Positions 1 through 64,000 of a stretch of DNA of 64,000 nucleotides are shown piece by piece. The notes beneath the pieces were generated by a model. That model did no database searches. It was not told the origin of the DNA and worked only from the letters and a program-made list of their open reading frames with translations. The position numbers were made by a program, and so were the translations under genes. Positions within the stretch are counted from its first letter, which is position 1. Every line of letters starts with the position of its first letter. Where the stretch lies: contig NC_091140.1 of assembly GCF_041381155.1 (NCBI RefSeq), positions 26,006,864 to 26,070,863 of the forward strand, given 5' to 3'. The DNA is from Argopecten irradians (lineage: Eukaryota; Mollusca; Bivalvia; Pectinida; Pectinidae).

Positions 1-1255
1 TTTTTAATATTCGAATAAAATATTCGAAAATTTGATTTCGATTTTTGTATATAGATTTATGGACTAATTAAAGACATATTTTCGTATTCAGCCAAATTAA
101 CGTGATAGGAAATTTTTACTACTAAATAAGAAGTGCATATTTAAACTGTTTTTGCAACAAATGATCAAAACAACAAGTACAAAATATACAGTATATATAT
201 ATATATATTGTTCAGGGATAACATTTTAGAAATGTTTGCATCTAAAAAGAACAAAAACGGTAATGTTAGCTAAATTCAAAAGGTTTTGAGCCGTTTTCAT
301 CGTTCTTTATTTCTTGGATTGACTGAAATTATTGTATCATTTCAACTTATTTGTACTTACCTAAAGTTTTTCTTACTATGTACCCGATTTCATATTTCAA
401 GTATTGCAAAAATAGCAGATATTGTACTTTAAAAGTGGTCAAAAGTGTGATTTCTTTATATTTTCTTATTTTTCAGGTGTTCAAAAAACGACTTTCCGAA
501 CATGTGATTTTTGGCGACTTTTTCTTGGTAAAGTACTAAGATCCTCAAACCCAAAAAGCAGAAAACAAATTCTGTCGCAATCATTTGGAGGTTAGGCCTC
601 TAATTTTCGTATTTTTACTGGACTATACATGTACATAAGTCATGCGTTTTGGATTAGTACTTAGTAGCAGACTATGAAAGTAACCCCTGGAATGTTGATG
701 ATACACTGGCATCAACCTATGGAAGGTATGTCACTAGACTGGCACATTCGGCACACACAAGTAATGCCAATACATACAAATGAAGTGAAAAACCTGGTCA
801 CCAAATGTCAAATGACTCAACCAGTGTATGCAGGTCTCAGACTCTCTACAAATGAAGTCTCTGTCAATCAGCTGACACAACATAGTTCTCTAGCTCTGCT
901 GGTAGTGCCTTGTTTTTTCTTGCCGTATTAAACTTATAGACTCAATTCACCTGACTTATAGATTCAATTCACCTGACCAGGGCACACAAGAATGTGTTTT
1001 TTCCCTAGTTTTTCTACATGCAAACTATAGTTTGTATATGTCTTATATGTTTATGATAGAATTCAGTTTATTACTATAAAATATTAATGTTACAATAAGG
1101 TTCAATCCCTTATATATATATATATATATATTAAATAAGGAATTGAACATTATTATAACTTTAAATTACTTATTGGAAATTTATTGAAAATGACGCTGTT
1201 CTACATGTAGGCTACTAGCTAATTAAAATACACAGTGGCGGGATTAGACTGGGTC
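1..1255. other. Non-coding, AT-rich, with one weak exon candidate
   Basis: No convincing gene is seen. There are short AT microsatellites near 190-208 and 1111-1132. A possible small exon at 671-725 is listed separately. Confidence 0.6.
671..855 (+). CDS. Possible short spliced C-terminal tail (two mini-exons)
   Basis: A candidate only. An acceptor TAGTAGCAG at 662-670 precedes a 55-base open stretch (671-725) ending at donor GTATGT. Read in phase 1, with a preceding G, it gives D-YESNPWNVDDTLASTYG, a polar acidic peptide. A second acceptor at 832-833 continues in the matching phase 2 for six codons to TGA at 853-855, and an ATTAAA lies near 925. The phase and the Asp junction match the tail exons at 10.5-25.8 kb, which is why it is noted. 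The peptide is short and matches no family, so it may be chance. Confidence 0.2.
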
Positions 1256-1262
1256 GTTCATT

Positions 1263-2282
1263 AGGGATGTCACGGTTCATGTTTTTTCACCTCATTTCGG
1301 TTTCAATATTTTTTTATCGGTTTTCGGTTTTTTCGGTTCGGTTCAGATAAATCTTACTAAAACACTATTTAGGTCTATTTACTTTCAAAAATAAGTTTTT
1401 CTATAAATTTAAAAAGATGGTACATGACTACATCACTCAAACAAATGTTTATTTCCTTATCAAAATTTTACTTCAAATTTAAATATTATTAAAAGTAATC
1501 AATTGCGTCCTGAAAAAAATCCACGGCACTATATATCTGATATGGAATGAAGTACTGATTGTGCACGAGACAAAAAAATTAAATTGCTTATTTTATATTA
1601 TTTTTTTGTGTTCAAATCTTTAAATAAACATATTTGAACATTTACATATCTTTTTTAACTCTTTCAGTACTCGTGACGCATTTATCAGTAACTGAGACAT
1701 ATATAAGTCCTCATATTCCTTTATGATACATTATTCCGTCACTAAAACATTTTTACGTACTGTGTCCTTCATGAGGCATTATTATGTCATGATTGACATG
1801 TGAAAATCGTAAGTTTTACTGCAAATCAATACATCAGTATAATCTCGGTTAAAAGTGTTTAAAAGATGCATTGGAATTATCATAAAAGTGAACATTATTA
1901 GGTACCAGGTGCATGTTCAATCTTAAAATGGTTTAATTCATGGAATATTGGCCGACGGAAACAGGATTGTTTACAATGGCGGCCTGATTTAGATGCCGAT
2001 CTTTGGCGAGATATTGTTATCAAAATTTTTTTTAATAAAAACATCAACACTTATAATTTATCATACAATAAATGAGATACATCATTTAGATATCATGTAT
2101 GTGCAACAAAATCGCTAAATTTTCAATTAAATAATCAGTTATACAGTTATACACGTAAATTACAGGTAATATAGGACATTTCATTTTCTTATGAACTGAA
2201 CCGAAACTAAGAATCATCGTAGCGAACCGTAAGGTTGATATTTTGGTTAACTGTATTTTCGGTTAATGGTGACACTCCTATT
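1263..2282. mobile_element. Non-autonomous hAT-like DNA element
   Basis: The ends are inverted: AGGGATGTCAC on the left, and AGGAGTGTCAC when the right end is reverse-complemented, each followed by CGGTT/CCGAAA-rich sequence. The direct repeat GTTCATT lies at 1256-1262 and 2283-2289 and fits a 7-8 bp target duplication, as hAT elements make. No transposase ORF remains. An internal stretch at about 1480-1600 resembles part of the MITE at 7264-7626, so one may be nested in, or related to, the other. Confidence 0.55.
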
Positions 2283-2604
2283 GTTCATTTGGCTTTTGTG
2301 TTCAGAGGTCCCGGTTGGGATTCGAATCCTGTGACTTGTAACATTTTCTCCTCTCCTGTTTTATTCAATCTATGAAGTGGTTAGACAACAAAAACATGCT
2401 TTTATAAAATTACCAAATCATCTTCTTCTTCTCTTCTTATAAAGAACACAATTCCATTGATGCCGATGATTATATTGTGCGGATTGGCAGAGGCGTGATT
2501 GTGGGAAAAAAAGAGTGAAGTTATTTACAGTGATCGTGAAGGTGCATGTTATTTTTTTGTTATTTTATTTTAGTGACAGTTATAAGATAAAAATATGATA
2601 GAAA

Positions 2605-4125
2605 TTTTAGGGAGTGGGGTTTAGGTCTTCAAGTTCTGTTTTTAGGATATGTGACTTGAAGACCTCTAGTGTAGTGCTTTGTACTGTAGCCACCGGTAGG
2701 ATGTTCCATTGTTTAATTGTGTGTGGAAAAAATGAGTGTTTGAATATGTCCTTGGTGGCAGCTATATGTCTATGTGTGAATGGGTGTGATTATCTAGTCC
2801 TTGTCCTGAAGTCTGTCAGATTAAGAATTTGACTATAGTTTATTGCCACATGATGGTGTATGATTTTATAAAATAAAATTAAACGTGTTCTTGTTCTGCG
2901 TGTTTGTAGTGAGGTCCAGTTGAGGTTTTCCATCATGTCTTGTACTGAACTTGTGTTGTGGTATCTGTTTGTTGTGCTACTCTGCATTGTGTTTTTTCGA
3001 TTTGCATGATTTGATTTGTCTGGTGGGGGTCCCATACAGAGGAGCAGTACTCCAGTTTGGGTCTGACTATGGCTTTGTATGCATGTTCTTTTATATGTTG
3101 TGAGTTTATCTGTAGGTTTCGTTTCAAAAATCCTAGTGTCTTGTTAGCATTGGCTGTTATGTTGTTGATGTGAGTGTCCCATCGTAAGTTTTTTGTATTG
3201 TGATTCCTAGGTATTTGCAAGATGTTACTTGTTGTAATTTGTGGTCATGGAGTTTGTATGTATAATTGGTCTTTGTGCATTTGTTTGAGATGCTAAGGAC
3301 GTTACACTTGTCCGGGTGGAGGACATTAACCAATCTTCCTCCCACCTACCTGCTGCGTCTAGATCTTCTTGTAATTTGAGTGCATCTTGTGTGTTATGTA
3401 TGGTTTTGTATAATATGCTGTCATCTGCAAAGAGTCTGAGGGTGCTGTGTTTGATGTATTCTGGGAAGTCGTTTATTTATATGAGGAAGAGTATTGGGCC
3501 GAAACAGGTTCCTTGAGGTACTCCTGACGTAACTGGTATTTTTTCTGATTGTTTCCCTTCAAGTACAACTGTTTGGGTGCGGTGTGATAAGAAGTCTGTA
3601 ATCCATGTAAGTGTTTGTCCTGTAATACCGTAATATTTGAGTTTGTATTGTAGGCGATGGTGCGGGACTTTGTCAAATGCTTTGGCAAAGTCCATGATGA
3701 TAATGTCTGTTTGTTTGTTGTTGTTATGGTTTTGTGTTAATTCATGTATAAAGGTGACTTGTTGTGTTTCGCATGATCGGGACGCTCTGAATCCATGTTG
3801 TAAATCATAGAGAATGTTATTGTTTTCGAGGTGTTTCATTGTAGAGCTTGTTATAATATGTTCCATGAGTTTGCATGAAATTGAGGTGAGTGAGACTGGT
3901 CTATAATTTGTAGGGTTGTGTTTGTCTCCTTTTTTATATATAGGGTGAACATGAGCATGCTTCCAGTCATGTGGTAGTTTTCCTGTGGTGAGAGATGTTG
4001 TGAATATTTTTGTGAGAATGGGTGCTGTTACGTCTTTTAGTTCTTTGAGTATTTTCCCATGTATTTGGTCTGGCCCTGAAGCTTTATGTAGGTTATGTTT
4101 TCTACGAGTTTTGTAATCCTGATTT
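2605..4125 (-). pseudogene. Degenerate non-LTR retrotransposon reverse transcriptase (Jockey/CR1-like), 5'-truncated
   Basis: Conceptual translation of the minus strand, with frame changes, gives reverse-transcriptase blocks in order. These are ASGPDQIHGKIL near 4090, NYRPVSLTS near 3900, the QHGFRASRSCETQ block near 3790, MDFAKAFDKVPH near 3680, SGVPQGTCFGPILF near 3500, the catalytic FADD box near 3435, an EYCSSVWDPH motif near 3030, and a C-terminal HTIKQWNILP motif near 2710. FADD rather than YADD and the conserved SVWDPH are usual in the Jockey/CR1/L2 groups. Frameshifts and stops break the frame, and no endonuclease domain is present upstream, so this is a dead 5'-truncated copy. No poly-A tail or target duplication was identified. 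Family assignment below clade level is not possible by eye. Confidence 0.85.
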
Positions 4126-5230
4126 TGTAATCATAACCCTGATGTATAGATTTACCTGAGTTTCCAATCTGGTCTGGCTAAATAAATAACATGTAGGCAT
4201 CCTGCCTAGTAGAATACTGTTAATGTGAAAAGGGATATAAAATAATGAACATGTTCAATGTTGAACTGAGAAATTCTTCAAACAATAAGTTAACCCATTT
4301 GGAGGAGGACACAGATATGTAAATCCAAACTAAAAAAAAATAATTCTCAACCTCTGGAATATGGCATGGATGACATAAACTTACTCAGATTTAAAACCAA
4401 TGCATAATAGTCTCCTGAGTCTCCGTATGAGAGGAAACAAACATTTCCCAATGTTCACTTCCGCAATGGTGGTTTTTGTGAAATATAAGGAATATATCCG
4501 AAACGCAAAAAGTATATCCTCCAATTATTTCTGTATATCAGCATAAAATTTTGCCAATAAAACAGAATGATTATATTTTAAAAAAGAAATAAGACTTGAA
4601 CCTCCAATGTCTTACACTGAAGATTAGACTTATGAATGAAATACGGTTGTTTTTCTTTTCGTTAAATTGTCAGTGTGAAAATGCGGAAATTATACTAACC
4701 ACAATGGATGCGTTCCAACAAAGAAGATGATGCGGAACTAGCACAACAAATTACGCGTTTTCTATGTAAAGAAGATTGTTTAACATAATTGGTAGGTTTA
4801 AGCATGCTCAAAGGAAGTTGTTATATATGTATGTATGAATATATATGATAATAATCATTGTATTAAATAGTAAACAACGATTTAATGTTATATTACGGCA
4901 GCGCCTCGTTTTCACCAAGCTCAGCGTGAGCACCGGTACTGTGGAGCATTCGAGATTGTTGTTTATTGCATTCTGTGATGCATTTCACGGTTCTTGTATA
5001 ATTGTTAAAATAAACATGTGTTCAAAATAACCATTTTGTTGTTATGTAGCTTACCATAAATTAAATAAAAACATAACTAAACACCGTTTTATTCTACATG
5101 TCTACCGACTACCGAGTGGTTATGATCTACATTATGGTGACGCAGGTTGTTTCGCCCAAAATACTCAATTTCTCTAAGTGTTTCTCAAATAAAAAAAAAT
5201 CCAGTATATCCCTGTACTCAAAATTAACAT
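4126..5230. other. Intergenic, no gene seen
   Basis: AT-rich sequence with stops in all frames and no splice-bounded coding stretch recognised. Confidence 0.5.
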
Positions 5231-5234
5231 ATGC

Positions 5235-5350
5235 AGAAAAACTTCCAGAAAAGAATCTTTTTTCCCAAGAACAATAAAAGAATGGAACCACCTCCCTACA
5301 CAAATTTCTTCGGAAACTGTACTATCATTCAAATGCCCAATCTTAAAACA
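5235..5350 (+). pseudogene. Relic of a second reverse transcriptase C-terminus
   Basis: In the frame starting near 5264 the plus strand reads PRTIKEWNHLPTQISSETV, then SFKCPILK. This is the usual last conserved block of Jockey/CR1-type reverse transcriptases (compare HTIKQWNILP in the relic at 2605-4125). The frame is lost just upstream. It is a small dead fragment, oriented opposite to the other relic. Confidence 0.6.
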
Positions 5351-6138
5351 CAAATATTAAAATCCAATTCCCATATTTCATGCTCCACAACCACTCGACA
5401 TAATCTTCACCATGTTGAAGTAGGTCGATAACTGGTAGAAGTAGAAATGTACTCTGGAAATTGGGCACATTTCACTACAGTGGGCTTTTCAAGCATATCG
5501 CAGTAGGATTTAGTAGGGTTATCTTGCTAATCCTTACAAAAGAAGAATTGAAAACTCATCTAAGGAATTGATTTGTATGCCATATAAATATAAACGTAAT
5601 AGGAAGGAAATGAACGGACTACAAAGGATAGACTTTTTTATCATTTTATTGTTTTTAACAACTCTCTCTTTGCATGCGCAAACCAGAAAGTGAATAATGA
5701 ACATTTATTAAGGACAGTCATATTAGCTTGAAGCTATCATCAAGACTGGAAAAACAGTGCAAACAGTAAAACCAACTAATCTAATTTCTATGGGTAAATT
5801 TTAATATACTCTTTGATTGATTTGTCCCTTTAAGAGTTATGACAGTATGTGAATTCCTGAGAGGTGTTTTTCCTGTTAATCAAATTATATGCCAGAAAGA
5901 GATGTTCAATGTATGCGATAGCTGAATTGCAAACCAGATATTTTTTTTTTTTTGTATTTCTGGTGCATCTAGCTAGGTGACTTTGCATGTAATATTTTGT
6001 TTTCATTATGAAAAAAAAATGCACTCTCGTTTGGACATGTATCAGGATTATATTGAATTGGGCATGTTTCAATAAACAAATGTAGTAAAAAAAAAAAAAA
6101 AAATTAAATTGGACTGAACTTAACATATTAATTTTATT
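5351..6138. other. Intergenic, no gene seen
   Basis: No coding signal recognised. Poly-T and poly-A tracts lie at about 5940-5955 and 6086-6104. Confidence 0.5.
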
Positions 6139-7100
6139 AGGGCTGAAATGATTAGTCGAATAATCAGAGGCGATTAGATTAATGAAACTAATTGCTGATA
6201 ATCGATTAAAGATTTTATTAATCGTTAATCATAACATGCATAGCAAGTACATTGTAAGCTGAATAAACAGGTTGACAGATCATGGATATCTGAGGAAGCC
6301 ATTCCAACTGTATTTTTATCTCTTTGTGTACACGTTTTGAAGTTGTCAGAACTCAATAAAGCATATTCGGATGTGAGAAATACTTGTTAATTTACATCTC
6401 TGTGGAAATTAAAGTCATTAATCAATGAGAAAGTGGATGTCATGAGAAAGCTGACAACACGCTGTTAGCCAATTTTCACTAGCGATCGGCTCCATGTTGT
6501 TACGTCAGGGAGGCCTAATTGCTGCCAGGACGCTCGGGAGCGGAAGGAGCAGTAGAGTTGAACATTTTAATTTTACTATTGTATGTTTTTATCATATAAA
6601 AAGAATGTTTTTGTTCATATTCTAATTGAAGATAAGAGTTGTTGATTTATATTATTTTTTTGATCATGGAAATAGAAAAGTTTATTGGCGAAAATTTGGT
6701 CATGTTGGTCAGTGGCGATCCAGATTTGGTTGATTAGTCGTACGTGTGAAGGTCACGTCAAAACATGTACAGCAGGTAGCAGATCTAGACTGGATTTACA
6801 TTTGTAATCGATGTTACAGAAGATGATACAGGAACGGAATTCAGAGCTTATTTGGGATAAAATATGTTTATTTTGTCAATAAATCTATTCTTATTTATTG
6901 GTAGGCTTATATTATGTAGGGCATATGCTCTGTTATAGTGTACAGGTGTTATTATTAGTTGATACCAAAACATGGCGGAGGTTTTCAGTAGTCATTAGTG
7001 AGACAATATGGTTGCCTTCAATTCAAGTGATTAATCGATTAGTAATCAATTACATGTGACCGAATAATCAAATACAAAAATTACTAATCGTTTCAGCCCT
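6139..7100. mobile_element. Non-autonomous DNA transposon with AGGGCTGAAA ends (hAT-like)
   Basis: The left end AGGGCTGAAATGATTAGT is answered at the right end by ACTAATCGTTTCAGCCCT, its inverted copy with one mismatch. ATTAATCGATTA-type inner repeats adjoin both ends. There is no transposase ORF. No clean 8-bp target duplication is visible, so the superfamily call rests on end sequence only. Confidence 0.65.
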
Positions 7101-7263
7101 AAATATTATATTTATTTATTTAAAAATCTTGGCAGTTGTTAAACACAAATTAAACCCTACAATTAAACGAACTTGTCACATGATGAAAATATCAATATAA
7201 ACTATTGACATGTCATGATTAATTTACCAGGGTAAACATTGAAATAATTTGTTGAAGCTGTAT

Positions 7264-7626
7264 TTAAAGATGCTCCACCGCTGACAAATGATTTTTGTTC
7301 ACTTCCAAAAACAGGAGCGGACGATTTAGTATTTTTCTTCAGTTACAAAAGTTACTTACTTTACACTATTACTATCATTGAAAAGTTTGAGCTTATAATT
7401 TTACTTCAAGTTAAAAATATGAAAAATAATTAATTGCATCCTGAAAAAATTCCGTGGCACTATATCCTATATGGAATGAAGTACTGATTGCGCATGCACC
7501 AAAGGCTAAATAAATTATTTCATTTTATTTTTTGTGTTAATTAGGCATATATATACACTATAAAACAACAATTATTGTTCGAATGGTGAATATCATTAAT
7601 GCTCTGTTGGCAGTGGAGCATCTTTA
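7264..7626. mobile_element. MITE with AAAGATGCTCCAC inverted ends
   Basis: The left end reads TTAAAGATGCTCCACCGCTG, and the right end reverse-complemented reads TAAAGATGCTCCACTGCCAA. The element is about 365 bp and non-coding. A second copy begins at 63857 and runs off the window. It lies only about 250 bp before the first zinc-finger exon. Confidence 0.75.
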
Positions 7627-7882
7627 TGACTTTGACATATCCGAAACTGAAATCAGTATATTGAGTGTGATATCGATAAATGCCAAACCACATACAGATC
7701 TAGTCCTTCAAGAGACTTAACTATCTTATAACTTTAACACTGGTTCCAAGTAGAAATTGAAGATGAATTTTTGAGACAAAGCTATTTATTGATTGTGTGT
7801 ATGATTTGTTATTCTGTGTATGTTAATTTTGGCCAATAAACTATTGTAAACTGTCTTAATTTGATTTACTGTATATTTACAG

Positions 7883-9469
7883 GGGAGAAAAATGAAGATG
7901 AGGTCTTTAGATGGAAAGGAAAGTACGTTTTGTGACATTCTCCATAATGCTGTACTTCAGGTGTGCAGGGAGAAGTACTGGGCCGATTCACCTGACTGGG
8001 AGGTTGATGGAGTCATTTGTATATCAGTGCCACACTCACAGGAACAACATGTGGTTAAAATTCATCAAAAATTCCCTTCAGATTCTAACAAACACTTTGA
8101 CGACAGGTGTTATGAATGTGATAGAAAACCAAAAGACTCATTATCTACAAATGAAACTTCAGATAGACATTTCAGTACAAGTGTAGAGGAGGAGGACTCT
8201 AGTTATCGTAATGTGTCTGTAATTGACTTGGAACATGCCAGTGCACAGCCAAACCCCACAGAGACTTGTGGCCGGGGAACAATCTCTCCAAATTTAACTA
8301 GTCCGGTCCGGGAACATGACCAAAACTCCCAAAAAAACTTTTATGCAAGTCCTGATCTCAGTGGTTTTGGGCCCAATGTACACAGGCAGAGAAGTGAACA
8401 GTTAAAAAATTCTAATAGTCAGTCACATTCTAAAACAAACAATCGTTCCAAAGATCAAGAACATTCCTCATCCTTTACAAGTCATTCAAGGGAAACAACT
8501 CCTCCACGGAAAAAGGCAAAACAAGCACCAGAAGAATACATTGTAGTTAAAGCTGAACCTGATGATGATGAGGATTTTGCTCTTCATATGGAATGCATCG
8601 ATGAAAAGATAAGTGAAAATTCAACAGACATCAAGGATGAGAGTACTCAGCGTGATTTGGCAGCAGAAACCCAAGAGGACATAAACTTTTTGTTAAATGT
8701 GGATGGTTCAAGTGCATCGCATCAGTATAACTCAGGAGATCGATCCTGGCCTCAGCGCCTCCCAACAAGTACAGTTACTAGTCAAATGGACACAAGTCTA
8801 TCTTCCATGGCTGGTCAAGGGACTCAGGGCTTCAGTAACCTGAATCTCCTTACCCATGGTGTAGATGTTGAGGACGGCACTATGAGACTGACCACCAGGG
8901 TCCAGCATCCACATATTATTGCTGGTCAAACTGACTCTAACACACCAGAACAGAGATCTATTCCAAGGCCAAGTGGGCAGGACTCGGCCGCAGCATCCAA
9001 TACAATAGGTAAGATCAACCAAAGTTTGTCCTTTTTTCAGAATACTTTCACAGATACACCTAGACCTGAAGGAAATGTTGAGACAGGAGTTGGGGGAGCA
9101 GTCAGCTCTGGTTCCATATATACCCCTAGGCCTGCTGGAAATGTTGAGACGGCAGACGGGGGAGGCACCAGTTCTTGTCCCCCGCCTACCAACAACTTTC
9201 GGTCTATTGGCAGGAAAAGACTGCAACTTAATAGGTCACGAATTGGGCTAGGACAACTTAAAACTACTGCAGGATTACTTCTGGATAAAAAGTTCTTCTG
9301 CAAATACTGTGGCCTTGGTTTTACAAATTGTGGCAACAAGAATCGCCATGAGCGCACCACATGTGGTGCCACCGTGTACAAATGTAATATGTGTTCCTCC
9401 GTGTTCAGCCGGACCGATAGCAGAGCGCGTCACATGTTAGCTCACCATGGTGTGTCCATCAGGGGATGA
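7883..9469 (+). CDS. Zinc-finger tail 1: long acidic/Ser-rich exon with two terminal zinc fingers
   Basis: A single open exon ending in TGA. Acceptor choice is ambiguous. TATATTTACAG|GGG at 7882 has the better pyrimidine run and enters the frame in phase 0, with an ATG at 7892. TCTTTAG|AT at 7910 enters in phase 1 and yields Asp, like the other tails. From 7911 the tail has about 519 residues. The first ~55 residues look folded (FCDILHNAVLQVC, WEVDGVICISV) and are not recognised. A long polar region follows, with a basic patch PRKKAKQ (possible nuclear signal) and VVKAEPDDDED, a good SUMO-type psi-K-x-E motif with acidic follow-up. The C-terminus has CKYCGLGF...H...C (C2HC) and CNMCSSVF...H...H (C2H2). 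AATAAA lies at 9670-9675. Likely a nuclear DNA-binding isoform of the tail cluster, though an independent gene starting at ATG 7892 is possible. Confidence 0.7.
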   Translation, partial: GRKMKMRSLDGKESTFCDILHNAVLQVCREKYWADSPDWEVDGVICISVPHSQEQHVVKIHQKFPSDSNKHFDDRCYECDRKPKDSLSTNETSDRHFSTSVEEEDSSYRNVSVIDLEHASAQPNPTETCGRGTISPNLTSPVREHDQNSQKNFYASPDLSGFGPNVHRQRSEQLKNSNSQSHSKTNNRSKDQEHSSSFTSHSRETTPPRKKAKQAPEEYIVVKAEPDDDEDFALHMECIDEKISENSTDIKDESTQRDLAAETQEDINFLLNVDGSSASHQYNSGDRSWPQRLPTSTVTSQMDTSLSSMAGQGTQGFSNLNLLTHGVDVEDGTMRLTTRVQHPHIIAGQTDSNTPEQRSIPRPSGQDSAAASNTIGKINQSLSFFQNTFTDTPRPEGNVETGVGGAVSSGSIYTPRPAGNVETADGGGTSSCPPPTNNFRSIGRKRLQLNRSRIGLGQLKTTAGLLLDKKFFCKYCGLGFTNCGNKNRHERTTCGATVYKCNMCSSVFSRTDSRARHMLAHHGVSIRG

Positions 9470-9475
9470 GATCAG

Positions 9476-10512
9476 GTAATTGTCATGCCCAACAACATTA
9501 CCTTCAGTTAGGTTTATCTAGTCAGGGTTTTATCACATATCCATATCATGCCATTCTTAATTAGTGTCAATTTTTCTGATTTAGAAAGCCATGGATCCCT
9601 GGATATTTCTTAATTTAAATTTGACATGTATGTGTATCAAATTTGAAAATCTTAAAATGAAAGTGGACAAATAAAGGTCTCATATATATATTTTTTTTTT
9701 GTAGTAATGTATATGAATGCAAATCCACCAATGGTGTGATGATTTATACTAGGAAAAAAAATGGTACCGGGTATGTTATTTGAGACAAGTAAACAGAGAG
9801 AACTGTATAAAAATATTCATGTACCTTCTATTTTATGATATACAGGATGGGAAATGATTTAGATCAATTGAAAATAATGTGCAGTATAATTTGTTTTAAA
9901 GCACATTGATTTTTTACCAACAAATTATCTTTTGAAGATTGAAATTTAGACTTAATTAAAATTACTCTTTGATTTGTTGAGATGCAGTTCACTGTTACTT
10001 GTGTTAAACTATTGATAAAGCCCTGATCATTCTATATAGATTTGCTTGCACACATATTTTATAATTGTTAACCTATAGCTATGTATCACATAATGAAATC
10101 AATGAAATCATGTGGTCTGCATTTGGTTTAAAAAAAAAACTGTGACGTCAGCAAAAAAGAGGTGAACAAGAAAATTTTCTGGCATATCAATGATTATGTA
10201 ATGTGCATTTCTACATAAGCACTGAATTCCTCAAAAATATCAATACCTCACATGTACTGTAACATTTCTAATTTCTATGATTTGCAAACATAAGTTGATG
10301 GTTTATACACAAAGATGCATTGTTGGGTTTGCGCTATTGATGTTTGCACTGAACTGACTCTACATCTGACAAGACATTTTATTGACAAGCTTACCGGTTA
10401 GTGGCTCTTTTATCACCTGGTGAACCTGCATATGTCTGTTATTAGAACAAGATATTAACTGCTACATGTCTATCAGAAACTTAGCATTTAAAAATCGTGT
10501 TTTTGTATTTAG
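9476..10512 (+). other. 3'UTR of tail 1, then intron/intergenic sequence
   Basis: AATAAA at 9670-9675 gives a likely cleavage site for tail 1. Beyond it there is no coding signal until the acceptor at 10511-10512. Confidence 0.5.
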
Positions 10513-11418
10513 ACAAAATGACGGAATTGAGTAATGTCCATTATTTGTGTTCGTGGTGTGGAAGAGGATTCAAGTCCAAGTCGGGATACTATGGTCACAT
10601 ACGCACCCATGGTCTAAACAAAGACGCTCCGTACAAGTGTTGTGGCAAACGCTTTTTCAGCCTTGCCAATTGGAATAGACACAGGTATATCTATATATTT
10701 CTTTTAAAAAATTGTAACATTATACTTCCAAGTTGCCAAATTATGATGGATTTATGAATATCTCCTTTGACATATATATGCATATTATGCATTTTTGTTT
10801 ATTTTAGATCCTATAAACATCCAGGGTCATTTAAGGATGAACCATATATAGAATGGTGAAAGTTGGGACAAAACTACCTAGCATAAGCTATATGTGCATG
10901 GTTCCACTGTTCGTACGGTTTTAAACTTACGACCCAGAGATGGAGGACTAGTAGCTCTTCATGGACATTTTAATCATGATCACCTAGCCGCTACGACCCC
11001 TATCTACCTAGTTAGCAATCAAAAGGCATCGGATACTTATAATAGCATGATAAAGCTACAGTGATATGAAAATATGCCATAAAAATTGACATTTTCTGCC
11101 CTTTCCCACACAAAGTTTCCAATATATTCAAAAATTTTATTCAGATGCAACAGACATGGCGAGATGGGGAAATTCCAGTGTGAAAAGTGTAAAAAGCGTT
11201 ACCCAAGTCAGGCTGACCTCAATAGACATGGCATGTTAGTGCACTCCAATCCCGAGTACCAATGTAATATTTGTGGTGCTAAGTTCATGATAAAAGACCG
11301 ACTAGATCAACATAGGGACACACACACTGGTGAAAAACGGTTCCGGTGTTCTAAGTGTTTCAAGCCGTACAGACATGACAGTAACCTGTACAAACACCAA
11401 AAAACGTGTAGCGGCTAA
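10513..11418 (+). CDS. Zinc-finger tail 2: two exons, five finger-like motifs
   Basis: Exon a is 10513-10684 (acceptor TTGTATTTAG, donor GTATAT) and exon b is 11145-11418 (acceptor TTATTCAG, stop TAA). The phases join exactly (AG+A = Arg). The entry is phase 1 and a preceding G would give Asp. The tail has about 148 residues and is almost all fingers: CSWCGRGF...H...H; an unusual adjacent-Cys motif YKCCGKRFF whose His residues straddle the splice junction; CEKCKKRY...H...H; CNICGAKF...H...H; and a final C2HC finger CSKCFKPY...H...C. A TGEKR linker joins the last two fingers, typical of DNA-contacting arrays. AATAAA lies at 11635-11640. The ATG at 10518 could start a protein, but there is no 5' exon or promoter evidence. 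Confidence 0.8.
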
Positions 11419-14245
11419 AATCTGAACCCAATATCGGATTTTGATTTCCAAAAATTTTCAAACAAATAATTGAAATCATTTCAACTTCTTTTTGTAAATT
11501 GTTTTATTAGATTTGTTAATGTTTCCTTGATTTCCAATTTGTGTTCATAAAGATATTTTTGCACATTTTTATCAGCTGAAAAGACATTTCCATCTTGTTT
11601 TATTTCCTTTATTGTTTTTTTGTGTTGCTGAAATAATAAATTGTGAAGCATGAATTTTCCATTTTTATCTCCAATCTATCGATCATCACCTAAAAACACA
11701 AACACACACACACAAAAACACAAATGTTTGCAGCAGGACTCTTGATAATAGTTAGTGTTTTGTCTAAACATGAAAAGGAAGACATTTGTTCATGATAACC
11801 ATCAGTACTCCAGAAAATTGTTTAGATTGCTTAGAATGTTAATAACAAAACTGACATAATTGCAGTACAAATGAGGTATTGATGTGTTTAGAATTTAACT
11901 CACGATCACCGTATAAATTAACTAACTGTATAACTGCAGGCCCCATGATTTTGTTTTCAATGTTCATAGATATACAACTACCTCAAGATTAATTAACTAT
12001 TTTTGAGTAAAAGTATACAGTATGTTGCATACAATGTATTTATTTGATAATTATAATTGATGTTTGAGAAAGAGAAAAATGCAATGAATACAAGCATTCA
12101 TAGTGAATATATTGATACGTCGTGCTAAAAATCAAACATACCATATACTGTTGTACATCAATACAAGAGTTTCAAGATACTAAAATGATGTAAACTGATC
12201 ATGCATGATCAGGAGTACTATTAGCCACTTTCCTGTGAGTGTGTCGTCAAAATGTCATATCAATAGATATATATGACGTCATAATCAACGGAAGGTGTTA
12301 CTATATATATACCAGTGTCATTTGGCATTTCAAAACCAATGTATTCAAAGGGTTCGGGATTTATTAGATTTTAATTTACTCTTTGATAATAAAACTAGCA
12401 TCATGATCAGTTTAAAAACAAACAAAAGAAATGTCACATTATAATTATTACATTACAAAGATAAATCACATGATCACAATTTGTTTGAGATTATGTGTAT
12501 CATTTGGAGTTAAGTCGACTTGGGTGTTTTCCAATCCAGCATAATTACTTTCTATTTGTGTGTTAAAGATTTATCTGCTTTTACAGACAAATGACACATG
12601 TACAATTGATACAAATTTGCAAGGGCAGATAACTCTGTGATATGCAAATTAAAGTACATGTACACATGCATATGTAAATGTATACATATACAACACAATG
12701 TTTCTGCGATGTAGTTGGTGTCCAGGATAGATGCTGTACTTGTTTGCTTGTATATATACATATGTACAATTCACTGCAATCATATGCATCTATATTTCTT
12801 TAATTAATCCATTTGATCTGACATGTAGTGTAAGCATTTAAAAAAAAAAAAACATCTGAAGATTACTGGAAATGTACTACCATGATATACATATCAATAT
12901 ATGTGTATACGTACAAAACTATGAACCAAAATATTGCTGTTATACATATAATTAAGTACCGGTATTGAATATATACATAGTTATGGTATACATGTGTTAT
13001 AAATTTAATTGCCTCATAACATCTTGTATAAGTTGTATGTAAATAAATTTAATTGCCTCATAACATCTTGTATAAGTTATATGTAAATATGACTATTTTT
13101 GGTTATTCTAATTATTGATAATATTGATAATGATAAGATATATGATGCACACCCTGAAAAACCGCTTGGATTTAAAAAATAAATATTGACAAAACAATTA
13201 TTTTTTTGGAACAATATTGTTGAAGTTGACTGTGAAATACAGTAGGTACTAATTGGTAAACTTTATTGGTGCACGTACGTGAATTATACCAATTTTACAT
13301 TATAAGTCAGTGTTTTAGTTATGATGAATCAAGAAGAGACCTCTAGATTTCCAAAATATGTGCATCTGACAATAAAATGGTCTGATTATATGCTTGTAGC
13401 TATATAGTCTATACTGATGTATTGGTTCATTGTCAGAGCAATCTTATGGTTTCAGTAATCATAATTCTGAAATTTCTATTTCCTAGAAATTTGGCAAAGG
13501 GGTACATCTGTATGAAATGGCTGTTATTCATTTCAAATTCATTGCATGTAGTCGATGAAGTATGTGCACTGTTTTATAACTGTTAACACCAGCTATTCGA
13601 GAGCTCAAAAGAAGTGCACACTTTTGAATTGCATTGGAATGAAGTATCAAAACATTACCGATACGGCTAAGAAGTCTACATTCAACAAATTATCAAAGTT
13701 TACTTGAGGGTTTAGATGTAACAAATTTTGTCAGTGAAAATATGTCATTCATTGTGAAATGAGGATAGTGAAATGTTGCACGATTTATGGTTCTTTCATA
13801 ATACATGTATAAGAAAAGCACAGAATGTCGTAGGTACTATACAGTATATACAACTGATGAACACGACTGCATATATTGCGTAACCTACTAAATTTCCGCT
13901 CTTTGACGTCTGAATTTCTTTGCCTTGAAGAAACACAAGACAGTGCATTGTAAGTAAACTTCTATTTCATATATCTTATAATTCAATTGAATTTTCCACC
14001 TTTAGCTCTACTAATTATTTATGATTTACATTTTCTAAAATATTTAGTTTCTTTATCACATTATATCAAGTAAACTCAAAGATGAACAGTACATGGTATG
14101 CTAATAGCTACAAGTATTCAGCATTTTCTCAAAGTTTATGTTTGAAATAGATAGTAATTAAGTAAATTGTATCAAAAATCTAACAGGAGGTTTGTATATT
14201 GCTGAAAGCTTAATTAAAATTTCTCTGAAACTCTCTACATTGTAG
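11419..14245. other. 3'UTR of tail 2 and non-coding spacer
   Basis: AATAAA at 11635-11640 ends the preceding exon. The rest is AT-rich with no gene. It holds a CACACA run (11697-11715) and a ~44-bp direct repeat (see 13000-13087). Confidence 0.5.
13000..13087. repeat. Two-copy ~44-bp direct tandem repeat
   Basis: AATTTAATTGCCTCATAACA and the following TCTTGTATAAGTTRTATGTA occur twice back to back with one difference. Confidence 0.8.
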
Positions 14246-15915
14246 ATAGGAGAACATCTGGTTTCTATGGCAACATGCCTCTGTCTGCCTTAAAGAGGAC
14301 TAAACAATACATGATGCAGCAGATTCATAGAAATCAGCTCCGGATGTTAACACCGAGACGAAAAGGAGGTCCAAAGCCTGCTGCCTACATTCGTCTGACA
14401 TTCTATCTCCTCCCGAGGGGTACGGCCATGCCCAAACTCACAAAGAATGACCCTGTCATAGCTCTACATCAACAGCAAGGATATGGTAAGCTGGGTTGTG
14501 TCTTTGTTTTTCTTTTAAACATTTTAAGTAATAATTTGATTAACAAATGAAAGTCAGTAAGTTGATAGTAGATTGTCTTGTAAAGATATAAAACATGATT
14601 CTTCAACAAAAATGCAAAAAAAAAACAAAACCTGCAAAGTTATTGAAAATTACAGTATCAAAGTACACATATCTTCTTCTCATTATAACCTGTTAAAATT
14701 TCTTTACAAAGTTACATCTGATTCTTAATGGACTAGATAAGAGATCTTGGTGTTGAATGAATTAAGTATATGCATTAAATTCTTGAATGCCTTACATTTT
14801 TACCGTGATTTGAATGTTTAAAAATGTACCGATAGTTCTATACCAGTATGAAAAATTGCCTGTGTTGTAGGTCATATACTTGTAATATATTTGTAATTTT
14901 GTATCCTTTAGGTTATCCATCCATTTACTACAATAATCGACCAGAAGTTGAAGGAAAGGCCATGGAAAGACACGTTATCCAACTCAACTTAACAGAGGCC
15001 ATGTTTAAAGAGCAGATCGAGGCTCTGTACCCTGTGTTGGCTGGGAAAAACTTCCGTCTCTTTACCATTGGCAAGGACCGACTGCTGCACCAGGCCCCGT
15101 TCAGACCCCTCCACTATAAGGCCCTGAATTACCGTGGAACTGTAGTAATACGCATTGTGGTAAGTATTTATCATGTCTGTATAGCCCTCACAATGACATG
15201 AGATGATAAGTACAATGTCAAGCAACATAAAAAAATTGTTATCAGAACTTTATATTGTATTTATGGGAGAAAATGAGCAGATGTCAATTTAAAGAAGAAA
15301 AAAGAAAGAAAAAAAATTACTGTTCCAATCTAATTAAAATTAGACTTGTAATTCAGCTCCACTATGATGCTCTATGATATACTCCAATACAATGATCTAA
15401 TAGCTCCCTGTTCGGGGTCACCTCAGCATGGCCCCTATGGTAAGCCAATCAAGGTGTCGTCTATGGAATTGTCTGTGTGATTGAATCTCTCTGAAGTATA
15501 ATTGGCCAATAGTACGTCTTGAGATGTTCAGATTCTAGGCCACGGGTCATGCTTAGGTGACCTTGAATGGGGAGTAGTTAAATCTTATACTGGAGCGTAT
15601 CATAGAACATAGTAGGTAGTGGAGCGGAATTGCAAGATGATTGTCACTAAAAAACAAAATGATTTTTGAAAATACAAGAAATATCCTTGACAACTGGGAA
15701 ATTTCTTTGAATATCCAAATTGGAATTTTTCCAGAAAATTGTTATTTTAATCAATCTGATAAATAATTAACCAAATGACAATATTCCTGATTATTATTCT
15801 GCTACATATCAAATAATATGTTTACTGTGATTGTGTTGTATTTGTGTCTTTGTAGGATGATGACGCTAGAATGTTGTCAATAGAAGCAGCGTTTGGTTTA
15901 CCGATCCCAGTGTGA
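14246..15915 (+). CDS. Tail 3: three-exon module with an unrecognised domain (no zinc finger)
   Basis: Exons are 14246-14485, 14912-15159 and 15856-15915, with acceptors TTGTAG, TCCTTTAG and CTTTGTAG and donors GTAAGC and GTAAGT. Phases join exactly (1/1, then 0/0), and the entry is phase 1 with Asp if a G precedes. The product is about 182 residues. The N-terminal ~50 are basic (LKRTKQYMMQQIHRNQLRML, PRRKGGPKP). There follow a segment AAYIRLTFYLLPRGTAMPKL, a middle domain (HVIQLNLTEAMFKEQIEALY, GKNFRLFTIGKDRLLHQAPF) and the strand-like end YRGTVVIRIV. The beta-alpha-beta-like pattern vaguely recalls ubiquitin-fold domains found before animal HECT-like proteins, but I would not assign it. An AATAAA lies at 16422-16427 and another near 16331. 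The tight, multi-exon, phase-consistent ORF argues that it is real. Confidence 0.75.
15345..15636. mobile_element. Foldback MITE inside tail 3 intron 2
   Basis: The left end CTTGTAATTCAGCTCCACTA matches the reverse complement of the right end, CTTGCAATTCCGCTCCACTA. Inner pairs CTATGATATACTCCAATA / TACTGGAGCGTATCATAG and GGTCACCTCAGCATGGCCC / GGGTCATGCTTAGGTGACC extend the fold. It is about 290 bp and non-coding. Confidence 0.75.
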
Positions 15916-16421
15916 ATCTACTGATGGATATCTGCCCACTACAACTATCAAAACTCATGTTAAAGGACATTATATGTATAACATTTTACTTACTGTATTT
16001 ATGATGTTATACCAGCTGTATTTACTGATATATACTCAATTGTGACATTTTAATACATTGAACTATTTGAGTGGTAAACACATTCATATATTTAGAACTG
16101 TTTTGTTTGTATAGGTTTGTTTGTGAAGCATAAATTAGAAATGCATTTACAAGCTAGAATGTCACAAAATTTGAAAATATGCATTGTATATATATATACA
16201 TATTTTATTTTATTTCTTTTGATACTACTGAAAAAATATTTTGCTTGTTTTAAAATCAACCTTAATCATTATACATATAGAAAATGTTTTGTTTATAACA
16301 CAGGTAGTTAGTGGAATAATTTGACTTGTATAATAAAAAAAATTCTCCATTAGATGCCTTCAAGAATTTTTTTAGAAGCTTTTGTTGTCAAATTGTATTT
16401 CTGTGTTTTATTTAGAGAGCA

Positions 16422-16427
16422 AATAAA
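16422..16427 (+). terminator. Polyadenylation signal of tail 3
   Basis: AATAAA about 510 bases after the stop codon, followed by a TTGT-rich stretch. Confidence 0.5.
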
Positions 16428-18933
16428 GCTACTAAGATTTGTGAACATTGTCAATATTGTTATTTAAATTGATTGAGTTTGATAACGCCCCAAGAGGCTA
16501 TAAACCAAATTTGGGAATGGTGCTCCTTGTAGTTTTACAAGAAATACCTACCCACATCTTTATTTAATTTATTTATGGAACGGGCTTAATATAAGTTTTT
16601 TAACTTGTGCCCAATCCTTTTTTGTATTGTAAAAATTGCAAATAAAATATGTTTAAATCAATCTTTATTTAGACAATGCAATCAAAATATACAGTATTCG
16701 ACCCAGTAAGCGCCCATGTCCCTATAGGCGCCCCTCCCCATTTTTGAGGCCTTGATTTAAATTCCCCAGGCATAAATAAAGACCAAAACTACACTAAACT
16801 GTATAGATTTGCAATAATTTCGTCTTATTAGCACTTATTCAAATTTTAAAATGCCCTGGGTACTTATTGGGTCGAATACAGTATTACAAAATACAGTGTA
16901 ATACCTGTTTAATATTGTAGCTCAAGCTATTTTCTAACAGCCATGGTCATATAAGAATGTGCCAGATTTAGGAGATGGAAAAAAGTCAAAGTACACAAAG
17001 AAAACCCACACACCTCTGATAAGTACCTGGTAACATGTTGGCTTTGAGGGTAGTTGCCCAACATAACAGTTCCACTATACAAGAAGACACAAGATGAACA
17101 TACCACAGTCTCCCAAAACACACGCCTTGCACTACTAACATGTGACATACCGCATACATGGTAGACCTTCCTTACATGACCCTGGCTGTTAATGGGATGT
17201 TAATTAATCAAACAAATACCACTGTAATTCATTTGGTGTTCATATTACACATGAAAATGAAATGTAAAAGTAGTTTAATTTATCCCAAAAATCAAAAGAA
17301 AAAAAAGTAAATCTAAAAAAAGTCAAACTGTTGAAATTAAATAGCAAGAAGAAAATACCATGACCATTACAGATGGCATCCTAAGCTATTGAACGTTGAA
17401 TATTTGGTCACAACCTACATAAAAGTTTTTGGCATGTTATAGTAATTTTAAAATATCTGCAAGGATCATGATTTTCTGTGCTTTTTTATGTCTTTTGTCA
17501 GATTTTTTTTCAATACATGTTTTGTTTAGTTTTCTGTATTTTCTTGTATCATTTTACAATGAATGACATATTAAAATCACCTATATGTATATAAAGCCTG
17601 ATAACATCTGCCAATGTAAATTTTAAAAAAAAAAAGGGGGGGGGGAGATATTTTGATCACATGCATAGTTCTCACAATAGAATATCACAGATACGTCAGC
17701 TACTTAAATGAATATCATCACTACCAAGTATGAAGAAGAATAAGATTTTTCGTTGTTTCTTGGACGCCTGAGCTGATTAAGAAGTGGACATTTAGGGAAT
17801 TATGGTAGGTATTTATAAACATTCAGATTTTATTTTCTGTTTTATGTTTGCTTTGAAAAGACTTGATAATAGCAAGGTTTGTTGGCAAGCTTTGTTTATT
17901 TCATCCTCTTTGGCATTCAGAAAATGGTCCATTTAAGCAGATTGTTTCAAAAAAAAAAATCCATACCTACTTATCTGTGACAATGCTCAAGAACAGATTT
18001 ATTGATGTTCCATGCAGGTGTATATTTATTGGCATTTGCTCACAATCTGGAACAACAGATTAAAATCTGTTACCTTGGTTTAGCCATTTTTGTGTTGACA
18101 TTTTTTTTTTTTTTTTGTATACAGGTATTATAAGCAACACTCATAATTTCACCTTGTGTTACAACATAATGAAAGAGAATAAAAAAAAAACACTTCTGCA
18201 ACATCAAGATTTACTGCTCATTAATGTGATCTCTGTAGAATTGTTTACACAATCTGTTTAATACAGGTGATAAACATCCAAAGTATACTGTTAAGAAAAA
18301 GTTGCCAATAACATCAGTACATGAACATAATTATCTTGATGGTTTGTAAGTGTATACCTAATCATGTAAATGCATGGTATTGATAAATCCACGGTTTGAT
18401 GCGGAGGTTTTGTTTTGTCATTTGTTGTACCTGAAGGCAGATCTATGTGAGGTATGTATAATTAACCAAGATACACATGTACCTCTTTGTCATACTCGGT
18501 TAAAAGGGAAAGTTTTAAAATTTGGTAGTTTAATAAATTTGACACATAATTGTTTGGTAGCACTATAAATTACACACACACATATTCAATTATAATATCT
18601 ATAAACTGTCAAACTCCGCATACTGATATGTGCATTATGATTCCAGTTATGGAACTGTGGTTTACATTTGAAACAAAACTGAAATCATGAATTTTTAATA
18701 AGTAGGGTAAACTGCACACAACTGATGTGTTAAAATGTGACTGTGTGTTTTTTTTATTATTAATATTATTATGTTGGCACTGTCATACCTGCAGATTTAT
18801 GTGCATATCTTATATTGCGATATGCACCGATACATCTACTCTGGGAAGGATGTGTCTAAATAAAAAAGATAATGAGTGATGCTATCACAGGGTAAAAAAC
18901 TATGCTATTGATCAGAGATTGTTTATGTTCCAG
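16428..18933. other. Non-coding spacer
   Basis: Apart from the MITE at 16689-16886 and homopolymer runs (A/G at 17622-17646, T at 18102-18116) nothing gene-like was seen. Confidence 0.5.
16689..16886. mobile_element. MITE, copy 1 of a family with GTATTCGACCCARTAAG ends
   Basis: The left end ACAGTATTCGACCCAGTAAG and the right end CTTATTGGGTCGAATACAGT are inverted copies. Other copies lie at 24847-25114 and about 48943-49171. The size is about 200 bp and it is non-coding. Confidence 0.75.
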
Positions 18934-21014
18934 GCAGATCAGGTAATGGCTATAATAATCGGAACGATCCATCCAACAAACCTGAGGGGTACCAGGCCCA
19001 GTATCATTGGCTACCTACACCCAGATTTGGTGAGTACACACAAATGTTGTATATTGTACACTACCGCTGGTGATCTTCATGTATCATATATATATTTTAG
19101 CAGGGATATCTAGTTAGAATCGCGAACATCTTTACCAACATAATTGTGGTGTAAATAAACAGTTATACCATAAATCTTAATGTGCATTACCTACATAGGT
19201 AATGTTAGATCATTTTGTTTGATAAATTTTGTGTCACTTAACTCCGAAAAATAAAATTTATACTTGAATTTATGGTGTGATATCTTACATTAGAAAAATA
19301 ATTTGAACACATGGCATTCATAATATAAAAATTATAAATATAATCAAATTATAAAGGGAGATAACTTAATAAGTAATACATTTAGTTCCATTTTTTGAGT
19401 TATAGCTCAATTTCAGAGTCCTGTTATATTATTAGAATTAATATAGAAATTATTTTGTGTGATTTCCAGTAGTAAAACGAACTCCAGCCAATTTACCACA
19501 AAGAGGCTTTGTTGATCCTGAGATAGCAGCAAAACACAAGGTAAACTGTCAGAATTCATGGTATAGTACGGAAATCTTACATTAGCAACTTCTGCTAGCA
19601 AATCAGTTTGTTTTAACAGCCAGGGTTTTTTAGGGATGTGTAAGGTTTAGGTTGTGGAGCAAGAAGTGGAGGGCATGTACATAGTAATTTGTTTGGACAT
19701 CTTAACCACTTGGCTGTTGCTGCCCCAAATCTGTGATTTATAAATTATATAAACACTAATTAAAAAGACCTTTTTCAAATTTTCAAGTTGTATTTGTTCT
19801 ACTTTTGATGTGAAAACAAAATAAGTTAAGATATACTGCTACTGTGCTGTCACATTAAAAATAAGTGGGTGTAAAACTGTTCCTTGAGATGTAATTAACT
19901 GAATTTGTTACAGATGGTTGAGTTGTCACCGGGCACCAAAGTATACGTGTATCAGAGTGACAAGGACATGGCAATGAAGCATGGCCTGGACCATAAACTG
20001 TCGGCACAACAAGGATGTCCAATCAGGGACGGTACGAAGATTGCACGTTACGTGATGAGTCTGTTCTGGTCGGAGAAGGAACTTATAGGACATACTATCA
20101 CCCCTACTCCCAGGAATAAAGATCTGGTACCGCTCGACATCAACCTACTGTCAGCTATTCTAGGTTAGAAAGTATTACAGGCTTTAAAGTCTATAGAATC
20201 CTCTAGTTCCTAGAAATAAGATTACTAGAATCTTTAACAGGGTTGTGCTAAAATAGACTTTAATATCTTTTTTGAAAGATTTTAGAGGGTCAGCACTGAA
20301 AGCAGTATGCTTGCCACCTGCTGATATGCCAACATCTTGCAGAATTTTCTGATGTACTTGTCCGACTCCTTTTTGATTATCTCCACCCATACTCTAATCA
20401 AAATGATCAAATTTCATTTTGTTTGGAATAATTTTCAGTGTCATCAAGATTAGATGGGTATGCCACTAAAATGATGATGTAATTGATATAGTTACCATAG
20501 GTACATCACATGTACTAATGATATCACAAAATGATTTTGTGCTTGCATTGAAGCCATCTTCTATCTCTGTGCAAGATATTCATGTGTCTGTCATGAGTTA
20601 AAAAGATTGATTCTGTAGTTAAGTGACTCTGTTTTAGGTGCGAGTTATGAAGATTGAGACTGTATTTTACTGACTCTGTCTTATATTCGTGTTTTTTTAG
20701 ATTTCTGTGTCCATGTTAGTAGCAGTACGAGAGCCCAGGTGAAAGAAGCCCTCAGGAATAAGGTGACAGCTGCCAACACCCGGGCAAAATGTAAAAAGCC
20801 CACTACACAATCGATTCCAGACCATCAAACCTTCCCATCTCTGCAGTCCAATGATCAGCAAGTCTACGTCAATCTACAATCCAGTCCTAGTGATCAACAG
20901 GCCTTCACCATTCAACCTCAAGATATTTTTCCTGATCAGGAATTCAATGTACGACACTCATCTCATTATGTGTATAGTCTTACTTTCAATAAAAGTACAA
21001 GTGCATGTATTTGA
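18934..21014 (+). CDS. Tail 4: BEN-domain C-terminal module (four exons)
   Basis: Exons are 18934-19029, 19470-19540, 19914-20163 and 20701-21014 (TGA). Acceptors are ATGTTCCAG, TTTCCAG, TTGTTACAG and TTTTTTTAG, with GT donors throughout. Phases join exactly (1, 1, 0, 1), and the entry is phase 1, with Gly if a G precedes. The tail has about 243 residues. It opens with a basic Asn-rich segment (GRSGNGYNNRNDPSNKPEGY, PTPRF). A BEN domain spans roughly residues 95-165: IRDGTKIARYVMSLFWSEKE, then LDINLLSAIL, and after the last intron STRAQVKEALRNKVTAANTR. BEN domains are helical modules that bind DNA or chromatin partners in nuclear repressors. The last ~70 residues are Gln/Pro-rich and disordered-looking. 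No clean AATAAA follows; the nearest (20988-20993) overlaps the coding end. It sits between zinc-finger tails on the same strand. Confidence 0.8.
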
Positions 21015-21897
21015 TAGTGATTTCAGTGTATGCTTATTCCTGTGAAGATGTTGTTCATTGTTTTCTTTATTATCAAAGTTTGGGAAAACATGTCATGAAA
21101 TGATTCTCTTACGAAGGACTAATCTATGTACTATAAAACAACTTTATTTTTGTGAAAACAAAATTTTGCATCTTTTTTATTTTCACAAATACATAAAATT
21201 CACCATCAAAGACTCTTCTGAAAGTCATACATTCATATTCATTTTATACAATTATTCGCGAATCATTTGAATTTGCGTTAGAACTCTCACCTCAAACTTA
21301 TGCAAAACATCGTTTCTTGTGAAAATTAAGTTGTTTACATAAAGATATGTACTGATCAAAACTGAATTCAAATCTGAATAATTTCACCTAGTTTGAGATT
21401 TCAGAATTTGTTTAGATTTTAAATTTAAATAAGTGTGCATTTGTTTAAGAATGTAGTTTTTATTTTGTCCTAAAACCTGTTTTTTGGTGCAATTGTGATA
21501 TTTTACAACACATCTCAATATAAAAGCGTATAAAATGTTAAGATGAAAAAAGAATCTTATTGGATACTAACAAAGCCTTGTTATATATAGTAGATACAAT
21601 GTGGTCCTCATATGATTGCTATGCATGCTATTCTGAAATGGGTAGTTTAAGGTTTTATAGGTGTACTTGATGCTGAATAATCTAGGTATATTGTATCATT
21701 TCTGTACATCAATACATGTATTGAAATTGCAGCCAAATTATACTCTTATTATGTAATTTTTCAATGACTCAGTCTCACTATTATTCTTCATTCTCAATTT
21801 GTATAAATTCTGCTGTAATACCGGTAAAGGTGACTATAATGCTGTTGGCACATGTATTTTTTATCTCACTAAGTGTAGGCCTGTTTATATATTACAG
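21015..21897. other. 3'UTR of the BEN tail and spacer
   Basis: AT-rich, with no coding signal. The acceptor at 21896-21897 (ATATATTACAG) begins the next tail. Confidence 0.5.
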
Positions 21898-22775
21898 ATG
21901 ATGCCACTTTCAAAGCCATGATGATGATAAAGGCGGAGAAATTGGATCCGGACGAGCTCTATAGTATACCATGTATAGATGAACCTTCCACTGGAGATGA
22001 TGATTACAGCTATAAGATAGAAACTGGGGACTACGGTGATCATGACTTTCACTCCGCCCCTGCACCCTACAATATCGAAGATCAAGGGAATTTATCACGT
22101 GGTACCAGTGTTAGTAAAGGAAAGAAGACAGCTAAGTACCGCAGACGAGAGTATACTTGTGATTTCTGTGGTAAAGTTTATCTCCATAGGTGTAGACTTC
22201 GGGACCATATCTCTGAATATCATTCAAAAGAGAATGTAGAATCTCCCATTTGTAAGGAAGAATCACAACTTTCCACTAATCCACTGAACACCAAATCTCA
22301 GCTAGAGAGACTTTTAACTGAAGACTTAATGGTTGGTAAGAAAGGCAAGACTGAAAGTAAGAAGGTTAAGAGAAAACTTAAATCTTGTCTTTCACAGAAA
22401 AAGACTACGAGAAGATCTAAAAAACAGAAGGTTCCTGTGCAGGAGTTAACTGGTGATCCAATTGCTAACGAGAGTCAGCAAGATCAAATCAGACTCGAGG
22501 TGCTGAGTTACCAGAACGATGATGAGATATATCACCGTCAGGTGGTATTATCAGGAATAGGTGACCAGACTGATTATACATCCAAATCAAACAATACTGA
22601 TTCTGAGGTGGTCAAACAAAAGGTTTCCGCGACAACAACAGACACATCAGGAAATGCAACAGATGATGCTAATATTCAGTTTTGGTGTAAATGTGGAAAA
22701 TCTTTCACATCTCTGTCTACTTTTGTGTTACACAAGTTTCCATGTGAAGCTGCCATAAAAGCAAAGGAAAATTAA
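21898..22775 (+). CDS. Zinc-finger tail 5: single exon, two fingers
   Basis: The acceptor ATATATTACAG enters in phase 1 and a preceding G gives Asp (D-DATFKAMMMIKAEKLD). The tail has about 292 residues. MIKAEKLD is a psi-K-x-E SUMO-type motif. An acidic region follows (EPSTGDDDYSY). A C2H2 finger CDFCGKVY...H....H lies at about residues 88-109. A Lys/Arg-rich stretch (KKGKTESKKVKRKLK, TTRRSKKQK) is a likely nuclear signal. The exon ends in a reduced CKCGKSF...H...C motif (Cys-x-Cys, C2HC) near residues 263-283. The stop is TAA and AATAAA lies at 23327-23332. A protein could start at ATG 21918, but the open frame continues to the acceptor and no upstream start or promoter is evident. Confidence 0.8.
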
Positions 22776-24037
22776 GTTCTAGATGAGCTACACCAATATT
22801 AGGAAGGTTTATGTAGAGAGTTTTATGTCTGAATGAATCATATTGAAAATTTGAAACTCTTGTGTATCATGACTCAAAATTTTTTTACTAAAATTAACGT
22901 TAAAAAGAAACTCGCACCTTTAAACTATATACAATGGGCAGGATTCCACACAAAAGGATGCTTTTTCTAAAATGGACATTTAACCACATTCCATCACAAG
23001 ATTATCTCCTATTTCATTTCTCAATTGTAATTGTTTAAAATGTTATTGTTTGATGTCAAAATTAAGATAAAAATGAGATATTTACACATATCAGTAGGAT
23101 TAGAATTAAAATTCTGTAATAATGACCACAAATTGCACCTGATATTCAATATATTTGATAATAGATTTAGCAAATCATTTTCATTCAACTTTTTTTATGC
23201 CCTCTAATTATATAAATTTCTACTAGTTTTCAATGCAAGCCTTTGATGATTGTTTATCAGAAACGCATTGTAAGATATGCAAGTTGTGGAGACAAGTGCT
23301 ATGTTAAATTGTTGTAAATAGAATTTAATAAAGATATTTTCCTTAGATAAAGATATATTGTGTGTTTTTTCGATATCAGTGAAATCATTATCAGACATTA
23401 AGCTGTTGGTGTTGATCTCCTAGCACAGATAAACAGTCTTATGTCATGACGTGTTTACCAGTAAAGTACAATGTTTTATAAATATGATATGGGTCAAAGG
23501 TCATGGGATATTGTTGAGCCCATTGTACATGATTTACACACAAATATGGCACTGTATGAAATTTTGACAATATGCTATGCACTTCTAAATATTTGACTAG
23601 CTTACTGTTGAAAGCGCTTCACACTTTCATCAAGATATTTTATTTGTATTCATTATTTAGATAACATTGTGTTACATCTATAGAAGCATGTGTGATTTAG
23701 AGATTTGTCTGTATCATGAGTTAAGTGTAAAAAACCGCTTTCCTGATGCATACATTTTACCCAGAATTAATATTTAAACCAGGATTTCTACTAAATTTTG
23801 CTGTATTGAAAATGGGCAAATTGTCTTTTATGTTTTATCTTATTTTTATTTTCATCTTGTCAAATTACGGTCCTTTCGGCTATAAAAGATAATTTAGTTG
23901 TAACTAGAAGTTTGTGACATACAAATGCCGTTGTTACGGTGATTGATGGGATGGCCTAAGAGGATTTATTGACTGTGTTGTGTGTGTGTGAGACCAAGAA
24001 GAACCTCCTGATGTGTTGTGTGTCTTGACTATTACAG
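22776..24037. other. 3'UTR of tail 5 and spacer
   Basis: Polyadenylation signal AATAAA at 23327-23332. No gene was seen between it and the next acceptor. Confidence 0.5.
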
Positions 24038-24570
24038 ACTCTACCTCGCTGCTCCGTGATCTTGCCACTAAGTCGGGCGCCAGGAAACCCGTTCCTATGT
24101 TTAAATCACTGCAACCTTCACAAGCACAGCGGGGTCGCCCAGTACAGTTTCCATGGATACCAAAAGCGGACATAAAAAAGAAGTACAAATGTGAAGTATG
24201 TGGGAAACAGTTTGCACAACAACAACACTACCTCGGACATACTAACGTCCATTTTGGACGTCGACCATTCAAATGTAAAATCTGCTCTGTTGGGTTTCCA
24301 TATCAGTCACAGCTGGCCGCTCACAGAAAATCATGCAAGGAACCAGGTGAAAGTTCACCATCACCAAATAGAAGTACCTGCCAGATTTGCTCCAAGTCCT
24401 TCAATGAGCATTTCAAATTGGTTCGCCACATGGTACAAGTGCACCATGGTCAGAACTTGATGGCCAGTAAAGAGTTTGTCTGTACTTGTGGAGCCAAGTT
24501 TGATTGGCATGCGGCCAAAAAATCGCACTGCATGTCATGTCCTAAAGCTTCTCGGAAAGACAAGGCTTAA
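24038..24570 (+). CDS. Zinc-finger tail 6: single exon, four fingers
   Basis: The acceptor GACTATTACAG enters in phase 1 and a preceding G gives Asp (D-STSLLRDLATKSGARKPV). The tail has about 177 residues. The first ~50 are basic and polar, followed by CEVCGKQF...H...H, CKICSVGF...H...C (C2HC), CQICSKSF...H....H and a closing CTCGAKFDW...H...C motif with Cys-x-Cys spacing, as at the end of tail 5. The stop is TAA and AATAAA lies at 24635-24640, only ~65 bases later. No ATG lies near the acceptor in frame for the N-terminal region, which supports its being an internal/terminal exon rather than a stand-alone gene. Confidence 0.82.
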
Positions 24571-24846
24571 GGTAAAGTTCAGACAGGCTAGTTAGTAAAG
24601 TAATGAAAGTATGGCATGAGTAGTAAAAACAGAGAATAAATGAGGATACCATGCAACATATCCTCATGGTTTTTTGAGTGATATTTCATGTTACATCCAA
24701 AAACATCTTGATAAACTAAATATACAACATCTTTAATACTTGCCTATAAATTAAAATATAAAGATAGTTTTCCTCCGTTGGAAGGGATTTTGATATTTTT
24801 TTTGCACTTTGCATTCCTGTATGCAAATCTCAACAGAACTCTTGCT

Positions 24847-25114
24847 ACCGTATTTGACTCAATAAGCACCCCAGTCCCTATAACTGATGGGGATACCGAC
24901 CTTCTCCATTTTTTGAGTCCTTAATTTTGCTAGCCTCAAATGAAATGCAGATTGAAAGTATGAAAACCATAGGTTTCTTTGATTTCTCTTTGCAAATTGA
25001 TTTATAGCTTACATGGTGCAATACATTTATGAAACACATGTCCAAATTTGGTTGTGTTAACGTAATTTTTTTTCATTTAAAGTGTCCTGGGTACTTATTG
25101 GGTCGAATATGGTA
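24847..25114. mobile_element. MITE, copy 2 of the GTATTYGACYCARTAAG family
   Basis: The left end ACCGTATTTGACTCAATAAG is answered by CTTATTGGGTCGAATATGGT. It lies between tails 6 and 7. Confidence 0.75.
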
Positions 25115-25793
25115 TGTTCATTTCCAAAACTATTCTCCTTTTAATCACAAGTACATTTTAATCTCTCAGAGTTACTTCCCTCATATCCCTGAGATGGTTA
25201 ATGTTTAGTTACTAGCAATACACAATGAGGTATTGTGAAATATACAATGTTGGTGGCTTACTATTGTTAAAGCAAACATGCATGCCACAAATATTTTATT
25301 GATGTGTAATGGAGAATCTGAAAATTTGTTTTAATTGAGAATTGCTGTAAGAAATTTGTTTTTCATTCAAGTGTTGATGTTTTCTAACTGTCAGTGTAAG
25401 ATTTATTTCTATATTCCATATATAACTGGTTAGATTTTCTCAGTTATTGTTAAAACTTCTTAAGTTTACTTATAATAAACAGTATACCATTGGACAGCAT
25501 ATCAGTAGTGTAATTTACATGAAAGCAATATACCTGGTAATTCTTAACTCATCACTATGAACTGCTGTTTTGTTTGAAATTGCAGATTTTTGTAAAACAG
25601 GGCTGAAACTAACCAATTACAAACTATCATTTCTATATATACATGTTTAACGGAAAATGTTGATCAATTTCAGAAAATATGACAGGATTTTATTGTCACC
25701 TCAAAAATCCATCAATTTTTCTCAATATGTAATTTGTGAATGATCAAGTAAAAGTTGTGTTACGGGGAATGACACTCTTTCTTTCTTTTACAG

Positions 25794-26491
25794 AGAGTCA
25801 TTATGGTTGTATGGAAACAGAACAAAGAAACAGAAGTGGAAAATCTATGGATACAACAGGATGGGACGACTCTAAACAAAATTTTGATAGCATGTTTAAC
25901 TGGAGGGATAATTCCCAGCACCGAGAGATCTCACCAGCAGTGTTATGTCAGAATTTACAGCTAGGTGACCCGGAGTCATTACATATGGGAGATGTATCCT
26001 CCCAAACTACTACAGCCAACGAGTTACAGCAATTCACATCACATCACAAGGCGAAATTAAAGAGGTCACAACAAGGACAAATTAGCTCTGAATTGATAAC
26101 CAGACCACAACAAGGAGAAACCAACACTAAAGTCTTAAACATTTCCGACATTGCAGCAAATTCTAAAGGACCATATACGCCAATCTATACCATAACCAAT
26201 ACAAATCGTTCTACAGAAAATCCATCAGGGAGCTATTCTTTTCAGTGTAGAATTTGTGGGAAAAGCTTTCAGTCTTTTAAAAGCATGTCACGGCATAAAC
26301 GTGTGCACAACAAGTATCGTTGTAAACAGTGTAACCAGTGCTTCAAAAATGACATTCTTCTACAGAAACACAATGATGAACGCCACTCTTTCTTCAGGTA
26401 TTCTTGTGCTTCCTGTGGCAAACTCTTCGGACGCAAATTTTCTCTCAAGCGACATGAAAAGAACATTTGTAATGTTCCACAGAAATCTTAG
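25794..26491 (+). CDS. Zinc-finger tail 7: single exon, three fingers
   Basis: The acceptor CTTTCTTTTACAG enters in phase 1 and a preceding G gives Glu (E-SHYGCMETEQRNRSGK). The tail has about 232 residues. The N-terminal ~145 residues are polar, Gln/Ser/Thr-rich and probably disordered. The last third has CRICGKSF...H...H, CKQCNQCF...H....H and a closing C2HC finger CASCGKLF...H....C. The stop is TAG and AATAAA lies at 27341-27346. ATG 25812 is a possible start, but the open frame and strong acceptor favour use as an alternative last exon. Confidence 0.82.
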
Positions 26492-27999
26492 GTCTTAACA
26501 TCATTTTTGGACCGCCCAAAATTCTTCATAGATTTCCGGTTCTATTGATCATAAACTGATGGGGCTTGGAGTACCAGTGTATTGTGAACTTTGTGAGGCT
26601 TGGGTATCGGTTAAATCCTGGAGAAGCAGTCAACTATAGCTGGATACATTGCATAGAACAATTCCTCTTCGGTTATTATTCCTTTCTTTGCCCTGTGAAG
26701 GCTATAATGTAAACCTGCTCATACTGATGTGATTAGATATTCATATGCCCACGTTAGTCCTAAAGGCTGACTGTCTAACACCAAAGGACATTACACGCAA
26801 AAAAAAATTTCTCTTTGTGTTACTATGTAAGATATTTATAATATTTCTTGGGTATTTACAACTGCAGGTCGTGTAGTGCATATCATCATGATAAAAAAGT
26901 CAAATTTCATTATCTAAAAATCTGATGAAATGATGATCCACCAAGGTTTTCAATTATCAAGAATATTTTTGGTTTCCAAAATATTCTAGTCTTCTCAAAG
27001 GATTTCCATGTCCAATCAACCTGCAGAGATAGTGTGATTTACTGTTGTAATGTTATAATAGTTACTGGGGAAATGTTCTAGTCTTTTGAATTTATTGTGA
27101 TTTTGGTATCATTATTCAGTAATGCATGACAATTTCATCTTTGCTGGCTTCCTAACTTTTTTTTATTACATTATATAATCATAAAGTAATTTTGGTTACG
27201 GATGAATTATAAATGTTTTTGTTGTTTTATTTTCCCACAGGACATATTTGTGTTGTTTACTCATGTACCATGATCTACATAAATGTATAAAAAAAAAAAT
27301 GGGATTCGGGTGTTGATTATCTTTTAGTTTGACTCAGTAAAATAAATTTAGTGTGTAAGACTTCATTTCTATAAGTTATTTAAAGTTGGACATTGATTTA
27401 AATTTCTAATCTTTTTATTATTACAAACCAAACATTCAATTCATTGATTTCGAGATACTAAAACATAGTGGGTATAGTATGATTTACTGGTTAATGTCTC
27501 ACATTCTGGTGATTGTTATGTCACAAAAATCACGTCAAAGTATGACACAAGAATCGATGGAAGGTGGGACTAATTAATTGTAAATCATACTTAACACATT
27601 GTTAAGCTATCTCAAAACCCTCGTATATTTTACATATGCTTTGGAAACTGAATGTAGCTAACATGTATTGAAATAATATTAATATAATTTATCCTGTATC
27701 TGAAAAGTCCAGAATAGAAATGTATTAAAATTATTAAATTCAATACTGCAAATAAGTAGTTTCATGTATTCACTGAGAAAATTAGCAGGTGCCACAAGAT
27801 TAGGGAGTTATCAAGCAAGAATAAACCTAAACATTCCATGATTGATAGGGCATTTAGTGGAACTTCATATGCACCCAAACATTGTATTGGGAAGAGGGCA
27901 TTTAGTATAATTCATATCCATCCTTTCCAACTGTGATATATGGATGTAGGATTTTGTTATATTGTGATGATTACACTGATGACTTAATGACAATTTTAG
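26492..27999. other. 3'UTR of tail 7 and spacer
   Basis: AATAAA at 27341-27346. No coding signal was found beyond it. Confidence 0.5.
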
Positions 28000-29335
28000 A
28001 TCTCCATAGTGATGCACTAATGAAATGTGACGTTTCTCTATTGTGATGACCTATGACGTTTCTCAATAGTGATGACCTATGACGTTTCTCAATAGTGATG
28101 ACCTGTGACGTTTCTTCATAGTGATGATTCTCCATAGAGATAACCTATGACGTTACTCCATAGTGATGATCTATGACGTTTCTCCATAGTGATGACCTGT
28201 GACGTTTCTCCATAATTATGATCTATGACGTTTCTCCATAGTGATGACCTGTGACGTTTCTTCATAGTGATGATTCTCCATAGAGATAACCTATGACGTT
28301 ACTCCATAGTGATGATCTATGACGTTTCTCCATAGTGATGACCTGTGACGTTTCTCCATAATTATGATCTATGACGTTTCTCCATTGTGATGACCTGTGA
28401 CGTTTCTCCATAGTGATGACCTGTGACGTTTCTTCATAGTGATGATTCTCCATAGAGATAACCTATGACGTTACTCCATAGTGATGAGCTATGACGTTTC
28501 TCCATAGTGATGATCTGTGACGTTTCTCCATAGTGATGACCTATGACGTTTCTCCATAGTGATGAGCTATGGCATTTCTCCATAGTGATGACCTGTGACG
28601 TTTCTTCATAGAGATAACCTATGACGTTACTCCATAGTGATGAGCTATGACGTTTCTCCATAGTGATGACCTGTGACGTTTCTCCATAATGATGATCTAT
28701 GACGTTTCTCCATTGTGATGACCTGTGACGTTTCTCCATAGTGATGACCTGTGACGTTTCTTCATAGTGATGATTCTCCATAGAGATAACCTATGAAGTT
28801 ACTCCATAGTGATGAGCTATGGCATTTCTCCATAGTGATGACCTGTGACGTTTCTTCATAGTGATAACCTATGACGTTACTCCATAGTGATGAGCTATGG
28901 CATTTCTCCGTAGTGATGACCTGTGACGTTTCTTCATAGAGATAACCTATGAAGTTACTCCATAGTGATGAGCTATGGCATTTCTCCATAGTGATGACCT
29001 GTGACGTTTCTTCATAGAGATAACCTATGAAGTTACTCCATAGTGATGAGCTATGGCATTTCTCCATAGTGATGACCTGTGACGTTTCTTCATAGAGATA
29101 ACCTATGACGTTACTCCATAGTGATGAGCTATGGCATTTCTCCATAGTGATGACATTTTACGTTTCTCTTTAGTAATACACCCTACGGCATTTCTCCATA
29201 GTGATGATCTGTGACGTTTCTCCATAGTGATGACCTGTGACGTTTCTTCATAGAGATAACCTATGACGTTACTCCATAGTGATGAGCTATGGCATTTCTC
29301 CATAGTGATGACATTTTACGTTTCTTTTTAGTAAT
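28000..29335. repeat. 26-bp minisatellite, about 50 units
   Basis: The basic unit is close to GATGACCTATGACGTTTCTC plus CATAGT. Variants include GATGAGCTATGGCATTTCTC and GATAACCTATGACGTTACTC. Most units contain TGACGT. Combinations of variant units recur every few units, giving a higher-order pattern (for example TTCATAGAGATAACCTATGA blocks). Long open frames on the minus strand through this block are by-products of the repeat. Confidence 0.9.
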
Positions 29336-29659
29336 ACACTGCTGACCATGAGGATTTTTTAATGAGACAATGATTCGATAATGACTTATTGTGACTTTCC
29401 ATTGTAATGAACCTATAAAGAATTCCTGCACTGATGGAATAATGATGATTTTCCATATGGCGATTCTTTGATTGAATAAGACAACCCTCGTGTTTCCCAC
29501 GTAGATGATATGGACACCAATGAATGACCAATGTATACATACATCGAATACTGCGTTAACCTTAACAGCATGCGGCCACAATATATCGGGTTATTGTCCG
29601 TTCTATTTTGTTTACTTCATACTTACACAGATGGTAAAAGGTTTACTGTTTAATTATAG

Positions 29660-29775
29660 GAACCCAGAAGCGCTTTGGAGAATCTACATTTGGAGATAGA
29701 GCCGACAAACGTCTGAGAGTTACCAAGACGGGGCCATGTAAAACCCCCTTTGCACAATACGTTAAAGGCCAATAG
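29660..29775 (+). CDS. Possible tail 8: short basic C-terminal exon
   Basis: The acceptor TTTAATTATAG enters in phase 1 with Gly if a G precedes, as in the BEN tail. It gives 38 residues, GTQKRFGESTFGDRADKRLR then VTKTGPCKTPFAQYVKGQ, and TAG. AATAAA lies at 30157-30162. It is Lys/Arg-rich and matches no family I know. It is the last plus-strand candidate before the calnexin gene. The phase agreement supports it; its length does not. Confidence 0.4.
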
Positions 29776-30480
29776 GCACCCATCTAGCAGAAATTTTGCG
29801 GACTTTCAAATGCTTCTTCAACATAGGTAAACCGTTGATAGTCATATGCCTACCTTTAGTGCTATATAACGAACTGTAAATCTGGCATCTCCTTCAAGGA
29901 TTTCCTGATGCAGAAGGCCTATCTGATTTTTGATGCATTTTGAAGGACTCTGCACCAGACTCAAATTTCTTTTCCAGCCGCCGATCTTTGTTATAAGACA
30001 CACAAGAAGGTCCAAGGGCGACGGAAATTTCAATCATCAGCTTCTTAAATGAACAACAAAGTTTTGAGCGAGCTTTTGTTTTTGTCGACGCTTCTACCAA
30101 TCATGAATGCATTTTTTATTGTGGGCCACGTGCACGTGCATGTCGATCAAGAAGACAATAAAATTATTTTCGAACATTATTCGTATATCTTACAAGTTTC
30201 TGTAAACGGCAACAAACAAAATTTTATAACTTTTGCTGCTACTTAGTGTAATTACTGTTCATTTAGTCACGTGAAAACATATCTATCTTCATATAAAAAA
30301 CTTCCCTATACCCGTCTGACGTCATTATTCAACAAAATACGCCGATGTCCTTTCATCATCTGTTTTTGTCGAATGTTCAATTTATATCATTCGCGCACTG
30401 ATAAATGTTTGGGACATTTTATTAAAAAGAAATAACAGTATATCTGAAAGTCGAGATCATTCATTCGGACATGCTGCAGG
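29776..30480. other. Non-coding spacer
   Basis: Contains AATAAA at 30157-30162 and the palindrome-like GCCACGTGCACGTGCATG near 30125. No gene was seen. Confidence 0.4.
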
Positions 30481-30605
30481 CTAGTCCGCTAAACCTGCCT
30501 ATATTATTAGGCTTTTTTAATTTTTTTTTTGCCTAATATATATTAGGCAAAAAAAAAATAATATATTAAAAAAGCCTAATAATATAGGCAGGTTTAGCGG
30601 ACTAG
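30481..30605. mobile_element. 125-bp foldback element with CTGCAGG target duplication
   Basis: The arms run from CTAGTCCGCTAAACCTGCCT to AGGCAGGTTTAGCGGACTAG and pair along nearly their whole length, through TATTATTAGGCTTTTTTAA to the AT-rich centre. CTGCAGG flanks both ends (30474-30480 and 30606-30612). It is non-coding and would extrude a long hairpin. Confidence 0.85.
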
Positions 30606-30840
30606 CTGCAGGCATAACATAACATTTTGTCTTTCCCGAAATAACGCAATAGTTAATATAAAACATGTAAATTGAGATGCTCTATTGATGCTTTGCTGCC
30701 TTGCAGTTAGAAAAGTACTTTTTGCGGCGGTTGCATGGTCCTTAGATTTCTTCTCTTTCTAATGATTATTCTTCCAAACGTCTCCTTTGGTACTGCCCAA
30801 CTTTTGGCCTTGATTTGAGCACTTGAAAACTGTATTTTTT

Positions 30841-32092
30841 TATGGCACGCCGTTTTGTCATAAATACACATAATACTTAAGGTCAAATCTTTTTACCTTA
30901 AGGGCAAAAAATGTTTTTTTGCCATGATGTACATTTCACATTAAGGGCAAAAGATTTGACCTAAGGTCAAAAACCTTTTTGTCCTAAATGTCAAATCTTT
31001 TGCTCTTAAGGTGAAATGTACATAATGGCAAATAATTGATGTATAGAAGTCACAATGCTATTCATACCCCTAATCAAGCAATGGACTTGTCCACATACTG
31101 AACAACATGAAACACTTAGTGAAATGAAATTTCAAGTCCTTTCAAAAAAGAAAATGAAAACACCAAACAACTGACGAAATTAAAAATCCTCAAATACATG
31201 TATAATTTAACAAAATTGTTTACAAAATTGTTCATTTATTTTTGACACTAAAATCTATATAGTACTAATTCATTTATATTGCTACAATTATAATAAAACA
31301 GTTTTAACTTTATGGTCAAGAAATCTTAAGCCCTTGCTTAATAATAATAACTTTTAGCCTTAAGGTTGATACATCTTTTAACCATAAGCTAAATGAATCT
31401 TTTGCCCTTAAGGTTAATAAATCTTTTGCCTTGAAGGTCAAAGAACTTTTTTAACCTAAAGATCAAATAACTTCTAACCTTAAGGTAAATAAATCTTTTG
31501 CCCTTAAGGTCAAAAAATCTTTTAACCTTTAGGTCAAATAACTGTTTGGACTATTTTATAGTTTAGGCTATTATAAAGATTTTACCATTCCCTTTCAAAA
31601 AATGAAAAATACTACGAGATTCTTGATTTATTGAAACATTATTGTCCATCGCTGATACTGTAAATTGAAGAAACCCTGATCTCAAAATAACTCCCCCTTC
31701 CCCTTAATGAAATGAATACTAATTCTGACCAACAAACAATTGGATGATTCCATTCCCAGCAAGTGGTATGTCAACATTTAAGACATCACACATACGTTAA
31801 GGTCAAAAGATTTGCCATTATGTAAAGATTTGTTTACAACTTAAGGTTAAAAAATATGGACATAATGTCAAATTATCGTTTTTGCCATTATGTTACCTAT
31901 CCGATTTTTTAACCTTAAGGACAAATCTTTTGACCTTAAGGGCAAAAGTTTTTGCCATTATGTACAGTCAAAAGATCTACATGTAACCTTAAGGTAAAAA
32001 AATTTGACCTTAACAGCAAATCTTTTTACCTTGAGGGCAAAAGATTTGACATTAAGTATTATATGTATTTTATGACAAAACGGCGTGCCATA
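30841..32092. mobile_element. 1.25-kb inverted-repeat element packed with CTTAAGG motifs
   Basis: The ends TATGGCACGCCGTTTTGTCA and TGACAAAACGGCGTGCCATA are perfect inverted copies. The match continues inward for about 50 bases through ATAATACTTAAGGTCAAAT with few changes. The interior repeats CCTTAAGG / GGTCAAA / TTTTGCC blocks in both orientations dozens of times. No ORF of note was seen. T-rich flanks hide any target duplication. Confidence 0.85.
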
Positions 32093-35000
32093 TTTTTTCC
32101 CTTACCAGGACACACCATGGTCTGTCAAAGTGGTAGTTTCTGCTCATGCTTAGCACTAAGTATACAGGGAGTGGGACAGTGGTTTGCCTTGTATGACCTA
32201 AGCTACTGTAGCTGTTTATAGGACATAAATCCTAATATTACCAATACACGATGCTCTCACTACTGAAAAACCACATTCAGGAAGATTTTCAGTATCAATA
32301 TACAAATGTCATGAGATGTACATTGTAGTATGACATCATTTGTAAGATGTGTTAACAAAGAAGCAGTTTTACTCCAATGATAAAAGGTCAATTACGCAAT
32401 TTATGGTTTACCATGTAGTCAGTTATTTTCACATTAGCAATTCTGTGGTATTAAACATTACTATGGTTACATAAATTTGATACACCAAATATTGTTGAGA
32501 AATCAAAGAAAATTTAATTTTCCTATTTCAGGTCAAAAATTCCTTATAACTGGACCTGCAAAGTAACCAGCTATAAGGTTGTGGTGTGTTTTAAACATTG
32601 CTTAATTCCAAAATTATTTGTCAGTTCAATTTCAATAGATAAATGAAAGCTGTGTTAAGAAAAGAAATGAGTTTTATTAAGACTGGTATTCATACAATTT
32701 GTGAAAAGTTCTAAACGAACAATTATTTCAACAAATATCCTGTTCTGATTCCAAGTGAAAAATTTCTTAGATTAAAATTTTAATAATACAATTTACAATT
32801 AACATTGAAGAATGCAAATGGAACATGATTTGAAATAATTCAAAAGTCCTGTTACAGATAGTCGTAATTTTTTCAAATCAATATTTTATACCAATTAACT
32901 CCAAAACACTTGAACAAACCTTGACCCAAGAACGATATGGGATCAATATGGTTTGGTATGACCCCAGTCTGTCACCCTATGTTTACCTATCAAACAAGAA
33001 AATCATTGAAGGTGGTCACATTAACGGAATATTTAACTTAAAACTATAAAACACAAGTTAATGGTATTGATATAAATCATCATTACATTTACAATATACC
33101 GATCCTATATTTATCAGATTAGATATATATACTATACTATTGCAATACACAGTTAACTGATTAACACGCTCTCTTTGTTTTACCATCATCTATTCACCAC
33201 TAGACCTTAGGGACAACAAAATCTCCAAATTACAAAAACATTATATACTAAATCATGAGTCATTATTACACAGGTCTATTAAGTTGTAAATAATTTAGTT
33301 TTTACAGATTTACAAACTCTCTCTTTGTGTCCTTGGAATATGTCAAGAAAAATGTAAGGCTTGCTGTAAATACCTCCAGCGTATTTAATTGGCTCAAAGA
33401 AGATGTAAACCAACTTCCTTTCTCAGCTATTAAATTTAGCAATTTCTGTTGCAATACACATTTCATGAAGATTAACATTCACAGAATTTAAATGGTTGAA
33501 TGGAAATTCTGAAAAATTCCTTTCAATATAAGTGATGTTTATATAAATCAGTGGAGATAAACATTTGCAAAATTATTTCAAACATGAAATTGGTGTTGTA
33601 AATAGCACACAAAAGAATGTTGGTTTACAGTCCCTGACAGTTCCACTAATAATGGCGAATCTGTACTCCTAAATCACATTAAAAAGGCACTTCATCAAAA
33701 ACAAAGCCCATTAAGTTGACATGATGCTTCACATTCTTAGAAATGTTTACCGACTATTAGTCAATCATATACATATCTATAGTATTCATATTCCATGACA
33801 TTTTCCAAAGTACCCAGATACTTTTTAAATATTTTGATAAGAGGTCTTCTCGTTTACTTAGAGCAGACATACTTAACAATAAGGTAAGAACAGATTTTAA
33901 ATGGATACATAGGCATACAAGTCGTCATATCAACAAGGGAATTCTATCCAATGCAACAAATGACAAACATTTCTGATTACACGAACAGTTTCTAAAAAAT
34001 CATTATATAACAGATGAAAACACAAAGTAAAAAATTAACAATTCTTACATTCACCACTTAATGAACAAATCTTTAAAAGCAAATCATCCAAAACATCCGG
34101 AACACACAATAAACACACCAAAATGGGAATGAACGTGGTCGACTAGATGTCTTCAAGGGCAAAGTCATTCAGGTATATCATTTTCATACTTTGTTACTTT
34201 TGTAGGGACAAAGTAAAACAAAACTGCATGCTCATGTTAATATTTTACCATATACCATCAGATGGTCACACACAAGAAGCCATCTACACATTTTTTTCTT
34301 TCAAAATTGGTCACTAACAAACTATTCATGTGATGTGAAGGTTAGTTTTAGATAGTGATATTTTTTTCGAAATAAAAAAGATGGAAACCAGTTTGGACAA
34401 CGTTATTGTATAGTATAGATTACACTTGCAGTTGGAATCCTAGGTATCTATACAATGTTTAAATTACATTGTGAAATCTAACTACATACAGAACATATAA
34501 AGGTAAAAAAAAATCAGTACCTGACTTCAACAAAATCTACACCGTAAATGAGCAAGTCCCATATATCACACGTTCACTTTTCACTATGGAGATAGTTGTA
34601 CATGTATATGGTGTATGATGGAATAGGTGTGGTACAGGGCAAGGATGAAATATACACTACTCATCACAGCATAAAATAACAAACATGTATGTTTGTTTAC
34701 CGTACACTCTTGGACATATGAAGAGCTAAATGTGAATGAGATCATACCAAGGACATACACACACACATACACACACACATATGTAAACATATTGGTGATG
34801 ACAAATGAGCAAATTATGAATAACTGGGTACAATGTACTAGTATATTATTAATGAAAACATTCTGCATACAGCCAAATGTCTAGATAGACATGGACAGGA
34901 ATCTGGTTTGATGACAATAGCTTTTCAAGCTAAACACACTAGAAAACACCTCTGCATGCATATCTCAATTCACATAGACTGTCAACACATGAAAACAACA

Positions 35001-35852
35001 GTTACAGAAAATCTTTCTATTGTGTCAGTGGCCATACTTGTGTATATACCCTATTAACAGCTTACATATTGGTGTAAATAAATATGCTCACTCACACATC
35101 GTCATTCATTATAAAGCAATTTGCTGGCAATTCTGAAAAATCGCTTTCCATAAACAAATAGCTCAACAATTTTTTTAGACCATTATAACAGCTCTTACTC
35201 TATAAATACAACTGGTGTAAAATAGTTTAAATAGAAAATAGTTTGATAGCAGTTTCCTAACACAACAACCCAAATACGACAAAACACAATTATTGCAGAG
35301 TTACCTATCCTTGCGGATAGGTATTGATTGAGACATCATGTGTATGTGAGTGTAACATTGCGTAACATCATACTTTTCGGAGAAAATGACGTGAATTGCA
35401 CTCACAAAATAATGATGTCACAATGGATACCAGTCCGCAAGGGAGCTAACTCTGTATTCTGCTAAGACAGAATCTAGTCTCCATGTGAAATTATGGTACA
35501 GAAAAGAGAAGCGACATGTTACTCCCCTATTCTGTCACTTTCATTGAACTGTGGTGGGATTATGACATGACTGGTTATGGTTTCTATCATGCAGTCCTAT
35601 GTTGGTAGTCACAAACCAACTATCTGTCTTACATAACTAATTATACTACTGGTTATTAAAGCTTATCAATTGATCCCTGGAGATGCTATGCCCCTAATCT
35701 TATCACCGACCAGTCGACCATTCCAATTAACGGGGGCCACTAGTACAGGAGCGTACATCTCTCTCACTGCTATCAATCCTCCCTGAACGACTCGTACACA
35801 CACCCACAACATATCACTGCATCATTTCATCTTAACCTACAGCTATGTTGGA
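32093..35852 (-). other. Probable long 3'UTR of calnexin plus spacer
   Basis: No coding signal on either strand over 3.7 kb. On the minus strand an AATAAA (TTTATT on plus at 32673-32678) could end the calnexin transcript, giving a ~3.2-kb 3'UTR; this is inference. ACACAC-type microsatellites lie at 34758-34780. Confidence 0.4.
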
Positions 35853-38800
35853 TTAATCTTTCCTTGGCTTCCTCTTTCTCGGTGATGATCTCCTGGAATT
35901 ATATAAACATCAAACACATTTAATAATTACATGATAATATATTTAGACGGATAATGAAAATTCCTCTTTAAATTTTAACATATTTAAGTTTGTACACTGT
36001 CTAATCAATGTTTTTACAGAATTGATTTTTCTTCAACAAAAACCTAACTTGGCTATCATTGTTATTTTATGTCATACAAGAATGGTAAAATCTGAATGAA
36101 CTAGAACTGTTTTTAAGACAATAAATGCCTTAATCTCAGATCAGAACAGGACATAATGGACTCGCACTTTATGCTTCTTCCATTTCATGTATATGGTTTC
36201 CATCCATTTTAGTCTCGATGAAATATGTGATATATACAAGGACAAAACTAACCTAGGTGAATCTTTTTTAGCTGCGTTCTCTTCTGTTTCCTCTTCCTCT
36301 TCCTCATCCGCATCATTTGTCTGTAAGTAAAAGCAATTTTAAATCACTTTCTGTCTATAAAGAAAAGATGACATTATTAAAGTTCACTGAATTCTATCAA
36401 CATAAAATTACAAGTCAAAATATTAACACTGCAGCCTTACCAAATACAGTTGGCTGTCTTAAGTGAATGGCTGCTAGCATTTTTGTTATGTTATGACTTG
36501 ATGTCACAACTGTCACCACAGCAAATAAGATATATATATGGCTATTGAAATTGCTGTTCTTTCCCCAAAGATAAAGCATTGTTCATTCATCAATGATCAT
36601 CTAATAGGAGAAAAATATCTTGAGATGTTTTCAAGAATCCTTATCAGAATAATTCTGATGTAAACATTAACCTGCTTACAGTAGGTAGTTATGTGGGAAT
36701 TAGCTATTGTCTAGTTATCATTAATTCTTCGATAACTGCCAACGGAAAGTAACTGAATGCAAAATACTGTAGCTGTTTTTACCTATATATAAGGAAAGTT
36801 GACATAAAAAAATGTCAATGAAATAATATTCGGTATATATACCTCATCTGCCTCTAGATCTGCCTTGGACTTCTTGGTTTGTGGAGGGTTGTCTCCCCCT
36901 GGTCCAACATCTTCCTCCTCCTCCTCTTCCTCTCCATTTTCCTTCTCCTCTGTCTCGTCTGGAGAAGCTTCATCAGTCTTCTTCTTGTGACTCTGGATCT
37001 TCTCAGGCTGTAAAACCCATTTAGCATTAGAACACAATTTAACACTTCTGGAGAGTGATCAATACTTGTGTAAACTCACATTATCACTATAATCATATTA
37101 ACATCTTAATGTACTGATAAATGATCACAAATAGGTTCAAATATTGTCTTTTTTCCCCTTCTTTTTTCTCTTACAATTTAAACAAAGAAACAATAAAAAA
37201 GTGATGATGCTAGTTACTTAAAAAACAATTCTAGTTTGCCAAGATATATAAAACATCTACTGCTTGTCGCATGCATGTTTGCAGCTACATCAAATGCACA
37301 AACAATTAGAACGGGAAAAATATTGTTTATGATATAATGAACCAATAGAAGCAGCAATATGAAAAGACCAATTCTCAATCTAGTATTAATTGTTATTGAG
37401 ATTACTACACTACGAAGCTGGACAAATACTGTATAAAAATACATTAGCTGTACAGCATTTACAACATCAAACTTTACTGCATGTATACATAATAATAATA
37501 CATATTTAGACAGATGTTTCTCACTCATTAAAACATGCAGTAAAGAGAAGTGTCATCTTTGTGCTATATTTTATACTCTTTTTGGAACCAAGTTTTAATC
37601 TTCCTCACATCGATTGCTAGTTGATGTTATTCTTATCACAGATTTTAGTTGTTTTCAAAATGTTGGTGTATGTACACTTACTGCGGGACAAGACAATTAA
37701 AATCAAGAGTTTATGATTACAATGATAAAATTTCAATAAGCTGTTTATGAAAGAACTACAGACATGCTGCAGCTGTTATACCAACCAAATCCAACTTGTA
37801 ATTGAAATAGGATATTCTAGCTCTAACAGTTTCCAGAATAACATCAGTACTACTAAAACACTTTGTAAATCAAAACCAAAAACAGTACACTTATGATTTT
37901 AAAAATAATTTGTTTTACATGTTGATCCGAGTGGGTTTCATTATGGTATTATGAACAATGTATCCTTTTAAAAGTATGTTTCAGAACATCTGTATATATT
38001 CAAGTTTTACTATATAGCTATTAACTATCACTATATAAATGTTAGAAATGATTGACAAAGTCATGCACATGACTACAAAAGTCCATACTAAGACTTGAGA
38101 AGCAGCAGTCAGCTATAAATCTGATGTGTTAGAAAACATCATGAGAAGGCGTCAGTACCGTGATGGGTCCGGTCCGTGGGCACAGACAGATGGAGAGCAG
38201 GAGTACTGGCAGTAAAAGAACTACTATATAAATGGCCCAGAGCCATGGATACTGGTCAGCTGCCGAGTGCAGGGTCTTCCAGATGCTCTTCTGTATCCAT
38301 AACAAAACCAACATGTCAACATGCGTTACATAAAATTCACCAGACAGGCTGATATCAACCATAGATTTACAGGTCCATTCTCAAATCTGCTGCATTTTCA
38401 CTATCAACACAGTCAACATATTCTTATTATGTTGGGCAAATTTTTTTTACTAGAAAATCATTTCTCTACGTTTTTATGCAACTGATTTTACTAGAATATT
38501 TTTATTTTGGTCTAAAAACTATTGAGATAATTTTTTATTACTTTTTTAAGCAACTGATTTTAATTGAATAGTGGTGAAATGAGAATAGACCTTGTAAACC
38601 TTGGTTTAAACATTCCTCTCCTGGTGAAAGCAAGCTGTACAACACCAACTCTCAGCATCAGAACACCCAGCCGTCTTTACCAGTCATACTTAAGCACATG
38701 GATATGTTGTATCGTTACCAGTTTAGAGAGAATCTGGTGCCACAAATCAGGTAGAGCACACTGATGCTGTGAGTTCCATCATTACATATCCAATCCTATG

Positions 38801-41800
38801 TTTAACCTATCAGGCTTACCTCAGACTTAGACATACAGCAATAAGCTATGATCAGAACAATGGGCAGTACAACAACTACGAGTATGACTGCCCATAGCCA
38901 AGGCCTATCCTTGGTAGCATCTAATACTGCATCAACAACACTTCTCTGAAAAGTCAGGGCACAAATCGTCAGTTCATGTTAATATATTCATCAGACTTGA
39001 CCAATAGATATTTACAATTATAATAGTATTAAACTGGGCATCTTGATTTAATTAGATTGACTAAATATATTGTTCAGAACTTTAAAAAGCAGTATGCCAT
39101 TTTTCTGAAAAATTATAGATATTTCTTGTGTATTGATTGTTCTCAGCAGTATGGAGCCAACTAGATTTTGAGGTAAACAGTTAACATCATGTATCAAACA
39201 ATAAATTAGTCTAAGTTTTACCTGAAGGATAATACATACGCTATTTGAAAAATAAGTTTTGCAAGTAATAGAATTTATCTGATTGAGTCACAGGGTTAAT
39301 TCTTTAAAATCCATCAAATACTTGCTGTCAGACCAAGAATATGAGTATTTCAAGAAAGATTTAAATCTTTTACATAATTTCTGATATCACTATTGATTTG
39401 TATGCACAAGCTATTCCATCAAAATATTTGTATGTACAAGCTATTCCATCAAAATATTTGTATGTACAAGCTATTCCATCAAAATATCTAACTGACTAAA
39501 GATTCCATCATTGATCATAGATAAATCATAGATGAAATTTCTCAAATATTTGTATAACCAAGATTTTTTTTCTAAATTTCTATATGGTAACAAATCTTGA
39601 TGTTCTCTGTAGCGTAAGAGATCTAAAAGTACAATAAATCAAATTAGTAAGAGTGTGCTCTTAAAAATAATCCACTTGTAAATCAACAGTTAATACCGCA
39701 CACTGTTGTTTGCTGTCTTAGATTTCAATTATTACACACCCCTGACTTGGCCTTTTCTTGTGTAGCTTTAATCTCCCAGGTCTCCACTGCCCATTGTTCA
39801 GCTACAGCTTTGTCGTCTGTGATCAGGAAGTTGTCAAACACAATGTCGTCATTCATGGACCATAACTCAAGTCCGACAGCACCCTGTGAAACAAATCAGC
39901 ATTCACTTCAATATTCTACAACTTTACCACATTCCAGCAATAGGTTTCATCATGTGAAAATTTATTTCAAACATTTAAGGCATTGGTTTCTGCTTCAATG
40001 AAAAAAAAAAAAATAGCAATAGGAATAAGAATTCAATATTCTTAAAATGTTGATTTTAGAACTTACAATGGATGTCATTTTATATGGCTCAAGATCCTCA
40101 AAGTAGGCTGGGTTGTCAATCTTCCTTGGCTTCCATTCTCCCTAGAAAATAACAGATTTATATGCAATTTTCATACCCCTAATAATATAAACATATTAAT
40201 TAGTGAATTTCCATACAACATATAAAAAGTATAAACAAGTATTGAGATATTGAAACTAAATATTACTTCAGAAGATATATCCAAAAGATCTTAAAGACAT
40301 GAAAAATTATACACAATGACGTACAAAAATCAAACAGTAAAACTAACATAAATACGAATCTTTATAATACTTTTTTCTAATGAGTGAAATCCTATCACTT
40401 ACCTGGTAGTCTGGGTTATCAATGATAGGAGCTGACCATTTGCCCTTGTATTTGGGATTCTTCACACTCGGTTTTTCCCATTTTCCACATCCAGGGGCGT
40501 TCTGACACTTGGGATTGTCTACGAAAGACAAACATGGATTTTCAAGTCTGATGAAGATATCATGGCACTAACAAAACAAACCTTCATCACCAGGAGGCAA
40601 CTATTGTCGATATTGTAACAACAAGTGGTGTTATCTTCTACCACTATTATAGACTAAGTGTAATGTTTGTACGTTGGTTAGCCAGATCAACATCTCTATC
40701 TAATACTTACTGATGAGAGGAGCCTCCCATTCACCATCCATATCATCGTCCCTATCAAAGTAAAAGAGGAACATAAGAGTGTAAATCATATAAATGTCTG
40801 ATGATTTCTTATCAGTTATTGGAGTATCATTTCCAGTATTTAGTAAACATTCAATAATCTTACATGTACCGTGGACCCCCAATAAACCAGACACCGGTAG
40901 CCCGAAAAACTTGCAGTCTGAACAGAAGTATCGGGAATTGGATTACCTAATGTTACATATTGACTAAGAGTACAGAATTTGGCAGTCCAGAAAACTCCAT
41001 ATACAGGCAGCTGGGAACGAAGATGTCTGGATTATTGGGGTTCACTGTTCACTGTAAACTACTTGATAACTAATTTTGTGAAAGATGTTTGCATAATCAT
41101 TGACGCAATTTTTATTTTCAATTAAAAACTTAACCATGCTTTCATTCAAACTATCTAATTTTTACAATATCTTTATGTACAAGTGTTACAATATTCTCTT
41201 GCATAGAATGAAGAAATATTTCAACTATAGTCAAACCTGTCGATAAAAACTATCCAAGGGATAAAATAAAAGTGGTCTCTATAGCCAAGTAGTCTTCAAG
41301 TGGTCTTTAATTATACACAAGTAAAATGGTGCTATGAATGACCATTTGGGATACTAAGATAGAGGTTGTCATAAGCAGGTGGTCTCTATACAGAGGTATG
41401 ATGGAAGGTTTTACTGTATTTAAACTATACATGTTAGTGTGCTTACCAATCTTCTGGTTTCTCTGCTCCTGCATCGGGAATCAGCTCTACTTCGTCTTCT
41501 AACCAGCCACTGGGCATAACGGCATCCTCATCAACAATCTTCTCAGGCTCACTCTCATCCCTGGAAGAAGAGAATACAATAATGGCTCAGAATAGACATA
41601 TAACATAATTCACTGAGTGACAGGCCCATATAGACACATGAATCATAATTCACTGAGTGACAGGCCCATATAGACACATGAATCATAATTCACTGAGTGA
41701 CAGGCCCATATAGACACATGAATCATAATTCACTGAGTGACAGGCCCATATAGACACATGAATCATAATTCACTGAGTGACAGGCCCATATAGACGCATG

Positions 41801-44800
41801 AATCATAATTCACTGAGTGACAGGCCCATATAGACGCATGAATCATAATTCACTGAGTGACAGACCCATATAGACACATGAATCATAATTCACTGAGTGA
41901 CAGGCCCATATAGACACATGAATCATAATTCACTGGGTGACAGGCCCATATAGACACATGAATCATAATTATATAATTCACTTAGTGGCAGGCCCATATA
42001 GACACATGAATCATAATTATATAATTCACTTAGTGGCAGGCCCATATAGACACATGAATCATAATTCACTTAGTGGTAGGCCCATATAGACACATGAATC
42101 ATAATTCACTTAGTGACAGTCACATATACACACATAAATCATAATTCACTTAGTGACAGCTATATATAGAAACATGAATCATACTTCATTTTAAAAGTGA
42201 CAGCCACATATAGACACAAGAAACATAATTCAATTAGTGACAGCCATATATTGACACACGAATCATAATTCACTTAGTGAAAGTCACACATACACACATA
42301 AATCATATTTCATCTTATAGTATGACTGTAGTAATTTTTAAGCAGAAAACATGGTTTTATCCGATAATAGAAGTCCTTTTAAATATGAAATGTTTTCATT
42401 ATGCAACTACCTCGTCTTAAATGATATATCACCTGAAAATCTAATCCTTACTCTGACACAGCGTACATGTGTGACCTAAAATTGTTGATTGTATCATTTT
42501 TCTAAATTGTGTAAATACCAAGTAAACTTACCAGTCGTCAGGTTTGCTTGCTGTGGGATCTGGGATCCTAAAGAAAATTAAGTTTCATTTTTTACAAAGG
42601 ATTTCAAAACACCAGATGGATTATGACAAGAACTTCAAAATCTGTCATTGAATTACTGATAGGTCAAAACTACCTGAACTTCATGAAAATTTCATTTCAA
42701 AGCTGGAAATACTTGTATGGCGTAACTGTCTCTCTATCCATGCCTTGATTTATTGATTATTGAGAAAAAACAAGAAATGACTGGATGTAATGAGACCAAC
42801 ACAAGTAACTTTTTTCCATCCCCATATAGCTTTTCTTTTAATAGAGGAACCATACAATCATTACAAATCGCTTTATCAATGATGTTTATAAAATATATAT
42901 ATGTAAATTTTGAATAGGCTAGAAAGAATCAGCTACTTTTAATAGATTCTATCATTAGATTAACAAGCTAAAATTAGTGAAAGCTGCCAATATTTTGGTT
43001 TATAAGAATCACAATACCATTTATTAGCAGGGTTCGAAATTAAAACTCGTCAACTGGCCAATTGCAAGTTGATTCTTGAAATGGCGAGTTGAAAAATATT
43101 TTACTTGCAATATTTAGCAAGCAGGTGCATCAGTTGTTATTCTCAATTATATAGCCAGAGAACCAGATGTCCAAACACTGTACCATACAGACATGAGACA
43201 GCGACTTATTTCATATCATTTAGTCTACTTTTATATTACATTATATTAAGCCTATCAATCCAAAGCAAGTGATACTTTAATTGTATGTTACTAGTTTTCA
43301 CTTGCACAAATTGTCAAATTCTGAAAATAAGTACACTACACTACAGTGACACTAAAAATTTTACTTTCAAAACGGCAAGCTCATTTCTGATTTGGCGAGT
43401 TGAAATTTTACTAACTTGCCGAAAATGGATAGTGGCATAATAAATTAATTTCTATCCCTGTATTAGGTCTACTTACTTTTCCCTTTCATCCCAATCAGAT
43501 GGCTTTTTGTCATTGGGATCATCAATTTCTTTTGGAGGGTTGACAGGGGGACTAAAACATACAAAACTCTATTATTGTAATTGAATATAAGTTAATTAAA
43601 AGAGATCTTTATGTAAATAAGGTTATTCTAGTGTGAGTAGATGTTGTACAATTGCCACCGTAACTTTGCACAATATCCCTAATAGATAATTGTAAGTTTT
43701 AAAACCTTTGGCTTTTGGTCTCAAATCAAATTTAACTGATCAATTTTTATTAAAAGAAAAAAATTCTACTATTGACAAAATTAACATATCAGTTAAGATA
43801 CATATTACTGAGACAATTTTTGTGTTTTGGTTGACGGTTACTCACCTGAAATCATCCAGTAGACTACCCTCATTAACTAAACTGTTGTCGATCATCATCT
43901 CAAAAGTGTTGTCAGGGTTTACAACTACAAATATAAAACATTTCACTTCAGGTTTTCACTTACAAGATATAAACATATGCCACAGAACTATTTTCTTTGT
44001 GTCACAAAAACCTCATAATAGCCGACAAAATTAATATCTAGAACATCAGATTCTGGGAATTCTGTGAAATCCAAATTTCCCAAGAAAATATTCAATCATG
44101 GAATCCAGGTATTTTTCTTCATAATGCAACATATATTGCCTTGCAGTGAACAGGTTACCTACCCAAGGTATACATATGTGTCTTCTTGTCTGAGAAATGT
44201 TTGTCTATGTTGGCAGAGGGCTTTTTGGCATGCTTCTCCTATAACAGAAATCAAACAAAATACGAGCTTATCATTAATCAATGAAATAAAAAAATTATGA
44301 GTAAAATGAAGCAAACACCTCTTTGCTTTTGTTTTCAACATTTATATATTTTTTTTTAATTCCATGGTAAAGTTTGACAGGAACAATAACTTAAAGCTAT
44401 TTTTGCAATTTATACACAGCATTTGCAACATCTAAAAAAAAAATCAAAGTGTTTAACAGAAGGCATAACAAAGATCAAATAAATTAACAGAACTGACAGT
44501 GATTTTCTTACTCAATAATTTCAGGGGCTTGTACCTTTTCAATTGGGAAAAATTGCATGGTATTTTTCTTGAAAATATATATATTTTAGATTTTTTTTTT
44601 TTTTATTTGGGAAAATATTTACATAAAATTGGGAAAATATGGCAAAATTTCTCTAGGGGAAGGGGCATTTTTTTCGGCCCCAAATGTACCTAAAAAATCA
44701 CTGGACTGATGTTGGTATTAGCAAGTCTACTTACCTCAAACTCTCCAGTGACTGGGTTCTTGTGTCGGAAGATAAAGTGGAGCTAGAAAGAGAAAGAAGA

Positions 44801-47800
44801 AATCAAGTTCAGCCTCACAAACATGGAAAAATGGTCTGTTTATGTGATAAATAGAATCTTAAACTTATGTCTATGTAATATGGAATGTATTGAACCTGTT
44901 CAATAAATTCTATTAATATTTAATATTAATACAAAGCCACTTATGTGAGATTGTCTATTCCAGATCTGCCACAAATCAGAATGAAATATATAAATGAAGG
45001 TATTTAAAATTTAAGAACAAGCATTACATCTTTTTAAACATAATATTAAATTGCTATCTTTTGTTTCAGTTATTGTTGTTTGAGATAAGGAACACTACTC
45101 ACCTTGTGATCCATTCCACACTTATCAGGCCCAAACATGACAGTGTAAGGTGTCTTGTCATGGAACTTTTTCTAAAAATCAAATGATAAATAAAACAACA
45201 TATAATAAATCTGATACAGATTTGCAAGCTGACCTGTAGCTGTTAATTGTTGATAAAATGTTGTATTAAATTTTGGTATGAATTCAATTTTAGATCATTC
45301 TCAATCTGATATCATAACTGTACCTCCAAGTCCAATGATTTCAGACCTGTAAAGTTCTTATCATTTACCTTAATTACACAAAGAGTCACCAAACAGTTGT
45401 ACTGGATCAATGATGATAATTTTACAAATTTTTACAAATATTTGTTATTGACAATGTTTCAGCAGTGTCTTAAACCTGACAAGAGACATAAACTATGTAA
45501 ATTTTCTATACAAACTTACCAAGTCAAGTTTCTTGTCATCTGATAGAAGTTTAACATAGGCACCACCACAATCTATGCCATTCTGGAATTTCACTTCATA
45601 TCTGCACAGAGAGGGTAAAACATATAAATAAACATGATATAGTTTTCAATATTTGAAATAATCTAAACAGGTAAAACATATAAACTACATACATACATGA
45701 TAAAAATTGTCAGAAGACAAAAAGCTTGTCTCCAAGTTACATTATAAAATAATCGTATTTGAAATTAGAAAAATTTACAATTTGACATGAATGTCTGGTA
45801 GATATAGCTACCATTGAAAATTGGACTAAAGAATTCAAATGTTGGAAGTAAACGTGCTTTTACATGGTATTATTCTGTTACAAATAATACTGTTTACAGA
45901 AACTCTGACCAGGAGAGAAAACTTACTGAACAATAAATGGTTTTCCTGCAAATTTGTATGGTTTCTCCAATTTTGATGATATGGCATGATGTTTGGCTTT
46001 CGTCTGAAAATAATGAATATCATCAGTTAGAAAAATGTGTATGGTAGAATATTTACAGTGACTTACTCTGCATGATTTCTCAATATGATATCTCTAAATT
46101 TATTGACCTAAAAAGAAACTAGCCTTGAAAATACTGACTGAAAAAAATATACATTTATTTATATATATATATTTTTTTTTTGCTGAAAGTTTTTTTTTCA
46201 AGTTTTTTAAATTGTCATCCTGAATTGATAAGATAATTAAAATTGAATTTTATTAAAGACTTATATGTTACATCACAACACATACCATAAAGAAAAGCTT
46301 TTTTCATTTAGCAAAAACTCTAAAGATTTTTACTTAAAATCAGAAAATTACATTTTAACGAACTTTATAAACTGTTGGTAATAATAGTATTTATGATTGA
46401 TTTTACCAGTACTTTTTATTTCAGGTGTAACATTTTAATCATCATACTGCTGATTGAAAATATCTATTACATTCTATTCCTTTCTATCATCATTTTTATG
46501 CAGTATACAAAGATACAATCTATTTCACTTGAACTCTGATATATATACACTTACTTTCAACAACAAAGCCAGATCTCCCTCCATGGCATTATCTTTTGGC
46601 TCCTCTAGGCCCCATTTACCTGTTAAAGAATTTCATAATTATTTTAAAAACACATATCATAATCAAAATAGTTATCCTATAACTTTTTGTATTTTGTAAT
46701 TATTCATGTTACAGTTCACTTTTGTAAGGTATTTACATGTATTATAAGCTGTTTCTACCTAGGAAATCCACAACTTTTACTTACCATCATACTTAGCAAT
46801 GGTCTCATCCGTGTCATCCTTCTTGGCCTGTGAAACTGTCCATCTATCAAGTAATGGGGAAAAATAAATGTACATGACATTTTAAGAAATGCTTCCAATT
46901 AAGTAATTTACATCTAATCAAAAAAATTGAGATACAAAAGATTCATGGTTACTATTGAGTCAGTATTGACTGAAGAGTTTCCATTTACACTATACTTGTA
47001 CTTCTAAAGACATAAAAAAGTTACTTTAGAGGACCTCTGTATTTTCCCTTAGGACAACATTGAACATAAGGCCATTCCAATTTGATTTCTTGTTCTTCGG
47101 ATTTTTGGATTTTAAAATAGGAGCGAGCGAGCGAAATTTTTTTAATTCTAAAAATATTTTGAAAGCGGAAAAAAATTGGAGCGAGCGAATATTTTCACAG
47201 TATTTTTTATTAGACTTTTATGTTTATTTCTTAAACAATTACTAGTAATAATCGAGTTTTTATGTTAAAATATGAGTTTTGCTGTTTTCTTCAGTGTTTT
47301 CAACATTAATAACTGTATCAAAGATGAAAAAAAGGAAGTCTAATGTTAAGTATTTGTGCAGCTATTGGACATATGCTATTACACAAAATACTTTCAATGC
47401 ATGATATATTTCAATTTTAGACAAATCTTGACAAGACAAACCTTGACGATTTTAACATTGAATAGCAATGTTTAATACTTAAAAGGAAATAGTTATTAAT
47501 AAGAAAGAGTAACTTCTTGTAAATAATTTCAATATTTAATTTGCTGTTGACAGAGCTATCTGCAAAAACCAACAAACTAATAGGAACAATCAGGGATTAG
47601 CATTTATGGAAAATATTTTAAACCAATATAACCTCATCCGACATGCACGTTCTTTCTTAGTTGTCACATAATATTGTATGGAACCCAGTACAATGTGCAA
47701 TTTACTACCGATGTTACATGTAATTTGGCAGAATAGCAGACGAATCATCACCTACTGTAGCTAGCTGTTACTACATGTAAGTCATGCAGTCAAAACATGT

Positions 47801-50189
47801 TTGAAAATGCAAGCTATGTGGGCCACGTGTCAAAATTCACCCTGACCAGGTCTTAAGATATAAGGCAACTGATGTGTTAATTAATAAGCGATTGCCTTCA
47901 AATAATGGACATGCTTGATTACCGTTATTCATTCGTAATTCGACCAGTCAAATCATCTGTCATGATCGCCATTTTTAAAGTGAGATCGAACGCAAAGTCT
48001 TTTAAAAGAGTTGCAGACATCGGCAAAATCAGACTGAAATCGGGACACGTCCTATTAAAAAGTATGCGTCCCTCAGTCTCTATCTCGAAGAACCACTCTG
48101 TCTGCACGTGGCGGCGGGAAAACTTGACATTTCTGTTGTTGTAAAGGTTTGTAAGACGCTTGCGGGTTTGAAGAGACAATGTACGAATAATTCAAACATC
48201 TGAGTGACCAGGAAATGGTGACTAGTGTAAAAAAAAAACTATAAAAAATTGCCCGGGTTCGTCAGATTCCCGGACAAAAAAAAATGAGGAGCGGTAAAAA
48301 TATTATTTCATTTTTATTTATTTTCGGAAAATAGGAGCGGGAAATCCGACGAACGAGAAATCAAATTGGAATGGCCTAAATATGATTTTATGCACATTTG
48401 CTAAATATACAAAATCCAACATCTTAAAAGACCATTTTCATAGATTATTATTGATAATAAAAAGCGTTAGTCCCAAATAGTAAACTTGTATCTTGAAGGG
48501 AACCCACTATATAGAACATGAATAATTATAACAGATATAGAACATAAAACAAATGCTGTGTAACTGTTAGATAATTAATGGCATGAACACTCCCACAATT
48601 TACAAAAAGGATTCCTTCACTAAAACATAAATCAACAGGTCAATGATTATTGTAGTTAAAAGAAATTTATAATATTACAGTAGAAGAATATAACTTTACC
48701 TGGTTTTAAATTGATCTTTGTCACTGAATGGTTCGGCCAAGAATGCATTTCCTTTCAATGTTGGTGGTTTATATGGGATCTGTAAAAAAAAATAATTCTT
48801 GTAAATGCCTATTGTTGGTATTCAAAGTCAACATTTAAACATAGGTTTTCCATCTATCATTGAATATCAAGTTTCCAAGGATGTCTAGATAAGAAAAAAT
48901 TAGCTGTCCTAAACTAAATATTTGGGTTCCCATTCTATTATCAAATTTGATCCAATAAGTGCCCTACCTCTTTAAGTACCCCTTTTTGAAGACTCAGTTT
49001 TACTTACTTCAAATTAAATACATACTAAAAATATGAAAACAAACAATTTCTTCTGACTTCTTTTGCAAACTAATTTATAGCTTACTTTGTGCAACAATGT
49101 TGTGAAAGGGTTATCCAAGTTTGGTTGTGTTAAACCCCCCCTCAATTTTTTATGGGTCAAATATGGTACTTCACATGTTATATTATGATCACATGTTACT
49201 TTGACACTTTCCGTTATCTTAATGTGCTTGTTCTTTGGCATTTAATATCCTATTAGATCGTCGTGTCAAGTGTTTAATAAAGTTAAAGGCGGTCCGATGG
49301 CCCGAGGCTATAAAAAAAAATCTTGTCAGACTATTATCTATGCAATTTTTTGACATGCACTGGTGAGTGCCAAGCCAAGTCAGCTATGGTATGACGGAGT
49401 TGGTGTCATTTTCAATTGGGACTTTTCTTTAAGATTGCATCTGCAGACACATTCTGATTTCAATCCATTTTTAGCAAAATGCTTGATCAAGATATTAAAA
49501 GAATAAAATTCATTATAAAAATATTTAACATTAACAATTTCCTTTGGTTTTTGTACTTTGGTATTAAACTCATACAAGCATTATAATCAATCTTATGGTT
49601 CTTTCATCTAAAAATATGTCATAATAAAACAGGCCTATGATAAAATGACTGTCGTCATAGAATTTCATTTCTCTGTAGACTGATTGTTTATAGAAAATTC
49701 ACAGTTGCTTTCAGACAATGCTGTGTAATCCATCATTTTATATAAGGGAGCCCACTACAATACCTTAGCTTGAGACACGGGCAGTAAACCTGTGTCAGAA
49801 AAGATCATAATCCACATGTATATGACTTTAAGTCTAAATGTATTGTATACCAGCATACTACTAAAGTACAACCATTATTTAAGCCCTTAAAACTAGAATC
49901 CATAACAATGTGTACAGAAATATATATGCTAGGACAGAAACTAATACTTGCATTGTCATCAAAATTAATAGCATACAGCAAAGATTATAATCTATGTTGT
50001 AATACAGACTAATTTTGGTGGAGAATGATTCACAGCATGAAGGTCTTAACTTACTTTTTCAACGTCATCATCTTCCTCTTCTATAGTAACGCCATCATCA
50101 TCTTCATCCTCCTCATCTAAACTCTCGCAATGATATCTTGAAACAGCTATCAAAGCAAGTATTCCAAACAGGAGGAATTTAATCTTCAT
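35853..50189 (-). CDS. CANX: Calnexin, ER lectin chaperone (21 coding exons per transcript)
   Basis: Coding exons in transcript order are 50189-50055, 48779-48700, 46843-46785, 46619-46555, 46003-45927, 45601-45520, 45171-45103, 44782-44735, 44238-44163, 43924-43846, 43551-43477, 42567-42532, 41560-41447, 40751-40711, 40518-40403, 40141-40067, 39883-39740, one of 38945-38820 or 38290-38159, then 37007-36843, 36320-36253 and 35892-35853. All boundaries are GT-AG and all phases join, giving 589 or 591 residues, the usual length. There is a signal peptide ([17 protein letters not shown]). The lectin domain carries calreticulin-family signatures CGGAYVKLL and [10 protein letters not shown]-domain repeats include [12 protein letters not shown] and [12 protein letters not shown], followed by GxW-type repeats ([24 protein letters not shown]). 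One transmembrane helix precedes an acidic cytosolic tail ending RKRKPRKD, close to the vertebrate RKPRRE end. It binds monoglucosylated glycoproteins in the ER with ERp57-type partners (family knowledge). Confidence 0.97.
36253..37007 (-). CDS. CANX: Calnexin acidic cytosolic tail exons
   Basis: Exon 37007-36843 encodes [20 protein letters not shown] and a Glu run ([15 protein letters not shown]). Exon 36320-36253 encodes [20 protein letters not shown]. Acidic, Ser/Thr-containing tails are usual in calnexin and are targets of CK2-type kinases (family knowledge). A large intron (37008-38158) separates them from the transmembrane exons. Confidence 0.92.
38159..38290 (-). CDS. CANX: Calnexin transmembrane exon, version B (alternative to A)
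   Basis: A 44-codon, phase 0-0 exon lying 529 bases downstream of version A. It encodes [20 protein letters not shown], then [20 protein letters not shown] and GPIT. The shared PWLWA entry and VVxLLPV core show that it is a diverged duplicate of version A. Its membrane-face motif is CLC rather than CC, and its cytosolic junction differs. The acceptor is GGATACAG and the donor GTACTG. Skipping either exon, or using either, keeps the frame. Using both would give two adjacent transmembrane helices, so mutually exclusive use is expected. Confidence 0.88.
38820..38945 (-). CDS. CANX: Calnexin transmembrane exon, version A
   Basis: A 42-codon, phase 0-0 exon following the exon that ends ...EKAKSG. 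It encodes [20 protein letters not shown], then a hydrophobic run ([17 protein letters not shown]) and MSKSE. The paired cysteines at the membrane face resemble the palmitoylated pair of vertebrate calnexin. It has good CAG acceptor and GTAAGC donor sites. Confidence 0.93.
39406..39490. repeat. Three-copy 30-bp tandem repeat in a calnexin intron
   Basis: AAGCTATTCCATCAAAATAT plus TTGTATGTAC repeats three times, the last copy diverging at its end. Confidence 0.85.
40868..41048. mobile_element. Pogo/Tigger-like MITE in a calnexin intron
   Basis: The left end GTGGACCCCCAATAAACCAG and the right end CTGGATTATTGGGGTTCACT are imperfect inverted copies. CAGTGAACCCC-NATAANCCAGAC is the style of pogo-class ends, whose target is TA. 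Confidence 0.6.
41223..41421. mobile_element. Small MITE with TAYAGTMAAACCT ends in a calnexin intron
   Basis: The left end TATAGTCAAACCTGTC is answered by the reverse complement of the right end, ACAGTAAAACCTTCCATC. It has internal GTGGTCTCTATA-type repeats. Confidence 0.6.
41600..42310. repeat. 40-bp minisatellite in a calnexin intron
   Basis: The unit is AATCATAATTCACTGAGTGA plus CAGGCCCATATAGACACATG. The first ~8 units (41635-41960) are almost identical and later ones are increasingly diverged, about 17 in all. It starts about 40 bases upstream of the exon at 41560-41447. Confidence 0.9.
43028..43460. mobile_element. hAT-like element in a calnexin intron
   Basis: The left end CAGGGTTCGAAATTAA and the right end reverse-complemented, CAGGGATAGAAATTAA, are matching CAGGG ends. 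TATTAG flanks both sides (43022-43027, 43461-43466). It is 433 bp and non-coding. Confidence 0.7.
47069..48377. mobile_element. 1.3-kb inverted-repeat element in a calnexin intron
   Basis: The left end AGGCCATTCCAATTTGATTT and the right end AAATCAAATTGGAATGGCCT are perfect inverted copies. The match continues inward through CTTGTTCTTCGGATTT / CTCGTTCGTCGGATTT and GGAGCG motifs. Overlapping short ORFs on both strands at about 47905-48179 resemble no transposase. Confidence 0.8.
48943..49171. mobile_element. MITE, copy 3 of the GTATTYGACYCARTAAG family (degenerate)
   Basis: The left remnant TTTGATCCAATAAGTGCCCT and the right remnant TATGGGTCAAATATGGTA match the ends of the copies at 16689 and 24847. 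It lies in calnexin intron sequence. Confidence 0.5.
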
Positions 50190-50213
50190 TATCAAAATTT
50201 AGTTTTGGCAATT
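50055..50213 (-). other. CANX: Calnexin exon 2: end of 5'UTR and start codon
   Basis: The acceptor TTTTTCAG reads into 50213. There are 24 untranslated bases, then ATG at 50189-50187, so a non-coding first exon must lie upstream. Confidence 0.75.
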
Positions 50214-51237
50214 CTGAAAAACAAAACACACTATAAATGTACCGTAGTAGGATAATTTGTCTTCTATTTATTTCATATCTTTCTACCCCAAGAAATATTG
50301 AACTGGTTAAACTTACAGCTGCCTGTATATCAGAGTTTGCATTTATGCCTTCCCCATTTCCATCTCTTCCTTTACTCATAGCACATTATAATCTGTTACG
50401 GTATTTAAACATGCATAAATATACTGTATGTTCATTAACCTTTGGAATACATTATGTTAGAAGTATATCCCATCTTATAAGGCATCATTAAATCCATGGG
50501 ATGGGAGAGTTTATACAACCTCAATTCCTTTTCCAGAAAAGGTTAGGGGCGGTAATTACAGTGAATACGGTACGATATTTCAATTGGTACCACGGAACGA
50601 TATTTCAATTGGTACCATAGACTTCTCCTGAATGCCCGCACATGTACTAGCTAGGGAGTCTCGAGAACAAATTTTAATAGGAATATGACTGGAACACGTA
50701 ACAGGAATGAGCATTTTTCATTTATAAATACTAATTTGTAATCATGTTAACATTAGGTCTACTTTCCTCTTTTCCCTCAAAACTCACACACACAGTCAGG
50801 GTGTACTTAACATTTATATATGTCCACAGCATGAATATCCATAAATTAAGTCAAATACATTCATGAATGATAGAACGGCCATTTTATATGGACTGTGATT
50901 TGTCGTTTGGCTTCTATCATGTGCACTATCAATAAGTCGTCATCAAGAATAAGATTTCAAATAGTAGATGCATTTTTTTTTCTTTAAAAATGGGGAGTGA
51001 CTATCCGAGCTCAAAAAAGGGACGATGAAGAAATTTTAAGAAGGATAAACGAAAGCGTTTGTTGTTTGACGTTGACATTTTGTCAGCTGTACATCGATAG
51101 CCCATTTGTTAGTAAAACCAAAATTAAATCGGTTTAAAATCTTCAAAAATCAACATTGCATAAGAGAATTGCTAGAAATATCGCGTGCATTAATTTCCGT
51201 CTCTCATGGCTTTTCGCTATGAACATTCAACACTTAC
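50214..51237 (-). other. Calnexin 5'UTR intron
   Basis: About 1 kb between the inferred non-coding exon and the start-codon exon. It contains two tandem copies of ACGATATTTCAATTGGTACC (about 50571-50617). No gene was seen. Confidence 0.45.
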
Positions 51238-51310
51238 ATAAACTGTAAATAAGAAATCCCAAGTAGTTATTTCAGACGCCGGCGTGTTTCACATGTAGTT
51301 TCAGTCACAG
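51238..51310 (-). other. CANX: Probable non-coding first exon of calnexin
   Basis: A good minus-strand donor (TTTAT|GTAAGTG) ends at 51238, just inside the ERSE-bearing region. The transcription start is not visible and is placed by inference. The exon contains an ATG directly followed by TGA (51294-51289), a minimal start-stop upstream ORF if transcribed. Confidence 0.4.
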
Positions 51311-51420
51311 CCGTACCATTAAACGTGGAGAAATTTGATTGGTGTTTTGCAACGGACATTTTCATTGGTGATTTTGTGATCACGTGACAATGAATCGGTG
51401 AACTGACAAATACGCCATCT
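51311..51420. promoter_or_regulatory. Divergent promoter, calnexin / polyubiquitin
   Basis: The inferred first exons of the two genes lie within roughly 150-250 bp, pointing away from each other. No TATA box is obvious. Two CCAAT boxes, the ERSE and a CACGTG motif fill the gap. Shared control is inference. Confidence 0.55.
51324..51342 (-). promoter_or_regulatory. Perfect ER stress response element (ERSE)
   Basis: On the minus strand this is CCAAT-N9-CCACG with exactly nine spacer bases (plus: CGTGG at 51324-51328, ATTGG at 51338-51342). In animals this binds NF-Y plus ATF6/XBP1 and drives unfolded-protein-response genes, including calnexin. It lies just upstream of the inferred first exon. 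A second ATTGG lies at about 51364, and a TCACGTGA E-box-type palindrome at about 51381-51388. Confidence 0.8.
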
Positions 51421-51490
51421 TTTGTCATTCAAGCAGCAGAACTCGAGCAGATAACACGTATTTTGAAGAGCAAAGATTTAACAGATCAAG
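51421..51490 (+). other. Non-coding first exon of polyubiquitin
   Basis: The donor ATCAAG|GTAACA ends at 51490. The exon start is approximate (CATTCAAGCAGCAGAACTCG region). Polyubiquitin genes typically carry one intron that ends directly at the start codon, as here. Confidence 0.6.
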
Positions 51491-55929
<4,439 letters not shown>

Positions 55930-57289
55930 ATGAACACAATGTGAATGAACACTGCTTGTTTCATTTTTTGTAATTCAGAAAGTATTTTAAGACCCTTAAA
56001 GATCATATTTTAAATCAATATGTTGAACTTTTGAAAATTCTTAATTCATTACTATACACTAAAAATTTAAATATAACTTCCTTTCATTGTGTCAATTATC
56101 GGCAAATAATGATAAATTAATTGAACTCTTGGTACTAAATTTTGAAAATACTATCAAACAAAATTAGCTGGACAATGTTTCTACAGGTAAATTAAAAAGA
56201 TCAAATGTTTGTTTATTTGTGCTTTTGTGTTATAGACCTTACTATTAATCTTTGTTACTCGAGTTTGTTCAAACCGAAGACCAAATATCAATAATTCTTA
56301 AAATTAGTATTCTGGATCTGTTGTCTTAAAATACAATAATACTTGTACTTTGTTAAACATGACTAGATGTCTTTCAATTCGATGGTCTTGTCAATTTCGA
56401 GATAACAAGGGGTGACTGTATTTCTTACATGTATTATAAGGACCGCAACTTGATAACACTACAAATGAAGTCTGCATGTTATAGATGCTAAACATGGTGT
56501 ATGGGAAAATAGTGAATTATGTTGCTTCCCAATTGCGTTGTACAACCATTATTTAGATATACAGAATAGCTTGTAAAGACGAGTACCACAGGAAATTGAC
56601 CACCCAAAGTGTCATTTCAAGGCAGAGCAGTTTTCATTACAGCTTGTTGGAACTATTGGTTATAGACATCTTCATGTAACAGTTGCATATATTTCGCAAC
56701 ACTAAAAAATCAAATTGTCTTAAAGATATGGTTGTCATTTTGGAATACTTTTGTACTCGTCATTAGTATTCTCTAACCTTTTACTAGCAGAAAGTTACTT
56801 GTAAAGGCAGTTACTAGAAAAAATATTGTCCAAAATGTGATCCGATTGGACAAGGAACCATGATTTTGATTACAAAGTTTGAACCATAATTGTCACCAGG
56901 TGTAGGCGGTACCATGGGAAAAAGTTCAACTTGTTATAAAAACGTCTGCCAAGTAACATTGGACTTATCCATGAGCATTTTCATGAAAAGCCTTGTGGTT
57001 TTCACCTTAAGTCTGGAAACATTTGAGTTAAAACAGATTGGGGAATTATCGCATTTGAAAACAGAAAAATTCAGAATTTTGACCGGTATGTGCTTTTTGG
57101 AATCCTGGCCATCATATATAACCAGACAGAAACTGCCCCCTTCGTACAAGCGATTTCCCTATGGTAGCGCATATACCAGGTGGTTGGGCATAATCACTGC
57201 ATATTTTGGCGACTGAGTGGTCAACAAGAACTTTGTTGCCACTTTACCTTTGTATGTATTGAAGGAATCTGTCTCAAATGTCTCAAGTG
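55930..57289. other. Polyubiquitin 3'UTR and spacer
   Basis: AT-rich, with no clear AATAAA close to the stop. The stretch from about 56820 begins to resemble degraded repeat material (AGGTGTAGGCGG, CATATATAACCAGACAGAA). Confidence 0.4.
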
Positions 57290-57705
57290 TAGATTTCCCT
57301 AGGACCCTGTTGTGCCTTATGCATTTTGGGACTGATCGGTCATCAAGATGGCGGACAAGCAGCCATCTTGGATTTTGATAGTTGATGTTTGTAACCACTA
57401 TTTCTCCTAAATCATGGAAGGGATCTCTAGCATTTCTTATCTAGGTTTCCCTGAGGACCTATTTGTGCATTTTGGGACTTGTAGGTCATCAAGATGGCCA
57501 ACAGCAGCCAACATGCATTTTGTTATTCAAAGTTTGTTACTGCGATTTCTTTGAGTCCTAGATTTGAATATTGTATTTTGGCACCACATCTTGAATTTTG
57601 ATGGTTAATGTTTAAAAGAAAATATCCCGTTTTCCATTATCAGTTATTCAGACATAGACCAATCTTTGATGGGCGCCAAGATTCCACTGTGATCTCTTGT
57701 TTAGT
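57290..57705. repeat. Degenerate copies of the ~165-bp AAGATGGCCGCC repeat, with its 3' end module
   Basis: Contains CAAGATGGCGGACAAGCAGC and CAAGATGGCCAACAGCAGCC, then closes with GGGCGCCAAGATTCCACTGT plus GATCTCTTGTTT, the same closing sequence as at 63299-63326 and 63632-63659. Confidence 0.75.
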
Positions 57706-58525
57706 TTGTTGTTGATATTTCTCATAATTATATAATCGGAAGTTTATTTTGCAAATTGTTAGCTCACCAGTATTGGAGGTACACGAGTCAAAACTTTAAA
57801 GGGCCACTACCTTTCTGAAATAACTCACCGTTCATACTACACTTACCATCACATTCTTAACAAATTAATTTTATGTTTTCCGCCGTTGTCTTAACTACCA
57901 CGCGTCGGTTGATTATTGCTCTAGACAGCAAAACAGCGACAATAATTTTCTCTGTGAACATAGTTAAAAAAAACTTATTTCGCACAGATAGTGGGCCTTG
58001 AATCATTTATCTACTAAGTACTGAATGGCAGTCTGCGAAATCTGGGATAACGGATAAAATTTTATATAAATTATGACTAAATCCCCTGGAGAATATATGG
58101 GTGTTTATGTTTGTAAATTTGTTTTGATTAGAATTACACAATGAATTGAAAGCTTTATAGAGGGAAAATGGAGAGAAAGACTCGCATCTTATGAAAATTT
58201 GGGATCTCTGATGGGTCTGATTTCACAATTTAAGGATGTCATCTTGGATTGATCATCTTATATTAGTACTAGATGATTTCTGTGGTCGTTTGTAGTTATG
58301 CATATTGCATTGGCTAGAAAAATCGACTGAAATTTTACCGAAATATGTTTTAGGACTACATCCAAAAATGTGTCTGCATGTGTTATTTTTCAACACAACA
58401 CTCTTCCTATATAGGTAAAGGATGGAAAGCTCACCGACTCTCCTAGATTACATTTATATCTCCAATAATTGCGATCTAACAATTCTTTATTTGTTAAATC
58501 TCTCTAATAGATAATGTAGCTTTTT
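57706..58525. other. Intergenic, no gene seen
   Basis: No splice-bounded coding signal. It contains the short sequence AAAGGGCCACTACCTTTC near 57798. Confidence 0.4.
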
Positions 58526-59153
58526 AGCCCACCATCATCAGATGGTGGGCTATTCAAATCGCCCTGCGTCCGTGGTCCGCCGTCCGTCGTCCGAGGGTCC
58601 CCTTGGTCCATATTTGTGCCATACAGATTTTGAGGGAGATCGGAAAAACAAGATGGCCGCCTGGCAGCCATCTTTGATTTTGGCAGTTGAAGTTTGTTAT
58701 CAATATTTCTTGAGAACTACTGAAGGGATTTTGTTCAAACTTCACATGGAGGGTACCCTTGGTCCCTAGTTGTGCCATACAGATTTTGCGGCTGATCGGA
58801 AAAACAAGATGGCCGCCAGGCAGCCATCTTTGATTTTGGCAGTTGAAGTTTGTTATCGATATTTCTTGAGAACTACTGAAGGAATTTTGATCAAACTTTA
58901 CATGGATGTTACCATTGGTCCCTATTTGTGCCATACAGATTTTGAGGCTGATCGGAAAAACAAGATGGCCGCCAGGCGGCCATCTTGGATTTTGATAGTT
59001 AGGGTTTGATATCCCCATTTCTCAAAAAGTGCTGAAGGGATCTTTCTCAAATTTAATATGTAGGTTCCCCTAGGGCCCTTGTTGTGCATATTGCATTTTT
59101 GGACCAATCGGTGAACAAGATGGCCGCCAGGCCGCCATCTATGATTTCGATAG
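58526..59153. repeat. ~165-bp tandem repeat array, left half, with 5' hairpin module
   Basis: It begins with the hairpin AGCCCACCATCATCAGATGG plus TGGGCT, then about four units of ACAAGATGGCCGCCAGGCAG, CCATCTTGGATTTTGATAGT, TGAAGTTTGTTATCGATATT and so on. The unit core AAGATGGCCGCC-N-GGCGGCCATCTT is itself an inverted repeat. ORFs on both strands here are repeat by-products. Confidence 0.85.
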
Positions 59154-59157
59154 TTAA

Positions 59158-62100
59158 AGCGAATAGTCGGGCAAGTGACTGTAAAATCGGTAAAAATGGT
59201 ATTAATATATCCGGTATAATTTCTTATGAATTAGAAAAATAAAACTTTCCGTCAAAATCGCTGTACATGCGAAGAAAATAATAATATCTATGGGAATCCT
59301 AAAAGTCCTCCCGACCGGCTATGAGTGCAGTTCAACCTTAACGCATGCGCAACACCCACCACTCTCCGTAGTAAACAAAACATGGCTACCGTAGTTTTGA
59401 ACCAAAATGTTTCCGCAAAAACAACCAACTGACTCACCTAAAATGCGAAAGGAAAGGCAATGGAGCAGCGACAATCCCAACAACTGACTCGGTAAACATT
59501 ACAACGCATGGACAGTGTTAATACAACTTGTTATAGTGAAGAGAACAGTTCAAACGAGCACGCGGCTCCGGACCGCTAACGTTACTGTACGTACCTAGGC
59601 CTACTACCCGGTACTCCCTGCTCAGCTGATAGTGAGTGAGTCTTCGTATTTTGATCATTATATATGTAAATAGTCCCTAGTCCCTAGCAGTATTTTTTCA
59701 TAAATGAGTGGTCACATATGGTCACATGTTTCATACCTGTTCCCCCATCGCGTAAAACGTAACCCTGGGGTAAATAGCGGTTCTTTAGTGGGGCCTCTTT
59801 AGGGGTAATAAATGCCCTGTATTTATAAAATGTACCGTTGTAATGCATGTACAGTTGGAATGTAACCGCTAGTGCATTATCAAGCTAAGATTTGTTTCAA
59901 TTAATCTATAATATTATGCTACCGGTCAATTCATACAGTTCTGATGTATATATTTATAGATTTTTAATTTGTAAATTTTTGTTCTGTACATGTTCTGGTA
60001 GTGTTATACACATACATTGTATATAGGATTTACATTGTAGGTTAATTGGTAAAATTGTATTGTATATGTTCTGATATACACATATACATATGTACATGTA
60101 GGTTTTAGCTTGTTCTTTAGATATATTTGGAGGACACATACAGTATTATTTCTGGTCATAATTATAAATAGTGTTTGTACATGTGTATATGACAAACTTT
60201 ACAGAGTTGAAATGTGCTGCAGCCATGTATCATTTATAATTATTCTGAATTTTTGTTGGAACTATAGATAATGAATTTTGTATCTTTTTTGAAACAATAT
60301 TTGATTCTATCAAATGCATCAGTGAAACATTCACAACTTATAAAATGTTTTTCTCTAAAATAAAAAAAAAAAAACCTGTAAAATGAACCTACATTTATTC
60401 ATTTATATATATTTGAAATTGATCATTTCAATTTTTGTCACATTCAACAGATATAAAAAAATTGTTGGTTCTTTTTTTCAGGCACCATGCATGCATAGTG
60501 ACATGAATACATAAAGTTCATCCCTTGGACCTGTATACAAGTGTATGTATACATATACATACAATTAGCATCATATGAAGACTGAAGAATGTTGATTTGA
60601 GTGCTCTTGAAAGTAAACTTTTCCAATATGGACCTAGAAGATCATGAACAGAACATTTAAACAGTATTAATTTATTAAATGTTCCTTTCAACTGTAATCA
60701 TTAAATAAAATTATGATGCAATACTTTTTCATTGTTTAACTTTGTAGAAATATTTGTTTATATTAGTCCTCTAGATCCAGTGATTATAATTCTTGCATCC
60801 ATATGCCTGCCCATTTGTTTGTCAGGGCTTGTGAGATAGCTTTTCAATTACTTTTTAAAATATAAGGATTTTTTTACATATAGCAATATAGATACCATTG
60901 TCTTAGGATTTCTAAATTCTACTTTACAAGAGAGTAGACTCAACATATAAATAAAACCATAAAACTAGCAAGTTATCTGAAATGTTAAAAATCTTTTTGT
61001 GCTGAACCAAATTTCACATTTATTGTCTATGTGTAACTTGTACATAGACCATTTATGTATTAATACTGTAGTAACAGTGATTACAAACACATAGACTAAA
61101 ATGTAGTATGTAGTACTATGTACATCTGTCTTTGATTTGAGTTCTAAACAAAAAAGTGGTACCTATTGAGAAGTTGTGACTTGGGCGAAGGGTGAAATAC
61201 AGAAGAAATAGCTACACATGGAAAAAAGAAAGATATACAGTACCATATGGATTCAAAGTTGCTCCAAAATTAATGAGACTAAATAACCAAAAAAAAGCCA
61301 TGTAAACCCCAAATATGCAATGACCAGATCAATGATAAAGCACCCTTCCACTTCCAGTTATCTGTAGCTATTCTATATTTCAACCCCCCACTCAAGTTAC
61401 AACTTCCCAACCTCATGATTCTTCTGTCTTTTAGCCCCCCACCCCCCAACACACACATACCTGATTGATTGTCATGTTATTTCAGGTTCCTATTCAGGTA
61501 TTATTCCTAAAAACCAAAAAGGGTATACACACTGTGTACTCTCAAAGGAGGGGAACCACTTCATTCAAAAATGGAATTTACAATTTCATCTTAATTTTGA
61601 AATTTTCAATTTAATTATTAATTACTGGACTATTAAAACAGTATAGAACCCCTCGGCTACAGACAAAGTACTGTGGTACACATTTCTCTTGATTAATTAC
61701 TTTTCTTCAACTCAATCATCTTTTTCTCCAGAGCACAAAAAAGAACAGGTAACAACAGAAAAGGAAAGTAACATACATGTAGGCCTATATGTTTTCTGGA
61801 AATATATATGATGTGTTAATTCTCACAGCATAGGCCTACATGAATGTAAAGAATTAAATATTATCAATGTTTGAGAGAATTTCCTAGTTGTAATTCTATA
61901 GCAGCTACATGGAATGTACGTTTACATATATACATTGTACGATACATATACATCATAAAAGTTTCTTTCCTTCCAGCTGGACATTCATGTCATCTCTCTC
62001 CAGAACTCAAATATTGTTTACAAAAAAAACACAACCAGAGACATAGATAATTTAATTAAATCTCTGCAAAAAACTACACGAATAATTGAACACATATATT

Positions 62101-62695
62101 GTACTTGTAAAATATCTATCTATGAGCTAATTTATTTTCACATCTTTGACAGCTACATGCATGGCCGTTCTATGGAACGTTTTCGTGTGGTTTTAAATGG
62201 GAAATTATGTTACGATTATTTGTATTTAACCTTCATGATTCGGTTGATGTAAAATACGACGAATGCGATGCTGCAATAATTGCCCCATCTCTGCATCGGC
62301 CGAATATTTGTGTCGATTTCCATGTACAAGATGCTTTTATCGAAAAATGATAACAAAGCATTGTCATTAATGTAAGAATACTTCATTTGCATCAAATGTA
62401 TCATCTCAAAACAACAATTTGCATACCGCATTAGTGGTTTATCACACGAAACGAAACCGACACGACTGAGAAATACATTTATGTCCATGTTGACATTTTT
62501 CCACGCAGCCTCGTTTTCAAAGAGTTTGGCGAATTTATATTTAGAACTGTGCTAAATTTACACGGGGCTTCCCCAAAATTTCAATGGTCAAAACTGGACA
62601 CCGTAAGCAGAACTTGACCACCATTATGGTATACAATGACTTTTGGAAGGCCAAAGAACGCATTTAGACTGGTTTCCTTTGCCCGACTATTCACT
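59158..62695. mobile_element. 3.5-kb element with TTAA target duplications inside the tandem array
   Basis: The left end is AGCGAATAGTCGGGCAA and the right end reverse-complemented is AGTGAATAGTCGGGCAA. TTAA lies at 59154-59157 and at 62696-62699. Removing the insert restores ...GATAGTTAAAGTTTGTTAT, the normal repeat unit, so the insertion is clean. TTAA targets are used by piggyBac-type elements, but the ends do not start CCC and no transposase is present. The ends are GC-richer: at 59340-59640 there is promoter-like sequence (ACGCATGCGCAACACCCACC). A 90-codon minus-strand ORF (62488-62216, MDINVFLSRVGFVSCDKPLM...) is unrecognised. The middle 3 kb is AT-rich without genes. Confidence 0.8.
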
Positions 62696-62699
62696 TTAA

Positions 62700-63660
62700 A
62701 GTTTGTTATGGCTATTTCTCAGATAGTACTGAAGGGATCTGTCTCAAATTTCATATGTAGGTTCCCCTAGGGACCTAGTTGTGCATATTGCATTTTGGGA
62801 CCGATCGGTGAACAAGATGGCCACCAGGCAGCCATCTTGGATTTTGTTATTCAAAGTTTGTTATCGCTATTCCTCAGAAAGTACTGAAGGGATCTGTCTC
62901 AAAATTCATATGTAGGTTCCCCTAGGGCCCTAGTTGTGCATATTGTGATTTGGGACCGATCGGTCAACAGAATTGCTGCCAGGCAGCCATCTTGGATTTT
63001 TATATTCAAAGATTGTTATCGCAATTTCTCAGAAAGTATTGAATGGATCTTTCTCAAATTTCACATGTAGGTTCCCCTAGGACCCTAGTTGTGCATATTG
63101 TGATTTGGGACCGATTGATCAACAAGATGGCCGCCAAGGAGTCATCTTGGATTTTGATAGTTGAAGTTTGTTACCGCAATTTCTCAAAAGGTACTGAAGC
63201 GATCTGTCTCAAATTTTATATGTAGTATGTTTGAAAAAGTTTTAACAGTAGAGAAAAGATCCATCTTTCCTTTGTCAGATATAGATCATTCTTTGGTGGG
63301 CGCCAAGATCCCTCTGGGATCTCTTGTTATATTCAAAGTTTGTTATCGCTATTTCTCAGAAAGTATTGAATGGATCTTTCTCAAATTTCACATGTAGGTT
63401 CCCCTAGGGCCATAGTTGTGCATATTGTGATTTGGGACCGATTGATCAACAAGATGGCCGCCAAGGAGTCATCTTGGATTTTGATAGTTGAAGTTTGTTA
63501 CCGCTATTTCTCAAAAGGTACTGAAGCGATCTGTCTCAAATTTTATATGTACCGTAGTATGTTTGAAAAAGTTTAAAAAGTAGAGAAAAGATCCATCTTT
63601 CCTTTGTCAGATATAGATCATTCTTTGGTGGGCGCCAAGATCCCTCTGGGATCTCTTGTC
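62700..63660. repeat. ~165-bp tandem repeat array, right half, with 3' end modules
   Basis: Units of AACAAGATGGCCRCCAGGCA, GATCTGTCTCAAATTTCATA and GTTCCCCTAGGGCCCTAGTT continue from the left half. A ~340-bp segment (62988-63326) is repeated as 63331-63659, including the closing GGTGGGCGCCAAGATCCCTC module, so the end has been duplicated. Confidence 0.85.
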
Positions 63661-63856
63661 TATGTTTTGAATTATGTTGAGAAAGAACGAAGCGGGAAAA
63701 AACGAGGCGTTGGTTCATTTACATGATATAGGCGATTTAACGGAGAGACGGATGTCTTATATTGAGATTGTCAATTTATCGATAATTATTACATGTATAA
63801 TGCTACACGCATTGTTCCAATAGAACGCGAAACCAGCCTATATTAAAAACGAAGTT

Positions 63857-64000
63857 TAAAGATGCTCCACCGCTGACAAATGGTATTTTTTCACTATCAA
63901 AAACAGTAGCAGACGATTTAGTATTTTTCTTCAGTTAAAAAAGTTACTTACTTTACACCATTGAAAAGTTTGAACTTCTAATTTTACTTCAAGTTAATAA
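63857..64000. mobile_element. Second copy of the AAAGATGCTCCAC MITE, cut by the window edge
   Basis: Matches the left 145 bases of the element at 7264-7626 (TTTAAAGATGCTCCACCGCT, then TTTAGTATTTTTCTTCAGTT and ATTTTACTTCAAGTTAA). Confidence 0.85.

Follow-up and report, generated by a model that had tools for sequence, protein, structure and literature searches.

The 64-kb stretch of bay scallop DNA that we analyzed (Argopecten irradians, genome 845.8 Mb; C7:26,006,864-26,070,863, hereafter the window) very probably carries a single transcription-factor-like gene, read rightward, in which one shared coding exon is joined to alternative terminal units. All positions are window coordinates, and numbers above 64000 or below 1 refer to C7 beyond either side of the window. 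A preliminary description had placed a row of same-strand modules at 7883-29775, with shared exons left of the window splicing to each tail in turn; the modules lie there (Table 1), and one shared exon, ending in a G at phase 1, is indeed joined to the tails, but it is the 5' part of module 1 (7892-9008) rather than a sequence left of the window. In the mechanism that we propose, the phase-1 donor of 7892-9008 would be joined to one from a row of terminal units, all of which have a phase-1 acceptor and a stop codon, and transcripts in which the donor at 9008 is ignored would run on into the M1 zinc-finger tail. Ordinary alternative splicing in cis, with alternative polyadenylation, is the likely means of joining; the tails would represent DNA-binding specificities, each setting the binding target, and the front part presumably sets recruitment or the pairing partner.

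Judged from public models, splicing of the shared exon to several tails is close to certain. Models spliced from the window DNA reproduce four public A. irradians isoforms (P0002-P0005) letter for letter; the first 372 residues of these proteins, counted from ATG 7892, are exactly alike, after which they diverge. In a set of 16 scallop proteins (four from A. irradians, seven from Pecten, four from Mizuhopecten and one from Ylistrum), 15 switch tail directly after a common SN(T/A)I, the Pecten and Mizuhopecten isoforms at the same point as those of A. irradians, while Ylistrum supplied the read-through form alone (P0001, the M1 form, 81% over the 152-aa tail). The public models of the same gene (Pecten maximus LOC117328731, Mizuhopecten yessoensis LOC110455972 and Ylistrum balloti LOC132551146) are filed as uncharacterised or with assorted zinc-finger names. 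No isoform protein corresponds to M2 among the 16, and the acceptor of M4 exon 2 was picked at 19473 to fit P0002, which has one Val.

Table 1. Features of the locus, in window coordinates
Feature	Coordinates	Strand	Remarks
Shared exon	7883..9008	+	acceptor 7882/7883; ATG 7892; 372 aa; donor 9008/9009 gtaagatc; equals aa 1-372 of P0002-P0005
Tail M1 (read-through)	9009..9469	+	linker and two fingers (C2HC, C2H2); stop 9467-9469; AATAAA 9670
M2 exon 1	10513..10684	+	C2H2 finger; donor within a finger
M2 exon 2	11145..11418	+	fingers; stop 11416-11418; AATAAA 11635
M3 exon 1	14246..14485	+	no known domain; spliced M3 equals A. irradians isoform X5 (P0003)
M3 exon 2	14912..15159	+	spliced model
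M3 exon 3	15856..15915	+	stop 15913-15915
M4 exon 1	18934..19029	+	BEN-like tail; spliced M4 equals isoform X4 (P0002)
M4 exon 2	19473..19540	+	alternative acceptor 19470 would add one Val
M4 exon 3	19914..20163	+	BEN-like region
M4 exon 4	20701..20948	+	donor 20948/20949; joins M5 acceptor 21898
Dual-frame stretch	21898..21921	+	M4 end MMPLSKP, then stop; other frame, M5 start DDATFKAM
Tail M5	21898..22775	+	one exon; C2H2 and CxC..HxC fingers; AATAAA 23327
Tail M6	24038..24570	+	one exon; four finger motifs; AATAAA 24635; equals isoform X6 (P0004)
Tail M7	25794..26491	+	one exon; three finger motifs; AATAAA 27341; equals isoform X2 (P0005)
Minisatellite	28026..29325	+	26-bp unit, ~50 copies
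M8	29660..29775	+	truncated, out-of-frame remnant of DUF3504 tail 5' end; acceptor intact
Left arm of large inverted repeat	29775..42743	+	right arm 112593-128023; 9.5 kb at 98.9%, 3.9 kb at 93.9%

The donor of the shared exon (context ATAG/gtaagatc), which follows 372 codons and contributes the phase-1 G, is the only G/GTRAG site in module 1, itself an open frame from its acceptor to the stop at 9467-9469 (7883-9469). Since that acceptor lies 9 bases before ATG 7892, the entry phase of module 1 is meaningless; its position hints that a non-coding 5' exon lies to the left. No second copy of the shared exon was detected between -140 kb and 134 kb at E<=1 save an opposite-strand paralogue, and scanning the window for tRNA genes and Rfam families gave no match.

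The reading frames of the tails agree with one common donor. Modules 2-7 enter in phase 1 with the junction residues that had been proposed (Asp for M2 at 10513, Asp for M3 at 14246, Gly for M4 at 18934, Asp for M5 at 21898, Asp for M6 at 24038 and Glu for M7 at 25794), and the acceptor of the weak eighth module at 29660 is likewise phase 1, with Gly. Phase 1 fits every one of the 12 spliced tails, of which the window holds six and the sequence beyond it the other six, and this common phase exceeds chance, although the value of p 6e-6 obtained if phases are free is only indicative, since the acceptors of the six outer tails were each selected from one to eight candidates, some of them not phase 1. 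In protein evidence separate from the window DNA, the first tail residue is compatible with a first-base G (A, D, E, G or V) in 15 of 15 spliced isoforms, against a background of 0.25, these isoforms representing nine distinct tails plus orthologues rather than 15 independent cases; the residues seen after SN(T/A)I are G, D, E or V.

The same modules might instead be independent zinc-finger genes lying side by side, driven by promoters of their own and alike in phase by coincidence, which would fit the in-frame ATGs within M2, M5, M6 and M7 and the poly(A) hexamers that follow the stop by 64 to ~850 bases in M1, M2, M3, M5, M6 and M7. These hexamers are weak evidence, the plus strand having roughly one AATAAA per kb. 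In M4 the hexamer at 20988 lies between the donor of the fourth exon and the stop of the unspliced form, and no other follows until 23105. The tails, moreover, begin at acceptors rather than at ATGs, the four in-silico joins coincide exactly with public isoforms and the same shared exon precedes the tail in 15 of the 16 proteins; separate genes are thus a very improbable explanation, and we retain the single gene with alternative terminal units.

The tails of this gene are of several kinds: C2H2/C2HC fingers, a possible BEN domain (M4), an unnamed domain and, in one tail outside the window, DUF3504 of Crypton origin. Finger motifs occur in M1, M2, M5, M6 and M7, with Pfam zf-C2H2 above cut-off in M2 (3.8e-18 when spliced, one finger being divided by the intron), M6 (1e-8) and M7 (2.8e-9) only; those of M1 and M5 were assigned by motif and fall below the Pfam cut-off. 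The final finger has the form C..H..C in M2, M5, M6 and M7, bearing out the earlier remark that several tails end in a C2HC finger. M5 is 47% identical to the tail of Pecten X1 (P0007), and M3 returned nothing convincing from Pfam and PDB. For M4 the name BEN stems from the UniRef entry behind Mizuhopecten P0015; sequence searches of Pfam and PDB gave no BEN match, and a BEN domain is possible. AlphaFold2 models of the M3 and M4 isoforms, built on alignments of 2 and 3 sequences, reached mean pLDDT values of 28.6 and 29.8, respectively, with every residue below 50, too low for either model to be of use.

M4 consists of four exons and a stretch of M5, and this stretch is read in two frames, as the end of the one tail and the start of the other. 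Pecten has both readings, P0008 ending in VMPLSNP and P0007 beginning its tail with GDATFKSM. The unspliced M4 frame continues to a stop at 21012-21014, past the AATAAA at 20988, and an unspliced form of M4 is accordingly conceivable from the frame as a possible further product.

The front part common to all isoforms comprises a small conserved N-terminal domain (~aa 14-62; motif CDILHNAVLQVCREKYW...EVDGVICIS...VVKIHQ) followed by a long region in which no domain is recognised. The shared part gave no Pfam match above cut-off, and comparison of the front domain with families and solved structures (Pfam, PDB) gave no convincing match. A search with aa 1-80 among proteins of 330-1050 aa with common 5-letter words returned 16 proteins at E<=10 from 19 candidates, all from scallops, and by this comparison the domain appears so far to be known from scallops only. 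Pfam and PDB matches of the front domain, M3 and M4 to CopK, Trp_syntA, tRNA_int_endo_N, a cas2 protein, an enoyl reductase and an epimerase were all weak and were set aside as chance-level, and little weight attaches to the helix and two strands that AlphaFold2 predicts in the front domain.

The preliminary description had likened the locus to lola and mod(mdg4) of Drosophila and expected shared exons of the BTB type. In lola, splicing in cis and in trans links a common BTB region to one of 20 or more unique C-terminal exons, and the tails carry mostly C2H2 or C2HC fingers, three isoforms being without them (PMC1947980); the scallop locus is alike in its constant N-terminal part and its variable 3' finger exons in one phase. 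This resemblance is what a true lola/mod(mdg4)-family locus, with its BTB exon far upstream, would produce. The isoform proteins, however, begin at ATG 7892 within the shared exon itself, and the 132 PF00651 matches listed in the genome leave C7 without one between 21.1 and 31.75 Mb, the nearest on either side of the locus at 26.0 Mb (150 of 196 candidates were scored, exon by exon, a procedure that an intron-split BTB could escape). The TTK type, to which the BTB domains of lola and mod(mdg4) belong, is moreover reported to be confined to arthropods, with Mollusca searched and none found (PMC11426971). A hidden BTB exon is therefore scarcely credible, and, with no BTB found, the scallop locus is lola/mod(mdg4)-like in layout and not a member; the likeness covers the layout and the finger tails but not BTB, the front part being unrelated. 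It also differs from lola in its single shared coding exon, its read-through tail, its DUF3504 and BEN-like tails and its dual-frame exon.

A further six tails, one with DUF3504 and five with zinc fingers, occupy the opposite strand at 97-112 kb. All have phase-1 acceptors and open frames, and in other scallops four of the six follow the shared exon. The Mizuhopecten protein P0016 matches Pfam DUF3504 above cut-off (2.1e-8); the A. irradians open reading frame is below it (1.6e-4, 22.2 bits against a cut-off of 29.7). The segment that carries the six tails is bounded by the 13-15 kb arms of the inverted repeat. M8 was discarded as an independent tail on the ground that 29587-29731 is 100% identical to 112593-112449 of the other strand. 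Going by their positions, reversal of the stretch enclosed by the arms would bring all 13 tails into one row, from which we infer an inversion between the arms, either real or made by the assembler.

DUF3504 domains, which derive from Crypton tyrosine recombinases, are also found in the host genes KCTD1, KIAA1958, QRICH1 and WOC/ZMYM, and KIAA1958 has two of them, in different exons of two isoforms (PMC3212892); the scallop gene shares with these hosts the possession of such a domain, here as one of ~13 alternative tails. In mod(mdg4), which has constant 5' exons and, in Drosophila, more than 30 isoforms (PMC12692577 and PMC4667647), all Drosophila mRNAs are trans-spliced and some tails lie on the other strand (PMC12692577), with cis-spliced relatives in beetles, Hymenoptera and Daphnia (PMC4667647). 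Mod(mdg4) of Drosophila and Lepidoptera resembles the scallop locus in its constant 5' part. In this assembly six scallop tails are on the minus strand, but they are bounded by inverted repeats. FLYWCH, which is found in most mod(mdg4) tails, was listed for none of the eight window proteins scanned.

These parallels raise a bolder reading, in which the inversion is real in the bay scallop and the shared exon and tails are joined in trans from separate transcripts, keeping the six stranded tails in use. Their phase-1 acceptors and open frames would agree with it, as would the mod(mdg4) tails of Drosophila, which occupy both strands and are all joined in trans, (PMC12692577, PMC4667647), and the two mod(mdg4) layouts in flies and mosquitoes, which PMC4667647 links to a structural rearrangement. 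On the other side, arms of 13-15 kb flank the segment, and a recent inversion or a misassembly would be enough; a tail search covering proteins of 285-908 aa gave five proteins, none from A. irradians; and the Pecten and Mizuhopecten isoform models require cis joining only, automatic models presumably being made on one strand. We regard both trans-splicing and this combined reading as unlikely, and joining in cis remains our preferred account.

A clue to the origin of the row comes from the minus-strand paralogue, which sits just to the left of the window at -2161 to -4188, a 676-codon frame from stop to stop that, like the shared exon, has one donor-like site. It combines the front domain (42% over 55 aa) with M1-like fingers (47% over 58 aa) in one open frame, and the read-through form is for that reason probably the ancestral one. 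A new donor and the later capture of tails, one of them taken from a Crypton transposon, would then have produced the row.

Among the matches listed (titles and abstract starts) in the literature on mdg4/lola-type loci in molluscs or bivalves and on scallop zinc-finger or BEN isoforms, we found no description of the locus. What is new is that this layout occurs together with a front domain of unrelated kind; the isoforms themselves are already public as uncharacterised models. To our knowledge, multi-tail transcription-factor loci of such layout have been an arthropod BTB speciality. With a front domain unrelated to BTB, the layout would have arisen twice, pointing to the design of a constant front and swappable tails as itself the object of selection. 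If the inversion were real and the stranded tails still in use through trans-splicing, the mod(mdg4) way of working would have arisen independently outside insects and be seen soon after the rearrangement that demanded it, with the near-identical inverted repeats still present and relatives joining the same tails as ordinary isoforms. The locus offers a natural test of tail capture and of whether rearrangement forces trans-splicing, for which it brings together a probable ancestral form nearby, a transposon-derived tail, a dual-frame exon and a row rearranged in one species relative to its relatives.

The stretch at 21898-21921 is read in two frames, one by each of two isoforms, in both A. irradians and Pecten. 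Head-to-head with the gene, to the left of the window, lies a paralogue with a single open frame of 676 codons that encodes the front domain (the conserved N-terminal domain of the shared exon) and two fingers like those of M1, the read-through zinc-finger tail. The shorter inverted repeat has one copy on the 5' side of the gene and the other on the 5' side of this paralogue.

Features in and around the window (coordinates below 1 or above 64000 lie in flanking C7)
Feature	Coordinates	Strand	Description
Large inverted repeat	29775-42743 and 112593-128023		arms 13-15 kb; identity up to 98.9%
Shorter inverted repeat	205-625 and -2144 to -1725		95.7% identity
Minisatellite	28026-29325		~fifty 26-bp units; immediately precedes inverted-repeat arm
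Paralogue	-4188 to -2161	minus	
DUF3504 tail	111523-112542	minus	
Polyubiquitin gene	52924-55929		13 head-to-tail repeats, single frame
Putative LINE-type element fragments	3225-4130	minus	reverse-transcriptase-like, recognised by eye

Either a genuine inversion or a misassembly can arise from the large inverted repeat. The minisatellite contains 35 copies of TGACGT. One repeat of the polyubiquitin gene carries an extra residue.

The Crypton-derived DUF3504 tail of A. irradians ends earlier than, and differently from, that of Mizuhopecten, and scores below the Pfam cut-off; decay of this tail may be under way.
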